A DNA stretch of 64,000 nt from an uncultured Chloroflexota bacterium (lineage in GTDB: Bacteria; Chloroflexota; Chloroflexia; Chloroflexales; Chloroflexaceae). The stretch lies in assembly GCA_937120965.1 (NCBI GenBank), contig CAKZKA010000266.1, positions 1 to 64,000 of the forward strand, written 5' to 3'. Positions 1 to 64,000 of the stretch are shown piece by piece. Numbering within the stretch: the first letter of the stretch is position 1; each line of letters starts with the position of its first letter. Both the position numbers and the translations under genes were made by a program. The notes below the pieces were generated by a model. That model had not been told where the DNA came from. It worked only from the letters and a program-made list of their open reading frames with translations, and made no database searches.

Positions 1-75
1 GTCGAACCGCCTGCGGTGCGCCGGTCGAACCGCCTGCGGTGCGCCGGTCGAACCGCCTGCGGTGCGCCGGTCGAA
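1..75. repeat. 23-bp tandem repeat, three full copies
   Basis: The unit GTCGAACCGCCTGCGGTGCG plus CCG occurs at 1-23, 24-46 and 47-69 and begins a fourth copy at 70 that diverges after GTCGAACC. The array may extend to the left of the window. It has no coding signal. Confidence 0.9.
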
Positions 76-250
76 CCACACCCCTGCCTGTGGGTGGTGC
101 CAGCCGCTCCCACCAGCGGTTGGGACATGGGGAAACCGGGTTTCCCCAACTCCCTCCCTGAGCGGAGGGTTTGGGAGGGCGCAGCCCTCCCGGCAAAACA
201 CCCATATTCGTCACGATAACCCCCACGGTGACGGGTGTTGCAACAAATGG
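76..250. repeat. intergenic palindromic repeat block (modules A and B)
   Basis: After the tandem array comes a module A hairpin (GGGGAAACC/GGTTTCCCC, about 129-147), then a module B-like stretch with GGGAGGG...CCCTCCC near 164-191. No gene is seen in 1-330; the short open frames are artefacts of GC-rich repeats that recur in nearly every gap of this window. Confidence 0.75.
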
Positions 251-283
251 TAAAGGCGCGGGGGAAGTTCCTTCCCCCGCGCC
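251..283 (-). terminator. hairpin terminator for the FtsH-like operon
   Basis: A perfect 12-bp stem, GGCGCGGGGGAA at 255-266 and its complement at 272-283, with a 5-nt loop. Read on the minus strand it is followed by TTTA, a short U tract, and lies about 50 bp beyond the stop codon of the minus-strand gene. The U tract is short, so termination strength is uncertain. Confidence 0.55.
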
Positions 284-330
284 CCTGTTTGCTCTGCCGG
301 AGCCGATTGACGCCCTCTGGAACTCGCCGA

Positions 331-2289
331 TCAGGACTCGCCGGCGCTTTCGTCGCGGCGTTGCTCGGCGTCGAGGATAATCGTGGCAGGAGCCGGCAGG
401 GCGTTGGGCCGCGCCTCGCGGCGGCGTCGTACCAGGGGGCTGGCGCCCTGCGTCCGTGTGGCCGCAGCGAAGCCGAAGACGGCGCGCTCCCTGCGGGCGC
501 TGATCGGTGTGAAGGGATGCTCGGCCTCAATCCGGTCGAGAATCTCCTTCACATCAATGTCGGTCAACTCGTTGCGCAGAATAAGCGCCTCAGCGATGGC
601 AATCACCGCCTCGGGGTTGTTCTCCAGCAAGCTCTTGACCTGGCGGTACTGCTCCTGCAAAATCGCCTCGATGCGCGGCTTGATGTCCGGGGCATTGAGG
701 CCCTGCATACCAAAGGTCAGGTACGAGAAGAAGCTCTCGTCCATACCATAGGCCCCGACCATCATCGCGGCGAGGCCGGTGGCGCCCTGCAGATCACTGG
801 TGACGCCACTCATCTGGATGCCCAGGAAGAGTTCCTCGGCGGCGCGGCTGGCCAGGCTGATCTTGATCCGGTCGAGCAACTCATCCTTGGTTCGGGTATG
901 GATCTCTTCCTCCGGCTTCCAGGCCGCAAACCCGAGGGCGCTACCGTGGCGCACGATGGTCACTTTGGTGAGCCGCTCCTTCTTCAGCAGCTTGACCATG
1001 GCGTAGGCGTGGCCGGCTTCGTGGTAGGCGATGCGGCGGCGCTCTTCGTAGGACATGCTGCGGATGGGCTGGCGCAGGCCCCACTCGTGGGTCTCGCGGG
1101 CCCGCGTGAAGTCCCAGTAGTTGATCGCGGCGCGCCCGTCGAAGTGGGCGTGGATGGTCGCCTCGTTAATGCAGTACTTGATCGCCACCGGCGTGTAGCC
1201 GATCGTGTCGGAGACCATGCGGTCAATCGGCATCGGCTCGTGTTTGACCTTGCTGAGGTAATACTCGATCACCTCGCGGCGGCCATCGGCATCAGGCGGC
1301 TCAACGGCGATCTTGCGGTCGAAGCGCCCCGGGCGGAGCAGCGCGGCATCGAGCGTCTCGGCCAGATTGGTGGCCGCCATCGTCAGCACCGGCGGCATAT
1401 CGGGCTTGCCGCTGCGTAGCCGCAGGGTGCGCAACAACTTGCCCCACCAGCTATCCTGGGGCGGCGGGTCCATCTGCAGCAGCAACTCGTTGAGGATGCC
1501 GCTACCGCCCCCCATCATGCCGCCAATACCCATCACCACCCTGTGCAGACCCCCGGCGGCATTGCCGTCCATCCCGGCGGCGCCGGTACCCATCAGGCTG
1601 GTCGAGCGCGCGCCACCGATGGCGTCAATTTCATCAATAAAAATGATACAGGCGCCATACTCGCGGGCAAAGCGCCGGGCCTTGCGGTACAGGTTCATCA
1701 CCTTGATGTTACCCATACCCATCCAGGCCGACTGCAACGACGGGGCGCTGAGATAGCCAAACGGCACCCCGGCCTCGGTGGAGATGGCCTGCGCCAGGTA
1801 GCTCTTCCCGGTGCCGGGCGGTCCGATCAGCAGGATGCCGCGCGTCACCTCGCCACCCATCTTCTTGAACTCCTTGGCCCCCTTGAGCAGCGTCACCACG
1901 CGCCGCGCAGCCTCCAGCACCTCGGGGTTGCCGCGGTAGTCCTTGAAACTGATGCCCGTCTCACCCGGCTTCACCCAGTAGATGCGGGTGCGCGCCATGA
2001 AGTAGTACATCAGGAAGAACTGGAAGCCGATGAAAAAGAAGAGGTAAATCGCAACCGGGATGAACTGCAGGATCATCGGGCCGAGATTGCCCGACAGGAC
2101 GGTTTCGAACACCGGGGGCAGCAAGTTCGTCGCCAGCCAGATCCCGATCGCGATGAAGATCAGCGTGCGCACGAAGCGAAAGAGCTTCCACTGCCAGCGG
2201 TGGAAGATCCTGTCCAGCTTCTTGTCGAGCTCGCGATCGAAATCATCGCGGTACTGTGCGTCGTTGGGGCGGTAGGGCTCAATGGCCAT
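331..2289 (-). CDS. FtsH-like membrane AAA+ zinc metalloprotease
   Basis: 652 residues. Two hydrophobic segments (about 38-60 and 72-98) anchor it, with only a short stretch between them instead of the large extracytoplasmic domain of classical FtsH. The AAA module has Walker A GPPGTGKS at 156-163, Walker B IIFIDEID near 215-222, and a sensor/arginine-finger region around LLRPGRFDRKI. The M41 protease domain carries HEAGH at 423-427, with TSD as the likely third zinc ligand. Odd: a Gly/Met-rich insertion (GMDGNAAGGLH to GMMGGGSG) lies between Walker B and the conserved LNELLLQMD segment. By family it should extract and degrade membrane or damaged proteins. It is closely related to FtsH but divergent, so no symbol is given. 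It probably shares an operon with the upstream small membrane gene. Confidence 0.9.
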   Translation of the reverse strand: MAIEPYRPNDAQYRDDFDRELDKKLDRIFHRWQWKLFRFVRTLIFIAIGIWLATNLLPPVFETVLSGNLGPMILQFIPVAIYLFFFIGFQFFLMYYFMARTRIYWVKPGETGISFKDYRGNPEVLEAARRVVTLLKGAKEFKKMGGEVTRGILLIGPPGTGKSYLAQAISTEAGVPFGYLSAPSLQSAWMGMGNIKVMNLYRKARRFAREYGACIIFIDEIDAIGGARSTSLMGTGAAGMDGNAAGGLHRVVMGIGGMMGGGSGILNELLLQMDPPPQDSWWGKLLRTLRLRSGKPDMPPVLTMAATNLAETLDAALLRPGRFDRKIAVEPPDADGRREVIEYYLSKVKHEPMPIDRMVSDTIGYTPVAIKYCINEATIHAHFDGRAAINYWDFTRARETHEWGLRQPIRSMSYEERRRIAYHEAGHAYAMVKLLKKERLTKVTIVRHGSALGFAAWKPEEEIHTRTKDELLDRIKISLASRAAEELFLGIQMSGVTSDLQGATGLAAMMVGAYGMDESFFSYLTFGMQGLNAPDIKPRIEAILQEQYRQVKSLLENNPEAVIAIAEALILRNELTDIDVKEILDRIEAEHPFTPISARRERAVFGFAAATRTQGASPLVRRRREARPNALPAPATIILDAEQRRDESAGES

Positions 2290-2351
2290 GCGTCTACTCC
2301 ACTTCCAGATGCGCGCCGCTGTTGCACCACCATGCGCCAGGCGGCAACACC

Positions 2352-2996
2352 TTACTCGATGGCGACAATCTTGCCGTCTCGGTCCACAGTAAAGACAAAG
2401 GAGATCGAGCGCGTCCGCGCGCTCTGGGGAACTGACACCTCTACGACGTAGAAATACATCGCCTGATTATCGGGGAGCCGAATGCCGCCGATGTACTCGA
2501 ACTTGCGGTAACGCTGTCCGTTCCGGCGTTCCTGCTCCATCTGTTCGGCCAGGGTCTCACGGGTGAAATCGCGGGCCTGCAACGACTCCTGGAAATTAGC
2601 GCTAAACGAGTTCCACATCAGATCGGCATCGTAGGTCTGCTGGCCACGCAGAAAATCCACCACTGCGGGGGCAGGCTGGAGCCACGACACCCGAATATCC
2701 GCCGGCTGCTCACGGGCGAGCCGCGGCAGCGCCAGCAACAGACTGAGAACGGCGATGACGCCCAGGAGAAAGGTGGTGAGGATGAGCCAGCCCAGATGCG
2801 GGCGCGCCAGGAGCCAGAGTTGCTCGGCGTACCAGAAGGCGCGATGGACGAGCAGGCGCGCGACCCTCGCGCCAACGTCCAGCGCTGAGGGGGCAGGAGC
2901 CGGCGCATAAGCCCCCAGCGGCGGCGCAGCGCCGTATGACGACCCGCCGGACGGGGGCAGCGCTGGAACCGATTGCTGTTCGCGAGGCTCTTCCAT
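2352..2996 (-). CDS. single-pass membrane protein with NTF2-like extracytoplasmic domain
   Basis: 214 residues from ATG 2996, which has AGGA six bases upstream; an ATG two codons earlier (3002) has no usable spacing. A Pro/Ala-rich, presumably disordered N-terminus (1-40) is followed by one strong membrane segment (about 78-100) and then a mixed alpha/beta domain (DADLMWNSFS, LAEQMEQERR, YFYVVEVSVP, SFVFTVDRDG) that looks like the NTF2-like/DUF4864 type of small accessory fold. It lies 62 bp upstream of the FtsH-like protease gene on the same strand, so it may be a partner or regulator of it. The fold assignment is inference from pattern; function unknown. Confidence 0.65.
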   Translation of the reverse strand: MEEPREQQSVPALPPSGGSSYGAAPPLGAYAPAPAPSALDVGARVARLLVHRAFWYAEQLWLLARPHLGWLILTTFLLGVIAVLSLLLALPRLAREQPADIRVSWLQPAPAVVDFLRGQQTYDADLMWNSFSANFQESLQARDFTRETLAEQMEQERRNGQRYRKFEYIGGIRLPDNQAMYFYVVEVSVPQSARTRSISFVFTVDRDGKIVAIE

Positions 2997-3450
2997 AGGC
3001 ATTCCTGTGTTCAGGCGCCACCGGTGATGAGAACCCTGCCCCGTGAGACTGGCGAAACCCGCGTTTCCCACCCGCGGTGAGCCCGTCGAACCGCGCCCCT
3101 GCCTGACGGGCAGCCTTGCACGCACCGTCCTCTCCAAGGAACACGCTGTGTAGAGCGGTGCTGCGGCGAAGCCGCACAGGGTACTGAAGAGCAGAGCCTT
3201 TGCCGGCTTCTCGGGTGCGCCCGTGCAGGTTTCGCGCGTTGTGGGATCAGGTGAGCAGTTCGACCTTCGCTGGCGTCGCAACCTGACACGTGTTTCCGAT
3301 CGGTTTACCGGCAAGGACATATCCTTACCGCAGGAAACCGCTTATTACACTCGGGCATCGGATCAGGAGCGCAGAGCCATGCATCAGCGAGGTCACTACG
3401 TTGCAGTATACTTCAGCCATCTGTGAGAATCAAGGAACGATAATGAGAAT
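2997..3450. other. divergent intergenic region
   Basis: 454 bp between divergently transcribed genes. It holds a degenerate module A (GGCGAAACCC/GCGTTTCCC around 3052-3070) and a module C core (GCGGCGAAGCCGC, about 3163-3176). A possible promoter for the downstream binding-protein gene is TTGCAG at 3401-3406 with a 17-nt spacer to TGAGAA at 3424, but its -10 is poor. No gene is supported here. Confidence 0.5.
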
Positions 3451-4296
3451 ATGATGAGTCACCCGATTCTGCGGCGTCGCACGGCCCTGTTCGATGCAGC
3501 CGCCCTGGGCGTGCTCTTGCTGTACGCGCTGCTGGCCTGGAGCGCCGAGGGTGGCGCGCGCGGGGCGCCCCTCGACCCGGTCTGGGCGGCGGTGCAGCAG
3601 CGCGGGACGCTGCGGGTGGCGACCGATGTGGGTTTCCGGCCGTTTGCCTTTGAGCAGGATGGGCAGGTGACCGGTTACGATATGGACCTGGCGCAGGCCA
3701 TCGCCGCGGAGCTGGGTCTCACGGTCGAGATTGTGCCCACGGGCTTCGACGGGCTGTATAGCGCCCTGGTGAGCGGTCGCGCCGACATGATCGCCTCGGC
3801 GCTGCCCTACGCTCCCGAGCAGGGCTTTCGCGCCCGCTTCTCGCGCTTCTACTTCGACGCCGGTCAGGTGCTGGTCACGGCTGCCGGGGCGCCTGGCGCT
3901 GGCGCAGGCGATCTGACCGGCCAGGTGGTAGGGGTAGCCCTGGGCTCCGACGCCGATACCCTGGCCCGCCGCCTGCTGCGCGACGGGGGCAACTTCGTGC
4001 TCCGTTCGACCTACGACGACGCCGCAGCCGCGCTGGCTGACCTGGGGGCGGGTCGGCTCGATGCGGTTATCACCGACATGGTCACGGCCCTGGAGGCGAC
4101 CCGGAGCCGTACCGATCTACGCATTGCCGCAGCACTGACCAGCGAGCCGCTGGCGCTGGCCTTCCCCCGTCCCGCCTTCCGCCTCGAAGCCGAGGTCAAC
4201 CGCATCCTGGAAGATCTCCAGCGTAGCGGCTTTTTCGCGACCTTGAACGAGCGCTGGTTCGGGGCCCATACGTCCGTGCTACCGCGCCAAACGTGA
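3451..4296 (+). CDS. ABC-type amino-acid solute-binding protein (SBP_bac_3)
   Basis: 281 residues. An N-terminal hydrophobic segment (about 14-33, no lipobox cysteine seen) is a signal anchor or uncleaved signal. The family 3 binding-protein fold follows: the opening RGTLRVATDVGFRPFAF, the ligand-contact region VTGYDMDLAQAIAAELG, FDGLYSALVSGRADMIAS, and the second lobe LTGQVVGVALGSDADTLA to LDAVITDMVTAL. These proteins capture polar amino acids or similar small ligands outside the membrane. No permease or ATPase gene lies beside it, so it is an orphan component or sensor. ATG 3451 or 3454 is possible. Its TGA stop lies within a module D repeat. Confidence 0.85.
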   Translation: MMSHPILRRRTALFDAAALGVLLLYALLAWSAEGGARGAPLDPVWAAVQQRGTLRVATDVGFRPFAFEQDGQVTGYDMDLAQAIAAELGLTVEIVPTGFDGLYSALVSGRADMIASALPYAPEQGFRARFSRFYFDAGQVLVTAAGAPGAGAGDLTGQVVGVALGSDADTLARRLLRDGGNFVLRSTYDDAAAALADLGAGRLDAVITDMVTALEATRSRTDLRIAAALTSEPLALAFPRPAFRLEAEVNRILEDLQRSGFFATLNERWFGAHTSVLPRQT

Positions 4297-4600
4297 ACAT
4301 AGCCCGCCCGCGGGAGGGTTTGTGAGGGCGCAGCCCTCCCAGAAACAAGCCCCCAGCGGGGAGGGTTTGGGAGGGCTGCGCCCTCCCAAGAAAAATCCAT
4401 GTTCATCTTGTCGTTGTGCGGCGCAGCCGCATGGACGGCTGACGTGATAAAGCTAGGGAAACCAGGTTTCCCCATACCCCTGCCTGCTGGAACGCCAGGC
4501 GCCCCCAACACCGGTTGAGGGATAGGGAAACTGGCTTTCTCCATAACCCTGCCTGTGGGGGCGGCAAGCCCTCCACCCCCTGTGCAGCCTCCGGCTTTAC
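4297..4600. repeat. palindromic repeat block D-B-B-C-A-A
   Basis: Directly after the stop codon come module D (GTGAACATAGCCCGCC), two module B hairpins (around 4310-4340 and 4357-4390), module C with the GCGGCGCAGCCGC core near 4420-4433 flanked by TGTTCATC, and two module A hairpins (about 4464-4482 and 4528-4545). Nothing coding is seen. Confidence 0.8.
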
Positions 4601-4650
4601 AGAAACTTTACACAAACCTTAAACGGACATGAAAAAGCTCTGGTAGTCTG

Positions 4651-4676
4651 GTGACACCGAGCAATCCATCTATAAT
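4651..4676 (+). promoter_or_regulatory. candidate promoter for the DUF4212/SSS operon, with long leader
   Basis: A perfect -10 TATAAT lies at 4671-4676. The best -35-like match, GTGACA at 4651-4656, is only 14 nt away, so the -35 is weak. If used, the transcript has a GC-rich leader of about 180 nt before the ATG at 4864; no known riboswitch class was recognised in it. Confidence 0.45.
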
Positions 4677-4863
4677 CCGAACCATCGGTTCTGAGAGGTG
4701 CGCCGCGGAACGCGGCTTCTTCTCGCATCTCGACGTGGACCAGGCTCGTCGCGCCGAGATGATTCGCCCGTGCTCGCCGAAAGCGGATGGCTTCCGGAAG
4801 AGGGTGGGATTGCGCCGTAGCACGCGCCACGAAGCGCCGGAAGATCGAGCAAGGAGGCCTTCA

Positions 4864-5145
4864 ATGACCGACTTCACCAAGCTCCCCGCTGAGGAGCGCG
4901 CCAGGTTGTACTGGCGAGAGAACCTGCGCCTGATCACCACGTTGATCGTCATCTGGTTCATGGTCTCGTACGTGCCAGTTCTGCTGGTCAATCAGTTGAA
5001 CAACATCGTGATTGGCGGCTTCCCGCTGGGCTACTACATGGGCTCGCAGGGGTCGCTGGTGGTCTTCGTGGTCCTCATCTTCTACTACGCCTTTGCGATG
5101 AACCGGCTGGACCAGAAGTACGGCCTGGGCGACCGTGACCGCTAG
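4864..5145 (+). CDS. DUF4212 small subunit of sodium:solute symporter
   Basis: 93 residues from ATG 4864, preceded by AGGAGG (about 4853-4858). Two membrane segments (about 22-44 and 54-75) are joined by a short loop with GGFPLGYYMGSQGS, typical of the DUF4212 / putative solute:sodium symporter small subunit family. Such proteins pair with a large SSS permease, which is the next gene downstream on the same strand, 168 bp away. The role is accessory or stabilising for Na+-coupled uptake of a small organic acid; the substrate is not evident from sequence. Confidence 0.9.
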   Translation: MTDFTKLPAEERARLYWRENLRLITTLIVIWFMVSYVPVLLVNQLNNIVIGGFPLGYYMGSQGSLVVFVVLIFYYAFAMNRLDQKYGLGDRDR

Positions 5146-5313
5146 CGCCCCCTTCGCCAGGAGCATTACCGCTCCAGCGCAACAGGGTTCGCGCTCAGGT
5201 GCATTTGTGCGCCCCGTGGTTGAACGACGGAGTCACTGCCAGAGCTGGCCGGATCAGGCTCGCCTTCCACGGGCCATCTGACGAGTGGTGTTACAAGTGT
5301 CAGGAGTGTGACC

Positions 5314-7482
5314 ATGGCTGTCTCTCCCTCCTCGAGTGCCCAGAGCGTCTTCCGCAACAAGATGGCGCGCTACTACGGGCTCTTTACCATCGGCTTTCTG
5401 ATTGTATCGACCATCATGTTGCTGCTGGAGGTCTTCGCCGGCGTGCCAACGCAGATCATCGGCTGGGTCTTCCTGCTGCTGACGATGGCGCTCTACGCCA
5501 CCATCGGGATCATCTCGCGCACAAAGCTGCTCGATGAGTACTACGTCGCCGGGCGTAACGTGCCCGCCGTGTTCAACGGTATGGCCACCGGCGCCGACTG
5601 GATGAGCGCCGCGTCGTTCATCTCGATGGCCGGTACGCTCTTCCTCATCGGGTACGATGGCCTGGCCTACATTATGGGCTGGACCGGCGGCTACGTGCTG
5701 CTGGCCTTGCTCTTCGCGCCCTACCTACGCAAGTTTGGTCAGTATACCATCCCTGACTTTGTGGGCGCCCGCTTCGGCGGCAATACTGCCCGCATCGTCG
5801 CTGCAATCTGCGCCATTATCGTGAGCCTCACCTATGTGACTGCTCAGGTGGTGGGCGTCGGCCTGATTATGCAGCGCTTCATCGGCGTGGATTTCCGCCT
5901 CGGCGTGGTGATCGGTCTCTCCGGCGTGCTGGTCTGCTCCTTCCTCGGCGGTATGAAGGCCGTGACCTGGACTCAGGTGGCCCAGTACATCATTCTGATT
6001 ACGGCCTACCTGATCCCGGTGACCTTCCTCTCCATTCAGCTCACCGGTTTCCCCATTCCGCAGTTGAGCTATGGTCAGGCGCTGCAGAACATCGTGCGTC
6101 TGGAGCAGGAGCAGGGCCTGTCCAAGACCACCGAGTCGCCGGCGGTGCCGGGCAAGTTCGTTACCAGCGGGTACATTCCACCCTTCAATGAAGGTCTGAG
6201 CAACGCCTCGGCGCGCGCAGCCGTGAACCAGATCAATAACCAGTTCGGCTCCTCGCTCACTCCGCCTGAGGCGATCACCATTCCTGACGCCAAGCGGCCC
6301 GAACTCGGCGACTGGCGCGGCACGCCCTGGAACTTCCTGGCGCTGATGGCCTGTCTGATGCTGGGTACCGCCGGCCTGCCCCACATCCTCATCCGCTTCT
6401 ACACCGTGCCTTCAGTAAGGGAGAGCCGCCTGAGCGTGGGCTGGTCGCTGTTCTTCATCTTCCTGCTCTACTTCACCGCCCCGGCTTACGCCGCCTTCTC
6501 ACGCTGGAACATCCTTGAGAACGTGGTTGGCAAGCAGGTCTCTGAACTGCCAGCGTGGACCGAGCAGTGGGGCCGCAATGGCCTGATCGCCATCCGCGAC
6601 TTCAAGGCGATCGATGGGGTGGCCCTTGGCAAGCAGCCGTCCTGGGTGAAGAACCTGGAGAAGTCTGGCGCTGTCGTCATCGAGGATGCGAACGGCAACG
6701 GCGTGATTGACCTCGGCCCCTTCGAGAAAGTCGATGACAAGACTGGCCGCGCCGGTGAGATCTCCGGCACGGCGGTGACGGAGAAATCGATCGACGGGAT
6801 CGTGCAGTATGGCGAGATCGGTACGCCGACTGCCGGAACGATTGACGGCGACCTGGTGGTGCTCTCCGCTCCTGATATTGCCGGCCTGCCCTTCACGATC
6901 GGCGCGCTGGTGGCCGCCGGTGGTCTGGCCGCGGCGCTCTCCACCGCCGACGGTTTACTGGTGGTGATCGCCTCGGCGGTGGCCCATGATATCTACTTCC
7001 GCACCATCAACCCCAAAGCCAGCCTGCAAACCCGCATCATGCTGGGCAAGTCGATGATTGTCGTGGCGGCTGTCATTGCCGCACTGCTGGCCCTCCCGCG
7101 CCTGGCGCTGATCGCCCAGATGGTGGCATGGGCCTTCTCGATGGCTGCGGCAACCTTCTTCCCCATCGTGCTGCTGGGCATCTTCTGGCGCCGCGCCAAT
7201 GGCCCCGGCGCGATCGCGGGTATGATCGGCGGCCTGGTCGTCACCATCTTCTACATGGCGATGAACTACACCAACCCGGCCTTCAACGTGCTCGGCATCA
7301 GCCACCTGGGGTCGGGGATCTTCGGGCTGCCAGTGGCGATCATCCTCGTGGTTGTGGTCAGTCTGATGACCAAGGCTCCGCCGCGGGAGATCCAGGAGCT
7401 GGTGGACAACCTCCGCAACCCGATCACCGACGACGAGACGATGGCGAAGTACGGAAGCAAGGGCGCCGCTCAGGCCCACTGA
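5314..7482 (+). CDS. sodium:solute symporter large subunit (SSS family, VC_2705-like)
   Basis: 723 residues from ATG 5314, with AGGAG seven bases upstream; an in-frame GTG at 5308 is less likely. It has about 13 membrane segments and SSS hallmarks: EYYVAGRNVPAVFNGMATGADWMSAASFISMAG in the first third, the TM region GGMKAVTWTQVAQYIIL, and DGLLVVIASAVAHDIYF. It is most like the acetate/pyruvate-type members that work with DUF4212. Longer than the usual 550-600 residues: an extra soluble stretch (about 405-520) contains an EF-hand-like DANGNGVID at 458-466. It is followed by a strong intrinsic terminator. The transported solute is unproven. Confidence 0.92.
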   Translation: MAVSPSSSAQSVFRNKMARYYGLFTIGFLIVSTIMLLLEVFAGVPTQIIGWVFLLLTMALYATIGIISRTKLLDEYYVAGRNVPAVFNGMATGADWMSAASFISMAGTLFLIGYDGLAYIMGWTGGYVLLALLFAPYLRKFGQYTIPDFVGARFGGNTARIVAAICAIIVSLTYVTAQVVGVGLIMQRFIGVDFRLGVVIGLSGVLVCSFLGGMKAVTWTQVAQYIILITAYLIPVTFLSIQLTGFPIPQLSYGQALQNIVRLEQEQGLSKTTESPAVPGKFVTSGYIPPFNEGLSNASARAAVNQINNQFGSSLTPPEAITIPDAKRPELGDWRGTPWNFLALMACLMLGTAGLPHILIRFYTVPSVRESRLSVGWSLFFIFLLYFTAPAYAAFSRWNILENVVGKQVSELPAWTEQWGRNGLIAIRDFKAIDGVALGKQPSWVKNLEKSGAVVIEDANGNGVIDLGPFEKVDDKTGRAGEISGTAVTEKSIDGIVQYGEIGTPTAGTIDGDLVVLSAPDIAGLPFTIGALVAAGGLAAALSTADGLLVVIASAVAHDIYFRTINPKASLQTRIMLGKSMIVVAAVIAALLALPRLALIAQMVAWAFSMAAATFFPIVLLGIFWRRANGPGAIAGMIGGLVVTIFYMAMNYTNPAFNVLGISHLGSGIFGLPVAIILVVVVSLMTKAPPREIQELVDNLRNPITDDETMAKYGSKGAAQAH

Positions 7483-7537
7483 TCTCGTAGAGGGGCAACC
7501 ACTCCTCGCCATCTCCGGCGGGTAGCGTAGAACAGGT

Positions 7538-7575
7538 GGGTTCGGGAAGCACACCTTCCCGAACCCGCTTTTTTT
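7538..7575 (+). terminator. Rho-independent terminator of the symporter operon
   Basis: A perfect 12-bp stem, GGGTTCGGGAAG at 7538-7549 and its complement at 7555-7566, with a 5-nt loop, followed by GC and seven T (7569-7575). It lies about 55 bp after the symporter stop codon. Confidence 0.9.
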
Positions 7576-7893
7576 CGTTGTGGCGGGGCGTGGTGCGGCT
7601 GCACTACCCCCCGAGGGTTTGGGGCTTGCCCTAGCGACGTTGCAATAGCCTCCGCCCAGACCCTCCCGCGCGTCGGCTATGTTCATCCCAGCCGTCTATG
7701 CCGCTGCGCGGCACGACGCCGGAATGAACAATGGTTATTCCTGGGAGGGCTGCGCCCTCCCAAAGCCTCCCCGCCAGCGGGCTGTTTCCTGGGAGGGCCT
7801 CTGCGCCCACACCCTCTCACCTGGCAGGCGCGTGGGGAAATCGGATTTCCCCACGCGCCTTCGTCCCGAAAGCGTTATCCGGATAGGCTCTTA
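7576..7893. repeat. palindromic repeat block (C, B, A modules)
   Basis: Between the terminator and the convergent membrane gene: a module C-like core (CCGCTGCGCGGCAC near 7698), module B hairpins (about 7742-7760 and a decayed copy near 7790), and a module A variant GGGGAAATCGGATTTCCCC (about 7833-7851). No gene is seen. Confidence 0.75.
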
Positions 7894-7995
7894 TACCATT
7901 TTAGATTGCCGATTTTGGATTGTGGATTACGATCCCGGGCATTACCGTGCGCTATCGCAGCTCGGGTTATGCGGAATGTTCAACAGAAATTGGTA
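7894..7995. mobile_element. short TACCA...TGGTA-bounded element abutting a stop codon
   Basis: Begins TACCATTTTAGATTG at 7894 and ends AATTGGTA at 7995, so the ends are inverted repeats of TACCA. The right end touches the stop codon of the 1196-residue membrane protein (7996-7998 on the minus strand). The interior repeats GATTT(T)GGATTGTGGATT. A relative at 24696-24768 is shown by context to have inserted. No coding capacity. Confidence 0.55.
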
Positions 7996-10900
7996 CTACT
8001 CCCACGCCCGTAGTTGGCCCGCCCAGTAGCGACCGGCTCGCAGCAGGCGCTCCTGGTGCCGCTCCAGGATGACATAGGCCAGCACCATCAGCAGGCCCAC
8101 GATGCCCAGGATGACCCACTGGTTCGCCAGACGCACCGTGTCAACGGTCATCCACAGCACCCCCGCGACAAAGAAGGCCATCCCGCCCACGAAGGGCACG
8201 CGCAGCCGCGACAGGGCACCGTAGGTCGCCATCAGCAGCGACTCGCCGAAGAGCAGCAAGGAGTAGAACAGGCCGCCCTCGGGCAGCAGGGCCTGAGCCG
8301 CAGTGACGCCGAGCATGAGCATCACGGCTGCGGCTTCGATGAGCTGCGAGGCCCGCCGGTGACCCTGGAAACGGCGTAGCCCCCCTGCCAGGACCAGCAG
8401 GTACAGCCCCGCCGGGATGACGTACCACTGAAGTTCGCGCACGCCCCAGTCGGCGAGCTGGCTGAGCGCCGCGCTAACGAACGCTCCGCCTGCGCCGTAG
8501 GCGTAGCCAGACTGCCGCTCACGCACGGCCAGGGTGGCCAGCAGCAGGCCGAGGCTCGCCAGCGCAAAGGTTAGCGGCGGGAACTGCCCACCCAGACCGG
8601 CTCCCAGCGTGAGCAGCACGGCTGCGCAAAGCGCGCCGACACCGGTCACCCGCCGCCACAGGCTCAGGCCGACGCGCGTCGCCAGCCAGCCCAGCAGGCT
8701 CAGACCCACCAGTTCGAGGACCAGCCAGGCAGAGGCCCAGGCGCCGTCCAGCCCGGCGGCGGTGTGCGCCAGCCAGGCGCCCGGCACAGCCAGCGCCAGA
8801 CTGGCCGTCGCCGCGGCTTCGCGGCGCTCGACCTGGGCAAGCACGGCGAGCAGCGCTGCCAGCGCCAGCGCGGCGCCGGCCAGCACGCCGTCGCTGGCGC
8901 TGGCAAGGGCCAGCGCCCCCGCCCCGCCGAGGCCGGCGCTGGCATAGCCCCATCGCCCTGCGCCGTTCCAGGGGACCGGCGCGCGCCGCAACCCGGCGCT
9001 CGCCAGGCCCTGGAGCCACACCAGCCCCGCCAGCAGCAGGCCGGCCCACTCCAGCGGGCGGTCGGGCCACAACCAGGTGAAGGCGTGAAGGGCTGCCAGG
9101 TCGGCCGCGACGAAGGCCAGCGCCAGGAACCAGGGTTGCCGGTAACGCCAGAGCGCCAGCGCGTAGAGGCCGGCCACGCTCGCCCAGGTGAGGCTGAGAC
9201 GCCCTGGATTGCCGAGCGCCAGCGGCGGCGCAAGGGGTAGCAGGAAAAAGGCTACCAGTTCGTAGGGCAGGGCATAGGCCCGGTCAATACGGCGCAGAAC
9301 CTGGCCGATCAATGCCAGGCCGAGAACCAGGGCGCACACCAGCAGGGCCAGGTCGCCCATCCGCGGCTGCCAGGGGGTGAAGAACCCCTGGCTGGCAGCG
9401 ATGAGCGCGCCGGTAGCGAGGAGTGGCGCCGCGCCGTAGCCCAGGCGCGCCTCTCGCCAGCGGTAGCTGTGTAACGCCGTAAGCCCGGCCAGGCCCAGGA
9501 ACGTCAGCGCGGCGAGAGGATGCTCACTGAAAGCCTCGGGCAAGGCCAGCACCGCTGCGAAACAGCCGGCAAGCCCCCCCAAGCCAATCGCCGGCCAGGT
9601 CCAGTAGCGCAGAGCGGTGGCGCGCAGCCGTTCGCCGACGAGGGTGTAGGCGGCGCTGAGGGCCAGGGCGGTGAGAGTCGCGGCGCGGAGCCAGGTGTCG
9701 CCGACGAAGAAGCGATCGAGGGTGAACCAGGCCGCGAGGAGACCGGCGCCCAGGCTGAGGGTGGCCCAGGGCCAGCCGCGCCGCAGGGAGGCCTGCCCGC
9801 CGAAGATCAGGGTGAGCAGGAGCGCCCCCGGAAGCCGGGTGGCGGCGTGTTCCAGAGCCAGGCTCCCGGCAATCAAGGCGATGAACAGCCCCAGGGTCTG
9901 GAGCGCAGGGTCGTAGGCAGGGCGGAGCGAGCCGGGCCACCAGCGCGCGCTGGCAAAGGCGAGGGCCGCCAGTGGCAGCAGAATCAGGCCGATCTGCCCA
10001 TTGTCGAGGGACGTAAGGGTGAGGAGCACACCCAGCCAGCCGCTGAGGGCGGCGCCTCCGCCGGCGAGCGCCGCAGCGGCCAGCCCGTCGCGGCTGGGGC
10101 CGAGCCAGGCGAAGCGCCCCCGTTCGACCAGCGCGACACCACTCAGGCCCAGGGCCGCCAGCGGGCCAAGGGTGAAGCGGGCCACCGACAGGTCGAAGCC
10201 GGTCGGAAGCAGGACCAGCGCGCCGAGGACCAGCGCGCCGCTGGCCAGTGGCGCGGCGGCGGGGCGCAGGCGCCGTTCGAGGGCCGCGCTCAACCACAGG
10301 TAGCCCAGTGCCAGGAGCGTCAGGGCCAGCATATGCACGCGCAGGGGTACATCGAACGTGTCGAGGATGGCGACCAGCGCCAGGGGCGGGGACGCAACGG
10401 CGGCCCAGAACCACCAGTTGCGCTCGTCGGCCACGTAGCGCAGCACACAGAACAGTGCAGCCGCCAGCAGCGTAACGCCGAAGGCAATCCCGCCGCTCAA
10501 GCCAGCCAGGTAGAGCGCGACGTTGCCCAGAGCCAGCACGGGCACAGCAACCAGGCTGACCCGAGCGACGCCCATAGCTGGCTCCGCGGCGCCCGCTGCC
10601 CGCAGGCGGATGGTAAGGGGAACCAGGGCCGCCAGGAGGCCCGTAGCAACGGCACTTCTCCACCCCCGATCCAGCGCCTCGGGAGCGGCGAAGATCAGAC
10701 TGAGGGCGGCAACAACCGCCGCGCCAGCGTAGAAGGCGCGCCGGGTGCGCCAGGTGGTGAACAGGTACAGCGCCAGGCTCAGGGCCGAGGCCAGTTGCCA
10801 GGCCGCGCGCGGCGCCAGATCGAGCAGGCCGGGGCGGGCCAGAGCAAAGGCAACTACCGGGACGAGCAGGGAGGCCACGGCCTGCACATTGGCGCCAGCG

Positions 10901-11586
10901 GCGCCCAGGGCGGGCTGGCGCGCCATCCACGTTCCCAGGCCCCAGAGGGCAGCGGTGGTTCCGGCGAGGATGGCGAACTGCGCTGGCGGGGAAAAGCTGG
11001 CCCAATTGAAGATCACCAGGGTCAGGCTCGAAATAACCAGCAAGAAAGCGCCCAGGTAGAGGAGGGTGCGGCGGGTGCCCAGGGCCAGCAGCGCGGCGCT
11101 CCAGGAGCGGACGCTCACCCGCGGGGGCGGCTCGGCGACAGGGGCGGGCGCCAGCGCGGCGGGAACGGGGGCTTCGCCCGAAGGCACGGCAGGCGTCGGG
11201 GCTGCCGCAGCCATGGCGGGCGCCGGTGCTGGCGCTGCCGCAGCCGCGGCGGGCGCCGGCGCTGGCGCTGCCGCAGCCGCGGCGGGCGCCGGCGCTGGCG
11301 CTGCCGCAGAAGAGAATGTGCCGAAGCCGGCAGCAGCGTAGTCGGCGGCGATCAAGCCGCGAATCGCCGCCCCCACCGCGGGCGAAAGACGCTCTTCGGC
11401 CACCCAGCGCTGCACCAGCGCGTCGAACTCAACGAATCGGTCCGGCGTGGAAGGCCGGGCCGACGGCGTGACGTAGGGGTTGACCGTGCGCGGTCGCGCC
11501 GGTCGGCGTACCAGCCAGACGATGAGGGCCAGGAGCAGAATGGCCGGCAGGGCGGTGCAGAGGAGTGTGGTCAGCACGTCGAACAT
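7996..11586 (-). CDS. very large polytopic membrane protein (DUF2157/SCO7613-like)
   Basis: 1196 residues from ATG 11586, with AGGAGA about five bases upstream. One N-terminal membrane segment (8-24) is followed by a soluble region with FDALVQRWVAEERLSPAVG (about 50-75), a low-complexity Pro/Ala linker (about 95-150, encoded by near-identical DNA repeats), and then some 30 or more hydrophobic segments to the C-terminus. The first of these, LYLGAFLLVISSLTLVIFNW, resembles DUF2157-type proteins and the large actinobacterial SCO7613 group. Function unknown; a scaffold or envelope role is possible. It ends against a TACCA element and converges on the symporter operon. The long opposite-strand frames are GC shadows. 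Confidence 0.8.
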   Translation of the reverse strand: MFDVLTTLLCTALPAILLLALIVWLVRRPARPRTVNPYVTPSARPSTPDRFVEFDALVQRWVAEERLSPAVGAAIRGLIAADYAAAGFGTFSSAAAPAPAPAAAAAAPAPAPAAAAAAPAPAPAMAAAAPTPAVPSGEAPVPAALAPAPVAEPPPRVSVRSWSAALLALGTRRTLLYLGAFLLVISSLTLVIFNWASFSPPAQFAILAGTTAALWGLGTWMARQPALGAAGANVQAVASLLVPVVAFALARPGLLDLAPRAAWQLASALSLALYLFTTWRTRRAFYAGAAVVAALSLIFAAPEALDRGWRSAVATGLLAALVPLTIRLRAAGAAEPAMGVARVSLVAVPVLALGNVALYLAGLSGGIAFGVTLLAAALFCVLRYVADERNWWFWAAVASPPLALVAILDTFDVPLRVHMLALTLLALGYLWLSAALERRLRPAAAPLASGALVLGALVLLPTGFDLSVARFTLGPLAALGLSGVALVERGRFAWLGPSRDGLAAAALAGGGAALSGWLGVLLTLTSLDNGQIGLILLPLAALAFASARWWPGSLRPAYDPALQTLGLFIALIAGSLALEHAATRLPGALLLTLIFGGQASLRRGWPWATLSLGAGLLAAWFTLDRFFVGDTWLRAATLTALALSAAYTLVGERLRATALRYWTWPAIGLGGLAGCFAAVLALPEAFSEHPLAALTFLGLAGLTALHSYRWREARLGYGAAPLLATGALIAASQGFFTPWQPRMGDLALLVCALVLGLALIGQVLRRIDRAYALPYELVAFFLLPLAPPLALGNPGRLSLTWASVAGLYALALWRYRQPWFLALAFVAADLAALHAFTWLWPDRPLEWAGLLLAGLVWLQGLASAGLRRAPVPWNGAGRWGYASAGLGGAGALALASASDGVLAGAALALAALLAVLAQVERREAAATASLALAVPGAWLAHTAAGLDGAWASAWLVLELVGLSLLGWLATRVGLSLWRRVTGVGALCAAVLLTLGAGLGGQFPPLTFALASLGLLLATLAVRERQSGYAYGAGGAFVSAALSQLADWGVRELQWYVIPAGLYLLVLAGGLRRFQGHRRASQLIEAAAVMLMLGVTAAQALLPEGGLFYSLLLFGESLLMATYGALSRLRVPFVGGMAFFVAGVLWMTVDTVRLANQWVILGIVGLLMVLAYVILERHQERLLRAGRYWAGQLRAWE
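11165..11325. repeat. in-gene tandem repeat encoding the Pro/Ala linker
   Basis: Three nearly identical units of about 36-39 bp, built on GCGGGCGCCGGCGCTGGCGC and TGCCGCAGCCGC, lie inside the 1196-residue membrane protein gene. They encode alternating PAPAP and AAAAAA runs. Copy number is likely to vary between strains, by analogy with other in-frame GC repeats. Confidence 0.8.
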
Positions 11587-11940
11587 AAACTCTCCTGAGG
11601 TGAAGATATAGGAAACCGGGTTTTCCCATCCCCCTGCCTGTAGGGGTGGCAAGCCCGCCCCACCGGGAGGGTTTGGGAGGACGATGCCCTCCCGGGAATA
11701 AACTTGTCTTCATCGTGTCAGAGTATGGGGAAACCGGGTTTCCTCATCCCCCTGCCTGTGGAGGCGGCAAGCCCACCCCAGCGGGAGGGTTTGGGAGGGC
11801 TTCGCCCTCCGGGGAAACAACCTGTTCTCATCCTGGCAGGGCGCGGCGTAGCCGCATACCATTGCAGACTGCCAATTTCACAACGACAACGCGACGGGTT
11901 TTGGGAGCCGGGGGCCGCGCACAGCTCGGTGGGTGCAGCC
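11587..11940. repeat. palindromic repeat block A-B-A-B
   Basis: Starts with a CACCTCA (module D end) fused to the ribosome-binding site of the minus-strand gene, then module A (about 11611-11628), B (11668-11695), A (11727-11745) and B (11786-11815), and a module C trace (GGCGTAGCCGC near 11850). No gene is seen. Confidence 0.75.
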
Positions 11941-11980
11941 TACACGTAGTGTACGATATGCCACGTTACGCTGGTGTAAC
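11941..11980. promoter_or_regulatory. two small dyads upstream of the 60-aa gene
   Basis: TACACGTAGTGTA (11941-11953) is a TACAC/GTGTA dyad, and GTTAC (11965-11969) pairs with GTAAC (11976-11980). They lie 150-190 bp before the small membrane protein gene and are not part of the common repeat modules, so they may be operator sites. No regulator is assigned and no clear -35/-10 pair was found. Confidence 0.35.
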
Positions 11981-12136
11981 CAGGAGGTAAGCGTTTTGTA
12001 ACCGAGGAGATTCTCCCTGCAAAGGGGGAAATCGCTCGCCAGAAGAGGGGTAAGGCGCCCCTCCACAGCGCAGCTCTGGATGGTTACTCTACGAGAAGAG
12101 ATTGAGGAGTGCTGAACACACAGGAGAGGTACAAGT

Positions 12137-12319
12137 ATGGAGGCGATGAATCAGCGCGCGCCGCAGATGGCGGGTCTCGAAGAGCGCACGCAGAGTCGGG
12201 GTCTCTTCGGTGAAGTTTCGGAAACCACGGCCCTGGTGCTGGCGGCGGTGATTACCCTGATTACATTCGGGGCAATCGCATACGCGATCCATCTCCTGTT
12301 CACCTCTCTGGGGGGATAA
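12137..12319 (+). CDS. small single-pass membrane protein
   Basis: 60 residues, with GGAGAG about nine bases before the ATG. A polar N-terminus (MEAMNQRAPQMAGLEERTQS) is followed by one membrane helix (about 30-54). No family is recognised. Good translation signal and codon pattern support a real gene. It converges on the phosphoesterase gene, with only 36 bp between the stop codons. Confidence 0.6.
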   Translation: MEAMNQRAPQMAGLEERTQSRGLFGEVSETTALVLAAVITLITFGAIAYAIHLLFTSLGG

Positions 12320-12355
12320 GCGCGGGGTTCCCCACTGATGAACGGTGGCAGATTC

Positions 12356-13102
12356 TCACGGCCTGGCGAGTGTTGAAGGCTCGCCGGGCCGTTGCATTTC
12401 GATGACCTCACCGGCGATTAGATAGGCGCGGTCGCCGGCGCCGGGGTACACAGTGGTGTGGCCAGTGAAACTGCCGAAGGCGGGCAGGATGGCGCGGCGC
12501 GGGCCGACGAGGAAGCAGGGCAACCGTTCGCGCTGCCGCCCCGGGCCGGTCAGGACGACGGCGGGATGCAGGTGGCCGGCCAGAACATAGCCCGGGGTGG
12601 CGGTGTCGGGATCGTGGCAGAGGGCGAAGGGGCCAAGGGCGACGGGCGCATTGAGACAGGTGATGCCCCACTCCGGCGGCGGGTCGCCGGCACGCACGTC
12701 GTGGTTGCCCCGCACGAGCAGCACCTCCAGGTCGGGATGGGCGGCACGCCAGGCAGCGATGGCCGCGAGCACGGTCGGCGTGCGGCCAGCGCGAGCGTGG
12801 AGAAAGTCGCCAAGAATGGCCAGGCGGGTAGCGCCGGTGCGCACCAGGGCGCCGGTGAGCCGGCCCAGGTCGGTAATGCTGTTCTCGGGAGCGGCGATGG
12901 CCGCGGCGCGAAAGCTGGCCGCTTTGCCCAGGTGGGTATCGGCGATGATCAGGGTGCGCTCGCGCGGCCAGAACAGCGCCCGCTCCGGGAGCAGAGTAAC
13001 GGATACGCCGGCGAGGGAGAGGACAAATGGCCGGGGAGCGGGGTCACGCCGCTCCCCGGCGCTGGTTTCGTCGTGAGGTATAGGGCAACCTGACTCAGGC
13101 AT
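12356..13102 (-). CDS. pdeM: PdeM-like metallophosphoesterase (ligase-associated family)
   Basis: 248 residues. Calcineurin-type motifs in order: IADTHLGK (about 52-59), GDFLHAR (near 97), RGNHD (near 131) and GHLHP (near 174). Together they form the dimetal site. The LPERALFWP and IADTHLGKAASFR context is that of the ligase-associated DNA damage response phosphoesterase PdeM family. Relatives are usually encoded with an ATP-dependent ligase and helicase; none is near here, so the gene is an orphan and the DNA-repair role is family-based inference. Start ATG 13102 has a weak ribosome-binding site. Confidence 0.85.
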   Translation of the reverse strand: MPESGCPIPHDETSAGERRDPAPRPFVLSLAGVSVTLLPERALFWPRERTLIIADTHLGKAASFRAAAIAAPENSITDLGRLTGALVRTGATRLAILGDFLHARAGRTPTVLAAIAAWRAAHPDLEVLLVRGNHDVRAGDPPPEWGITCLNAPVALGPFALCHDPDTATPGYVLAGHLHPAVVLTGPGRQRERLPCFLVGPRRAILPAFGSFTGHTTVYPGAGDRAYLIAGEVIEMQRPGEPSTLARP

Positions 13103-13275
13103 GGTTCAGACCTGCTTGACAATCTGGCCCTCATCTCCACACCTCCACAGCTCTCCAGGGTGGTTGTGTGGAGGTGTAGAGCCGCGGAGATGTAGAGCGA
13201 CTGTAACGTTACAACGCTTGCTGGGGAGACCAGAGCCGCGCGCGGGGCATTCCAATATGGTGAATCTCCGACGAA
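13103..13275. repeat. inverted repeat and half copy of the GGCGGACAG element
   Basis: ACACCTCCACA (about 13138-13148) pairs with TGTGGAGGTGT (about 13167-13177). This sequence family (CTCCAC/GTGGAG) recurs at 24545-24580 and 42360-42412. At about 13217-13262 the segment GGGGAGACCAGAGCCGCGCG matches the right half of the GGGGCGGACAG element seen at 18340 and 56450, without its terminal repeat. Confidence 0.6.
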
Positions 13276-13479
13276 CCTGAGGTGAACATAGCCCGCCCGC
13301 GGGAGGGTTTGGGAGGGCTGCGCCCTCCCAAGAAGAATAATATTTTCATTCTGGCGTTGTGCGCCCCGCGCATGGGGCCTGAGGTGAACATAGCCCGCCC
13401 GCGGGAGGGTTTGGGAGGGCTGCGCCCTCCCAAGAAGAATAATATTTTCATTCTGGCGTTGTGCGCCCCGCGCATGGGG
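13276..13479. repeat. perfect 102-bp tandem duplication of a D-B-C module set
   Basis: The block starting CCTGAGGTGAACATAGCCCG at 13276 is repeated base for base from 13378, each copy containing module D, a module B hairpin, the AATAATATTTTCATTCTGGCG spacer and a GCGCCCCGCGCATGGGGC end. A third copy starts with CCTGA at 13480 and stops. Confidence 0.95.
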
Positions 13480-13753
13480 CCTGACATGATTGTACTACCA
13501 TTTCCGATTGTGGATAGCGGATGCGGGGACCGGCAGGGGCTCTCCGCACCCTCGTGGCAGAGGATGTGGGATGTCGGCGCCTGCCCACGAACAGCATGCA
13601 GGGCAGCCGCGTAAGCCCAACAATTATTTGTGACCGACACCACAAAGTGAATGGTCGCGGGCGTGGTACAATGTCAGGCAGGCAGCGACGCGCGGCAAAG
13701 GCGCCGGGCGTCGGCGGCCCAGACACAGCAGCGTCAAGGCGAGAAGACACCCT
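13480..13753. other. upstream region of sucA
   Basis: Begins with a TACCATTTCCGATTGTGG fragment of the TACCA element family (about 13497). A possible -10, TACAAT at 13667-13672, has no convincing -35. Otherwise no gene or recognisable site. Confidence 0.4.
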
Positions 13754-16552
13754 ATGAACATGCGGCAATTCCACGGGCCCAACGCCGGTTACCTGGTGGA
13801 GCTGTACGAGCGGTACACGGCTAACCCGGCCACGGTGGACGAGGCGACGCGGGCCTTTTTCAGCCAGTACGGCCCGCCGGATACGGAACTGGCGGCCTCG
13901 GGTCAGACGCAGCTCGACGTAACGCGGATCGTCGGCGCAGCGCGGCTGATCCGCTACATCCGCGAGTTAGGGCACCTGGCAGCGCGAATTGACCCCCTGG
14001 GCAGCGCCCCGCCCGGCGATCCAGGGCTGGAACTGGCCACCCACGGCGTAACTGTTGCGGACCTGGCGGCCCTGCCGGCGCACATCGTGCGCGGGCCGCT
14101 CGTCGCCCAGTCGGCGAATGCCGCCGAAGGGGTCGAAAAGCTGCGGCAGATTTACTCGGGCCCGATCGGCTATGAGACCGACCAGATCCAGAACTACGAA
14201 GAGCGCAACTGGATCCGCGATTGCGCCGAGAGCCGACGCTTCTTCGGGGGCATGGACGCCGACCGGCAGCGCGAATTGCTCGACCGTCTGACCGAAGTGG
14301 AGACCTTCGAGCGCTTCCTGCACAAGACGTTCCCCGGTCAAAAGCGCTTTTCGATCGAAGGCTGCGATATGCTGGTGCCGATGATTGACGCGATCATCCG
14401 CAACGCAGCGGTAGCCGGTACGCGAGAAGTGGTGATCGGTATGGCCCATCGCGGGCGACTCAATGTGCTGGCCCATATCCTTGGCAAACCGTACCTCTCC
14501 ATTCTCAGCGAGTTCCAGACCCCCGATTACTCCAAGGACACCTACCTGGGATGGACGGGCGACGTGAAGTACCACCTCGGGGCGCGCAAGGCCTACCGCG
14601 AGAGTGGCGTTTCCGAGATGCCGATCACCCTGGCGCCCAACCCCAGCCACCTGGAGTTCGTCAACCCGGTCATCCTGGGGCGCACCCGGGCCGCGCAGGA
14701 GAAGCGCACGCGCCCCGGCTTTCCCTACGAAGATGAGAAAGAGGCCCTGGCGATCATAATCCACGGCGATGCGGCCTTCCCCGGGCAGGGCATTGTCGCC
14801 GAGACGCTGAACCTGTCGGGCCTGACCGGCTATCGCGTGGGCGGGGCGATCCATATTATTCTAAACAATCAGATCGGCTTTACCACCGATAGTCGCGACT
14901 CGCGCTCCACGCTCTACGCCAGCGACCTGGCGCGCGGCTTCGAGATGCCGGTGGTTCACGTGAACGCGGACCACGTCGAGGCCTGTATCGCGGTAGCGCG
15001 CATGGCCTGGGCCTACCGTGAGAAGTTCGAGAAGGACTTTGTGATTGACCTGGTGGGGTACCGGCGCTGGGGGCACAACGAGGGCGACGAGCCGGAGTTT
15101 ACCCAGCCGCGGATGTACGAGAAGATCCGCAACCACCCGACGGTGCGAGCGCTATGGGCCCAGGAACTGGAGCGCCGGGGCCTGATCACCCACGAAGAGG
15201 CCGAGGCGCGGGTCGAGGCGGTGATGACCAGGTTGCAGCATGCCTTCGATACGGTGCGCGAGCGGCAGCGCCTGGCCGCGGAAGCGCCTCCCCAACCTCC
15301 CGCCCCACCCGTGGTGAACCAGATGCGCAACAAGGTCTTCGCCAAGCCGATCTCGCGCCAGAAGCTGCTGGAGCTGAACGAGGCGCTGCTCGAGCGGCCC
15401 GAGGACTTTACGGCGCACCCCAAGCTGGAGCGGATGCTGCAACGCCGCCGCCAGAGTATCCACGACGAAGGGGGCATCGACTGGGCCCACGCCGAGATCC
15501 TGGCCTTCGCCGCCATTCTGGCCGACGGCACGCCCATCCGGATGTCCGGGCAGGACACCGAGCGGGGCACCTTCAGCCAGCGCCACCTGGTGCTGCACGA
15601 TGTGGTCACCGGGGAACGCTTCATTCCCCTGCACCATATTCCCCAGGCCCGGGCCTCGTTCGCGGTGTACAACAGCCCGCTCTCCGAAGCGGCGGTGCTG
15701 GGTTTCGAGTATGGTTACAGCACCCACGCGCCGGGTACCCTGGTGATCTGGGAAGCCCAGTTCGGCGATTTTGCCAACGGCGCGCAGGTGATTATTGACC
15801 AGTTCATCGTTTCGGGGCGCGCCAAGTGGTCGGTGGACCCGGCGCTGGTGTTGCTGCTGCCGCACGGCTACGAGGGCCAGGGGCCCGAGCATTCCTCGGC
15901 GCGCCTGGAGCGCTTTTTGCAGCTCTGCGCGACCGACAACATCCGCGTGGCAAATCCGACGACCGCGGCGCAGTACTTTCACCTGTTGCGCTACCAGGCC
16001 GCCGCCCTGCCGGTGCATCCGCGGCCCCTGGTGGTGATGACGCCCAAGAGCCTGCTGCGCCACCCGCGCGCGGCCTCTTCGTTGAGTGAGTTGACCCAGA
16101 CGCAGTTCCAGCCGGTGCTGGGGTTGGGCGCCGAGGCCCCCAACCCCGCCGACGTGACACGCCTCATCCTGTGCAGTGGCAAGGTGGCGATTGATTTGCT
16201 CTCCTCCGTCGAGTTCGAGCAGGCCCGCGGCAGTGTGGATGTGTTGCGGGTCGAGATGCTCTACCCGTTTCCTCAGGAGCAACTCGAGGCGGCATTGGCG
16301 CGCTACCCGCAGGTGCAGGAGGTGGTCTGGTTGCAGGAGGAGCCGCAGAATATGGGCGCGTGGAGCTACATCGCGCCCAAATTGCGGGCGCTGCTGCCAC
16401 CGTCGCTGCCCCTTAGCTACGTTGGCCGTCCAGAGTCGGCATCAACGGCCGAGGGTATTCACAGCGCGCACATTGCCGAGCAGCAGCGCATCCTGCGCGA
16501 AGCGCTGCGCGGGGCGGCAGTAGCGGCGGCGACCGGTGGAATGCTGACGTGA
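13754..16552 (+). CDS. sucA: 2-oxoglutarate dehydrogenase E1 component
   Basis: 932 residues, the usual length for stand-alone E1o, without the E2-like N-terminal domain of the actinobacterial Kgd fusion. N-terminus FHGPNAGYLVELYERY is the short E1o motif used to dock E2. The thiamine-diphosphate fold shows GMAHRGRLNVLAHILGKP, then the GDG-type motif as HGDAAFPGQGIVAETLNLS through LNNQIGFTT; the C-terminal half has SGQDTERGTFSQRH and a transketolase-like domain. It decarboxylates 2-oxoglutarate and passes the succinyl group to E2, encoded 321 bp downstream on the same strand. No E3 gene is in the window. ATG 13754 or 13760; neither has a strong ribosome-binding site. Confidence 0.97.
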   Translation: MNMRQFHGPNAGYLVELYERYTANPATVDEATRAFFSQYGPPDTELAASGQTQLDVTRIVGAARLIRYIRELGHLAARIDPLGSAPPGDPGLELATHGVTVADLAALPAHIVRGPLVAQSANAAEGVEKLRQIYSGPIGYETDQIQNYEERNWIRDCAESRRFFGGMDADRQRELLDRLTEVETFERFLHKTFPGQKRFSIEGCDMLVPMIDAIIRNAAVAGTREVVIGMAHRGRLNVLAHILGKPYLSILSEFQTPDYSKDTYLGWTGDVKYHLGARKAYRESGVSEMPITLAPNPSHLEFVNPVILGRTRAAQEKRTRPGFPYEDEKEALAIIIHGDAAFPGQGIVAETLNLSGLTGYRVGGAIHIILNNQIGFTTDSRDSRSTLYASDLARGFEMPVVHVNADHVEACIAVARMAWAYREKFEKDFVIDLVGYRRWGHNEGDEPEFTQPRMYEKIRNHPTVRALWAQELERRGLITHEEAEARVEAVMTRLQHAFDTVRERQRLAAEAPPQPPAPPVVNQMRNKVFAKPISRQKLLELNEALLERPEDFTAHPKLERMLQRRRQSIHDEGGIDWAHAEILAFAAILADGTPIRMSGQDTERGTFSQRHLVLHDVVTGERFIPLHHIPQARASFAVYNSPLSEAAVLGFEYGYSTHAPGTLVIWEAQFGDFANGAQVIIDQFIVSGRAKWSVDPALVLLLPHGYEGQGPEHSSARLERFLQLCATDNIRVANPTTAAQYFHLLRYQAAALPVHPRPLVVMTPKSLLRHPRAASSLSELTQTQFQPVLGLGAEAPNPADVTRLILCSGKVAIDLLSSVEFEQARGSVDVLRVEMLYPFPQEQLEAALARYPQVQEVVWLQEEPQNMGAWSYIAPKLRALLPPSLPLSYVGRPESASTAEGIHSAHIAEQQRILREALRGAAVAAATGGMLT

Positions 16553-16564
16553 ACCGTGGGAAAA

Positions 16565-16595
16565 CCGGCAAGCTCATCTGCCCTGAGCTTGCCGG
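16565..16595 (+). terminator. perfect hairpin between sucA and sucB
   Basis: CCGGCAAGCTCA (16565-16576) pairs exactly with 16584-16595 around a 7-nt loop, 12 bp after the sucA stop. There is no U tract, so it may stabilise the 3' end or attenuate transcription rather than terminate it fully, lowering E2 relative to E1. Confidence 0.45.
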
Positions 16596-16873
16596 GCCGC
16601 GCCCATGCCTGAGGGAAGGTGCGGGAGGGCTGCGTCCTCTTGAGAGCATGTCCGTTCACGCCGGAGGGGCGCAGCGTAGCCGCAGGGGTGTCTGATTTGC
16701 AGGCGGGGAAGCGGGTTTGCTCCCCCTGCCCGAGAGCGCGTTCCGGGAGGGCGCGGCCCTTGCCGGCCGCCCGCGAAGGGGGGGTGCAGGGCGCCCGGGT
16801 TGTCGCACCCGCTACATCGGAGGGTTTGGGAGGGCGTAGCCCTCTGGCTCATAGCGTCGGAGAAAAACAGGCC
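16596..16873. repeat. decayed repeat block between sucA and sucB
   Basis: Contains a module C trace (GGGGCGCAGCGTAGCCGCAG near 16670), GGCAGGC-type GC stretches and a module B arm (GGGAGGGCGTAGCCCTC near 16829). No gene is seen. The in-frame extension upstream of sucB through this block is not expected to be translated. Confidence 0.6.
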
Positions 16874-18184
16874 ATGGCCTACGAGATTAAGGTCCCCTCG
16901 CTGGGCGAGTCGATCGTCGAGGCGACGGTGGCCCGCTGGTTGAAACGGGCCGGTGAGATGGTCGCCGCGGGTGAACCGGTGGTTGAGCTTGAGACCGATA
17001 AGGTGAACCTGGAGGTGGCGGCGGATCACGCCGGGGTGGTGACGGCAATTCTGAAGGAAGAGGGCGCGACCGTGGGGATCGGCGACGTGCTGGGCACCAT
17101 CGAGGTGGGCGCGGCGCCGCGCCCGGAGGCGGTTGCGGTCGCGCCGGCGGTGGCGGCCCCGGCCGAGCCGGAGATGCGCGGCGCCGAGGCGCCCGGTGGG
17201 AACGGCGCAGCGGTGCTGGCAACGCCGACGGCGCAGCGGGTGGCCGCGGAGTACGCTGTGGATCTGCGGGGCGTGGCCGGCACGGGTCCCGGCGGGCGGA
17301 TCACCAAGGAGGACGTGCTGCGCAGCGTTCAGGCGCCAGTGGCGACAACACCCCCGCCGGCGGCCGCGCCTGCCGCCGCAGTGGCCCCGCCGCCCGCGCC
17401 GGTGGCCCCGCCTGCCGCTGCGGTGGCCCCGCCGCCTGCGCCCGCGGGCGCGGCCCGCCCCATGGCGCCACTCCCCGCCTCCGGGCGCTACGAAGAGCGC
17501 CAGCGCCTCAGCCGGCGCCGCCTGACCATCGCCCGGCGCCTTGTTGAAGCTCAGCAGACCGCGGCCATGCTCACGACCTTCAACGAAGTGGATATGAGCG
17601 CGGTCATGGAGCTCCGCAAGCGGCACAAGGACGCCTTCAAGGAGCGCTACGGAGTGAGCCTGGGCCTGATGTCCTTCTTCACCCGCGCCGTCGTCGGGGC
17701 GTTGAAAGCCTTTCCTATGGTCAACGCCGAGATGCAGGGCGACGAAGTGGTGGTGAAGTACTACTACGACATCGGCGTGGCCGTGGGTGTCGAAGAGGGG
17801 CTGGTGGTGCCAGTGGTGCGCGACGCCGACCGGAAGAGCTTCGCGCAACTGGAGCAGGAAATCGCCGACCTGGCTCGCCGCGCCCGCGAGGGCGCCCTGA
17901 GCCTGACCGAGTTGCAGGGCGGCACCTTTACCATCACCAACGGCGGCGTCTACGGCTCACTCCTCTCCACACCCATCCTCAATACGCCCCAGGTCGGCAT
18001 CCTCGGGATGCACAAGATCGAAGAGCGGCCCGTGGTGATCGACGGGCAGATCGTCATTCGCCCGATGATGTACCTGGCCCTGAGCTACGACCACCGGCTG
18101 ATCGACGGCAGCACCGCCGTGCGCTTTCTGGTGCGGGTCAAGGAGTTGATCGAAGATCCTGAGGCGCTGTTGCTGGAGGGGTAG
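16874..18184 (+). CDS. sucB: dihydrolipoyl succinyltransferase (E2) of 2-oxoglutarate dehydrogenase
   Basis: 436 residues from ATG 16874; the frame extends further upstream but the lipoyl domain begins here with [13 protein letters not shown]. Lipoyl domain 1-77 with lipoyl-lysine K43 in ETDKVN. E1/E3-binding domain about 115-152 ([27 protein letters not shown]). A Pro/Ala/Val linker (about 155-200) leads to the catalytic acyltransferase domain (about 205-436) ending with the active-site [21 protein letters not shown] and [13 protein letters not shown] are the succinyltransferase-type signatures. It works with the E1 encoded just upstream. The ribosome-binding site is weak (ACAGG). Confidence 0.96.
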
Positions 18185-18647
18185 GGCCTTTTAGGGGTGG
18201 GGGTTCTGGCGGATGGCGTTCTGATGCGCTGGTTGGTCCTCACCCCCGGCCCCCTTCGACAGGCTCAGGCTTCGCCCTGAGGCTCAGCCCGAAGGGGCGG
18301 GCCTCTCCAGCTTCGCCGGAGAGCCTGCGCTGAGCCTGTCGAAGCGGGGAGATCAGAGCCGCGCGCGGGGGCGTTCCAATGCGGTACACGCCACGTTGGC
18401 GCGGATGTTCCGTCCGCCCTTAAACTCCCTGAGCAGGGGAGGGGGTATGCAGAGCCTGGCTCACCCACCCCCTCCAGGCACGAAGGGGTATGGAGAAACC
18501 AGGTTTCTCCATACCCCTTCTCGCCAGAGGCCCCTACGGATGCGCCACGCACTACCCGGATGAAAGAGACATTGTCGGGAGGGCTGCGGCTTCCTCAGCC
18601 CTCCCCCGGGCAGAAGCGCGGGGCAACCGGGTTGCCCCATGCTCACC
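18185..18647. repeat. nested intergenic repeats between sucB and a convergent gene
   Basis: A GCTTCGACAGGCTCAG/CTGAGCCTGTCGAAGC inverted repeat spans about 18256-18345. It is embedded in a GGCGGACAG-type element whose right end GATGTTCCGTCCGCCC lies at 18404-18419; the matching left end is missing. Module A variants follow (about 18491-18508, and GGGGCAACCGGGTTGCCCC at 18620-18638). No gene is seen. Confidence 0.7.
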
Positions 18648-19517
18648 TCACCGCCCGTAGCGCCACTGGTAGTAGTGCAGTCCCACGTTGCCCATCTCGA
18701 CGCGGAAGGCGGGCGGGTTGGCCGGATTGTAGGTCAGCACGCGGCGCTCGAAGACCTGGAAGAGGATCGGCACCTCTTTGCCGCCCACCTTGGACTTGAC
18801 CCAGTAGGCCCCGGTGACCGGCAGTCCGAAGACGAAGAGGGGATCGTAGACCCGCCCGATCACGTTCCGTCCACCCTCAGTGACCAGCCCCCGCTGATTC
18901 ATAAAGTCAATGAAGACCTTCGCCACACCGTGGTTGTTGTCGCCCAGCACCAGGATCGTGTTGGGGTCGTTGACGAAATCGTTGAAGCCGGTGATCGAAC
19001 CATCGGGGTTGAGGAAGCCGGTAGCCGGCCGGCCCAGATCATTCGGGTTAACGGCGCCAGGGCTCTGGTAGACCGGCAGCAGATCGGCGTAGGTCGGGTA
19101 CTGGCCCGGGTCGCCGATAGCGCTGATGCGGGCCGGGCCGCGCTGCTCGAAACGGTTATTGCCGAGTTGCAGGCGCCCGGTCATCATCTCGATCGGCAAC
19201 AGACCATTGGTGACGTACCACAGATTGTTGGGATTGGCGGTCGGATCGTTGATCTCCATGCGGCTCTTATCGAAGTACTGCACGGTTCGCAAACCGTCAA
19301 TGCCTTCGATATAAGTTTCGCGCATGATTCCGCTGATGGGCGCAGGACCCCACGTCCACGAGCGGTCGGTCAAGCCCTGGGAAACAGGATAATCCTGGCG
19401 GGTCCAGACGCGCAGGAAGCTATCGTTGCCGATAGCGGGCGCGGCCAGCACGGGCTGCAGGGCAAGCAGGACCGCGGCGAATACCGCGAACACGCCAGCA
19501 AGAATGGGCCGTTTCAT
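18648..19517 (-). CDS. secreted protein of the YFDK/FERRVLTY domain family
   Basis: 289 residues from ATG 19517, with AGGAGG about six bases upstream. Signal peptide 1-25 with likely cleavage after VLAA. The mature part is a single domain with the blocks LRVWTRQD, GLRTVQYFDKSRMEIN, VTNGLL...GRLQLGNN, FMNQRG, GLPVTGAYW and FERRVLTYNP...VEMGNVGLHYYQWRY. The same blocks occur in the same order in the N-terminal half of the secreted protein at 36353-38230, so this is a defined paralogous domain. No catalytic signature is recognised. I associate the family with Chloroflexi extracellular proteins; function unknown. Confidence 0.8.
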   Translation of the reverse strand: MKRPILAGVFAVFAAVLLALQPVLAAPAIGNDSFLRVWTRQDYPVSQGLTDRSWTWGPAPISGIMRETYIEGIDGLRTVQYFDKSRMEINDPTANPNNLWYVTNGLLPIEMMTGRLQLGNNRFEQRGPARISAIGDPGQYPTYADLLPVYQSPGAVNPNDLGRPATGFLNPDGSITGFNDFVNDPNTILVLGDNNHGVAKVFIDFMNQRGLVTEGGRNVIGRVYDPLFVFGLPVTGAYWVKSKVGGKEVPILFQVFERRVLTYNPANPPAFRVEMGNVGLHYYQWRYGR

Positions 19518-19587
19518 CGCGCACCTCCTGAGGTTTAGCAATATCGCCGGAGGGTGGGGCAACCCGGTCCCCCACGTCCGGGGTTTG
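19518..19587. other. short repeat lead-in upstream of the secreted gene
   Basis: ACCTCAGGAGG at the gene start joins a module D end to the ribosome-binding site. A degenerate GGGGCAACCCGG/CCGGGG module follows. No promoter was recognised. Confidence 0.4.
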
Positions 19588-19707
19588 GGGGCGGACAGAA
19601 CATCTGGACGCCGACGGGCGTTATGGCATTGGGGGGCGAGCAGAGCCGTGCGCGGGGGCGTTCCAATGCAGTACAAGCCACGTTGGCGCGGATGTTCTGT
19701 CCGCCCC
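19588..19707. mobile_element. 120-bp element with 17-bp perfect terminal inverted repeats
   Basis: GGGGCGGACAGAACATC at 19588-19604 is exactly inverted at 19691-19707. The interior (ACGCCGACGGGCG, AGCAGAGCCGTGCGCGGGGG, TACAAGCCACGTTGG) is shared with copies at 56327-56518 and about 18340-18419. No coding capacity; it has the form of a miniature inverted-repeat element. No matching transposase was recognised in the window. Confidence 0.75.
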
Positions 19708-20696
19708 TGAACATCCGGGGAGGGTAGGGGCGGGCTGTGCCATCCAGAACAACCTCGTTGCATCCTGCCGTTGTGCGGCGCAGCCACAAGGGCGTCGGTT
19801 GCGGCAATCTGTAATCGCTCCTGCGGCCACTTTCAGCATAGCACGCCAGGGCGTGGATGGCGATCACAAGCGTGCCACGGCTGTCTGATAAGCAGGCAAC
19901 AGGGACGTGAGATCGGTGATGGCGAAGGCGAGCGCAGGCGCGTCCCCGCTATTACCGACTCTCGTAGGAGCGAGGGTGGCCCGCCCGTGAACGCCGACGA
20001 GGGCGGGATACCGATGTCACGTGAGCACGCCGCGCCCAGCGTTGCGGCAAGGCGTGCATGGACGCCTGGTGCGACAATCTGCAATCCCAAATCTGCAATC
20101 TGAATGCGTTCGAGTCTGCTCCATATACCCCCCCATGGTATGGGGGATGGGTAGTTTTTCCCACCCGATCGGGTACGCGCAACACAACCCATTCTGAGCG
20201 TTGTGATCTCAGATCGATTCTGGCATACTTTCGATAAGCAATAGATTTGCGCTATCTGATCGCGCTGCGCTTGCGCCAGAGGGCCAGGCCCTCGCAGCAA
20301 CCCGCCCTTCGCCGGCAGGCGATGGCAGGGAAGGGCCTGGAGAGCCGCGCCTCCTTGAACCCTGCCTCGGGGCCGGGGAGGTCTGTTTTCTGTGTGCCTT
20401 TAGACCAACCCTTTTCAAACACGTAGATCCGGCGCTTCAGTCCTGCTCCCGACCTCCCTCCGTTGGGGGGAGAAGTCGAACGCTCTCGGCGGGGAAGAGG
20501 GGAATCAGGGGCGAACGGGCTTGTGCAAAAGGTATTCCCTCGAGCTTGTTAGCGTGGAACATCCTCGCCCAACCCATAGTCGGGGGGCGCGGGTAGCACA
20601 CATCTACGGGCTTCCAGCCTGCACCTGCAGGTTGGCACGGGGTATTCGCCCTGGTTATTGCGGTCATTGGCCACTCGCGAAGGCAGTGCGGCAGCG
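19708..20696. other. long non-coding stretch before the transposase remnant
   Basis: Contains a module C core (GTGCGGCGCAGCCACAAG near 19774), a degenerate AATCTGCAATCCCAAATCTG repeat (about 20080-20103), a 7-bp hairpin CCCCCAT/ATGGGGG (20130-20146) and GC-rich filler. Open frames here lack ribosome-binding sites and family signatures; no gene is supported. Confidence 0.5.
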
Positions 20697-21254
20697 ATGG
20701 AGTTGACCGAGTCACTCAAGGAGCTGCTGATCGAAACGGCGCGCAAGCTCAAAGGGCGCGATCGCCGGCGTTTCATGGCGCTCACCGTCAGGGAGCTTGG
20801 ACCGGGTGGGCAGCGTCTGGCCGAGCGCGAGCTGGGCTGGAGCCGGGTAACCATTCGCAAGGGTCTGCGCGAGCTGGAGGGAGGGGCGGAGGAGCTGAAT
20901 CCGCCAGGACCCCTCGGGCGGCATCGCGCCGAAGAGCGCCTGCCGCGGCTCCTGGCCGACATCTGCGCGCTGATCGAACAGCAGCGGCATCTCGATCCTG
21001 ACCCACAGTGCAGCAACGACCAGCGCATAGCCTGCCTGAGCGCGGCAGAAGTGCGCCGCCGCCTGATGAGCGACTTTGGCTACCGTGATGATGAACTACC
21101 TACCGTGCAGACCATCGCCGCCAAGCTCAAGTCTCTGGGCTACTACCCCCGACGCTCGGCGTACACGCAGCTATCCGCGCCACCTTCCCGTGGATCGACA
21201 ACACAAAAAACAACCTATCCCAGCAACCCATCCTCCGATGGCGTCGAAGCATAG
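20697..21254 (+). pseudogene. truncated ISAzo13-type transposase, N-terminal part
   Basis: 185 residues from ATG 20697. The segment MELTESLKELLIETARKLKG, then RRRFMALTVRELGPGGQRLAERELGWSRVTIRKGLRELE, a LSAAEVRRRLM block and LPTVQTIAAKLKSLGYYPRR match the N-terminal helix-turn-helix region I recognise from ISAzo13-family transposases. The catalytic DDE part is absent: after about residue 160 the frame becomes unrelated, low-complexity sequence and stops. Terminal repeats of the IS were not found. The remnant sits beside an AT-richer patch, consistent with an old insertion and deletion. Confidence 0.75.
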
Positions 21255-21758
21255 GATGAACCACTGCAATCACATTCCCACGTTCGTGTGGCAATATAAC
21301 CCGCATCTATACTGTAGAGCTGGGATAATTGCTTCTTTTATACCTCGCCACTATCAGTAAGTCGCGCATAAAGTTGTCAACTCATAACTAAACACGGTTA
21401 ATGCTGGTCTTGAAAAAGAATTTTCCCCTGCTATATTTCGGCTCAACGACGGTGCGAACACCAACCATTCATCGTGAAGCAAATAACGCCGAAGAGGAAG
21501 TATCCTGAAGGGGTATGATATCGAACCCCGTGCGTGAGTGTGTAATTATTGCCAGTGAAGGGACTTGCAGCTCCTTCCAAAACACCCCTCCAGCACACAC
21601 ACGCAGCTGATTTGATATAACTCCGCAGGATCGTCAGCTTCGGAATTACGTTGACGAGGGCGCATTCGCGAACTTGCATAGTTCCGCGTGCGAATCCACT
21701 CGAACAGTGTGGTGTGACCTGCGGCAGTGGTAAGGTGATACAACGAAGGAGCAGAGGT
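21255..21758. other. AT-richer non-coding patch upstream of the FeS operon
   Basis: About 500 bp clearly lower in GC than the surroundings, with no repeat modules, following the transposase remnant. Possible promoter-like strings (TTGTCA near 21374, TTGACG near 21652) have no good -10 partners. The segment probably includes the control region of the FeS protein gene and leftover IS-associated DNA. Confidence 0.4.
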
Positions 21759-23276
21759 ATGGAAGGTGAGCTGAAGGCATTCGTCGAGTCCCTTGAGCGC
21801 AACATGACCCCGGAAGACGTGATCACGCTCGAAGCCTGCATGGATTGCAAGCTGTGCGGTCATGCCTGCGCCTGGTACCTCGCTACGGGCGATGAGAAGC
21901 TCCACCCGACCTACAAGACCGAACTCATCCGCGATGTGTACCACTCGTACATGACCCTGGAGGGCCGTGTCGCCACTGCGCTGGGGCTGCGTAAGGCGCC
22001 GACCCTCGCCGATGTGCGCGAGCGTATGCAGGCATTCTGGCAGTGTACCGCGTGCGGCCGGTGTACCCTGACCTGCCCGCTCGGTTTGAGCACCCGGCGC
22101 GTTGTGCGCCTGGCGCGGGCGGCCTATAGCGACTCTGGTCTCAGCCTCGCCAATCCAACCATCAAGTCCATCGTTGACAACACCGCCAACCTGAGGCACA
22201 GCTTTGGCCTGACCATCCCGCAGGTCATCGGGCGCATCGGTCTGTTCCTCCAGAACGAGGGCATTGAGGTGCCTGTGGATATTCACGGCGCTGATATGCT
22301 CTTCGTGTGCCCGGCTGCCGGCAACACCAAGATCCCCGACTTTGGGATCAAGCTGGTCAAGATCCTCAACGCCGCAGGGGTGAGCTACACCGTCTCGCCG
22401 CGGGTGGTTGACACCGGCACGGAGATCGACCACATCGCCGTGCACCACCAGCTCTCACGGGTGATGCTGGAGGAATGGGAGGAAGAAGCGGATCGACTGG
22501 GGGTGAAGCAGATCCTGCTGGTGGAGTGCGGTTGCGATGCCCGCACCCTGTACGCCGAGGCCTCCGAGGCCCTGGGGCGACCGCTCAAGTACCCCGTGGT
22601 CAGCGTGGACGCGCTGATGCTGGAGCTGATCAAGGATGGCCGCCTGCCAGTCGAACCGCTGAACACCCGGATCACCCTGCACGACCCCTGCTACGCCACG
22701 CGCCTCTCGGGCCTGGGCGAGGTGTTCCGCGAGATCCTGGGCTACGTCACCACCGATTTTGTAGAGATGACGCCCAACCGCGAGTACAACTACTGCTGCA
22801 ACGGCGGAGCGGGCGGCATGCGTCTGCCCGAAAACACCGAGTTGCGGCGCAAGATCTCGGTGCTGAAGGCCAACCAGATCCAGCTCACGGGCGCGCAGTG
22901 CGTGACCACTCCCTGCGTGGTCTGCTCGTTGTCGCTGGAGGACACCTGCAACGTCTACGGGCTGGCGCAGCCGGGAGAGCGGATGGTGCAGGTGCTGTTC
23001 GAGGTGGTCTACGACGCGATGGAGAAAGCCCTGACCCGCCGCGGTGAACTCGACCGGATGTACATGCCCGCCGAGTTGATCGGCCGGGATGCGGACTTCT
23101 TCGACGCGCACAGTATGGGGGGCCGCCTGGCGATGCTGGCGCACCGGCCCGACTTCGGCGATCTGGTGACCTGGTTGGAGCAGGACCCGATCGTCAAGCG
23201 CTTTGCCGCCACGCACCCGGATGTGCTGGATCAACTGCGTGGCCTGCGTGAGCTGGCCGAGTGCCCGAACTGTTGA
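21759..23276 (+). CDS. HdrD/DsrK-like [4Fe-4S] oxidoreductase subunit
   Basis: 505 residues from ATG 21759, with AAGGAG eight bases upstream. Two ferredoxin-type clusters: C27-C30-C33-C37 and C96-C99-C102-C106, each CxxCxxCxxxC. A first, degenerate CCG-like domain (about 185-290) lacks the paired cysteines. The second CCG domain is complete: C311, C346-C347, C381 or C386, C389, as in heterodisulfide reductase HdrB/D, where it holds the non-cubane active-site cluster. It is cytosolic and expected to pair with the membrane cytochrome-like protein encoded downstream, giving a DsrMK/HdrDE-type complex that exchanges electrons between quinone and a thiol/disulfide or ferredoxin pool. The physiological substrate is unknown. 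Confidence 0.88.
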   Translation: MEGELKAFVESLERNMTPEDVITLEACMDCKLCGHACAWYLATGDEKLHPTYKTELIRDVYHSYMTLEGRVATALGLRKAPTLADVRERMQAFWQCTACGRCTLTCPLGLSTRRVVRLARAAYSDSGLSLANPTIKSIVDNTANLRHSFGLTIPQVIGRIGLFLQNEGIEVPVDIHGADMLFVCPAAGNTKIPDFGIKLVKILNAAGVSYTVSPRVVDTGTEIDHIAVHHQLSRVMLEEWEEEADRLGVKQILLVECGCDARTLYAEASEALGRPLKYPVVSVDALMLELIKDGRLPVEPLNTRITLHDPCYATRLSGLGEVFREILGYVTTDFVEMTPNREYNYCCNGGAGGMRLPENTELRRKISVLKANQIQLTGAQCVTTPCVVCSLSLEDTCNVYGLAQPGERMVQVLFEVVYDAMEKALTRRGELDRMYMPAELIGRDADFFDAHSMGGRLAMLAHRPDFGDLVTWLEQDPIVKRFAATHPDVLDQLRGLRELAECPNC

Positions 23277-23716
23277 GAGGCGCGGGACAACCCGGCTGCC
23301 CGGTGCGTGCTCAGCGTCAGGATCACCACGCAAACCCGGGAGCGCGGGCTCCCGCCCGCGCCCGCGTTGGAAGGCAGGCTGCCCGCGCCCCCGGGGGAGG
23401 GGTGAGCGCCTGGGACGCCCTGCCTGCGATGGACCCGGTCGCGCCGCAACTCTGCCCGGTGGGGTGAGCCTCGTTTCGCCCCACCGGAGGACAGGCAAAG
23501 ACGTTTCCGGGGAGAGCTGCGCCCTCCTGCCGCCCCACGGGGAAGGGGCGCGGTTCGGCAGGCTCACCGCAGGTGGGGCGATCCGGTTTCCCCACGCTTC
23601 ACCCGGCGCTGGAGGCGGCTGTCTCCGATGGGCAGGGGTGATGCGAGACCCGCTTGCACCCGCGCTCAGGTTAGCGCATCAGAAGACAACGAAAGCTCCA
23701 GGAAGGAGGACCTGCG
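23277..23716. repeat. GC-rich repeats separating the two FeS-complex genes
   Basis: 440 bp with GGGAGCGCGGGCTCCCGCCC-type inverted repeats (about 23336-23400, related to the GTACGTGTTCACA element core) and a module A trace (GGGGCGATCCGGTTTCCCC near 23575). No gene is seen. Such an insertion between likely partner genes is unusual. Confidence 0.6.
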
Positions 23717-24538
23717 ATGCTCATCACTATGCTCGACATCGTTGCGCCCATCGTCTTGACGATCTTCGTCATCGGGGTGGGATTGCGCCTGGGTCGGCTG
23801 ATCAAGGCCCTGTTCCTGCGTCAGCACTTCCGCGGCGTAACCCCGAACTTTGTGGGCGCCCCGCCGCCTATGCCACTGGGCGCGGCGCTCAAGGCAGTGA
23901 TCCTCGGCCCGTTCGCCCACTTCCACCGCAAATCCAACTCGCTCTGGGGCTACGGCCTGATCGCCTACCACATCGCCATTATCACCGAGGTCACCGGTTA
24001 TACACTGTCGGCGCTGATCCTGGGCATGCGCCTGTTGCAGGGGCAGCCCGTGCCCGATGTGGCCCGGCACCTCGAACATAGCTTCAACACCAGCCCCTCC
24101 AATCTGCTGGCGATTATCTTCGGCAACGGCGAGGCGCTACAGGCCCACTTCCTCTTCGGCAACCTGGCGCCGGTCTTCGTCGGAGTCACCTGGGTGGCGG
24201 TGAGCTTTGCCGTGGTCGGCAATATGGCCCTGCTGATCACCCTGTTGCGCAAGCGCAGCTCGGCCATTGTCTCGGATATGGACAAGGCTTCGCGCGGCGT
24301 CCGTGTGGCCGGACGTCGGCCCTGGGACCGTATGCTCGTCCGGCTGGTGATCTTCTGCATCATCTGGACGGAGCTGTTCGCGCGGCTGGAACTTATTCCG
24401 GGGATCGTGTTCGTGCACGCCGCGCTCGGTCTGGTCCTCTTTACCCTCTTCCCCTTCACCTACCTCTTCCATATGATCTACGGCATCTTCGCCGTGGCCG
24501 TGGCAACCCGCCGGAGGATGGTGAGGACGATTGCGTAG
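23717..24538 (+). CDS. NarI/DsrM-like membrane cytochrome b-type subunit
   Basis: 273 residues with AGGAGG upstream of ATG 23717. About five to six membrane segments (7-27, 66-98, 135-170, 210-235, 238-268). Candidate heme-ligand histidines occur in LWGYGLIAYHIAIITEVTGY and in IVFVHAALG...YLFHMIYG, as in the NarI/DsrM/HdrE group that oxidises or reduces quinone. The preceding gene is an HdrD/DsrK-like FeS protein, so the two likely form a quinone-linked complex. Heme content is inference from histidine placement. Confidence 0.8.
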   Translation: MLITMLDIVAPIVLTIFVIGVGLRLGRLIKALFLRQHFRGVTPNFVGAPPPMPLGAALKAVILGPFAHFHRKSNSLWGYGLIAYHIAIITEVTGYTLSALILGMRLLQGQPVPDVARHLEHSFNTSPSNLLAIIFGNGEALQAHFLFGNLAPVFVGVTWVAVSFAVVGNMALLITLLRKRSSAIVSDMDKASRGVRVAGRRPWDRMLVRLVIFCIIWTELFARLELIPGIVFVHAALGLVLFTLFPFTYLFHMIYGIFAVAVATRRRMVRTIA

Positions 24539-24672
24539 GCGGCGTGGGAGCTGTGGAGCTGTGGAGCTGTGGAGCTGTACATCGCTTGGAGAAGCTTTCT
24601 ACACTCCACACCTCCACACCGCAGGCCAGGCGGGAGATGTCAGGCGTGTATTCTCCTCGACACCTCCACCGG
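24539..24672. repeat. 9-bp tandem GGAGCTGTG repeat and CTCCAC inverted arm
   Basis: GGAGCTGTG is repeated about four times at 24546-24580 and is followed by ACTCCACACCTCCACACC (about 24604-24621), able to pair with it. Related sequence occurs at 13138-13177 and 42360-42412. It lies directly after the stop of the membrane subunit gene and could act as a transcript-end hairpin. Confidence 0.65.
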
Positions 24673-24862
24673 GTGCGTGTTCACATGTGGGGTAATACCA
24701 ATTACCGTTGATGATGCCGCATTGCCTGAAGCGATTTCAGGCGTGGCAATCCACAATCCAAAATGGTATAAGACGTCACCCCGGGAGCGCGGGCGTCCCG
24801 CCCGCAAGAGCCTGGATGCGGGCAAGATGCCCGCGCTCCCATGGAGAAGTGTGAACACGTAC
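24673..24862. mobile_element. GTACGTGTTCACA element interrupted by a second element
   Basis: Left end GTGCGTGTTCACA (24673-24685, one mismatch) and right end TGTGAACACGTAC (24850-24862) are inverted repeats. The core GAGCGCGGGCGTCCCGCCCG matches the uninterrupted 113-bp copy at 51086-51198. Here a 73-bp element plus a duplicated TAA splits the sequence after GGGGTAA. The right end stops at the base before the aconitase stop codon. Confidence 0.75.
24696..24768. mobile_element. 73-bp TACCA...TGGTA element with TAA target duplication
   Basis: Runs from TACCA (24696-24700) to TGGTA (24764-24768) and is flanked by TAA on both sides (24693-24695 and 24769-24771). Comparison with the empty site at 51086-51198 shows this piece is the extra DNA. 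The right end carries CAATCCACAATCCAAAATGG, the hallmark of related copies at 39100-39134 and 45630-45660. No coding capacity. Confidence 0.7.
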
Positions 24863-27601
24863 CTACACCGGCTGCTTGCTCTCGGCGAGCAGTTGCCGCA
24901 GTACATACTGCAAAATGCCGCCGTGGATGTAGTACTGCAACTCCTGGGGTGTGTCGATGCGGGCGATCACCTCGAAGGTCTTCACGGTATCGTTGTCGGC
25001 AGTGGCGCGTACCGTCAGGGTGCGCCCGCCGGCAAAGCCCGAGGCCACTGCCTCCTGAAGCCCGAGGATATCGTAGACCTCGCGGCCAGTCAGACCAAAG
25101 CTGTCGGCGCTCTCACCCGGCCTGAACTGTAACGGCAGAATGCCCATCCCGACCAGGTTGGAGCGGTGGATACGCTCGAAGCTTTCGGCGATCACCGCTT
25201 TGATGCCCTGGAGATACGGCCCTTTGGCGGCCCAGTCGCGACTGGAGCCGGAGCCGTACTCTTTGCCGGCAATCACCAGGAGCGGTGTTCCGTCAGCCAT
25301 GTAGCGCATCGCTGCGTCGTAGAGCGGAAGGATCTCGCCGGTGGGCAGGTAGGGGGCAAAACCGCCCTCGGTGCCGGGAGCCAGCCGGTTACGCAGGCGC
25401 ACATTGGCAAAGGTGCCGCGCACCATCACCTCGTCATTGCCACGGCGCGAGCCGTAGCTGTTGAAGTCCTTCGGCTCGATGCCGCGTTCGATCAGGTACT
25501 TGCCGGCGGGCGAGGTGGCTTTAATACTCCCCGCAGGCGAGATATGGTCGGTGGTAATGCTATCGCCAAGCAGCGCCAGCACCCGCGCGCCCTCGATCTC
25601 GGGCACTCGCGCCGGCGGCTCCTCCGGCATCTGATCGAAGTAGGGCGGCCGCCGCACATAGGTGCTCTGCGGGTCCCAGACGAAGCGGTCGCCCGTCGGC
25701 ACGTCCAGGTTCTCCCAGTGCTCGTCGCCGACGAAGATCTGAGCGTAGCTGCGCTGGAACATGTCCGATTGGATCGCCTCGTCAATCGTCTGCTGGATCT
25801 CGTCGTGGCTCGGCCAGATATCCTTCAGGAACACCGGCTGACCATCGGCGCCCATACCGAGCGGCTCGCTGGTGAGGTCAATGTCAATGCGCCCGGCCAG
25901 GGCGAAAGCCACCACCAGGGGCGGGCTCATCAAGAAGTTGGCCTTGACCTCCGACTGCACCCGACCTTCGAAATTACGGTTCCCCGACAGAACCGAAGCC
26001 ACCACCAGATTACCCTGCTCAATCGCCTGTGAGACCGGCTCGGGCAATGGACCGGAGTTGCCGATGCAGGTGGTGCATCCATAGCCGACGGTATTGAAGT
26101 GCAACTGGTTGAGGTACGCGGTAAGCCCGGCACGGTCGAGGTACTCCGTCACCACCTTGGAGCCCGGGGCAAGCGAGGTTTTGACCCAGGGCTTGACGCG
26201 CAGACCCTTCTCGACAGCCTTCCTGGCGAGAAGGCCAGCGCCGATCATCACCGAGGGATTAGAGGTATTGGTGCAACTGGTGATGGCCGCGATGACAACC
26301 GAGCCGTGGCGCAACTCGACCGTCTCGCCGTCCATGGTGCAGGGCACGCTGGCCTGCAATGCCGCAGGGTCAACCTCGCCCTTCGGGCTGAGGATGCCGG
26401 GCAGGGCCGCGGTAAAGGTCGGACCGACCTTGCTCAGCGCCACGCGGTCCTGGGGACGACGGGGGCCGGCCACACTCGGCTCGACGCTCCGCAGATCGAG
26501 TTCGAGCACATCGGAGTACTCAGCGTCGGGCGTCTGCTCGTCGTGGAAGAGGCCCTGGGTCTTAAAATAGGCCTCAACCAGGGCGACCCTGTCTGCCGGG
26601 CGACCCGAGAAGCGCAGGTAGCGCAGCGTCTCGGCGTCCACCGGGAAGATACCGCAGGTCGCGCCGTACTCGGGCGCCATATTGGCAATCGTGGCGCGAT
26701 CGGCCAGAGAGAGGGCGGCGAGACCGGGACCAAAAAACTCCACAAACTTGCCCACCACGCCTTTCTGGCGCAGCATCTGGGTCACGGTCAGCACCAGGTC
26801 GGTGGCAGTAGCCCCTTCGGGCAGGCTACCGGACAGCTTGAAACCAACGACCTGAGGAATAAGCATCGAGACAGGCTGACCAAGCATGGCCGCCTCGGCC
26901 TCGATCCCACCGACACCCCAGCCGAGCACGCCGAGGCCGTTGATCATCGTCGTGTGGCTATCGGTGCCAACCAGCGTGTCGGGATAAGCCTGGACCGGCC
27001 CGGTGGCGCGGGGATTCTCGTCGCTCGAAAAGACCACCCGGGCCAGATACTCAAGGTTCACCTGATGCACGATCCCATTGCCCGGCGGCACGACCTTGAA
27101 GTTCTGGAAGGCGGTCTGGCCCCAGCGCAGAAAGGCGTAGCGCTCCTTGTTGCGCTCAAACTCCAGTTCACGGTTGATCAGCAGGGCGGCCTCGCTGCCA
27201 TAGGCGTCCACCTGCACCGAGTGGTCAATCACCAGTTCCACCGGCTGCAAGGGGTTAATCAGCGCCGGATCGCCGCCCATAGCCGCCATGGCGTCGCGCA
27301 TGGCCGCCAGGTCCACCACGCAGGGCACGCCAGTAAAATCTTGCAAAATGACACGCGCCGGGGTAAAGGCCACCTCACGATCCGGCTCGGCCCGCGGGTC
27401 CCAGTTGGCAAGCGCCAGCACATCATCGGCGGTGACGGTCCGGCCATTCTCGGTACGCAGGAGGTTTTCGAGCAGGATGCGGAGGCTGTAGGGCAGGCGG
27501 TCGAGCCTGACACCGTGCTGCGCCAGGCTGTCAAGCCGGTAGATCTCGTATTCTTTGTCACCGACCCGCAGTGTCGATCGAGCGCCAAAACTGTTCGTCA
27601 T
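24863..27601 (-). CDS. acnA: aconitate hydratase (AcnA type)
   Basis: 912 residues from ATG 27601, preceded by AGGAGAG; an upstream in-frame extension to 27664 lacks support. It interconverts citrate and isocitrate in the TCA cycle using a [4Fe-4S] cluster held by the cysteine of [10 protein letters not shown] and the pair in [14 protein letters not shown]. Other AcnA hallmarks: [48 protein letters not shown], and the swivel domain [42 protein letters not shown]. The length is normal for AcnA/IRP1-type enzymes. It stands alone, with a candidate promoter about 190 bp upstream. Confidence 0.97.
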
Positions 27602-27793
27602 CTGTACTCTCCTGGGAGGAAGCCCGGACTGCTGGCCGATTACGGCCCACGCTGGCGGCAGCACGCGCGGCCCAGCATAGTTTCAACCACCGGCAGGGGG
27701 CAAGCAGCGGCTTTCCCCACCTGGCGTTCGGCGCGTGCCCGGCTTCCTGCGCATTACCTCAACCCTATCACCGATGCGATTCAGATAGTTGCA
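27602..27793. other. acnA leader region
   Basis: About 190 nt of transcribed leader if the promoter at 27794-27823 is used. No known riboswitch or iron-responsive hairpin was recognised. Confidence 0.35.
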
Positions 27794-27823
27794 ATTATAA
27801 CACGCCGGCAGAGGCGTTCTCGA
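27794..27823 (-). promoter_or_regulatory. candidate acnA promoter
   Basis: On the minus strand TATAAT (27794-27799) follows TCGAGA (27818-27823) with an 18-nt spacer. The -10 is perfect; the -35 matches four of six consensus bases. Confidence 0.45.
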
Positions 27824-27934
27824 CGGCCCGCTCACCGGCGCAGTTGCAGATGAAGGTGGGGAAACCCGGTTTCCCCACACCCCTCCCTGTACGGGTTTGG
27901 GGGGCGCAGCCGCATCATCGGCGCCTGAGAGGTA
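27824..27934. repeat. module A hairpin between acnA and the Tgt-like gene
   Basis: TGGGGAAACC...GGTTTCCCCA at about 27858-27877, then a GGGGGCGCAGCCGCATC module C trace. No gene. Confidence 0.7.
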
Positions 27935-29095
27935 TTACGCCCCCGACGCGGAGACTTGCGGCCCGGCGCCCTCGGCCCGCAACAACTCCATCAGACGGGT
28001 CATGAAGCGCAGATTATGGATAGTGGCCAGACGCAGAAACACCGTCTCACCGGCCCGATGCAGGTGGTGGAGGTAACCGAGGGGGTAGTGGCGGCAGGTG
28101 TGGCAGTCACACCCCGGCGCGATGGGCGTCGTGGCCTTGATATGCTTGTTATCGGCGATGTACACCGTCTCAAACCAGTGCCCGGCAAGGCGAAACCCCG
28201 GCGTTGCAGGGTCGGCGCTGAAGGCATAGAGGCGTCCGGTGCGAGCGTCGCGGGTCGGGAGGGCGCTATCGAACAACTGGTACCCCATACGGGCGCAGGC
28301 CACTACGCTCTCAGGATGGCCCACACCCAGGGCGTGCATAGGCAGGTGCGAGGGGATCAACGCGCGTGTGAAGCGCAGGACCTCGTGGAGCAAGTTCCCC
28401 TGGGCATCGAGGGGCCAGCCGCCGAAGCCAAAGCCATCGAAGTCGAGTTCCAGCAGCGCCTCGACGCAGTGGCGGCGCAGCGCCAGATCGCCGCCGCCCT
28501 GCACCACCCCGAACAACAACGGGCGCGCCGCGCCCAGGCGGCGCTGCCGCACCTGGCGGTCGAACTCGTCGCGGCAGCGCCGCGCCCAGCGGATCGTTCG
28601 CTCGACCGCAACACGCTGTTCCTCGCCAGGGGCATCAACGTGGGTGCAATCGTCGAGGCACATCACGATATCCGCCCCGTAGGCCAGTTGCAACTGGATA
28701 CTCTTTTCGGGGGTAAGTTTGAAGGAACGCTCCGCGCCCTCGGGCCGGAAGGTCAACCCCTCATCACTCAGGCGCCCGGATCCCGGCTGCTGGCGGATCA
28801 GCGAATAAGCCTGGAACCCGCCCGAATCGGTGACAATGGGGCCATCCCAGGCCGCCATACGGTGCAACCCTCCCAGCGCCGCGACCGTCGAAGAACCAGG
28901 GCGTTGCATCAGGTGAAAGACGTTCATAACCACACCCGCAACACCCGCCTCGCGCAGGTCGCGCGCATCCACCGCGCGGACCACGCCGAAGGTTGCGTCG
29001 GGTAAAAAGGCGGGCAGGGCCAGCGGACCGTGGTTGAGGACGAGGGTGGTGATCATAGCAGGCCGGGAGGAAAGGTTTTCTGAGTCGAGTTTCAC
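27935..29095 (-). CDS. divergent tRNA-guanine transglycosylase homologue
   Basis: 386 residues from GTG 29095; ATG 29056 (373 residues) is also possible and neither has a strong ribosome-binding site. TIM-barrel Tgt features: catalytic TDSGGFQ with D90, substrate-site LDDCTHVD (148-155), LFGVVQGG, nucleophile D276 in LFDSALPTRDAR, and a complete zinc site C329-C331-C334-H360. Canonical Tgt exchanges guanine-34 of tRNA for preQ1. Here the base-specificity loop usually read as GGLAVGE is GGWPLDA (225-231), and the usual FDCV/MPTR is FDSALPTR. The enzyme is probably active but may insert a different base or act on another nucleic acid. No queuosine synthesis genes are nearby. Confidence 0.85.
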   Translation of the reverse strand: MKLDSENLSSRPAMITTLVLNHGPLALPAFLPDATFGVVRAVDARDLREAGVAGVVMNVFHLMQRPGSSTVAALGGLHRMAAWDGPIVTDSGGFQAYSLIRQQPGSGRLSDEGLTFRPEGAERSFKLTPEKSIQLQLAYGADIVMCLDDCTHVDAPGEEQRVAVERTIRWARRCRDEFDRQVRQRRLGAARPLLFGVVQGGGDLALRRHCVEALLELDFDGFGFGGWPLDAQGNLLHEVLRFTRALIPSHLPMHALGVGHPESVVACARMGYQLFDSALPTRDARTGRLYAFSADPATPGFRLAGHWFETVYIADNKHIKATTPIAPGCDCHTCRHYPLGYLHHLHRAGETVFLRLATIHNLRFMTRLMELLRAEGAGPQVSASGA

Positions 29096-29342
29096 GGAAA
29101 TGACTTAACAAAACTCAACTTTTGGTGTAAAATGGGGATCAATCTTGTGACAGCCTTTGCGCCCGAAAACCAACACCTTTGCCGGGCAAACTTAGAATGC
29201 AGGAATAATAGTCGCGCGCGGCAGTTTTTGGCCCGTAAGTGAAAGAAGGGACAAAAAGACGCGCTGGCTGCCGGCTCCATACACGTTTCATCCCTGTTTT
29301 CGCCGAATAAGCCGCAAGGATTGAATAGTTCAGGAGGGTCTT

Positions 29343-29603
29343 GTGGTCGATCTGAAGAAGTATACGCTGGACGTTGACCTGAAGCAGGGCGTGGTGCCAA
29401 TCTCAAAAGCTGCTTCCTCATTGGCGGCGTTGATTAAGCGTTCGCGGGCCAACCATCAGCCGATCATCGTGACGCAGAAGGGCTATCCCACCGGTGTCAT
29501 TCTCGATGTGGAGCTGTTTACCGCGCTGCGCCAGCTCGCCGATCTCCACCTCCAGCAGGAGGAGACAGCGAACGATGGGGCCGAGGCGCCAGTCGAGAGC
29601 TAG
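29343..29603 (+). CDS. Phd/YefM-type antitoxin-like protein, orphan
   Basis: 86 residues from GTG 29343 with GGAGGG five bases upstream. The fold pattern is that of Phd/YefM antitoxins: VVPISKAASSLAALIKRSRANHQPIIVTQKGYPTGVILDVELFTAL, a DNA-binding dimer domain, followed by a short acidic tail. No RelE/Doc/YoeB-like toxin frame follows in the 430 bp before the next gene, nor precedes it. It may be a solitary antitoxin, an autorepressor, or the relic of a toxin-antitoxin pair. Confidence 0.8.
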   Translation: MVDLKKYTLDVDLKQGVVPISKAASSLAALIKRSRANHQPIIVTQKGYPTGVILDVELFTALRQLADLHLQQEETANDGAEAPVES

Positions 29604-29957
29604 GAGGGCCACACCCGCTCGAGGCTGTCTTTCCGCCAGGAAAGGCATGTGTCGGGCTGGACACCTCGATGCCCCCCTCGCACGGGAGGGCCTGGGAGGT
29701 TTATGTCCTTCCAGGTCCTTTCGTGTTCCTTGCCTATCTGCGTGTCTTTGTGGTACTACTCCGCCACGCACGCACCGCTGCCTTGCGCGCAGGGACGGAC
29801 GACGCCGCGCGCCGGCGTTGTTCTGAACTCGCTTCTGCCAGTATAACCCACCTTTGCCCCGTCCGCACCGACAAGGCCTCATGGCATGCGCCACGCCCCG
29901 GTTTGCTCTACCTTCGCAGCAGGGCGTTGCTCGCCCCCTGGGCGACCTGCGTTGCCC
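29604..29957. other. non-coding stretch between antitoxin and marR
   Basis: A decayed module B-like stretch (GGGAGGCCTGGGAGG near 29679) and otherwise unstructured GC-rich sequence. Small open frames show no ribosome-binding site and no toxin family signature. Confidence 0.5.
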
Positions 29958-29986
29958 TTGCAGTGGCGCCTGACCTCTGATATACT
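29958..29986 (+). promoter_or_regulatory. candidate promoter of the MarR gene
   Basis: TTGCAG (29958-29963), a 17-nt spacer and TATACT (29981-29986), both hexamers close to the sigma-70 consensus, about 45 bp before the ATG at 30033. Confidence 0.6.
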
Positions 29987-30032
29987 TAAGGTTGTTGATA
30001 ATCTCGATTCTATAGGAACGGCAGACGCGCGC

Positions 30033-30536
30033 ATGACCTCAGAAACCCGCGAGCAGGTGATCCCTGGCGAGCGAGGGCCCCTGGAACAGATCGAACAGTC
30101 TATTATGCAGATTAGCTGGTTGGCCCAGCGCCAGTTTATGCAACTGCTCGACGACGATCGCTTCCGCCTGACCCTGCCGCAGTTTTACACCTTGCTGCAC
30201 CTCTACCAGATTGCGGTTGAGTGTAAAATGTCGGATCTGGCCGAAGCGACCCAGCAGTCGGCGGCCTCGCTCACCGGTGTGGTCGATCGCCTGGCGGAGA
30301 AACATCTGGTGGAGCGCAAACGCCATTCCAGTGACCGCCGCCAGGTCATGGTAGTGGTCACCGACCGTGGCCGCGCCTTGATCGCCGCGATCAAACAGGC
30401 GCGCCGTGAACAGATGCAGGCTGCGCTCTCGCATCTGGTTGATCAGGAGGTGGAAGTGCTCATCCAGTTGCTGGATCGGGTGCTGCTGGGGATGACCCGC
30501 GTCCTTGAGCCCGGTGAGAGCGGGCACTGGGCTTGA
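30033..30536 (+). CDS. MarR-family transcriptional regulator
   Basis: 167 residues from ATG 30033; an upstream in-frame extension crosses the promoter and is excluded. Winged-helix MarR layout: helical dimerisation ends, recognition segment KMSDLAEATQQSAASLTGVVDRLAEKHLVERKRHSSDRRQVMVVVTDRGRALI with the SDRRQV wing (about 105-120). MarR proteins bind palindromes as dimers and respond to small phenolic or oxidative ligands. It lies 223 bp upstream of lon on the same strand, so lon and its own promoter are possible targets; this is inference from position. Confidence 0.88.
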   Translation: MTSETREQVIPGERGPLEQIEQSIMQISWLAQRQFMQLLDDDRFRLTLPQFYTLLHLYQIAVECKMSDLAEATQQSAASLTGVVDRLAEKHLVERKRHSSDRRQVMVVVTDRGRALIAAIKQARREQMQAALSHLVDQEVEVLIQLLDRVLLGMTRVLEPGESGHWA

Positions 30537-30759
30537 GCGCCACACAGCATGCCCAGGCCCTCGACAGGGTTGTTATGCTCCACGCAGGAAAAGATATGTA
30601 GCTACGTTCCCATTGAACAGGTTACCTGCCGGTTCATCCCAGAGTACGCTGGAACGACGTAGATTCTGCTCGTCACGTATCGCTCGGAACTGGTATTACC
30701 CGCTTTCGCGGCTCTGCCGCACATTATATGCGATGGGTTCGCACCAAGTGAGGATCGCA

Positions 30760-33255
<2,496 letters not shown>

Positions 33256-33499
33256 GGTGAACATATGGGGAAACCGGGTTTCTCCAGACCCCCGCCTGTG
33301 GGGAGGGTTTGGGAGGGCATAGCCCTCCCACCTGACATCTCGAGTAGCGCGCAGGCGCGCCGGGTCTCGTCGCGCGGCGCCAGGAGCGAGGGCCACTCAC
33401 CCTCGCTCCCTGGTTCATCTGGCGCCGGACGGTGAAGCCGCACCGGGGGCCGCAGGGTACGCACCCCCTGCCACCCCAGCACAGCAAGGAGGCCGGAAG
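33256..33499. repeat. module D-A-B block after lon
   Basis: TGAGGTGAACATA overlapping the lon stop, module A (GGGGAAACCGGGTTTCTCC near 33267-33285) and module B arms (about 33301-33329), then GCGCGCAGGCGCGC and an imperfect inverted repeat before the ribosome-binding site of the next gene. Confidence 0.75.
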
Positions 33500-34414
33500 A
33501 TGTTCCGCACCATTCTGGCGCCGCTCGACGGATCAAAGGTCGCCGAACAGGCACTGCCAACCGCGGCCCGCATTGCGCGCGCAACCGGCGCGACCCTGCA
33601 CCTGGTGCACGTTCACACGGAGGACGCCCGCGACCCGATCTTCGTCAACGGGCTGCCGGTGATTGACGAGCACCTCCACTCCCTCGCCGCCGAACACGAA
33701 CGGGTCTACCTGGAACGGGTCGCCGCAACCGTGGCCAGCGATGACCTGGAACCGATGCCCATGCGTCTCTCTGGCCCGGTTGTGCGCACACTGATGCGCT
33801 ACGCTCGCGACGTGAACGCCGACCTGATCGTGCTCACCACCCACGGACGCAGCGGCTTCGACCGGCTCTGGTTGGGCAGCGTGGCCGAGTCGCTGGCCCG
33901 GCAGACCCACGTGCCCCTGCTCCTGCTACGCCCCTCGAGCAGTAGCGGATCTCCGGCACGGTTCCGGCACATCCTTGTGCCCCTCGACGGCTCGCCACTG
34001 GCCGAGGAAGCCCTGGCGCCCGCCGCTGCGCTCGCCGCCATTGACAACGGCGCGCTGACCCTGCTGCGCGTCGTTGACACCCTCCCCCAGCCTATGAGCC
34101 TGCCCCTGCCAGAGCGCTACCGGCCCGATGAGACGACCCTGGCCCGCGAGGAGGCCGCCGCGTCGGCGTACCTCCAGGACGTAGCCGCGCGCCAGGCGCC
34201 CGCCGGGACGCGCACCATCGTCTCGCATGCCGAACAACCCGCACGCGCGATCATCGAGACCGCGCACCGGCTTGAGGTTGACCTGGTGGCTCTGACCACC
34301 CATGGACGCAGCGCCGTGCGCAGTGTCGCCATCAGTAGCGTCGCCGATAAGGTGCTGCGCGGCATCGATATGCCCCTGCTGGTGTTGCGGCCCGGCCAGC
34401 GCCACGCAGACTGA
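33500..34414 (+). CDS. tandem-domain universal stress protein
   Basis: 304 residues with AAGGAGG eight bases before ATG 33500. Two UspA domains: 1-147 (MFRTILAPLDGSKVAEQAL ... TTHGRSGFDRLWLGSVAESL) and 153-304 (FRHILVPLDGSPLAEEAL ... TTHGRSAVRSVAISSVADKVL). The nucleotide-binding motif G-2x-G-9x-G(S/T) is partly degraded: the first glycine is Thr in both and the third is Ser in the second domain, so ATP binding may be weak or limited to one half. Cytoplasmic stress or starvation role by family. It lies downstream of lon with its own repeat-filled gap. Confidence 0.92.
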   Translation: MFRTILAPLDGSKVAEQALPTAARIARATGATLHLVHVHTEDARDPIFVNGLPVIDEHLHSLAAEHERVYLERVAATVASDDLEPMPMRLSGPVVRTLMRYARDVNADLIVLTTHGRSGFDRLWLGSVAESLARQTHVPLLLLRPSSSSGSPARFRHILVPLDGSPLAEEALAPAAALAAIDNGALTLLRVVDTLPQPMSLPLPERYRPDETTLAREEAAASAYLQDVAARQAPAGTRTIVSHAEQPARAIIETAHRLEVDLVALTTHGRSAVRSVAISSVADKVLRGIDMPLLVLRPGQRHAD

Positions 34415-34517
34415 TGCGCGCATATGGGGAAACCGGGTTTCCCCACGCCCCTCCCTGAGGGGAGGGTTTGGGAGGGCTGCGCCCTCCCACAAATTCATCG
34501 TGGCCGTGTGCGTCGAG
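34415..34517. repeat. module A-B block after the usp gene
   Basis: A perfect module A hairpin (GGGGAAACCGGGTTTCCCC, about 34426-34444) then module B (GGGAGGGCTGCGCCCTCCC near 34470-34488). No gene. Confidence 0.85.
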
Positions 34518-34546
34518 GCACAGATGGTCCGCGTCTGTGCTATACT
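34518..34546 (+). promoter_or_regulatory. enolase promoter with overlapping operator-like dyad
   Basis: TATACT at 34541-34546 is directly preceded by the dyad GCACAGA (34518-34524) / TCTGTGC (34534-34540) with a 9-nt centre. The dyad occupies the -35 and spacer, and the -35 itself is non-consensus, which suggests regulated transcription. The enolase ATG is about 280 bp downstream, with nothing coding between. Confidence 0.45.
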
Positions 34547-36114
<1,568 letters not shown>

Positions 36115-36352
36115 CCCGATCGGTACGTGTTCAGCTCCCCGGCGGAAGGGTTCGGGCGTAGAGGCGCAGCGGCGCCGCGCCCAGGCGCAGCGGCGCCGCG
36201 CCCAGGCGCAGCGGCGCCGCGCCTCTACGTGGTTCACCGGGAAGGTCTGGGAGGGCTGCGCCCTCCCGGAAGAATCTCTCTTCGTTCCTGTGGGGTGCGG
36301 CGCAGCCGTGTGGGCGTCGCACAGGCAGCCAGAACGCTTACCTTCTACCCTG
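36115..36352. repeat. three 21-bp GC repeats inside a module E inverted repeat
   Basis: CAGGCGCAGCGGCGCCGCGC plus C is repeated in tandem across about 36160-36222, bracketed by GTAGAGGCGC and GCGCCTCTAC. That makes an expanded form of module E, whose compact copies are near 42947 and 49112. Module B and a module C trace follow. The gap separates the convergent eno and secreted-protein genes and may terminate both. Confidence 0.8.
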
Positions 36353-38230
36353 TCACTGCGCCCACAACGGCCAGCGGTCCTGCGCGGTGTTGCTGGTGAT
36401 CTGCCGGATCGCCCCGGTGAGCAACTCGATGGTGTAGATCTCGTAATCACCATCAGTGTCGCCGGCATAGGCCAGGCTCCGCCCATCGGCCGACCAGGTT
36501 GGCGCCTCGGTGTTGCCCGGCCCCTGGATCAGGACCCGCGCGCGTCCTGTGCTCAGGTCGTAGAGCGCCAGGTCCCAATTACCATCGGGGTTGATCGTGT
36601 AGGCAATGGTGCGGCCATCGGGCGCGACGCGGGCGAAGCGGTCGTCAAAACTGTTGTCGGTGAGCTTCCTCACCTGGTCCAGGCGGGCGCCAACCGCATC
36701 CCGGCTATCGTACTCGTACACCACGTCGGCCTGGTACAATTCGAAGTCGCCGTCGCAGTTGCTCGTCCAGTAGATGCGCCGCCCGTCGGGCGCCCAGGCA
36801 GGCGTCTCATTGGTGCAGCCCTGGGTGGTGAGGCGCACCGGGAAGTTGCCAGACATCGTCATCAGGTACAACTCCTGCCCATTCTCCCGATCGGAGACAA
36901 AGAGGATCTTGGTGCCGTCGGGGGAGACACTCGCGTTGTAGTCGTTCGCGGTACCCCTGGGCAGGTAGCCGGGGTACGGCCCGAAGGGTGGCGGTTGGGT
37001 GCCATCGCTGTAGCTCAGGCGCGTCACGCCGGCGTTGGGTGAGAAGTCGCCGCTGAAGAAGGCCGGCGGATCAAAGGCGTAGATCTGTCGGAAGCTCGGA
37101 TTGCTGCGCCGCGAGTCAACCAGCAGCCGGACCTGGGCGGGGTCCCAACTGCGTCGCCAGGAGAAGGCCACCGTCTCGGCAGCATTGCGGGTGATGCGGA
37201 TGCCATCACCGAAGTAGGTGGGCAGGTACAGCTCCCAGTGGCTGCCCGTATCGATGTTCGAGGCGTAGACCAGTGGCGGATCGGGTAGCGGCGTAGCCCA
37301 GGGCGTGCCCAGATGCGGGTAGCGCCATTGGAAGTAGTGCTGGCCCACGTTGCCCATTTCTACCTTGTAGCCGGCCGGGTTGTTCGGCACGTAGGTCAGC
37401 ACCCGTCGCTCGAAGAGTTGCACCAGCACGTCCTGCTCGCCAGGCCCGATCTGCGCTCGCGTCCAGTAGGCATCGGTGATCGGCAGGCCCATCGTGAACA
37501 GCCAGTCAACCACCGGGCCACGCCGCACCACCCCATCGAAGATCGGCCCCTGCTGGTTCATAAACTGCCAGAAGACGCGCGGAATGTTGTGGCCGGTGAT
37601 GGTGTTGTACTGGACAATCTCGGTCTCCGGGGTTGCCAGTTCCGGACGCAGACCAATGGTGCCGCTGCGATCGATCGTGGTGGCTATGCGCTCCCTGAGG
37701 CGCTGCGGGTCGCGGTAGCCGTTGTCGAGCGTGGCTACCCCGGCAAAGTCGCCATAACCGGGCGCGTTGGGGTTCTGATCGCGCGGGTTGCCGGCCACCG
37801 GAACGTCGGCGGGAGCGCGCTGCTCGACATCGAAGGGGTCATTGCCAAGTTGCAGGCGCCCGCTCACCAGTTCCTTTACCAGCAGGCCGTTGGTCACACC
37901 CAGGTTCGGCCCCGAGCGATCCGTCGGGTTGTTTAGCTCCATACGCGCCTTGTCGAAGTACTGCACCGTGCGCAGGCCATTCACGCCCTGCCGGTAGAAC
38001 TCGGCATAGTCGAACCACGGGCCGGGACCCCAGTACCAGCTCCGACCAGTCCGCACCAGCTCGGAGTCGGTGCGACTCCAGATCCGGGCGAAACGCTCGT
38101 CGGCAAACCGCTCGCGCCCGCCATCGAAGGGGGCAGCGCTGGCGATGGGGACGACACTGAGTGCCAGCATGCCGATCAACAGACCGGCAATCAGGCGCGC
38201 GCCGCGACGGTAAAACCGAATGCCAGCCAT
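36353..38230 (-). CDS. secreted YFDK/FERRVLTY-domain protein fused to a TolB-like beta-propeller
   Basis: 625 residues from ATG 38230 with AGGAGG upstream. Signal peptide 1-33 (SVVPIASAA). Domain 1 (about 40-310) is homologous to the whole mature protein at 18648-19517: FARIWSRTD, GLRTVQYFDKARMELNNP, VTNGLL...GRLQLGND, FMNQQG, GLPITDAYW, FERRVLTYVPNNP...VEMGNVGQHYFQWRY. Domain 2 (about 330-625) has PD40/TolB-type propeller repeats: SVSPDGTKILFVSDRENGQELYLM, PAWAPDGRRIYWTSNCDGDFELY, VAPDGRTIAYTINPDGNWDLALY and TWSADGRSLAYAGDTDGDYEIY. Probably an extracellular or cell-wall protein; ligand and function unknown. Confidence 0.85.
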   Translation of the reverse strand: MAGIRFYRRGARLIAGLLIGMLALSVVPIASAAPFDGGRERFADERFARIWSRTDSELVRTGRSWYWGPGPWFDYAEFYRQGVNGLRTVQYFDKARMELNNPTDRSGPNLGVTNGLLVKELVSGRLQLGNDPFDVEQRAPADVPVAGNPRDQNPNAPGYGDFAGVATLDNGYRDPQRLRERIATTIDRSGTIGLRPELATPETEIVQYNTITGHNIPRVFWQFMNQQGPIFDGVVRRGPVVDWLFTMGLPITDAYWTRAQIGPGEQDVLVQLFERRVLTYVPNNPAGYKVEMGNVGQHYFQWRYPHLGTPWATPLPDPPLVYASNIDTGSHWELYLPTYFGDGIRITRNAAETVAFSWRRSWDPAQVRLLVDSRRSNPSFRQIYAFDPPAFFSGDFSPNAGVTRLSYSDGTQPPPFGPYPGYLPRGTANDYNASVSPDGTKILFVSDRENGQELYLMTMSGNFPVRLTTQGCTNETPAWAPDGRRIYWTSNCDGDFELYQADVVYEYDSRDAVGARLDQVRKLTDNSFDDRFARVAPDGRTIAYTINPDGNWDLALYDLSTGRARVLIQGPGNTEAPTWSADGRSLAYAGDTDGDYEIYTIELLTGAIRQITSNTAQDRWPLWAQ

Positions 38231-39169
38231 AGGACCCTCCTTTCAATCCTGGCACACGGGCAACGCCAGCGCAGAGCAATGCTTCCGCCCTGCCTGTGCG
38301 TTGCCTACCGCTTCCAGTCTACTGCGGAGGGCGACCATCGCGAATGAACGGACTGTATCCTGCGGATCGCCGCCGGCTGAAAGACGCGTGAGAGCCGGTT
38401 CACCGCGCGCTCAGGCGGGTGTTACGGCGTGCCCCTCCGGCAGGCAGGGGCCTGGAGAACCCCGGGTTCCCCGTATGTTCACGTTAGACATCCATGCGGC
38501 TGCGCCGCACAACGCCGCGATGAACATAGGGCGTCTTCGGGAGGACCGCCCCCTCCCTGGCCCTCCCCCGCTGGGGGAGGGAACCGGGCGCCTCCCCGCA
38601 GGGAGGGGATTGGGGAAACCTGGGTTCCCCGTATGTTCACCTCAGACGGTCATGCGCATGGCGCACACCGCCGCGATGAACATGGGGCGTCTTCGGGAGG
38701 GCCGCCCCCTCCCTGGCCCTCCCCCGCTGGGGGAGGGAACCGGGCGCCTCCCCGCAGGGAGGGGATTGGGGAAACCTGGTTTCCCCATGTCCCAACCACT
38801 GTTGGGAGCGGCTGGCGCCCCCACAGGCAGGAGGATGGGGAAACCCGGTTTCCCCGTATGTTCACCTCAGTCATCCATGCGGCTGCGCCGCACAACGACA
38901 AGATGAACATGGATTTTTCGTGGGAGGGCTGCGCCCTCCCAAACCCTCCCCGCTGGCGGGTTGTTTCCTGGGAGGGCTGCGCCCTCTCAAGCCCTCCCCG
39001 CTGGCGGGTTGCTTCCTGGGAGGGCTGCGCCCTCCCAAACCCTCCCGCGGGCGGGCTATTTTCACCTCAGAAAAAGCGCACCCGGACGCCTTCCGTAACA
39101 ATCTACAATCCAAAATCTACAATCTAAAATGGTATAATACGGGTCACACCTTCCAGCAGGAGAGCCACT
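38231..39169. repeat. 939-bp repeat island with tandem 156-158-bp composite units
   Basis: Two composite units of about 157 bp (from GTATGTTCAC at 38473 and again at 38631) carry C, B and A modules in the same order; a third GTATGTTCACCTCAG start follows near 38857. The island then shows module C at about 38877-38910 and three module B hairpins in a row (about 38931-39045), ending with an inverted module D (TATTTTCACCTCAG near 39057). The densest array of these modules in the window. Confidence 0.9.
39099..39137. mobile_element. TACCA-family repeat end supplying a TATAAT box
   Basis: AACAATCTACAATCCAAAAT then CTACAATCTAAAATGGTA ends at 39134, the TGGTA end of the TACCA element family; the left end is not visible. 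The junction with TAATAC creates TATAAT at 39133-39138, 31 bp before the ATG of the next gene, so the repeat may provide its -10 box. Confidence 0.5.
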
Positions 39170-39523
39170 ATGAACCAGCAGCAACAGGCCCTCGCGCGCC
39201 TGCGTCGCCTCCTCAACGATCCTGCCGCTCCCCTCACCGACATCGCCGAAAGCTACGTGAGCGTCATCAGCGAGCAGTTGCTCCACTTTGCCCGGCAGGC
39301 CTATCCGCGGGATGGGCGGGGCGTGATTGAGATGGACCTGCGCGGGATCGATCTCCGCACCGCGACCGGCAGCGCCCCCATTGCCTACTACCCCGCCGAC
39401 GCCGGCAGTGATGACTGGCCGCCGAACCTCGACGAGGTGCTTGCAACCTACGACCCCCACCGCGAGGCGGTCGTGTTGCTTATGCAAGACGGTTGCGAGC
39501 CGCTGATCTACGTGCTGGAGTAG
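39170..39523 (+). CDS. hypothetical protein, 117 residues
   Basis: AGGAGAG lies about six bases before ATG 39170. A predicted helical N-terminus (ALARLRRLLNDPAAPLTDIAESYVSVISEQLLHFARQAY) is followed by an alpha/beta part ending in VVLLMQDGCEPLIYVLE. It is acidic and cytoplasmic, with no membrane segment, and no family is recognised. Good codon bias and start signal support a real gene. Confidence 0.6.
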   Translation: MNQQQQALARLRRLLNDPAAPLTDIAESYVSVISEQLLHFARQAYPRDGRGVIEMDLRGIDLRTATGSAPIAYYPADAGSDDWPPNLDEVLATYDPHREAVVLLMQDGCEPLIYVLE

Positions 39524-39659
39524 GTAGAGGCGCCGGCCACAGCGTCAGTGGGTGTGACACGGGTTGGAATTGAACAGACCAGGCGCGCGCCATAGCCAGA
39601 GCATACCGGAACACTCTCGCAGCGATCCACAATCCAGTGTCTGCGCTCTGAAATCATCT

Positions 39660-41318
39660 TCAGGCGCCGGGGGAACCCGGCTCCCCTGCGCCTCCCCCCC
39701 TCAGGATCTGCCGCGCCAGATCGCGCTCGCTGGCCCCGATCCCGCCCACGGCCCACAGTGCAAGGCCATAGACCACCGGGGCCAGCAGCGCCGCCGCGAG
39801 GCTGCCCGGCCAGCCAGGAACGATGGCCCCTGCCCGCTCGGGGAACACCGCCATCACACTCAGCATTGTCGCGCCCATAACCAGCGTCGCAACCAGCGGG
39901 CGCCAGGCCAGCCCCAGCAGGGGCGGCGCCAATCCCTCGCTCCGCAGCAGCGGGCGAAACACCAGGTACAGGACCAGCTCCGAGAGGATGGTGATCACCG
40001 CAGCGGCGTAGAGGCCCAGGACCGGCTGACCGAGCGCGTAGGTGGCAGTGGGAATCGCCACCAGATTGGCCAGCAGATTAAACGCCGCCCCGATTACAAA
40101 AGCCCGCGTGATTGCCGCCTGCCGATTCACGGCAATGAGCACGTACTGGATCAGGCCATTGACAAACGAGAGCGGCAGGAACCACGCCAGAATGGCGAGC
40201 ACCGCGATCGAAGGCTGATAATCCGGAAACTGCCGCCGCGTGAAAAGCTGAATCAGATCGTGCGAGAGCGCCGACATACCCATCGCCAGCGGAAAGGCCA
40301 GCAGCAGCAACACCTGCAACGTGCGGTTCTGCGCCGCGGCCAGGCTCGCCCGATCCCCGGCGGCGCGGCGCGACAACAGCGGAAACACCGCGAACGTGAC
40401 CGCCGGCGGGATGATCAGGGCGACATTGAGCAGAGTGTACGGCGTATTGTACTGCCCCACCAGCCGTTCGGCGCCCGGGCCGCCGAAGGCGCGCACGATG
40501 AAGACATCGAAGCGGAAAAAGACTGCGCTCAGCAGGTTGTTGAGCATCAATGGGAGAGCCGTTAGCGTCAGCCAGCGCATCTTCGGCCCATCCCACGCGA
40601 TGCGTGGCGGAAAGAAGTCGCGTCGTTGCAACACGGCGAAGACCAGCGCAGTGACGCTGCTCACCGCGACAGCGGCCCAGGCCAGCCCGAGGATGCCCAG
40701 GCCCAGCGCCATCACTCCCAGCCGGGCGAGGAAGTTCAGCGTCGCCGTGACCACCTCCATCAGCGCTGGCACCTCCATCCGCTCGCTGGCGTTGTACAGC
40801 GCGGTCACTGCCCCTGAGAAGGCGCTGGGGATCAGCGTCAGCAGCAAGATGAAGATCGTCTGCTGGCCCACTGCCGAGATCGGCTGCCCGAGCAAAGCAT
40901 ACCCCCCTACGACCAGCAGGGTGAGCGGCAATGCGACGGCGCCGATTAGCATGAGGCGCAAGGTCAGGGTAAGACCAAACAGGCGCCGCGCCGAGGCGGG
41001 TTCGCGGGCAGCCTCCCGGGTGAGCAGCACGCCCAGGCCGAACTCGGTAAAGATGGTCAGGTACTGGCCGACCAGCAGGATGGCGAACAGGTAATCGCCA
41101 AAGGTGGCTACGTCGAAGCTGCCCACCAGGATAAAGAAGATCACCATGTCAAGCGCCTTGACCACCATGCGCATGGCAAAGGTCACGGCGCTGTTTTTGA
41201 ACACGCGGCGGGCGGTGTTCTCAGACTCCTCGCGGTAGAAACGACGCCACAACCACAAGCCGGCGCCGGTAAGCGCCAGAAGGCCAAGCAACCCCGGGAT
41301 GAGCCAGTCGAGCCTCAC
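39660..41318 (-). CDS. oligosaccharide flippase / MATE-like exporter (Wzx type)
   Basis: 552 residues from GTG 41318, with GAGGA about six bases upstream; a longer frame overlaps the preceding gene and is unlikely. About 14 membrane helices in the polysaccharide-biosynthesis flippase pattern: KNSAVTFAMRMVVKALDMVIFFILVGSF near the start, GDYLFAILLVGQYLTIFTEFGLGVLLTREAARE, and GQPVLGLYAAAVITILSELVLYLVFRPLL near the end. These proteins move lipid-linked glycans across the membrane. An extra N-terminal helix (residues 3-24) precedes the core. It starts 43 bp after the stop of the upstream gene, so they are probably co-transcribed. Confidence 0.85.
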   Translation of the reverse strand: MRLDWLIPGLLGLLALTGAGLWLWRRFYREESENTARRVFKNSAVTFAMRMVVKALDMVIFFILVGSFDVATFGDYLFAILLVGQYLTIFTEFGLGVLLTREAAREPASARRLFGLTLTLRLMLIGAVALPLTLLVVGGYALLGQPISAVGQQTIFILLLTLIPSAFSGAVTALYNASERMEVPALMEVVTATLNFLARLGVMALGLGILGLAWAAVAVSSVTALVFAVLQRRDFFPPRIAWDGPKMRWLTLTALPLMLNNLLSAVFFRFDVFIVRAFGGPGAERLVGQYNTPYTLLNVALIIPPAVTFAVFPLLSRRAAGDRASLAAAQNRTLQVLLLLAFPLAMGMSALSHDLIQLFTRRQFPDYQPSIAVLAILAWFLPLSFVNGLIQYVLIAVNRQAAITRAFVIGAAFNLLANLVAIPTATYALGQPVLGLYAAAVITILSELVLYLVFRPLLRSEGLAPPLLGLAWRPLVATLVMGATMLSVMAVFPERAGAIVPGWPGSLAAALLAPVVYGLALWAVGGIGASERDLARQILRGGGAGEPGSPGA

Positions 41319-41361
41319 GTTCGATCCTCGGGTTTGAGGAGCGGGCCTGCTCCTCGATAGG

Positions 41362-42297
41362 CTAACCATCGGCCTGTGATGGGCGCCGGGGCCAAACCTC
41401 GCGCGCTCCAATCAGCGCAAAAGCGATAGGCCCGGCAGGGCCGCTCCCTCCCCAATCCGCTCGGTCCGCGGCAAGGGGTGTGGCAGTCTCGATCCACGCC
41501 ACAGATCCGCTGCTGACCAGGCTCACCGCGCCATCGTTCTTCGGGTGGTAGAGACGGGGACTGTAGCGACGCCGGTCGGCGTAACTTAGCAGCGCGGGCG
41601 CTGGCGCCTCGTAGGCCTCGCTGAACACAATCGCGCGCGGTCGCAGCGCAGCGATGACCGGCGTGTCCAGAGGACGCTGCCACGGGTAGACCAGCAGGTC
41701 CAGCGGCGCGGATGTTGTTGCGGCACGCTGAGCCGCGGCGTCACCCTCCGCGCCGCCGGTGTGCACGAGCGCCCGCGTGCGACCGTAGCGTACCAGCAGG
41801 ACGGCGCCGCCGTGCTTGCCGGGATTGGCCGCCAGGACCTCCAGCATCGCGCCGTCGAGATCCAGGCGTTGCCCGGCCTGGAGCACCTCCACGCGGGCGC
41901 CCATATCCCGTGTCAGGCGCTGCCACTGCCCGGCCAGGCCACCCCTCCCCAGGTCGGACGGCGCCAGGGCCAGCGCCGTCTGGAAACGCGAGAGGGCGGC
42001 CACCTGGCCGGGCAACCGCTGTCCATCGGCCCGGGTGAGGATCACCGCCCGCAGATCACGCTGCCAGTACGGCATGGAGCGTCCCAGCAGCAGCGCCAGC
42101 AACCCCGGATCGCGGCCACCGTCAATTAACACGTGCCGGCCCGCAGGAGTACGGATCAGCAGCGCATCGCCGGGCACGGGCAACACGGTTAGCCACAGGC
42201 GCCCGTCGGGGCGCTGGAACCAGGCTGCGCCCGCCAGAGCCAGCAGCACGACGACACCGACCAGCAACACGGGCCGGAAGGATCGACTATTTTCCAT
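41362..42297 (-). CDS. degenerate ComEC-type metallo-beta-lactamase-fold protein
   Basis: 311 residues from ATG 42297, with GGAGG seven bases upstream. An N-terminal membrane anchor (about 9-28) is followed by a beta-lactamase-like fold as in the C-terminal domain of ComEC: LTVLPVPGDALLIRTPAGRHVLIDGGRDP, AVILTRADGQRLPGQVAAL, GGAVLLVRYGRTRALVHTGGAEG and LRPRAIVFSE. The metal-binding HxHxDH is missing (ILTRADGQ), so it is unlikely to be an active hydrolase. No ComEC channel helices are present. Its neighbour is a flippase; a structural or sensing role in the envelope is possible. Confidence 0.7.
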   Translation of the reverse strand: MENSRSFRPVLLVGVVVLLALAGAAWFQRPDGRLWLTVLPVPGDALLIRTPAGRHVLIDGGRDPGLLALLLGRSMPYWQRDLRAVILTRADGQRLPGQVAALSRFQTALALAPSDLGRGGLAGQWQRLTRDMGARVEVLQAGQRLDLDGAMLEVLAANPGKHGGAVLLVRYGRTRALVHTGGAEGDAAAQRAATTSAPLDLLVYPWQRPLDTPVIAALRPRAIVFSEAYEAPAPALLSYADRRRYSPRLYHPKNDGAVSLVSSGSVAWIETATPLAADRADWGGSGPAGPIAFALIGAREVWPRRPSQADG

Positions 42298-42323
42298 CAC
42301 GACGCCTCCGGTTAGAGCAGGTT

Positions 42324-42435
42324 ATACCAGATGGCACTGGAGACGCCCTGGTGTCCAGTTCATCTCGACAGCTCCACGCCTCCGCAAAGGGCCTGTGGAG
42401 CTGTCCAATGCGCTGCCATATTCACCATCTGGTAT
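42324..42435. mobile_element. 111-bp TACCA-type element with 11-bp perfect ends
   Basis: ATACCAGATGG (42324-42334) is exactly inverted as CCATCTGGTAT (42425-42435). The interior contains the CAGCTCCACGCCTCC / CTGTGGAGCTG sequence shared with 13138-13177 and 24546-24621. No coding capacity. Confidence 0.6.
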
Positions 42436-42517
42436 CACATCTGTACCGTTGGACGCCGCGCCGAGATACGGGGCGGTGGTCCCGCGCGGTAAACGTGCCA
42501 GAGGTTCTCGCTCCTGG

Positions 42518-42898
42518 TCAGGCCAGGGCGATGGCCTCGATCTCGATCCGCGCATCGCGGGGCAGGCGGGCCACCTGTACGGTCGAGCGCGCAGGCGGGT
42601 CGTGCGGAAAGAACTCGGCATAAGCGGCGTTCATCGCCTGGAAGTCGTTGAGGTCAGCCATGAACACCGTTACCTTCACGACCTTGCCCAGTGTGCTGCC
42701 GGCAGCGGCAAGCACCGTCTCGATGTTCTTGAAGATCTGGCGCGTCATCGCGGCAATATCGCCGTCGATCAATTCGCCCGTGGCCGGGTCAACCGGCAAC
42801 TGGCCCGAGAGGAAAATCAGATTTCCGGCGGCAATAGCCTGCGAATAGGGGCCAATGGCCGCCGGAGCGCGTTCGGTGCTGACTACGGTTCGGTGCAT
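42518..42898 (-). CDS. ridA: RidA family enamine/imine deaminase
   Basis: 126 residues with GGAGG upstream of ATG 42898. The compact YjgF/YER057c/UK114 fold: APAAIGPYSQAI, LIFLSGQLPVDPATGEL, and the C-terminal ARSTVQVARLPRDARIEIEAIA carrying the substrate-binding arginine R104. RidA hydrolyses reactive 2-aminoacrylate and related imines formed by PLP enzymes, protecting them in the cytoplasm. It stands alone between repeat blocks; the ribosome-binding site is joined to a module D end (CACCTCAGGAGG). Confidence 0.93.
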   Translation of the reverse strand: MHRTVVSTERAPAAIGPYSQAIAAGNLIFLSGQLPVDPATGELIDGDIAAMTRQIFKNIETVLAAAGSTLGKVVKVTVFMADLNDFQAMNAAYAEFFPHDPPARSTVQVARLPRDARIEIEAIALA

Positions 42899-43278
42899 GA
42901 CTCGCCTCCTGAGGTGAAAATAGCCCGCCCGCGGGGAGGGTTTGGGCGTAGAGGCGCGGCGCCGCCGCGCCTCTACGCCTTCCCAGGAACCAACCCGCCA
43001 GCGGGGAGGGTTTGGGAGGGCGCAGCCCTCCCAGGAACAATAATATTTTCATTCTGGCGGAGAAACCGGGTTTCCCCACGCCCCTCCCTGGTAGGAGGGT
43101 TGCGGCGCAGCCGCTATGAGTATGGGGAAACCGGGTTTCCCCATCCCCCTGCCTGCCGGGGTGACAGGCCCTCCCCACCGGGAGGGTTTGGGAGGGCTGC
43201 GCCCTCCCGGGAGAATCTCTGATATGAACACGGGGAAACGGGGTTTCTTCGCCTCCCTGCTACAGCACGGCGCCGCGC
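42899..43278. repeat. palindromic repeat block D-B-E-B-A-A-B
   Basis: An inverted module D next to the ridA start, a compact module E (GTAGAGGCGCGGCG / CGCCGCGCCTCTAC, about 42948-42976), module B copies (about 43013-43033 and 43183-43209), and module A copies (about 43066-43080, 43126-43144 and 43230-43247). No gene. Confidence 0.85.
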
Positions 43279-45225
43279 TCATCTGGTGACCACGAGGAAG
43301 CCGAGAAGCAAGAGCAATTGCCAGAGCACCGGGAGCAGCCCGCCCAGCACCACCTGGCTGCCACGCCACTCGTAGAGCGCCTCACACAGCCCCGCGGTGA
43401 GCCAGTAGGCCCAGACGATCGCTCCGACCCACGCCAGCACTGGCAGCACCGGCGCGCCGACGACGAGTAGCAGCAACGCGCCCAGCAGCGGCAGCGCCCG
43501 GGGCGTCTGGCTGCGTGGGTAGAGCGCCAGCGCCCGCTGGTCCTCCTCACCGCCGCCGGTGCGCTCATCGAGCAGAATCGTGGTCAGCGCCACCAGCGGC
43601 CACTCCAGCATCCCGAACACCCAGAGTCCGAGGACGCCCAGCGCCAACCCGGGGGTAGGCACGCGGTCGCCGAGCAGCCCGTGCGCCAGCAGCAACAGGG
43701 CAGGCAACAGCGCCAGGAGCGCCATGGTGCGAGCAGCCGGCCAGAACCACGCGGCTGAGAGCCGTTTCGTCGCATCGTCGGCGCGGGCTTCGGCCACCAG
43801 CGCATCAAGGGCCGGACGACGGCCAAGGGCCAGCCACAGCAGCCACGAGCGCGCCTCCTGTTGCAAGATGGGCGCACCGCCGGCCTGTTCGAGCCGCACG
43901 AGGCGTTGCAGCATCTCGCTCGCCAGCGGCTTGAATGCACCAATCGCCGAAGTGATGAGCGTGCCCGGCGCCAGGGTGCCATCGTAGAGCAAACTGCTCA
44001 GACGGCTGCCCGGCCCGCCCCGCACCTGGAGCAGCAGCACCGAACTCTGTTCCGACACCTCCGTCGCCTTAAGGGCCAGCACGCGGCTCCAGGGAATGAG
44101 CCGCCAGCGGCGACGGAGCCGGTTCTGGACCATCAGACCCTCTTCGCGCGACTCGAGGTTCGGCAGGAGGCCACCCAGCCACATGATCAGCGGGATAGCA
44201 ATGAGGAGCATCAGATGGGCGGCAATCAGCACCCACCACGGTGCAGGCAGATCAGGACGCCCCTCAACGCCGAACAGCGGAACCGCCCTGGTCCGGTAGG
44301 CATTGTACAGCTCGACGTAGCCCGCGTCGCCGTAGGTCCAGCGAAACGGAGGGCTATTCCGCACCGCAGGCAGCATCAGCGCCAGAAAGCGCACCCAGTA
44401 CCCCAGGTAGCTCCAGAGAGCGCCAGCGGCCAGCAGCGCGATGACCGTCGCCAGGATGGCCGTAACGCGGAAGGGGTAGACCGCGCGCACCGGGGCGCCC
44501 GGCGGAGGCGGCTGGGCGTCGGTGGCGCCTTCGGTGCGGCTGAAAAACGCGCCAGGGCCCAGGATCAGTTGAAAGAGCGGGGATCGGGCCTCTTCCTGGA
44601 GTCGCACTTCCCGGACGCCTTCGATGGCCCGGGCCACACGACGGTTCTCATTAAGAATCGTCTTGATCAGGGTATCAAATTCGTTGATATTCGAGGTGAT
44701 GTAAAACCCCGGCTTCCAGTCGAAGCGGTAGAAGAAGCTGTAGAGGCGGTGCCAGGCAGTCAGGTCGCGAGGGCTAGTTTCGACGAGCACGACGAAGCGT
44801 TCGCCCGCCAGATCGCTCGTTACCTTCAATGTCGCCAGGTTTTCCCAGGGAACGGGCAGCCAGCTACCGGCAAACTCTACCAGCATACCCTGCGAGGCGG
44901 TACGAACCGCCGGAAAGGCGTTGCGGAGCATCAAGGCCACGAACAGGGCCAGCGCCGCCCAGATCAGGGGGCCGAGCAGCACAGGCGCCAGATCCCAGAG
45001 GCTCGTCACTCGTGTGCCGGGACCGCTGGCGATCCAGGTTACTACCGGGCGCAACCAGGGAAGAGGGCCAAGCCAGGTATCGTCACGTCCGTAGATACCC
45101 CACAGACCGCGGAGGAGGGTCGCGCCAAGATTCGCCATTGCAAGCACGACCAGCAACGCCGAGAGCCAGGCAATCGCGGCGGTGATGAGGCGCGGATAGC
45201 GATAGTAGCGTTCTTCGATACGCAC
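43279..45225 (-). CDS. membrane protein with two PH-like modules (internal duplication)
   Basis: 648 residues from GTG 45225, nine bases after the xseB stop, with GAGAG as ribosome-binding site. Membrane segments about 15-40, 75-100, 255-285, 340-365, 490-530 and 560-640. Two soluble regions share a pattern: SWLPVPWENLATLKVTSD...FYITSNINEFDTLIKTIL (about 125-200) and WRLIPWSRVLALKATEV...TLITSAIGAFKPLASEML (about 390-450), each following a helix pair. This resembles bacterial PH-like (bPH) domain membrane proteins duplicated in one chain. Function unknown. Tight spacing to xseB implies co-transcription. Confidence 0.75.
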   Translation of the reverse strand: MRIEERYYRYPRLITAAIAWLSALLVVLAMANLGATLLRGLWGIYGRDDTWLGPLPWLRPVVTWIASGPGTRVTSLWDLAPVLLGPLIWAALALFVALMLRNAFPAVRTASQGMLVEFAGSWLPVPWENLATLKVTSDLAGERFVVLVETSPRDLTAWHRLYSFFYRFDWKPGFYITSNINEFDTLIKTILNENRRVARAIEGVREVRLQEEARSPLFQLILGPGAFFSRTEGATDAQPPPPGAPVRAVYPFRVTAILATVIALLAAGALWSYLGYWVRFLALMLPAVRNSPPFRWTYGDAGYVELYNAYRTRAVPLFGVEGRPDLPAPWWVLIAAHLMLLIAIPLIMWLGGLLPNLESREEGLMVQNRLRRRWRLIPWSRVLALKATEVSEQSSVLLLQVRGGPGSRLSSLLYDGTLAPGTLITSAIGAFKPLASEMLQRLVRLEQAGGAPILQQEARSWLLWLALGRRPALDALVAEARADDATKRLSAAWFWPAARTMALLALLPALLLLAHGLLGDRVPTPGLALGVLGLWVFGMLEWPLVALTTILLDERTGGGEEDQRALALYPRSQTPRALPLLGALLLLVVGAPVLPVLAWVGAIVWAYWLTAGLCEALYEWRGSQVVLGGLLPVLWQLLLLLGFLVVTR

Positions 45226-45233
45226 CGCAGCTC

Positions 45234-45455
45234 TCAAGGCAGCAGGTCGAGACCCGGTTCGGCAACCTGCAACTGGCGCACGCGCAACTCGGCGGCATCG
45301 AGCAGGCGCTGGCATTCAGCGGCAAGCTGCACACCCTGCTCGTAGAGTTGCAGGGTCTCGGCCAGCGGCAATTCGCCCGCTTCGAGGCGCGCAACGACCG
45401 CCTGGAGGCGCGCATAGAGGGTCTCGTAGCTTTCCATCGGGGTTTGAGCGTTCAT
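45234..45455 (-). CDS. xseB: exodeoxyribonuclease VII small subunit
   Basis: 73 residues from ATG 45455, with GGAG seven bases upstream. The XseB pattern is ESYETLYARLQAVVARLEAGELPLAETLQLYEQGVQLAAECQRLLDAAELRVRQL: two helices around the conserved LE.GE.PLEE-type turn. It forms the elongated multi-subunit enzyme with XseA, which cuts single-stranded DNA in both directions in repair. It lies 207 bp downstream of xseA and directly upstream of the PH-like membrane gene. Confidence 0.93.
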   Translation of the reverse strand: MNAQTPMESYETLYARLQAVVARLEAGELPLAETLQLYEQGVQLAAECQRLLDAAELRVRQLQVAEPGLDLLP

Positions 45456-45662
45456 GCGTACTCCACACGAAGGCACGAAGAGCATCAGGATTCGGGAGGA
45501 TACGGGCGGGCATAGCCTCTGCGGCCCGCTGCCCGGGATGAGGGTGCGGGCGGGCGTAGCCCTCCAGAGCATCTCTACGCTCTGCGCGCAGCCTTGCGTC
45601 ACAGCCCCTCTGGACGCCTTGCGCGACCGTTTGCAATCCAAAATCTACAATCTGAAATGGTA
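45456..45662. repeat. gap between xseA and xseB with a TACCA-family end
   Basis: Contains CAATCCAAAATCTACAATCT ending in GAAATGGTATTA (about 45632-45665), the TGGTA end of the TACCA family, directly beside the xseA stop codon. It also holds a GGGAGGATACGGGCGGGCATAGCC trace. Splitting xseA and xseB this way is unusual. Confidence 0.55.
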
Positions 45663-46865
45663 TTATCCCTCCCCGTTCTCCACCGTGGCCCGCAGCTCAC
45701 CATCGCGCAAGGTAATGGCCAGCGGTGTCGCCGGAGCGGCCTGTGCCGGATGGGTGAGCACCTGGCCGGTATCGGCGCGGCGCACCACAGCGTAGCCCCG
45801 GGCCAGGGTAGCACGGGGACTGAGGATCTGAAGGCGCCCGGCCACCCCGGCGAGCGCCACGCCGCGCAACTGGATGGCGGCGCTTACGGAACGTTCCAGC
45901 CGCCGCACCAGGTCGTCCGCCTGCTGGCGCTCGCGATCCACGCGCCGCAGGGGGGAATGGCGCTCAACAACCCGCGCGGCCTCGGCCACCTGGTCACGGC
46001 GCAGGGACAGGGAGGCGCGCGCGGCCGCATCGAGGCGCGCGCGCGCGCTGGCTACTTCGGCGGCAAGCTCCGGCAGTTCAGGCACGACCAGTTCAGCGGC
46101 GGCGGAAGGGGTCGGAGCGCGCAGATCGGCGACCAGATCAACGATGGTCGTATCGGTCTCGTGCCCAACGCCGGTGATGACCGGCACCGGGCTGGCGAAG
46201 ACGGCCCGCGCCACCGCCTCATCGTTGAACGACCACAGATCCTCGAGCGCCCCCCCGCCACGCGCCACGATGATCACGTCCACTCCGGCCTGGAACAGGC
46301 TGTTGAGCGCCGCAACGATACTGTCCGGCGCCCGTTCACCCTGGACCAGACAGGGGGCCACCAGCACCTCGACCAGCGGGCAGCGACGGCCCAGCACAGT
46401 GAGCATATCGTGCAACGCCGCGCTCTGCGGGCCGGTCACGATCCCGATGCGGCGCGGACGAGCGGGTAAGGGGCGCTTGCGTTCAAGACTGAAGAAGCCC
46501 TCGGACTCAAGGCGCGCCTTCAGTTCCTCAAAGCGCGCGTGAAGGATGCCCATACCTGCTGGCAGGAGCATATCGGCGTAGAGTTGCAGATCGCCGCGTT
46601 GTGGGTAGATCGAAACGTAGCCATGCACCAGAACGGCCTCGCCGGGGCGGGGCAGGGCGGGAAGGCGCGAAGCGGCTGAGCGCCACATCACTGCCCGGAG
46701 CAGCGCCTCGGCGTCCTTGATGCTGAAATAGCAGTGGCCGGACGCTGCGTGCCTCTTGAACTCCGAGATCTCGCCTTCAACCCACACATCGCTGAGGAGC
46801 GGGTTGGTTTCGAGCAGTTCGCGGAGGTAATTGTTCAGTTCACTGACGGAAAGGGCGTGGTGCAT
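45663..46865 (-). CDS. xseA: exodeoxyribonuclease VII large subunit
   Basis: 400 residues. N-terminal OB-fold (about 1-100: LSVSELNNYLRELLETNPLLSDVWVEGEISEFKRHASGH-type start, YFSIKDAEALLRAVMW). Catalytic domain with IGIVTGPQSAALHDMLTVLGRRCP, DVIIVARGGGALEDLWSFNDEAVARAV and VITGVGHETDTTIVDLVADLRAPTPSAAAEL. A coiled-coil region (about 255-335) binds XseB, and the C-terminal ATLARGYAVV motif is present. Produces short oligonucleotides from single-stranded DNA. It follows accB by 67 bp on the same strand. Confidence 0.96.
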   Translation of the reverse strand: MHHALSVSELNNYLRELLETNPLLSDVWVEGEISEFKRHAASGHCYFSIKDAEALLRAVMWRSAASRLPALPRPGEAVLVHGYVSIYPQRGDLQLYADMLLPAGMGILHARFEELKARLESEGFFSLERKRPLPARPRRIGIVTGPQSAALHDMLTVLGRRCPLVEVLVAPCLVQGERAPDSIVAALNSLFQAGVDVIIVARGGGALEDLWSFNDEAVARAVFASPVPVITGVGHETDTTIVDLVADLRAPTPSAAAELVVPELPELAAEVASARARLDAAARASLSLRRDQVAEAARVVERHSPLRRVDRERQQADDLVRRLERSVSAAIQLRGVALAGVAGRLQILSPRATLARGYAVVRRADTGQVLTHPAQAAPATPLAITLRDGELRATVENGEG

Positions 46866-46932
46866 GCGGGGAGCGGGCAGCCCGCGATGAGCGCGTATGA
46901 GTCGCGCCCATCACGGACGACCCGTGTGCGGT

Positions 46933-47463
46933 TCAGAGCGGCTCAATCACCATGAGCGGCTGGCCGTACTCCACCGGCTGGCCATTTTTCACCAGGATCC
47001 GCGCAATGCGTCCGGCAGCGTCAGCTTCGATCTCGTTCATCATCTTCATCGCCTCGATGATACCGATCGAATCGCCGACACGGACCTCGTCACCTTCCTG
47101 AACGAAGGGGGGATCCTTAGGTGAAGGCGCAGCATAGAACGTGCCAACCATCGGCGCGAGCACCGTGTGCCCCGCAGGCATCTCGGCGGGGGGGCCTTCC
47201 GGCGCCGGAGCGGGTTGGAACATTGGCTGTACGGGCGCGCCGGACAGGGACGCCGGCAACGGCGTCGGCAGCACTGGCGCCATGGCAAAAGGTTGCGCCG
47301 GCTGCGGGGGAACGCCACGCTTGACGTGCAGTTTGGCATCGCCCCGCTCGATCAACAACTCCGAGATGTCGGTCTCATTGATCAGGCGCAGCACTTCACG
47401 CACAGCGTCAAGACCGAAAACGTCAGAACTGGTGTCGGGATGATCAGAAGTTACGTCGCTCAT
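46933..47463 (-). CDS. accB: biotin carboxyl carrier protein of acetyl-CoA carboxylase
   Basis: 176 residues. An N-terminal helix region (VREVLRLINETDISELLIERGDAKLHVKRG) typical of AccB is followed by a Pro/Ala-rich flexible linker (about 52-98) and the C-terminal biotinyl domain APMVGTFYAAPSPKDPPFVQEGD...IEAMKMMNEIEA, with biotinyl-lysine K140. It carries carboxyl groups from biotin carboxylase to the carboxyltransferase for malonyl-CoA, used for fatty acids and, in Chloroflexus relatives, the 3-hydroxypropionate bicycle. No accC is beside it. Stands first in the accB-xseA-xseB series; no clear ribosome-binding site. Confidence 0.95.
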   Translation of the reverse strand: MSDVTSDHPDTSSDVFGLDAVREVLRLINETDISELLIERGDAKLHVKRGVPPQPAQPFAMAPVLPTPLPASLSGAPVQPMFQPAPAPEGPPAEMPAGHTVLAPMVGTFYAAPSPKDPPFVQEGDEVRVGDSIGIIEAMKMMNEIEADAAGRIARILVKNGQPVEYGQPLMVIEPL

Positions 47464-47844
47464 AGCTTTGGCCAGAGCCTCCGTGTCACTACAACACGCT
47501 TATTGTAGCATACAATTGCCGCGGCGCAGCAGGGTGAAGGCTAATGCAAGGGGTATGGGGAAACCGGGTTTCCCCATACCCCCGCTCACGGAGTGGCAAG
47601 CTCTCCCCACCGGGAGGGCCTGGGAGGGCTTCGCCCTCCCAGGAAACAACCTGCCAGCGGGGAGGGTTTGGGAGGGCTTCGCCCTCCCAGGAACAAATAT
47701 TTTCATTCCTACGCCCCGCTCCTATCGGAGAGGCGAGTGGTCACCCCTTTACGCCCGGTAGCGGTCCTTTACCTCTCACCTGAAGCTCTCCGTGGTATCC
47801 TCCTCGTCACAAAAATCGTGAAGTCATGCACAAGGAGCGCTTCT
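47464..47844. repeat. palindromic repeat block A-B-B upstream of the DUF2892 gene
   Basis: A perfect module A at about 47559-47577 and module B copies at about 47621-47641 and 47671-47691. Both flanking genes point outward, so promoters must lie here, but none was convincing. Confidence 0.75.
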
Positions 47845-48063
47845 ATGCCGCAGAACCTCGGCACTTCCGACCGCGATATTCGTCTGGTATTGACAGCCGT
47901 GTTCGGGCTGATCGCCCTGTTCGCGCCCTCGGGCGGCGCCTGGCAGATCGTGCCGGCGCTGCTGGCGCTGGCGATGCTCACCACCGCCGCTGTGGGCTTT
48001 TGCCCTTTGTACGCCGTTTTTGGCATCAATACGAATAAAGAACAACACGCCATCGAGAAGTGA
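47845..48063 (+). CDS. DUF2892/YgaP-like small membrane protein
   Basis: 72 residues from ATG 47845, with AAGGAG eight bases upstream. MPQNLGTSDRDIRLVLTAVFGLIALF, two membrane helices (about 14-32 and 36-56) and the conserved GFCPLYAVFGINT after the second helix match DUF2892 (YgaP transmembrane-like). Relatives occur alone or fused to rhodanese. Function unknown; the cysteine in FCPLY is conserved in the family. Confidence 0.88.
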   Translation: MPQNLGTSDRDIRLVLTAVFGLIALFAPSGGAWQIVPALLALAMLTTAAVGFCPLYAVFGINTNKEQHAIEK

Positions 48064-48373
48064 CCCCGATGGGTACGCATAGGATGGCGTCGCGGGGACC
48101 CGCAGTCCCTCTCCGACGGGCGTAGAGGCGCGGCGGGCAGGGGGGTGGGGAAGCCCGGTTTCCCCTATGTTCGCCGCAGCCATCCATGCGGCTGCGCGGC
48201 ACAACGACGCGATGAACATAGGTTTTTCTTGGGAGGGCTTCGCCCTCCCAAACCCTCCCCGCAGGGGGCTCGTTTCTGGGAGGGCGTGGGAAGGCGCAGT
48301 TCGCTCTCGAGAATCTCCTTTCCTTTCCGTGGTTCATGGCGAAACCGGGTGCGGCTCACATCAACTCTATCGT
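48064..48373. repeat. palindromic repeat block E-A-C-B
   Basis: A half module E (GTAGAGGCGCGGCG near 48121), module A variant (GGGGAAGCCCGGTTTCCCC, about 48147-48165), module C (ATGCGGCTGCGCGGCACAAC near 48186) flanked by TGTTCG/TGAACA, and module B (GGGAGGGCTTCGCCCTCCC near 48231). No gene. Confidence 0.8.
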
Positions 48374-48661
48374 ATGTCGCAGACTTCCCTGATAACGGTG
48401 ACCATCTACCGGCGCAACTATGGCTACCGCTATACCGATCTGCCAGTGGATCGGCTCGAAACCTCCGGTCTGACCATTGACTGTAGCGCCAGTTTTACCC
48501 GCCCCGAGCACTACGATCTGCGTCCGGGCGATATTGTGCGCTGGCGGGCCGGTGATCGCTGGATTGAAGCGGTGATCAGCTCCGTCACCCGCGACCCCAC
48601 TTCGGTGCGCGCCGAGTTGTCTGGCGCGCATCTGCTGCCTCCTGACTTTTTTCTCTACTAA
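48374..48661 (+). CDS. hypothetical protein, 95 residues
   Basis: From ATG 48374 (MSQTSLITVTIYRRNYGYRYTDLP). Mostly beta in appearance: LRPGDIVRWRAGDRWIEAVISSVTRDPTSVRAELSGAHLLPPDFFLY resembles a small SH3-like or beta-barrel domain. No family is recognised and the ribosome-binding site is weak, but the body of the frame lacks the repeat-derived peptides of neighbouring frames, which favours a real gene. Confidence 0.5.
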   Translation: MSQTSLITVTIYRRNYGYRYTDLPVDRLETSGLTIDCSASFTRPEHYDLRPGDIVRWRAGDRWIEAVISSVTRDPTSVRAELSGAHLLPPDFFLY

Positions 48662-48841
48662 AGTAGGGGAAACCGGCTTTCTCCACCCACCTGCCTGCTG
48701 GGGCGCCGGGCGCCCTCAACATCGGTTGGAGGATGGGCAAACCGGGTTTCCCCACCCCCCTGCCTGGGGAAAGGATTGGGCAGGCTGCGCCTTCCCGCAA
48801 TCATTATTTTTCAGACTACGGCGAAGTCGCATAGATATCCA
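48662..48841. repeat. module A copies after the hypothetical gene
   Basis: Two module A variants (about 48667-48685 and 48737-48752) followed by a decayed module B and module C. No gene. Confidence 0.65.
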
Positions 48842-48899
48842 AATCTAAAAACAAAAATTAAAGGTTCGCGTTGTATCAATCCAAGAAGGAACGCGAACC
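48842..48899 (-). terminator. Rho-independent terminator facing the SbtAB operon
   Basis: GGTTCGCGTT (48863-48872) is exactly inverted at 48890-48899 with a 17-nt loop. On the minus strand the stem is followed by TTTAATTTTTGTTTTTAG, a strong U tract. It lies about 290 bp beyond the sbtB stop codon in the direction of transcription. Confidence 0.75.
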
Positions 48900-49184
48900 A
48901 ATCTCAAACATCTCTTTGTTTGCGCTCATGGTATACGCTTCAATGACGCATGTCAATGCAATGACTGGTCATCAACAGGTGCCGGTAGATGAGCAATTCT
49001 CAATGACGCGGCTACCCGGAGATCTCGAGGGCGGTCAGTCTGCCGCAAAGCCCGGGCCGGCAACCGCGGCGCGGAACCGGGGAGGTAACAGTTTCTTCAG
49101 CAGAAGATCTTCCGGGAGGGCGTAGAGGCGCGGTGGCGCCGCGCCTCTACGCTCAAACCCTCCCGCGGGCGGGCTATGTTCACC
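48900..49184. other. gap downstream of sbtB
   Basis: A lower-GC stretch (48900-49010) without a supported gene, then a compact module E (about 49112-49149) and module D (inverted, TATGTTCACCTCAGAGG) running into the sbtB stop codon. Confidence 0.55.
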
Positions 49185-49481
49185 TCAGAGGTACTTCTCG
49201 CCCCGGATCACTTCGGCATCTACACTGTAGACAATCACTGCGTAGTCGGCAAAATAGTGTGACGCCACGTGCGACATGATCCGCTCGGCGACCTCGGGGG
49301 AGACCAGCGTCTCGATGCGCAGGTTGGGGCCCTCCCAACTGCTGGCATGGATGCCCCGCGTCCCCTCGCCGCGGGCCATCACCACGGTGTAGCCTCTGGC
49401 GCCGAGTTGCCGGAGTTCACGCAACAGTCGCTCTTCGAGCACGGACTCGGCGACGATTGTCACCAGTTTGAGCTTCTTCAC
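49185..49481 (-). CDS. sbtB: SbtB-like PII-family regulator
   Basis: 98 residues from GTG 49481, with GGAGG eight bases upstream. Ferredoxin-like PII fold: KLVTIVAESVLEERLLRELRQLGARGYTVVMARGEGTRG, a T-loop region (HASSWEGPNLRIET) and FADYAVIVYSVDAEVIRGEKYL. It follows the sbtA gene by 62 bp on the same strand; in cyanobacteria SbtB binds adenyl nucleotides and closes SbtA. The chain ends at GEKYL without the C-terminal cysteine-containing redox loop of many cyanobacterial SbtB proteins. The TGA stop overlaps a module D repeat. Confidence 0.88.
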   Translation of the reverse strand: MKKLKLVTIVAESVLEERLLRELRQLGARGYTVVMARGEGTRGIHASSWEGPNLRIETLVSPEVAERIMSHVASHYFADYAVIVYSVDAEVIRGEKYL

Positions 49482-49543
49482 CGGGCGCCTCCTCCCTACG
49501 TTGAGAAGGCCGTGTCCTCCCCACAGCCCTCGATCCCTCCGCC

Positions 49544-50506
49544 TCAGAAGAACAGGTTGGAGAATGCGTAGTAGAGCGGAATGCCGACGGCCAGGTTGAA
49601 CGGAAAGGTGATCGCCAGCGAGGCGGTCAGGTAGTAGCTCGGGTTGGCCTGGGGCAAGGCAATACGCACGGCGGCGGGGGCCGCGATGTAGGATGCGCTC
49701 GCTGCCAGGGTGCCCAGTACCACTGCGCCACCGGGCGAGAGACCCGTGAGGCTGCCAAGCCAGATCCCGACGATGCCGGAGGCGATCGGCATCATGATAC
49801 CAAATCCCACCAGAAACATCCCCACCTTGCGCAGATCGCCCAACCGCCGCGCTGCGACCATACCCATTTCGAGCAAGAACAGAGTCAATACCCCCTTGAA
49901 GGGGTCCACAAACAACGGCGCTACCTGCTTCAAGCCCGCCTGTCCGGCGAGAAAGCCTATCACCAGACCGCCGAGGAGGAGGAGGATGCTCTTGCCGGCC
50001 AGCAACTCGCGGATCACCTCGCCCCAGTTGCCGCCCTGTCCCATCGCCACACGGGCGATCAGCAGCGCTATGATGATCGCCGGCACCTCGAGCAGGGCGA
50101 CCAGGGTGGGAGTGAAGCCCTCATAGGGCACCTTGAGCGCCTCCAGGAAGGTCTGCACGGCGGCAAAAGTCACTGCGGAAACCGAGCCATAATGCGCGGC
50201 CAGCGCTGCCGCATCGGCGACCTCGAAGCCGCCCAGACGCCGCAGAATCACGTACGCCACCACGGGAATGATCACCCCGAGCGCGAGCGTCGCCAGAGCC
50301 GGCATCAGAATAGTGGAGAAGGGCGTCTCGGAGAGGGCTGCGCCGCCTTTCAAGCCGATCGCAAACAACAGGTAAATTGATAGACCAATGTACAACTCCT
50401 CGGGAAACTTGAGATCGCTATGGACCAGTGTGGCAATACCCCCCAGCACGAACGCGAGCACCATCGGCGAGAGCAAGTTCAGTCGCACCAGGTCGAGAAT
50501 GGACAC
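49544..50506 (-). CDS. sbtA: SbtA-type sodium-dependent bicarbonate transporter
   Basis: 320 residues from GTG 50506, with AGGGGG upstream. About ten membrane helices in two inverted halves: LRLNLLSPMVLAFVLGG-type start, FPEELYIGLSIYLLFAIGLKGGAAL, AAHYGSVSAVTFAAVQTFLE, and GTLAASASYIAAPAAVRIALPQANPSYYL, the SbtA/DUF897 signatures including the substrate-site serines. It should import bicarbonate with sodium. Co-transcribed with sbtB. In this setting it would feed carboxylases such as the AccB-containing enzyme or a CO2-fixation route; that link is inference. Confidence 0.93.
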   Translation of the reverse strand: MSILDLVRLNLLSPMVLAFVLGGIATLVHSDLKFPEELYIGLSIYLLFAIGLKGGAALSETPFSTILMPALATLALGVIIPVVAYVILRRLGGFEVADAAALAAHYGSVSAVTFAAVQTFLEALKVPYEGFTPTLVALLEVPAIIIALLIARVAMGQGGNWGEVIRELLAGKSILLLLGGLVIGFLAGQAGLKQVAPLFVDPFKGVLTLFLLEMGMVAARRLGDLRKVGMFLVGFGIMMPIASGIVGIWLGSLTGLSPGGAVVLGTLAASASYIAAPAAVRIALPQANPSYYLTASLAITFPFNLAVGIPLYYAFSNLFF

Positions 50507-50776
50507 CCGGAACCCCCTTCAGGAAGACACAAAGGGCACAGAGGCGGGAATGATCCCTGACACGCTCTATGCCCTCACCAATCGAGTTTGCGCAGTACAT
50601 GGCGCAGCCCGTCGCCAAGCATATTCAGGGAAAACCCGGTCCCCCACATCCCTCCCGGTGGAGAGGGCTCGGGAAGGCGCAGCCCTCCTGGAACGAGCCT
50701 TTTACAGCTTTGTGGTATGCGGCGCAGCCCCACAAGGGCCTGACGCAAACCTGACGTTTTCGGAATGAAACAAAAT
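50507..50776. other. gap upstream of sbtA
   Basis: No supported gene; decayed repeat-like stretches (GGGAAAACCCGGTCCCCC near 50628; GCGGCGCAGCCCCAC near 50720). No convincing promoter. Confidence 0.4.
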
Positions 50777-50962
50777 CTAATCGGCCGACAGCGCCGGCTC
50801 AGACTCCTCCAACCGCGATGGGGGCATATCCCATTCATGATAGCCCGTCTCATAGGCATCAATACCAAACAGTTCGGCGGCAATATAGGCAGCAGTCTGG
50901 GGCGAGATCCGCCCGTTCTCCAATCCTTCCTCAAGCGCGGCGAGCAGTTCAAAGCGGTCCAC
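50777..50962 (-). CDS. small acidic hypothetical protein
   Basis: 61 residues from GTG 50962, with GGGGAGG eight bases upstream (strong). DRFELLAALEEGLENGRISPQTAAYIAAELFGIDAYETGYHEWDMPPSRLEESEPALSAD: two helices and a disordered acidic tail. No family is recognised. The longer frame upstream runs through non-coding sequence and is rejected. Confidence 0.55.
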   Translation of the reverse strand: MDRFELLAALEEGLENGRISPQTAAYIAAELFGIDAYETGYHEWDMPPSRLEESEPALSAD

Positions 50963-51085
50963 TGGTATCACCTCCCCAGGATCATCATTGGTGCTGGCGC
51001 GGCACGACGCCGTCACGCGCCGTCCGGTCGGTAACGGTGCGAATAATACTCGTAGCTTGCCTTTTGTGCAAGAGGAGTCCTTCCC
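50963..51085. other. short gap
   Basis: No gene or motif recognised. Confidence 0.3.
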
Positions 51086-51198
51086 GTACGTGTTCACATT
51101 TGGGGTAAGGCGTTACCCCGGGAGCGCGGGCGTCCCGCCCGCAAGGGCCTGGATGCGGGCAAGATGCCGGCGCTCCCAGGAGAAGTGTGAACACGTAC
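51086..51198. mobile_element. uninterrupted 113-bp GTACGTGTTCACA element
   Basis: Ends GTACGTGTTCACA (51086-51098) and TGTGAACACGTAC (51186-51198) are perfect 13-bp inverted repeats. The core contains ACCCCGGGAGCGCGGGCGTC and GATGCGGGCAAGATGCCGGC, itself an inverted repeat. The sister copy at 24673-24862 shares the core but is split by another element. Confidence 0.75.
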
Positions 51199-51461
51199 CC
51201 TTCCCGGCGCGGGTAGTGTGGGAAATCCGCTTTTTCTTATGTTCTGTCAGGCGTCCATGCGGCTGCGCCGCATCCAGACAAGATGGAAATGGTCCTGGCA
51301 GGGCTGCGCCCTCCCAGACCCTCCCCACGGGCAGAGGCGTGGGGGGAAACCCGGTTTCCCCATACCCCAACCGCTGTTGGGGTCACCTGGCGCCCCGCTA
51401 GGCAGGCGCGTGGGGAAGCCCGGCTCCCCCGTGTTTCAGGAACGCCTCTGCTTGCTAACCT
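51199..51461. repeat. palindromic repeat block C-B-A-A
   Basis: Module C (ATGCGGCTGCGCCGCATC near 51257), module B variant (about 51298-51318), module A (about 51342-51361) and a module A variant (GGGGAAGCCCGGCTCCCCC near 51412). No gene. Confidence 0.75.
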
Positions 51462-51505
51462 GGTACCTTTTGACTATTGAGGGTCGCAGGTTGCGCCCGT
51501 ATAAT
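51462..51505 (+). promoter_or_regulatory. candidate promoter of the surface locus (copy 1)
   Basis: GGTACCTTTTGACTATTGAG (51462-51481) leads into a -35 TTGAGG (51477-51482), a 17-nt spacer and a perfect TATAAT (51500-51505). The same 20-mer and architecture recur at 54916-54960, and the conservation argues for a functional promoter. Confidence 0.65.
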
Positions 51506-52081
51506 TCAGTGCAGAATACGCATTAGTAAGGAAGACCCTACCGGTCGCCGTATCGAGTGAGTACCCCGTGCTCCCATCGAGACGGCGGCAAAGCCAGGCG
51601 CCACTATCGAAATCCACGGTAGCAGGCGCTCCGAATGGTCGCTATTGCGGTCGATATGATCCGTTTCCAGGCGACGCAGGGCGTCGCCGGTTTAGTGAAC
51701 CGCTTCGTCGCATCCGTCCTACCTGACCCATCCCACCAGTTCGTCCCTCCCCCCATCTTCCCGGACGCGCGGTGAAGCCTGCACGCACGCAGCGCCAGTT
51801 GCCGTGAAGGGCCCTCGCTCTTCCGGGCCGTTCCAGCCTGCATCCCATCCCCCAACAGCGGCGCTACCTGCCAGTTTTCAACTGCCAGGCCGGTTGTACC
51901 TGTCGCCATCCGCCCGGTAGAGAAGTGCCAGGGCGCCATTGCGCCTTTTCGCCACGGCACGACGCAGGGAGGATTCTGAAGGGCTTCACCCGCCCGGATC
52001 CTCTCACTCCCGTGGGCAGGGGTTGGGGAAACGGGGTTTCCCCACAGTCACGTTAGCAGTCAGACGGACGGAGGAATCCCG
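51506..52081 (+). other. long leader of tadG1 with a structured RNA candidate
   Basis: 576 nt with no supported gene. At 51546-51587, CGCCGT pairs with ACGGCG. At 51597-51630, GGCGCC pairs with GGCGCT around an inner hairpin CTATCG/CGGTAG (51604-51622). GGCAAAGCC (51587-51595) and GGTAGC...CCGAATGG (51618-51638) loosely recall the 3' half of c-di-GMP-I aptamers, but the 5' GGGCAAACC half is not evident, so no class is assigned. A module A hairpin (about 52026-52044) lies just before the start of tadG1. Confidence 0.35.
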
Positions 52082-54733
52082 ATGGGGAACCCACGCAGCA
52101 GACGCCGCGCGGCACGCTCCCGCACCCCGGGCCAGAGCCTGCCCCTGATCGGCCTGATGATCGCCGTCATTGTTGGCATGGTTGGCCTGTCGGTTGATGT
52201 GGGCAATACGTTCTCCGAAGAGCGGCGCGCCGTTACCGCCGCCAACAGTGCTGCCCTGGCGGGGATGAACACCTATATCGGTCGCTCCCAGAGCACCACC
52301 AACAGGATAGTTTACACCTCGATCGTCAATTCGCTCAACGCCCACGGCGTGCAGGTGACGGCCCCTGGCGCCGAACCGCAACCTGATGAGCTGACCCTCG
52401 AGGCCCGCTACCTCGACGCCCAGGGCCGCCCGCTCAATGATGGTATCATCACCGATGACACTAATCCGGTTCCGAATAACGTCGCCTTCATTCAGGTGGA
52501 CATACGGGGCCGCGTTGATACCGCTTTCGCCCGTATCGTCGGACGCAACGACCTGCCGATCAATGCGCTGGCCTATGCCGGCACCTGCACCAGTAGTTCG
52601 GGCTACTACCCCATCACCGTAAACACCCGTATGATTGACGGCAATCGCTTCGTCCGCAGCAACGATCCCACTCTCAACTGGCGCGAAGCGCCCTACGACA
52701 GCCCCGACATCTCCGGGCGCTTCACGGCTATGCGCGTGGTGATAGGCGACGAGAGCGCCCGCAACTTCGGCTGGCTACGCTGGCGCAACGATGTCCCTGG
52801 CGCGCGCAGCGCCATTACCCTGGCCCGCTCGTTGAGCGGGGAGGGCAACCTCGGTGAAGGCTTCGAGGAGGCCCCCTGGCCCAGTTCGCAGAACCGGCCC
52901 GACGGGGTCTACCCTCCCGAACGGGGCGCGCTGACTCCCGGCGATTGGGTCTGGGGCAGCACTGCCTGGCCGAACTCCAGTGATGTGCAGGCGGCCCTTG
53001 ATGAGCACATTCGCCTGGGCACGCGCATGATCCTGCCCATCCATCGCGAAGCCTTTCGCGACGGTGATAACTCGCGCTTCCTTATCGTGCGCTTTGGCCT
53101 CTTTGTGATCCTCGGTCAGGGGCAAACAGGAAACAACCGCTGGCTGGACCTGATGTTCCTCGGCGATCCGCGCCCGCAACAGCGCGCCTGTCTGTATGCC
53201 CCCACGGCAAATAACGACGGTCAGGTGGGCCTGGCCGGCTCGGTCGCGTTCCTGCCCGAATACCGCGTGCAGCCTGAACGCCGCCCGCCGGTTCAGTATG
53301 CGGTCATTCTTGACGTTTCGGGTTCGATGAGCGCCAATTTTGCCGGCCAGTGCGATGTATTCGACGCCAACGCCCCCAATGCTAACTACTACCGAAACCA
53401 GAATGGTCAGGGGCATATCAATGGCACGCAGCGCGGCTGGTGGCAGTGCGCCGAGGTGCCGGCCGATCCTGACTGGCCAGTTGCGCGCGCCGAAGTGCTG
53501 GGCACCGGTGAGATCTACTGGTGGAGCAACGAACGCGACCGCCGCATTTATGTGGCCAAGAAGGCCCTCGAACGCCTGATTGAAGAAACCAACATGCCCG
53601 GCAACCCCGACTACGACCCCACCCGTCCGTCAGATCAGATGGCCCTGGTCTGGTTCAATCAGGAAGTACCGTCAGGCTTTGTTGGTGACTTCAACGGCCA
53701 GGCTTTCTCGAATAACCCGAGCCAGCTCATCGACGCTGTTACGCGACAGGCAACGACCCACCGCACCCGAAATACTTACCTCTCCCAGGGTGGCACCAAC
53801 AGCGCCGCTGCCCTCTACCGCGCCTCTCTGGCGCTGGATCGCGCCCCGCGCACGGTGACCCATACCGATGGCGAAGTCTGGCAGTACAAGCGGGCGGTCA
53901 TCTTCATCACCGATGGTGTTGCGAACTTTCTGTTCAGCCCAAATGCGCCGAATTTGAGCGTCGGCTGGAGCAGCCAGAATACCTATCCGCGCGACCACGT
54001 CTGCCATACCTGGCTCGCGCCTGAGATGGCCAACTGCCAGACCACCGGCTTCGGCGGCCGGACGGTCGCCTCGGGCACTATCCCTGCCGGATTGGATCGG
54101 CCCATCACGCAGGCGGTCAATGTGAGCGAACAGATGAAGTCGCGCCAGTACGAGATCTTCGTGGTTGCGCTGTCGAACATCCCTGACACCGGTCTGCGCG
54201 ACGGTATTGCCTCGTTCCCCAGCTACTTCTTCTCAGCCCGGGAGTTGCAGCGCAATGCTGATGGCAGCACCAATGTTGACGCGATTATGGAGGCGATCAA
54301 TAACATCGTCGAGAGCGGTCTCTGTGAGCGTCGCGCCGATCCCCGCACCAGTTCCATCCCCCCGGCGGGCTTCCGGCCCGTTGCCGGCCTGACCTATCCC
54401 AATGTGGGCGAGGTCATTCTCACCGACCAGAATACCGGCACCCAGTACCGCACCCCCATCCGCGCCGATGCCAGCCGCGGCGGCGAACTGAGCTATCGCT
54501 TCGACCGCCTGCCCGCCGGTTCCTACCGCCTTGAAGCCTACGTGTTCTACCGCCATCCGCTCGATCCGCCCGGCGTTGGCCCGCGTCGCTATAGTCTGAT
54601 CGAGCAGAACAATGAGACCCGGGCCGATATTGTGGTCAATGTGACCGTGGATACCAGCGTGAGCGGCTTCTCGCGCGTGATCCGCCAGGATCTACAACTT
54701 CGCCTCGCTGGCGATGTCTGCGCGACGAACTGA
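52082..54733 (+). CDS. TadG-like surface protein with von Willebrand A domain (copy 1)
   Basis: 883 residues with GGAGG upstream of ATG 52082. A basic N-terminus then one membrane helix (about 18-42: GQSLPLIGLMIAVIVGMVGLSVDVGN), the TadE/TadG-type pilus-assembly motif, followed by SEERRAVTAANSAALAGM. The exported part carries a vWA domain (about 404-720) with MIDAS DVSGS (D411, S413, S415), GGTNSAAALYRASL and IFITDGVANF. A large Asn/Trp-rich insertion (about 425-500) splits it. A C-terminal beta-sandwich (about 755-860, VILTDQNTG...YRFDRLPAGSYRLEAYVF) resembles CnaB/carboxypeptidase-regulatory domains. Probably an anchored adhesin or pilus-associated protein. Closely similar to the gene at 56762. 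Confidence 0.88.
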   Translation: MGNPRSRRRAARSRTPGQSLPLIGLMIAVIVGMVGLSVDVGNTFSEERRAVTAANSAALAGMNTYIGRSQSTTNRIVYTSIVNSLNAHGVQVTAPGAEPQPDELTLEARYLDAQGRPLNDGIITDDTNPVPNNVAFIQVDIRGRVDTAFARIVGRNDLPINALAYAGTCTSSSGYYPITVNTRMIDGNRFVRSNDPTLNWREAPYDSPDISGRFTAMRVVIGDESARNFGWLRWRNDVPGARSAITLARSLSGEGNLGEGFEEAPWPSSQNRPDGVYPPERGALTPGDWVWGSTAWPNSSDVQAALDEHIRLGTRMILPIHREAFRDGDNSRFLIVRFGLFVILGQGQTGNNRWLDLMFLGDPRPQQRACLYAPTANNDGQVGLAGSVAFLPEYRVQPERRPPVQYAVILDVSGSMSANFAGQCDVFDANAPNANYYRNQNGQGHINGTQRGWWQCAEVPADPDWPVARAEVLGTGEIYWWSNERDRRIYVAKKALERLIEETNMPGNPDYDPTRPSDQMALVWFNQEVPSGFVGDFNGQAFSNNPSQLIDAVTRQATTHRTRNTYLSQGGTNSAAALYRASLALDRAPRTVTHTDGEVWQYKRAVIFITDGVANFLFSPNAPNLSVGWSSQNTYPRDHVCHTWLAPEMANCQTTGFGGRTVASGTIPAGLDRPITQAVNVSEQMKSRQYEIFVVALSNIPDTGLRDGIASFPSYFFSARELQRNADGSTNVDAIMEAINNIVESGLCERRADPRTSSIPPAGFRPVAGLTYPNVGEVILTDQNTGTQYRTPIRADASRGGELSYRFDRLPAGSYRLEAYVFYRHPLDPPGVGPRRYSLIEQNNETRADIVVNVTVDTSVSGFSRVIRQDLQLRLAGDVCATN

Positions 54734-54915
54734 GGTTGCGGGTACAGTTTGATCCAGCTCAGGGAGGGTGGGGAAACCTGGTTTCCCCACCCTCCTGCCG
54801 GTAATGAACATCATTGCTCCCGGAAGGGCTGCGCCTGCCCAAACCCTCCCGGTGCGGAGGGCTTGCGCCCCGCCACGAAAGGCAAAACCCGATTTTCCCC
54901 ATTTTCGTCTCACTC
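54734..54915. repeat. module A-B block after tadG1
   Basis: Module A (GGGGAAACCTGGTTTCCCC at about 54771-54789) and a module B-like CCGGAAGGGCTGCGCCTGCCC stretch. The tadG1 stop begins TGAGGTTG, a module D relic. Confidence 0.7.
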
Positions 54916-54960
54916 GGTACCTTTTGACTATTGAGCCTTCAAAAGCGCCTGACTTATAAT
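54916..54960 (+). promoter_or_regulatory. candidate promoter of the TadE gene (copy 2)
   Basis: GGTACCTTTTGACTATTGAG (54916-54935), -35 TTGAGC (54931-54936), 18-nt spacer, TATAAT (54955-54960). The ATG at 55001 is 40 bp downstream, so here the leader is short, unlike copy 1. Confidence 0.7.
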
Positions 54961-55000
54961 CGGCCTACGATCGCGTATCGCGGAGGAGCGTGAGGAGCGT

Positions 55001-55582
55001 ATGGATCGCCGAAACACTGGTCAATCAATCGTCGAAATGGCGCTGATCCTGCCATTCATGCTCCTGGTGCTCTTTGGCATCATGGAGTTCGGGTATATCA
55101 TCTGGGCCTATTCAACCGTCTCTCAAGCCGCCCGTAACGGGGCTGAGGCCGCCGCCCAGGTTCCCCCCTACGAGTCCTGGCTGGCCTATCGCACCAACCC
55201 GCCCGCGGACTCGGATTACCCCGGCTTCCGCGGCGATGCCTGCGTCAATACGATCCTGGCAGCAATAGAGAGCGATACGACCCTCTTTTCGGGCGATATC
55301 AACCGGAATCGCAGGGTTGTGGACTTTGTGACCATCCGCTACCCCAACGGCGGCAATACCCGCAACCTGCGCGACCGGGGGCCGATCGAGGTGGAGATCA
55401 GCTACCCCGTCACCGGGCTGACGCCGCTCTTCCAGTTGCTGCGCATCGGCGGCAGTGAAGGCACCATCACCCTGCGGGTTATCCAGCGGCGCTCAATCGA
55501 GAACCTGGGAATGGACCCTACCCGCCCCGCCGGGGTGGCCTGCGCCCGCAATATGGCCGAATGGCGTGAGTTGAACCAGTAG
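55001..55582 (+). CDS. TadE-like pseudopilin (first)
   Basis: 193 residues, with GGAGGAGCG repeats (GAGGAG about eight bases before ATG) as ribosome-binding site. The N-terminus NTGQSIVEMALILPFMLLVLFGIMEFGYIIW is the TadE signature: Gln/Glu then a single helix. The exported part has STVSQAARNGAEAAAQVPP and a beta-rich region ending in cysteine-containing AGVACARNMAEW. TadE proteins are minor pseudopilins of Flp/Tad pili, processed by the prepilin peptidase TadV. The next TadE-like gene begins 12 bp downstream. Confidence 0.88.
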   Translation: MDRRNTGQSIVEMALILPFMLLVLFGIMEFGYIIWAYSTVSQAARNGAEAAAQVPPYESWLAYRTNPPADSDYPGFRGDACVNTILAAIESDTTLFSGDINRNRRVVDFVTIRYPNGGNTRNLRDRGPIEVEISYPVTGLTPLFQLLRIGGSEGTITLRVIQRRSIENLGMDPTRPAGVACARNMAEWRELNQ

Positions 55583-55594
55583 GAGCATTGATCC

Positions 55595-56215
55595 ATGTTG
55601 CGCCGACTTCGTAAGCTACGTCGCCAGTCTCGCGCCAGGGGTCAGGCGCTGGTGGAACTGGTGCTCGCCAGCACGCTGCTCTTCTTCCTCCTCGCCGCTG
55701 CGGTTGATCTGGGCCTGATCTTTTTTACCCTCCAGGGCCTGCGCGCGGCCGCCCAGGAGGGCGCCAGCTTCGGCAGCTACCCGGTGCAGGTGATGCAGAA
55801 CGGCCAGTTGCAACGGGTGGATCTCAACTATGCCGAGATCGTCCGCCGCGTGCGTGGCGCCGGCGGCCCGCAGTCCAGCGGCTTCGCCAATCTGCGCGAC
55901 CTGGACAACAACGGCGTCTGGGACGAGTTCGAAACCGGCCGCGCCGTCCATACCGACTGGACGAACCCGAATGCCTATATTCAGATCGAGTTGCGCGGAG
56001 GTAGCAATCCACAGAATCTGAACCTCGCATGCCCCACCAATGTGCGCGGCGTGGGCATGCAGGCCGGTGGGCAAAATTGCTGGATCAGGGTCACGGTTCG
56101 CACCGATTACCAGTTCATCTTTCCCCTGGCGCCCGCCTTCGGCAATAGTGTGCGGCTCCAGGCAGTGTCCGTGATGCCGATCCGAAGTTCGTATGCCAAT
56201 ACTCCTGTAAATTAA
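55595..56215 (+). CDS. TadE-like pseudopilin (second)
   Basis: 206 residues; ATG 55595 lies 12 bp after the previous stop, with AGGAG nine bases upstream inside the intergenic space. A basic N-terminus (MLRRLRKLRRQSRARGQ) is followed by a helix (about 20-48: ALVELVLASTLLFFLLAAAVDLGLIFF), then GLRAAAQEGASFGSYPV and a beta-rich exported part with two cysteines (CPTNVRG...NCWIRVTVRTDY). Same role class as its neighbour; the pair may form a heterodimer as TadE/TadF do. Confidence 0.85.
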   Translation: MLRRLRKLRRQSRARGQALVELVLASTLLFFLLAAAVDLGLIFFTLQGLRAAAQEGASFGSYPVQVMQNGQLQRVDLNYAEIVRRVRGAGGPQSSGFANLRDLDNNGVWDEFETGRAVHTDWTNPNAYIQIELRGGSNPQNLNLACPTNVRGVGMQAGGQNCWIRVTVRTDYQFIFPLAPAFGNSVRLQAVSVMPIRSSYANTPVN

Positions 56216-56326
56216 TGAGTGGCGCATCCGGCACGTCAGGCTACACACCCGGAGGTGAGCAGATGGGGAAACCGGGTTTCCCCACCCCCTGCCCAGGGGG
56301 TTGGCAAGCCCTCCCTGCCGGGTTCA
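56216..56326. repeat. module A after the pseudopilin pair
   Basis: GGGGAAACCGGGTTTCCCC at about 56264-56282, followed by GC-rich filler. No gene. Confidence 0.75.
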
Positions 56327-56518
56327 GGGGCGGACAGAACGTATGAGCGCCGACGGGCGTGATGGCGTGGGGATGCGCTGGGTGGCTCCCGCCCCCTCCC
56401 CCTCTCCAGCTTCGCTGGAGAGCCTGCGCTGAGCTTGTCGAAGCGGGGAGACCAGAGCCGCGCGCGGGGACGTTCTAATGCGGTATACGCCACGTTGGCT
56501 CGGATGTTCTGTCCGCCC
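56327..56518. mobile_element. 192-bp GGGGCGGACAG element with nested insert
   Basis: Ends GGGGCGGACAGAACGT (56327-56342) and GATGTTCTGTCCGCCC (56503-56518) are near-perfect inverted repeats. Compared with the 120-bp copy at 19588-19707 it has about 70 extra bases, including CCAGCTTCGCTGGAGAGCCT and GAGCTTGTCGAAG, shared with 18256-18345. Confidence 0.75.
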
Positions 56519-56761
56519 TTAAACCCTACCGGGAGGGTTTGGGAGGGCGCAGTCCTCACGGGAGATCTATGACCATCGGGGAAACCGGGTTCCCCCACAA
56601 CCTTGCCCGGCGGGGTGTCAGGCGACCCCAACAGTCGGGTGGTTCGTTTCGCGGCTACAAAGTTGTTGTGTACGGAGAAGAAAAGATTCTGGTAGGCCCC
56701 GTGCGCTCCGATTCGTCCGCGCACTCTCGCCAGCAATCCAGTACCAAACGGAGGGATCTCG
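56519..56761. other. upstream region of tadG2
   Basis: Module B (GGGAGGGTTTGGGAGGGCGC near 56530) and a module A variant (about 56577-56596), then sequence without repeats up to the start. The last 20 bases (CGGAGGGATCTCG before ATG) mirror those before tadG1. No promoter like copies 1 and 2 was found here. Confidence 0.5.
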
Positions 56762-59377
56762 ATGGGGAACACACGTAGCAGACGTTTTATCGCGCAACCC
56801 CGCACCCGCGGTCAGAGTTTGCCGCTGATTGGCTTGATGATCGCAGTTATCGTCGGCATGGTCGGTTTGTCGGTTGATGTTGGCAATACCTTCTCCGAGG
56901 AACGGCGCGCGGTAACCGCCGCCAATAGCGCCGCCCTGGCGGGGATGAATACCTACATTACACGCTCGCAGAGCACTACTAACCGCATCGTTTATCAGTC
57001 GATTGTCAATTCACTTAGCGCTCACGGCGTGCAGGTAACGGCCCCCGGCGCTGAACCGCAGCGCGACGAGCTTACATTGCAGGCGATGTACCTCGACGCC
57101 CAGGGCCGCCCGATCAGGAATGGCTCGCCATTCATCACCGACGATACCAATCCGGTTCCCAATAACGTCGCTTTCATTCAGGTGGACCTGCGGGGCCGCG
57201 TGGACACAGCCTTCGCCCGCGTGGTTGGCCGCGACGACCTGCCAATCAACGCCCTGGCCCACGCCGGCACCTGCGCCAGCGGCGCCGGAGTCTATCCGAT
57301 CACGATCAGCAGCCAGGTGATTGATGGCAATCGCTTCATCAATCCCAACAACCCCGATCAGAACTGGCGTGAGGTCACTTACGACAGCCCCGATCTCTCC
57401 GGGCGCTTCACCGCGATGCGCGTGATCGTGAGTGGCTCGACGACGCCGGGCAACTTTAGCTGGCTGCGCTGGCGCGACAGCATCCCCGGCGCCACCAGCG
57501 AGCCGCGCCTGGCTGCCAGCCTTACCGGCGAAGGCAATCTGAGCGAGGGCTTCGAAGAGGCGCCCTGGCCCACCCCCCAGGATCGCCCCGCGACCTACCC
57601 TGAGCAACCCGGCACGCTCAACGTGGGCGACTGGGTCTGGGGCGCCACTGGTTATATGAACTCAAACGATGTGCGAGATGCGCTTGATGAGCATATCCGC
57701 GTCGGCACGCGCATGGTGCTGCCCATTCACAGCAATGCCGTTTTGCAGGGCGACAACTCGCGCTTCCACATCGTGCGCCTGGGCCTCTTCGTCCTGGTGG
57801 GTAAGGGCCAGACGCGCAATGACAAGTGGCTCGACTTTATATTCCTGGGCGACGCGCGCCCGCAGCAGCGCGCCTGTCTCTACACCGGTGTGATTGACCC
57901 GAACACCGAGGGCGTGGTCGAACTGGTCGGTTCGGTGTCAATCTGGCCCGAATACCAGTACCGGCCCCAGTCGCGCCGACCCATCCAGTACGTGGTGGTG
58001 CTCGACGTCTCCGGCTCGATGAGCGCGGACTTCGATGGCCGCTGTGACCGCACCACGGTGAGCAACCCGCCCGCAGCCGGTCGCCAGCGCGGCTGGTGGC
58101 AGTGCGCCGAGGCCCCGCCCGGCGCGCCACGCATCGAGGTTACGGGTACCGGCCCGAACTACTGGTGGAGCGTCGTGCAGGAGCGGCGCATTACCGTGGC
58201 CAAGAATGCCCTCGAGGCCCTGGTACGCTCGACCAATATGCCGGGTAACGCCGAGTACGACCCCTCCCGTCCGACTGACCGGATGGCCCTGGTCTGGTAC
58301 GACCATGAGGTGCCGTCGAGCTTCGTCAGTAACTTCGGCTCGAACCAGAACTTCTCGAATAACACCAACGCTCTGATCACCGCTATCCGCAATGCGGGCA
58401 TGTACAACAACGACCCCTATCGAACCGAAGGCGGTACCAACGGCGCCGCCGGCCTGTACCGCGCATCGCTGGTCCTCAACAACGCCCCGCGCACGGTCAC
58501 CCATAACGGCCAGACCTGGGAGTACAAGCGGGCGGTGATCTTCGTCACCGACGGTGTGTCGAATCAATTGCTCAATCGCAACGCCAACAACCTGCGCTAC
58601 GGGACAAGCGATGAGACCACCTATCCCAGCGGTCACGTCTGCCGCACTCCGCTGGTGATCGAAATGGCGAACTGCCAGACCACCGAGTTCGGCGGGCGGA
58701 CGATCGAGAGTGGCAGCATCCCCGCCGGCCTTGACCGGCCCATTACCCAGGCCGTGCAGGTGAGCCGCAATGATCTGCAGGCCAACCGGATCGAGGTCTA
58801 TGCGGTCGCCCTGTCGAATATTCCCGATACGGGCCTGCGCGACGGCATTGCCTCGTTCCCCAGCTACTTCTTCTCGGCGCGGGAACTGCAGCGCGACTCT
58901 AGCGGGCGCACCAATGTGGACTCGATTATGCTGGCGATTAACACTCAGATCGAAACCGGCCTGTGCGAACCGCGCTCTGACGCTGCATGGACTAATGTCG
59001 TCCCTGCGTCGAACTTCCAGGCCGTGGGGAGCCTCCAGTACCCCAACGTGGGCGAGGTTATCCTCACCGACCAGAGCACCGGCACGACGTACCGCGCTCC
59101 CATCCGCGCCGATGCTAGCCGCGGCGGCGCCTTGAGCTACCGCTTCGACCGCCTGCCGGCAGGCTCGTACCGGCTCCAACCCTATCTGTTCTATCGCCAT
59201 CCGCTCGATCCGCCCAATGTTGGCCCGCGGCGCTACAGCCTGATCTACCAGAATGAGGAGACCGTCTCCGACATCGTGATCAACGTCGCGCCGAATACCA
59301 CTGTGGGCAGTTTCACGCAGACAATGCGTCAGGATCTGCAACTCCGCCTCTTTGGCGACGTCTGCGCGACGAACTGA
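56762..59377 (+). CDS. TadG-like surface protein with von Willebrand A domain (copy 2)
   Basis: 871 residues, GGAGGG upstream of ATG 56762. Architecture identical to the gene at 52082: the N-terminal helix segment RGQSLPLIGLMIAVIVGM and SEERRAVTAANSAALAGM are the same residue for residue; vWA MIDAS at D415 (DVSGSMSADF), GGTNGAAGLYRASL and IFVTDGVSNQ; the same C-terminal beta-sandwich. Divergence is concentrated in the insertion within vWA (shorter here) and in the ligand-facing parts. A recent-to-moderate tandem duplication flanking the TadE pair, suggesting two related but distinct surface ligands or heteromeric assembly. Confidence 0.88.
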   Translation: MGNTRSRRFIAQPRTRGQSLPLIGLMIAVIVGMVGLSVDVGNTFSEERRAVTAANSAALAGMNTYITRSQSTTNRIVYQSIVNSLSAHGVQVTAPGAEPQRDELTLQAMYLDAQGRPIRNGSPFITDDTNPVPNNVAFIQVDLRGRVDTAFARVVGRDDLPINALAHAGTCASGAGVYPITISSQVIDGNRFINPNNPDQNWREVTYDSPDLSGRFTAMRVIVSGSTTPGNFSWLRWRDSIPGATSEPRLAASLTGEGNLSEGFEEAPWPTPQDRPATYPEQPGTLNVGDWVWGATGYMNSNDVRDALDEHIRVGTRMVLPIHSNAVLQGDNSRFHIVRLGLFVLVGKGQTRNDKWLDFIFLGDARPQQRACLYTGVIDPNTEGVVELVGSVSIWPEYQYRPQSRRPIQYVVVLDVSGSMSADFDGRCDRTTVSNPPAAGRQRGWWQCAEAPPGAPRIEVTGTGPNYWWSVVQERRITVAKNALEALVRSTNMPGNAEYDPSRPTDRMALVWYDHEVPSSFVSNFGSNQNFSNNTNALITAIRNAGMYNNDPYRTEGGTNGAAGLYRASLVLNNAPRTVTHNGQTWEYKRAVIFVTDGVSNQLLNRNANNLRYGTSDETTYPSGHVCRTPLVIEMANCQTTEFGGRTIESGSIPAGLDRPITQAVQVSRNDLQANRIEVYAVALSNIPDTGLRDGIASFPSYFFSARELQRDSSGRTNVDSIMLAINTQIETGLCEPRSDAAWTNVVPASNFQAVGSLQYPNVGEVILTDQSTGTTYRAPIRADASRGGALSYRFDRLPAGSYRLQPYLFYRHPLDPPNVGPRRYSLIYQNEETVSDIVINVAPNTTVGSFTQTMRQDLQLRLFGDVCATN

Positions 59378-59757
59378 GGTCGAGGCGCGGCATCTTTCGT
59401 CCCAACGCGGGAACGCCAGGCGCTCCCGCACGCGATCTGACAGGAGGGTCTGGGAGGGTCAGCTCTCCCAGGCCCGCCCGACACGTTTGAAACGTGGGGA
59501 ACCCGGGGTTCCCCACACTCCTGCGCCGTCCCCCAGGGCGGGGCATAGGGAAGCCCGGTTGCCCCACACCCTGACCGCTGGTAGCAACCATCGGGTATGA
59601 TAGGCCCGGCGCCGGCGGTTGCACCCGAACAACGCCCGGTCGCCTGAGCGACTGGGCGCGAGCGTTCAACGCAGTCCGCTCCCGGTAAGGCTGCAAGGAT
59701 CGGACAGACCCGCGCTCTGGCCTTACGGGGACGGAGTACTAACCCAGGAGGTAGCCC
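59378..59757. repeat. module A-type repeats and leader of the kelch-like gene
   Basis: Module B trace (about 59441-59480), module A variants (GGGGAACCCGGGGTTCCCC, about 59496-59514, and a decayed copy near 59548). A possible -10 TATGAT (59596-59601) with CTGACC (59571-59576) is 19 nt apart and weak. No gene. Confidence 0.55.
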
Positions 59758-59760
59758 GTG

Positions 59761-62487
59761 ATGGCACAACACCGCGCGCGGCGACATATTGCGCTTCTGC
59801 ATCTCATGGTCATCGTCGCGGCGCTTATGGCCCTGGCCCCCGCTCACCACGCCAGCGCCCAGCAGGGTATCTTTCAGGACCTCGACAACGGGCAGCAAGA
59901 GTTTGCCCGCGGCTCGTTCTACCGCACCTCGCTCGGACCTGACCGCAATACCAACGATACCCACGACCAAGCCGGCGCCGTGCAACTGGCCCCCATCGGC
60001 TTCCTCAAACCCTGGGAGAGCGCAGGCGTGGGTCTGCCCGAGGCGCTCTCAGGCGCTGGCGCGGCGGTGATCGGCAAGCGGCTCTTCGTGGCCGGCGGCA
60101 CCCGCGCCTCGGGTTCGACCCCTCCCAATAATCCGTATGTCTACTGGGCCAACTTCAACCAGGTCACCGGCGGCGCCACGCCCCACGGCATCACCGATGG
60201 GCGCTTTTTCGGCAACGAGAACTGGCTGCGCAGCGCCCTGCCCCCGGTGCAGATGATCACCCCGCCCGAGGCATGCCAGGGCGCCCAAAACCCCGGCCCG
60301 GCGCGCACCCGCGCGGCGGTGACGGCTATGGCCACCGGCCCCGAGACGGGCTACCTGTTTGTGATCGGCGGCAGTGTGCTGGCCTCGGCCAGTGGCTGCC
60401 ACGTGGAGGATCTATCCACCCCGGTGATCCAGGTCGGCGTGGTTAATGGCGACACGCTCACCTGGCGCGACCCTCTGTACCTGCCCAGCCCGACGCCGGA
60501 GCTCACCGAGATCCCCAATGTCACCATCAGCGGCCCCGGCTTCGCTACCCGGCAGCTAGGCCTGGAGAGCGCCGCGGCGGTGCTGGTGCGCGTGGCGCCC
60601 GACCGGGCCTTCCTCTACGTGATCGGGGGCATAGCGGCCTACCAGGGATTCGTGGGCGCTTCCTCTTCGACGCGCAACCTGTACTCGCGGGCCGTGCTCT
60701 ACACCCAGGTCAACGCCGACGGCAGCTTCAGCGCCCCGCCGGTTGGCGGCGCCCTGCCAGTGCAGGGCGTCTGGGCGCGAGCGGCGGACCTGCCGCTGCC
60801 GACGACGGCCCTGGGTCTCTTCGAGCACACGGCCGCGGCGGCGACCACGATTGTGGGCAACGAGCGGCGGCACGCCATCTTCGTGGCCGGCGGGCGTTTA
60901 AGCAACAACCCCAACGACATCAATGAGTTTGTCTTCCGCGGTGCGGTCAACCCTGCCAACGGCGTGATCACCTGGAGCGACCGCCCGAACAGCAACAACG
61001 AGCAGGTGAGTCTGGAGGGCCAGCGGCGCTACAGCCTGGCGAGCGTGGCCTACAACAACCGGCTCTACGCAATCGGCGGCCGCGGGGCCACGGGCGTCTC
61101 GGCACGGGTGCAGACCGCGGTCCACGACGATCAGATGGACCTCCAGCGCGTTCCGGGGGCTACCCAGTACTTCATCGGGAACGCCGGGCCGAACGTGCTC
61201 CCGGTGACCGACGTAACCGACGGGCGCTACAGTATGAGCGCAGTACTGATGGACGCCCTGCCGCCGCCCGACAACCCCAGCGGCAACGACTCTCTCGGCT
61301 CGGCCTGGGTGTTCGTGGCGGGCGGCAACGACCGCAACGGCCTTCCGACCAGCTCGCTCTTCCGCGGGCGCCTGGGCGGCCTCAACGAAGTCACCCTGCA
61401 GAGCCGCGCCAACGAAGGCTGGTTCTATTCCCACGTCTTCCCGGTGAGTATCCGCGCCAGCGAGCGCGACAATGACGCGCGGGTGCTCTCCGTCCGCTGG
61501 TACGCCGACGTGAGCCGTCAGAACAATCCCAACGCCGACCTGGTGCTGCAATTCCGGGTTGTTAATGGCGCAAACCCGAACTGCCCGGACGAGTCGGTGT
61601 TCCCCGAAAGCGCCCCATGGACCACGCTGGACGGCGATCTCGACTCCGGCTTTTCGAGCCGGGCCAGCGGCGAGAACGTGTTCTCGCTGCGCGACAGCAA
61701 TATCGTCGCCACCTGTCTGCAATACCGGGCACGCTTCCTGCAGAACGGGTTGAGCGGCGATCGCGCGGCCCAGCCAGGGGCGGGCGGCGCTGGCGACACG
61801 CCGAAGCTGTTCCGCGTGGTCATTGAGAAGATCCTGCCCACGGGCGCCCCCGACATCCGGCTGAAGGACTTCACGGCCACGGTAGGCACGAGCGGTGGTC
61901 TGACAACCTTCAACGTGCAGATCCAGAACCTGAGCACCCAGGGTATCGAAAGCACCGCCCCTGCTTCCACCGGCCCGGCGGACAATACGGGCTTCTGGGT
62001 AGGGCTGTGCGTGCGGCGTACCGACATCGGGCAACCGCCGCCGACCCTCAACGCCAGCAACATTCCAGGGGTGCCAATGCCCGATGTAACCTTCCCCGAC
62101 TGCGTGGTGGCGATGTACCAGGTGCTCAAGTACCAGATGACGCCAGGCGCGCGGATGGATCTGCGAACAGGCTCAGATCCGACCGGCAACCCGCAACGCT
62201 GGACACGGGTGCGCGACGAGCAGGGCCAGTTGATCCAGAGCGGCGGCGTGGTGGGCGTGCCGATTGACGACGTGCGCGCGTTGTTCCGCCAGCCAGGCAA
62301 CTACGCTGTAGCGGTGTTGATTGACCCGTGGAACTATGTCAACGAAGGCACAGCCGGGGAGGCCAACAACCGCGGCGAGGAGCAGAACGCGCAGCCGACA
62401 CCCAACCAGCCCTGGGTGATCAACTTCACGGTCACCAACCCGACCGCGCCGCCTAACGAGTTGTACCTGCCGCTGGTGCGACGCTAG
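59761..62487 (+). CDS. large secreted kelch-like repeat protein
   Basis: 908 residues from ATG 59761 (AGGAGG nine bases upstream; GTG 59758 also possible). Signal peptide about 1-36 ending ASA. Six kelch-like blades (about 100-530) marked by RLFVAGG, YLFVIGG, FLYVIGG, AIFVAGG, RLYAIGG and WVFVAGG, predicting a beta-propeller. C-terminal part (about 700-900): a CARDB-like beta domain (TTFNVQIQNLSTQGIE) ending NELYLPLVRR. Lies between tadG2 and cpaB in the same direction, so it belongs to the surface locus, perhaps as an appendage-tip or matrix component. Exact function unknown. Confidence 0.82.
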   Translation: MAQHRARRHIALLHLMVIVAALMALAPAHHASAQQGIFQDLDNGQQEFARGSFYRTSLGPDRNTNDTHDQAGAVQLAPIGFLKPWESAGVGLPEALSGAGAAVIGKRLFVAGGTRASGSTPPNNPYVYWANFNQVTGGATPHGITDGRFFGNENWLRSALPPVQMITPPEACQGAQNPGPARTRAAVTAMATGPETGYLFVIGGSVLASASGCHVEDLSTPVIQVGVVNGDTLTWRDPLYLPSPTPELTEIPNVTISGPGFATRQLGLESAAAVLVRVAPDRAFLYVIGGIAAYQGFVGASSSTRNLYSRAVLYTQVNADGSFSAPPVGGALPVQGVWARAADLPLPTTALGLFEHTAAAATTIVGNERRHAIFVAGGRLSNNPNDINEFVFRGAVNPANGVITWSDRPNSNNEQVSLEGQRRYSLASVAYNNRLYAIGGRGATGVSARVQTAVHDDQMDLQRVPGATQYFIGNAGPNVLPVTDVTDGRYSMSAVLMDALPPPDNPSGNDSLGSAWVFVAGGNDRNGLPTSSLFRGRLGGLNEVTLQSRANEGWFYSHVFPVSIRASERDNDARVLSVRWYADVSRQNNPNADLVLQFRVVNGANPNCPDESVFPESAPWTTLDGDLDSGFSSRASGENVFSLRDSNIVATCLQYRARFLQNGLSGDRAAQPGAGGAGDTPKLFRVVIEKILPTGAPDIRLKDFTATVGTSGGLTTFNVQIQNLSTQGIESTAPASTGPADNTGFWVGLCVRRTDIGQPPPTLNASNIPGVPMPDVTFPDCVVAMYQVLKYQMTPGARMDLRTGSDPTGNPQRWTRVRDEQGQLIQSGGVVGVPIDDVRALFRQPGNYAVAVLIDPWNYVNEGTAGEANNRGEEQNAQPTPNQPWVINFTVTNPTAPPNELYLPLVRR

Positions 62488-62792
62488 CGCCGGCAGATGC
62501 TCCGGGAGGAGGGTATGAGGAAACCCGGCTTTCCCATACCCTCCCGGCGGCGCGGGGATCGTCTGAGACCCCCCGGCGGGGCAGGGGCATGGGGAAACCT
62601 GGTTTCCTCATCTGTTCACCTCAGGCCCCACTCGCGAGGCGCACAACGCCAGAATGAAAATACGTATTCTTGGGAGGGCTGCGCCCTCCCAAACCCTCCC
62701 GGTGAGGAGGGCTTGCCGCCCCTACAGGCAGAGGGATGGGGAAACCTGGTTTCCCCTATGTTCATGTTAGAACGCATAGTTCATTTCACAGT
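62488..62792. repeat. palindromic repeat block A-A-C-B-A before cpaB
   Basis: Module A at about 62519-62537, 62593-62611 and 62738-62756, a module C relative near 62635 and module B (about 62672-62692). No gene. Confidence 0.8.
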
Positions 62793-62798
62793 TATAAT
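62793..62798 (+). promoter_or_regulatory. candidate -10 box for cpaB
   Basis: A perfect TATAAT 49 bp before the cpaB ATG. The nearest -35-like string, TTAGAA (62767-62772), is 20 nt away, so the promoter is tentative. Confidence 0.35.
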
Positions 62799-62846
62799 GC
62801 ACTCTATGTTGTGCGGCGAAGCCCCTGATAGGAAGGATGTTCTTGT

Positions 62847-63881
62847 ATGCGGCGTGGTGGCATTATCATTCTGCTTATCGGTCTGATCCTGCTCGTCGGC
62901 GCTGCCGCCCTGTTCTTTCTCCTCCAGCAGCCCGGCGGAGGCGGACTGATCGGGGGGGCGCAACCAACCCCGGCCCTCCCCACCGAGGCGCCGGAGGTCG
63001 AGATCGTGCGCGCGCGGGTAGACATCCCCGCCAATACGCTGATCGCCGACACCACCTTGCTCGATGTGATCACGATCCCCCAGACGGAGTTCGATCCCGA
63101 TCAGAACTTCTCGCGGACCGGCGAGATCGTGGGCAAGCTCACCACGCGCCCATTCCGGGCTAACGAGTTCATCGTCAAAGCAGGCTTGACCGAACCGGGC
63201 CTGTCCCAGCAGATTCCCACCGCCGAGCCTGACCGGGCGCGCGACAAAGCCTATCCGTTCATCGTCAACAACCTCTCGGGCGTGGCCGACCGGATCGTGC
63301 CCGGCGACTTCGTTGACGTGGTGGCGACCTTCAGCGTGCCCCGGCGCGAGTCGTACCCGACCGGGCGGCGGATTGAAGAGCAGGGTGGCGCGCAGGTGCC
63401 GGTGACCGAACGCTCGCTGAACGACCTCACCCTCAACAGTACCAAGACGATTGTTCAGCGGGCGCAGGTGCTGCAGATCGTGCGCCCGCCCGTGGCTACC
63501 GACGCAACGCCGGAGCCAGGAGCGGGGCCTGAATCGAGCGGAAGCCTGCCCCAGGTGGACGCCTCGGGTCAGCCGATCGACCCGGCGAGTGGACAGGCTC
63601 CCGGCACGATCACCGCTGGCGCCTGGACCTTGCTGCTGGCGCTGAACGATCAGGAAGTGGAATTGATGGAGTTCGCCCTGGCCTCGAACGCGCGCATGGT
63701 GCTGGTGCTGCGCGGGGCAGGCGACGAAGCCTTCGAGCCGACCATCGGCGCGACGCTGGATCTCTTGATCTCCGAGTTCGGGCTGCCGCTGCCCTACGCC
63801 TTGCCGCCGCAGGTGGTGAGCGAAGATACGGCCTTCACGCCCGAGCCGACGCGCACCCCGGCGCCTACCCGCGTGCCGTGA
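62847..63881 (+). CDS. cpaB: CpaB/RcpC-type Flp pilus assembly protein
   Basis: 344 residues, with AGGAAGG about ten bases before ATG 62847. A membrane anchor (about 5-26) and short Pro-rich linker are followed by an SAF domain (about 50-115: VEIVRARVDIPANTLIADTTLLDVITI...LTTRPFRANEFIV) and the RcpC-like domain (RAYPFIVNN-type region, VADRIVPGDFVDVVATF, LNDQEVELMEFALASNARMVLVLRGAG). The tail is Pro/Thr-rich. CpaB sits in the periplasm or envelope and positions the Tad/Flp secretin or its functional equivalent. It confirms that the preceding vWA and TadE genes are part of a Tad-like locus that continues past the right edge. Confidence 0.92.
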   Translation: MRRGGIIILLIGLILLVGAAALFFLLQQPGGGGLIGGAQPTPALPTEAPEVEIVRARVDIPANTLIADTTLLDVITIPQTEFDPDQNFSRTGEIVGKLTTRPFRANEFIVKAGLTEPGLSQQIPTAEPDRARDKAYPFIVNNLSGVADRIVPGDFVDVVATFSVPRRESYPTGRRIEEQGGAQVPVTERSLNDLTLNSTKTIVQRAQVLQIVRPPVATDATPEPGAGPESSGSLPQVDASGQPIDPASGQAPGTITAGAWTLLLALNDQEVELMEFALASNARMVLVLRGAGDEAFEPTIGATLDLLISEFGLPLPYALPPQVVSEDTAFTPEPTRTPAPTRVP

Positions 63882-64000
63882 GTTCAGGTAAGCCTGCACC
63901 GCGAAGGTGGGGAGACTCAGGGACGGCAGCCCCCTCAGTTGCGCCCGGGGGCGCGAGGAAACCCGGTTTCCTCACATGCTCCCGGCGGGGGAGGGCTGTG
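63882..64000. repeat. right-edge repeat block
   Basis: A module A variant (GAGGAAACCCGGTTTCCTC near 63955-63973) and the start of a module B. The next Tad genes would lie beyond the window. Confidence 0.6.

Follow-up and report, generated by a model that had tools for sequence, protein, structure and literature searches.

A Family of MITE-Like Repeats in a Chloroflexaceae Genome and Its Probable Origin From IS4-Type Insertion Sequences

Results

Copies of the Element in the Window

The window, meaning the entire stretch of DNA analyzed (64,000 nucleotides of contig CAKZKA010000266.1, from an uncultured Chloroflexaceae bacterium), carries a short repeat upstream of the start of the gene at 18648-19517. 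The repeat was initially described as a 120-bp element with perfect 17-bp inverted ends, and these ends were confirmed in the window sequence (19588-19604 and 19691-19707); with up to three mismatches the 17-mer has five matches in the window, compared to a mean of 0.28 in shuffled sequence. Outer bases that are common to the whole family extend the element to 19584-19711 (128 bp). A longer copy at 56 kb and two partial copies, all noted in the original prediction, are likewise real. The 128-bp and 201-bp copies are intergenic; mechanical, program-made ORFs, which are predicted only, run across the element copies. The features are as follows (coordinates, strand, description, and basis):

~13223-13261, + strand: right-half fragment, neither end retained (sequence comparison)
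~18222-18424, + strand: incomplete copy, 251-bp type, with the right end retained and the left arm lost or replaced (sequence comparison)
19575-19583, unstranded: imperfect 9-bp target repeat of the 128-bp copy, left, CGTCCGGGG (flank comparison)
19584-19711, + strand: probable MITE copy with the centre apparently deleted, 128 bp, comprising the reported element and its outer bases (ends and size-class comparison)
19584-19604, + strand: left terminal repeat of the 128-bp copy (sequence)
19691-19711, - strand: right terminal repeat of the 128-bp copy (sequence)
19712-19720, unstranded: imperfect 9-bp target repeat of the 128-bp copy, right, CATCCGGGG, 8/9 alike (flank comparison)
56313-56322, unstranded: 10-bp target duplication of the 201-bp copy, left, CCCTGCCGGG (flank comparison)
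56323-56523, + strand: probable MITE copy of 201 bp, the commonest size class (ends and flanks)
56402-56422, + strand: central hairpin of the 201-bp copy, CTCTCCAGCTTCGCTGGAGAG (sequence; the hairpin recurs in the class consensuses)
56524-56533, unstranded: 10-bp target duplication of the 201-bp copy, right, CCCTACCGGG, 9/10 alike (flank comparison)

Other repeats occur in or beside these copies. A second repeat, (G)TTTCTGGCGGATGGCGTCC..., which may be another mobile family, is found beside or in place of the left part of some copies (window positions 18202-18219; also L005, L013, and L022). The motif TTCGACA(G/A)GCTCAG, presumably a repeat widespread among environmental bacteria, is located centrally in the longer size classes of the element and has three matches in the window (18255-18268, 18330-18343, and 56429-56442; 0.05 expected). 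A stretch of ~102 bp beginning CCTGAGGTGAACATAGCCCGCCC is present in two tandem copies directly after the 13.2-kb fragment (13276-13480); the palindrome GGGGAAACCGGGTTTCCCC lies on both sides of the 56-kb copy (56264-56283 and 56578-56597) and recurs around many element copies in the retrieved loci.

Copy Number, Size Classes, and Interior

Within the genome, the 17-bp end was found at 252 sites with no more than two mismatches, compared to a single site for the reversed pattern. Turning 159 strand-wise pairings of ends to one orientation and removing repeats left 89 two-ended pairings with flanks, spread over many contigs; one of them (L020) has an end in common with another pairing. Since the loci were picked for a good end match, decayed copies are under-represented among the 89. 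The ends shared by the family read TT(C/T)A(G/A)GGGCGGACAGAAC. The most frequent size classes are 201 bp (35 copies), 251 bp (11), 178 bp (10), and 200 bp (8), with others from 123 to 323 bp; most lengths fall between 123 and 259 bp, too short to hold a transposase. In the 201-, 251-, and 178-bp classes, copies have a median identity of 94-95% to their class consensus. These classes differ chiefly in the centre: the 178-bp class has the hairpin CTCTCCAGC-TTC-GCTGGAGAG alone, the 201-bp class adds one copy of the motif CTGAGCCTGTCGAA, and the 251-bp class contains more sequence of the CTGAGCCTGTCGAA type.

By these size classes, the form of ~200 bp, and not the 120-bp one, is the normal one. 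Copies as short as the reported one account for 3 of the 89 (123, 125, and 128 bp); because sizes around 200 bp dominate, the 120-bp form is a deleted derivative, and the 128-bp copy appears to have lost its centre. The additional central sequence of the 56-kb copy, previously read as a nested repeat, is no peculiarity of that copy but belongs to the commonest size in the genome.

Target Duplications, Target Sites, and Self-Nesting

Target duplications, proposed from the outset as a check on mobility, were found at many copies. With the element taken as bounded by TT(C/T)A...TAAA, the 10-bp flanks were alike at nine or more positions in 36 of the 89 pairings, 22 of them exactly, compared to 38 of 7,832 mismatched pairings; flanks of 8 and 12 bp gave no signal in the same 89 pairings, and the signal was small for flanks of 9 bp (7 of 89) and 11 bp (8 of 89). 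Fewer than eight of ten flanking bases were alike in 48 of the 89 copies, for which decay or recombination is assumed. Agreement at nine or more of ten flanking bases also occurred in other genomes, in 8 of 39 rows compared to 4 of 1,482 controls; the 39 rows include alternative pairings (L050, L097, and L099), and copies without the C-run marker (for example G019, L143) were dropped.

Empty sites were rebuilt for the 41 copies with at least eight of ten flanking bases alike; around the duplicated 10 bp, the left half is C-rich and the right half G-rich. Beyond the duplication, the two arms of one site were no better complementary to each other than arms taken from different sites (5.20 vs. 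5.03 of 12 positions); for this reason we claim a dyad preference, not a hairpin at every target site.

Nesting, originally claimed for the 56-kb copy, is real at other loci, where five copies sit at the central hairpin position of another copy. In L043, an entire copy sits within another at the central hairpin, bordered by CCCGCGTGCA and CCCGCGTGTA; in L003, L041, L044, and L215, the outer left end is found 90-102 bp upstream in the same orientation, equivalent to the central-hairpin position. The claim rests on well-matched end-like sites: with up to four mismatches, eight such sites were found within 250 bp upstream of a copy, five of them at 90-102 bp, whereas the 22 end-like sites found near copies with up to five mismatches did not exceed the control orientation (29).

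Empty Sites and Distribution in Relatives

Both intergenic sites in the window are empty in three relatives each, and the insertion differences that had been predicted thus exist, in a comparison between species rather than strains. Three of four genus relatives (G001, G002, and G003) have a gene matching the TadE-like one on the left side of the 56-kb copy, and the stretch following this gene lacks the element in all three. The gene at 18648-19517 has matches of 95-98% identity in G002, G003, and G004; the element is absent upstream of the orthologue in these three genomes, and the sequence further upstream is recognizably common. The match in G001 is only 48% identical and was excluded from this comparison. 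A scan of the six empty-site loci with up to three mismatches returned a single end-like site, within the gene itself in G002.

The pattern AGGGGCGGACAGMAC is present in 16 of 41 family genomes, and its reversed counterpart in none of the 41. In a named sequence collection, which may leave out the window's own genome, an 18-base end pattern matched 34 stretches, 32 of which are titled Chloroflexales, Chloroflexaceae, Chloroflexi, Chloroflexus, or Oscillochloris; two matches in Clostridia-like bins are taken as chance. Two IMG/VR matches, by eye within coding sequence, were also taken as chance. Other genera have many two-ended copies of ~140-205 bp, and some longer ones, with similar ends and partly different interiors.

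Candidate Parent Insertion Sequences

The larger transposons anticipated for these ends occur in other genomes, with closely similar ends; the window's own genome has yielded a truncated transposase fragment only, a transposase start beside one family-type end (L172). The element L141, internally shortened to ~600 bp, has family-type ends and holds the front of a transposase gene, the product of which has matches in 8 of 41 family genomes. One match is a 405-amino-acid transposase in G005, beside a single family-type end at a contig edge; it scores 59.2 bits against Pfam DDE_Tnp_1 (above the cut-off of 23) and 115.5 bits against NCBIfam IS4_2 (below the cut-off of 152). When 400 genomes of the phylum were searched with this protein, eight had matches at E ≤ 1e-30, with at most four candidates scored per genome among the matches listed; in PLSDB, five records matched and none covers 80% of the protein.

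A two-ended insertion sequence of 1,378 bp (L177) with perfect 18-bp inverted ends, TTTAGGGGCGGACAGAAC, was found in the single-contig genome G030 (5,801,598 bp), a member of the same order that we take to be Roseiflexus sp. RS-1. Compared with either consensus MITE end, these ends have a single base changed; they recur unchanged at three left and five right ends among the 89 MITE copies; over the first 28 bases, L177 and the MITE consensus agree at 26. In the transposase of L177, Ala replaces the expected catalytic Glu of the YREK motif, so that this copy is probably dead. G148, taken to be Herpetosiphon aurantiacus, has four insertion-sequence copies with intact YREK transposases, mostly exact 10-bp target duplications, and the ends TTTAAGGGCGGACAG. 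The Herpetosiphon-type transposase ORFs in L179 and L189 span 401-414 amino acids. Six of seven transposases have the motif Y-2-R-3-E-6-K, the exception being L177. Among seven two-ended insertion sequences examined, five have exact target duplications, of 10 bp (L179, L187, and L189) or 11 bp (L180 and L181), and in L177 and L185 the duplication is absent. The target sites of the insertion sequences include CCCCTCTCCC-GCCGCAGTG-GGAGAGGGG.

The window's own genome, a 307-contig assembly in which 4 of 14 first-look candidates were scored, yielded no intact parent; three DDE_Tnp_1 matches there lack a family-type end pair. A DDE_Tnp_1 search of seven genomes returned 37 rows, 30 of which were taken on as loci, none with an end of up to three mismatches on both sides; weaker end pairs (four mismatches) were present at L102, L121, L125, and L106. 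Several candidate parents were rejected: ISAs1, since a search of the own genome with PF13808 came back empty; L150, where two weak end matches lie 2.2 kb apart and the long ORFs continue outside; and L106, where a duplicated stretch adjoining an ordinary copy holds a short piece of a transposase. The L106 locus itself (682-1299 and 1684-1919, in G046) contains a partly duplicated gene, by eye GTP cyclohydrolase II-like, with the transposase piece at the junction and a MITE copy downstream.

Discussion

A Probable MITE That May Offer Its Own Target

The original assignment to a MITE-like family holds up, on the strength of target duplications, empty orthologous sites, and larger elements with closely similar ends. 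The element is short and without a transposase gene, has terminal inverted repeats and target-site duplications, and is dispersed in high copy number, as expected of a MITE. We regard it as very probable that the feature at 19.6 kb is a MITE copy: a short, non-coding element derived from an insertion sequence of the IS4 type and moved in trans by a transposase. As the duplications and target sites suggest, an IS4-type transposase would bind the element ends, excise the element, and reinsert it at the centre of a C-rich/G-rich dyad, with a stagger of 10 bp. The central hairpin of the MITE would itself be a dyad of the target kind, so that each insertion may offer a new target, and nested copies would result. 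The parent in the own genome looks decayed, and the copies may therefore have become stranded, unless the draft assembly lacks a parent that is still intact.

A different origin of the inverted ends has to be weighed against this reading. If the element were a structured regulatory RNA kept by the host, or an mRNA hairpin serving as terminator or stabilizer, its ends would be complementary as a consequence of the fold and not of transposition. The class consensuses do fold as one long hairpin, and one strand folds better than the other (-110.5 vs. -89.7 kcal/mol for the 178-bp class); on the strand starting with TTCAGGGG, unlike arm bases are mostly G-U rather than A-C in the lineage consensuses of the own genome (8:1, or 7:2 for the 178-bp consensus under other gap settings), G001 (7:0), G002 (8:1), G004 (9:2), and G052 (7:0), counts that cover related sequences and not independent events. 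However, G046 (4:3), G016 (6:5), and G011 (4:1) show this asymmetry weakly or not at all, and changes from G-C within copies do not keep pairs (G-U to A-C 34:34 for the 201-bp class and 4:11 and 16:19 for the other classes). Covariation does not exceed that in shuffles (0.142 vs. 0.144; further pair types, 26 vs. 30.2), Rfam has no match in the window, and no terminator-like site was found in 18000-20200. Target duplications and empty sites, moreover, require transposition. A structured-RNA role of the element is thus not supported, and we consider this explanation highly improbable.

The G-U excess could still reflect selection on active master copies to fold as one particular single strand, either RNA or single-stranded DNA, a proposition that we think unlikely; strand-biased mutation of the master copies would explain the excess as well as selection. 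If true, selection of this kind would explain why G-U outnumbers A-C on one strand in the own genus and in G052, and folding, combined with the self-supplied hairpin target, would become part of the transposition cycle.

The least probable reading, to which we give hardly any credence, is that of a REP/BIME-like palindrome family spread by RAYT (REP-associated tyrosine transposase) instead of a DDE insertion sequence: high copy number, hairpin content, and the intergenic position of the window copies would suit it, yet the inverted ends of the element are conserved, its target duplications of 10 bp are of a kind that to our knowledge IS200/IS605-like enzymes do not produce, and DDE insertion sequences with closely similar ends exist. 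REP sequences are palindromes of 20-40 bp (PMC3733652), without long terminal repeats or target duplication, and the element does not conform to this description.

With the MITE interpretation, many of the intergenic hairpins repeated in this genome, and in its relatives within the family, find an explanation and can be linked to a type of transposase that is identifiable. The sequence evidence favours a mobile element whose ends are acted on by an IS4-type transposase that spreads it, and it contains no sign of host use. Readers of genomes are cautioned that such hairpin repeats are not RNA genes but mobile DNA; the family also provides a natural case of a MITE bearing a version of its own target.

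Comparison With Known Mobile Elements

Small mobile cassettes that are moved by an IS4-family transposase are represented by MIC231 and the IS231 group of the Bacillus cereus group; these have other ends, and the MITE described here is without a cargo gene. MITEs, YREK IS4-family elements, and palindrome-aimed insertion sequences are kinds already known (PMC2266710; PMC1525189); in the titles and opening parts of abstracts of the open-licence literature, no description of the present MITE family was found. The IS4 family is characterized by a YREK DDE transposase and target duplications of ~10 bp (De Palmenaer et al., 2008; PMC2266710), and the probable parents resemble it in having one ORF, a DDE transposase with Y-2-R-3-E-6-K, and duplications of about the same length; the MITE itself is without a gene. 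The parent ends TTTAGGGG and TTTAAGGG, compared by eye, fit none of the seven IS4 subgroup patterns in Table 1 of that paper (PMC2266710), and the parents may constitute an unlisted IS4 subgroup. ISRm22 of Sinorhizobium meliloti, which belongs to the IS4 family and targets REP palindromes (Tobes and Pareja, 2006; PMC1525189), is a parallel in its IS4-type nature and its insertion at the symmetry axis of GC-rich palindromes. In contrast to the 10-bp duplications and the looser C-rich/G-rich dyad of the present family, ISRm22 is described with 6-bp direct repeats and a tight REP consensus (PMC1525189); its host and ends are also different. Finally, MITEAba12 is an insertion-sequence-derived bacterial MITE found across a bacterial family (PMC6382973); likened by its description, it is the same sort of element in another host group.

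Follow-up and report, generated by a model that had tools for sequence, protein, structure and literature searches.

Does the gene cluster at the right-hand end of this genome fragment encode an unusual surface appendage assembled from Tad parts, or does it belong to a Tad pilus of known type? The window (the whole stretch of DNA that was analysed, 64,000 nucleotides) covers bases 1-64000 of a 70,970-base contig (C266) in a 5.18 Mb Chloroflexales metagenome-assembled genome of 307 contigs. In the first-pass annotation of this window, the succession vWA-TadG1, TadE, TadE, vWA-TadG2, kelch protein and CpaB was read as a departure from the textbook Tad cluster that may build a specialised adhesive or gliding-related appendage.

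Six tip-region genes and the remainder of the Tad system

The order and families of the six genes stand as first read: all six are open frames on the forward (+) strand, with family assignments from Pfam and, for CpaB, also from NCBIfam. TadG1 (52082..54733) contains a class III (prepilin-type) signal, a Tad helix and a vWA domain with a MIDAS (Pfam Tad 36.3 bits, VWA_2 27.2 bits), and its 69% identity to TadG2 and its position in a tree mark it as a genus-level duplicate. The two TadE minor pilins, the first at 55001..55582 (Pfam TadE 59.4 bits) and the second, in the TadF-like position, at 55595..56215 (32.9 bits), both have glutamate at position +5 and are the only TadE copies in the whole genome. 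TadG2 (56762..59377), the ancestral vWA minor pilin, lacks Glu+5 and has an intact MIDAS whose columns are kept in 25 relatives (Pfam Tad 36.2, VWA_2 30.9 and VWA 28.3 bits). It is followed by a secreted Kelch-repeat (beta-propeller) protein with a signal peptide and a C-terminal LYLPLVRR tail (59758..62487) and by the membrane-anchored conduit protein CpaB/RcpC (62847..63881). The CpaB matches fall slightly below the curated cut-offs in both Pfam (RcpC 25.9 bits, cut-off 28.8, with SAF also just below) and NCBIfam (pilus_cpaB TIGR03177, 65.8 bits, cut-off 71), yet the latter is significant (E 3.4e-18) and the gene occupies its usual place before tadZ. There was no Rfam match in 46000-64000 and no PHROG match for TadG1 or the Kelch protein. 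The tadG1 leader, 500-600 bp long, is partly conserved in four genomes.

The contig continues for 6970 bases past the window, and reading to the right, the check proposed along with the first-pass annotation, recovered all four of tadZ, tadA, tadB and tadC at 64244-69356, right after CpaB. TadZ/CpaE (C266:64244-65509) combines a response-regulator receiver with a ParA-like ATPase; the TadA/CpaF ATPase (C266:65684-67066) matches PF00437 at 225 bits and the TadA-family model TIGR03819 at 349.7 bits (cut-off 373); and the platform proteins TadB and TadC (C266:67202-68191 and 68439-69356) are both T2SSF proteins. After tadC the contig carries a gene for a DUF192 protein and then SurE. True absence of the motor genes is thus ruled out, and the outcome that the first-pass annotation named as refuting its proposal, no further Tad genes downstream, did not occur. 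Two tandem flp genes lie on another contig, C122, encoding an identical 52-residue major pilin with the signal EGQGLVEYAL, each copy matching Flp at 31.1 bits against a cut-off of 32.2. The only prepilin peptidase in the genome is encoded, unlinked, on contig C111, with PF01478 and PF06750 both above cut-off. The reported lack of Flp, peptidase, TadA and TadB/C was therefore an effect of where the window ends.

No PF00263 match for the outer-membrane secretin RcpA/CpaC was found in the genome by a search that was positive in 6 of 14 control genomes. Such a secretin is a feature of diderm Tad systems only, and the cell envelope here differs. No separate type IVa pilus system was found among the PF00437 matches of the genome; apart from TadA, these comprise two TadA-like genes on C118 and, on C236, a TadA-like ATPase next to an AAA protein.

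With tadZABC next door and Flp and the prepilin peptidase encoded elsewhere in the genome, the Tad system is complete, and the locus is likely to be the tip (minor-pilin) operon, together with CpaB, of a known kind of system, a complete Tad (type IVc) pilus. A gliding or adhesive appendage that is not a Tad pilus and uses only Tad parts was suggested by the doubled TadG, the large extra protein and the motor genes lying out of view; the motor genes that follow immediately refute this proposal in its strong form, and with a Flp pilin and peptidase present and a promoter element common to the tip operon and flp, we consider it extremely improbable. The broader suggestion of an adhesive appendage is well supported, since the locus belongs to a Tad pilus and its minor pilins include vWA proteins.

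TadG as a candidate tip adhesin

Counted from the predicted cleavage site, position +5 separates the two kinds of minor pilin: it is glutamate in 43/43 TadE and in 0/25 TadG sequences, the latter having leucine, isoleucine or phenylalanine. In type IV filaments generally, it is the minor pilin at the very tip that lacks Glu5. TadG has a prepilin signal, a pilin helix and a vWA domain in which DxSxS, T and D are all present, and the 25 TadG sequences agree throughout at the MIDAS columns D415, S419, T559 and D597 and almost throughout at S417. Among solved structures the TadG profile best matched S. sanguinis PilB, a pilus adhesin with a vWA domain (PDB 7B7P, E 1.8e-4), a single-sequence PDB search with TadG2 giving no match. 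PilB is likewise a bimodular pilin with a vWA adhesin head; unlike TadG it is a type IVa pilin of a Firmicute, and the similarity does not extend beyond the vWA region. AlphaFold models of the Kelch protein (2 sequences, pLDDT 28) and TadG2 (4 sequences, pLDDT 27) were unusable and were discarded. At the level of sequence, the absence of Glu+5 and the conserved MIDAS fit TadG being a tip adhesin.

Comparable proteins have been placed at Tad pilus tips, largely by modelling, namely the TadE/F/G complexes (PMC12075869) and the vWA minor pilin CpaL (PMC12607857). The Myxococcus Tad/Kil system has a TadE/F/G-like minor-pilin tip, a large TadG-like subunit whose C-terminal head is modular, and several interchangeable tips (PMC12075869); here, in contrast, the head is a vWA domain, a separate Kelch protein is always encoded adjacent and TadG alone is duplicated. 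Caulobacter CpaL, compared by description, is a Tad minor pilin with a vWA domain and MIDAS, proposed as a tip mechanosensor with CpaJ and CpaK, and the portion of that article available to us describes no Kelch partner for it (PMC12607857). The two TadE proteins and the vWA TadG would be exported and processed by the prepilin peptidase, and a TadE-TadE-TadG complex would start, and then cap, a filament of Flp powered by TadA/B/C. With its metal site intact in sequence, the vWA domain of TadG would act as the adhesive or force-sensing head.

The first-pass annotation also described the adhesin-like subunits as doubled, which holds for TadG, in part of one genus only, and fails for TadE, for which a pair is normal here. 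Both TadG copies retain the MIDAS residues. Two other genomes of the genus (G002 and G003) carry the TadG pair too, ruling out an assembly artefact as its cause, and a maximum-likelihood tree places the tandem duplication within the genus, after the split of G001 (support 100/99). The stem of TadG1 in this tree is longer than that of TadG2 (0.31 vs 0.051), and TadG1 is therefore the fast-changing copy. In the genome studied here, the two copies share 84-90% identity over their first 180 residues and mostly 53-70% over the several hundred that follow, the N-terminal identities between the G003 copies being 80, 63 and 75%. Gene conversion could account for this N-terminal likeness, as could constraint acting on the pilin portion. 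TadG1, with its own promoter copy, would be a duplicated, faster-evolving alternative head and probably an exchangeable tip.

A Kelch protein that accompanies TadG throughout the order

Kelch_1 was matched in 17 of 19 members of the Kelch protein family (Pfam), and the family profile finds Kelch propellers among the solved structures of the PDB. The PilY1 propeller family PF05567 had no match in any of the 19. The protein has a signal peptide, through which it would be secreted, and most members end in the tail [YFLN][LV]P[LIV]xxR. All 15 of the frames of at least 150 residues with this tail in 20 loci are Kelch proteins; in the whole genome the pattern occurs six times, five of them ending surface-like proteins, with no occurrence in a reversed control.

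The order TadE-TadE-TadG-Kelch was found in 23 of the 24 Chloroflexales loci inspected gene by gene, the remaining one (G044) having TadG, a second CpaB-like gene and no Kelch that was found. Over 81 genomes of the order, the presence or absence of TadG and Kelch is concordant in 78 (both in 64, neither in 14), with TadG only in 2 and Kelch only in 1, and 12 of the 14 genomes lacking both also lack a TadE match. Both proteins were placed in 63 genomes, and in 62 of these Kelch is directly downstream of TadG, sharing its contig and strand; in the exception (G064) the two are split between contigs. A Kelch gene after tadG and an unlinked flp are the normal arrangement for the order. Setting the locus apart from the textbook Tad cluster is correct only in part, as the motor genes lie just outside the window and these two features are ordinary here. 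In several lineages (L048-L051, L053, L062, L063) the cassette is detached from cpaB-tadZABC and still has its Kelch, and in G071 (L058) TadE, TadG and Kelch have been duplicated together. Two genomes (G030 and G046) have a second, more ordinary Tad locus, in which TadG is short (380-420 residues) and Kelch is absent. In another order (G085), a shorter Kelch follows a short TadG without a visible vWA MIDAS, so that Kelch is not strictly dependent on the vWA head.

Since Kelch goes everywhere TadG goes, it would most likely dock on TadG at the tip or be its surface partner, the two chains together doing the job of PilY1, a proposal for which we judge the balance to be even. The PilY1/PilC adhesin of type IVa pili is likewise a vWA and beta-propeller tip protein encoded with minor pilins (PMC13190605), as Kelch is in 62/63 genomes. 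Unlike in PilY1, the vWA domain and the propeller here are on two adjacent genes, with the vWA on the minor pilin and the propeller of Kelch type. From their sequences, Kelch and vWA-TadG resemble a PilY1 adhesin split in two, though they are not PilY1.

Two other roles for Kelch bear on this proposal. It may be a surface or sheath protein independent of the pilus, perhaps one that binds polysaccharide between filaments or in the envelope, with only its transcription in common with the pilus. In keeping with this, it has its own signal peptide and the tail [YF]LPLVxR, which also ends other surface-type proteins of the genome and points to general anchoring more than to a pilus-specific address. 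We find this role somewhat doubtful given the strict next-gene association with TadG, the joint loss, the joint duplication in G071 and a link to TadG that persists where the link to cpaB-tadZABC is broken. Alternatively, the Tad apparatus here could be mainly a protein secretion device with Kelch as its cargo, as the type II-like machinery, its genetic link to a secreted protein and the lack of a secretin in the genome might suggest. This is very unlikely, as Kelch has a signal peptide of its own, two Flp major pilins that share the promoter element are present and long pili have been observed in Chloroflexales with these genes (PMC7332563).

A promoter element shared by tip and pilin genes

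An element with the consensus GTACCTTTTGACTATTG-N20/21-TATAAT lies upstream of both tadG1 and tadE1. On the + strand, GGTACCTTTTGACTATTGAG with its TATAAT (51500-51505) spans 51462..51505 before tadG1, and GGTACCTTTTGACTATTGAG with its TATAAT (54955-54960) spans 54916..54960 before tadE1; the same element and spacing precede tad genes in relatives. With up to three mismatches to GGTACCTTTTGACTATTGAG, these are the only two sites in the 5.18 Mb genome. A search of 32 genomes with the 17-base core, two mismatches allowed, gave 36 sites, of which 29 are just upstream of tadE, tadG or flp, 28 of them assigned by position and the other in G071, and 7 are elsewhere; the reversed core pattern gave 7 sites, which is chance level. 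In the 29 aligned sites the gap to the TATAAT-like hexamer is always 20 or 21. Other families have a more degenerate element at tadE, often with an 8-base direct repeat (GGACTATC GGACTATT in G049).

A matrix trained on the tadE and tadG1 sites only was applied to the unlinked flp genes with a score threshold of 15. In 26 of 34 genomes it found an upstream site at or above this threshold with an unchanged gap, and most of these sites lie 84-105 bases ahead of the start codon. The clear failures were three genomes of family f2, G005 and G063, and weak sites were obtained in G049, in G055 and, for G071, at the C12 copy that was tested. In a background of 420 kb of strand sequence, one site reached 15, itself before the tadE of another order; this background is cleaner than the random-window control, whose quantiles are inflated by windows from Tad loci. 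The figure of 72/77 obtained with the promoter matrix is biased by how the loci were collected, and specificity rests instead on the 32-genome core search. Together, the -10 box and the TTG that precedes it by 17/18 bases resemble a housekeeping promoter, and the conserved upstream part of the element is therefore probably an activator site, judging from sequence. The shared element, itself observed, would switch on the tip genes and the unlinked flp genes together.

Tad genes including tadEEG, with a proposed role in gliding, have already been published for this order. Gaisin et al. 2020 report rcpC-tadZABC, tadEEG and flp in R. castenholzii, C. aggregans and Ca. Viridilinea, describe long pili near septa and propose Tad pili as the gliding motor, and the portion of their article available here mentions neither a vWA/MIDAS head nor a duplicated TadG nor a promoter element in common (PMC7332563). 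The word 'Kelch' is absent from this article, and among the papers listed from the open-access PMC library searched, none contains both 'Tad pili' and 'kelch'. To judge from that literature, three features seem not to have been described so far: the order-wide Kelch partner, the duplication of TadG at genus level and the promoter element. A wider picture, offered tentatively and in our estimation rather unlikely to hold in full, is that the two-protein tip, a vWA minor pilin with a docked Kelch propeller, is a separately evolved, split counterpart of PilY1, that a dedicated regulator co-activates tip and pilin genes through the element, and that the pilus drives the gliding of the order.

The gliding mechanism of filamentous Chloroflexales is unexplained, and Tad pili are the published candidate for it. 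This analysis names the likely tip proteins and an apparently undescribed, nearly invariable propeller partner, and the promoter element ties the unlinked pilin genes to the tip operon. The likely tip proteins, the Kelch partner and the promoter element are concrete targets for experiment.

TadA-like ATPases elsewhere in the genome

On contig C236 of the same genome, a second TadA-like ATPase is encoded immediately downstream of an AAA ATPase gene (locus L006, 6590-9538), with no other Tad genes in the vicinity at this locus. The AAA gene of the pair was found again in comparison genome G005, in an operon that has the promoter element, in weak form, upstream of it. A divergent cluster on another contig, C118 (locus L007, 405-7413), contains two TadA-like ATPases together with one ParA-like protein and a pair of hydrophobic, possibly TadB/TadC-like proteins.

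Kelch tail and dispersed palindrome

The Kelch protein ends in the tail [YF][LVIM]P[LVI][VI]xR followed by the stop codon (62464-62487), a combination shared with a few other surface-type proteins (further loci L077, L078, L080 and L081) and possibly representing a C-terminal sorting or anchoring signal of Chloroflexales.

As a separate observation, pattern searching located a REP-like palindrome, GGGGAAACCNGGTTTCCCC, scattered over the window at 27 places, compared with 0 matches expected in shuffles, with up to two mismatches tolerated (for example 129-147, 38768-38786, 54770-54788, 56265-56283 and 62738-62756).

tadG1 leader and promoter element

The tadG1 leader, running 500-600 bases from the promoter element to the gene start (51506-52081), is partially conserved across four genomes of the genus, and an Rfam search of it returned no match. 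Outside Chloroflexales, what may be a copy of this element lies upstream of a tadE gene in G083, a genome from another order (locus L068, 9800-9900). Because of this candidate copy, there is a hint that the putative regulator of the element predates the order Chloroflexales.
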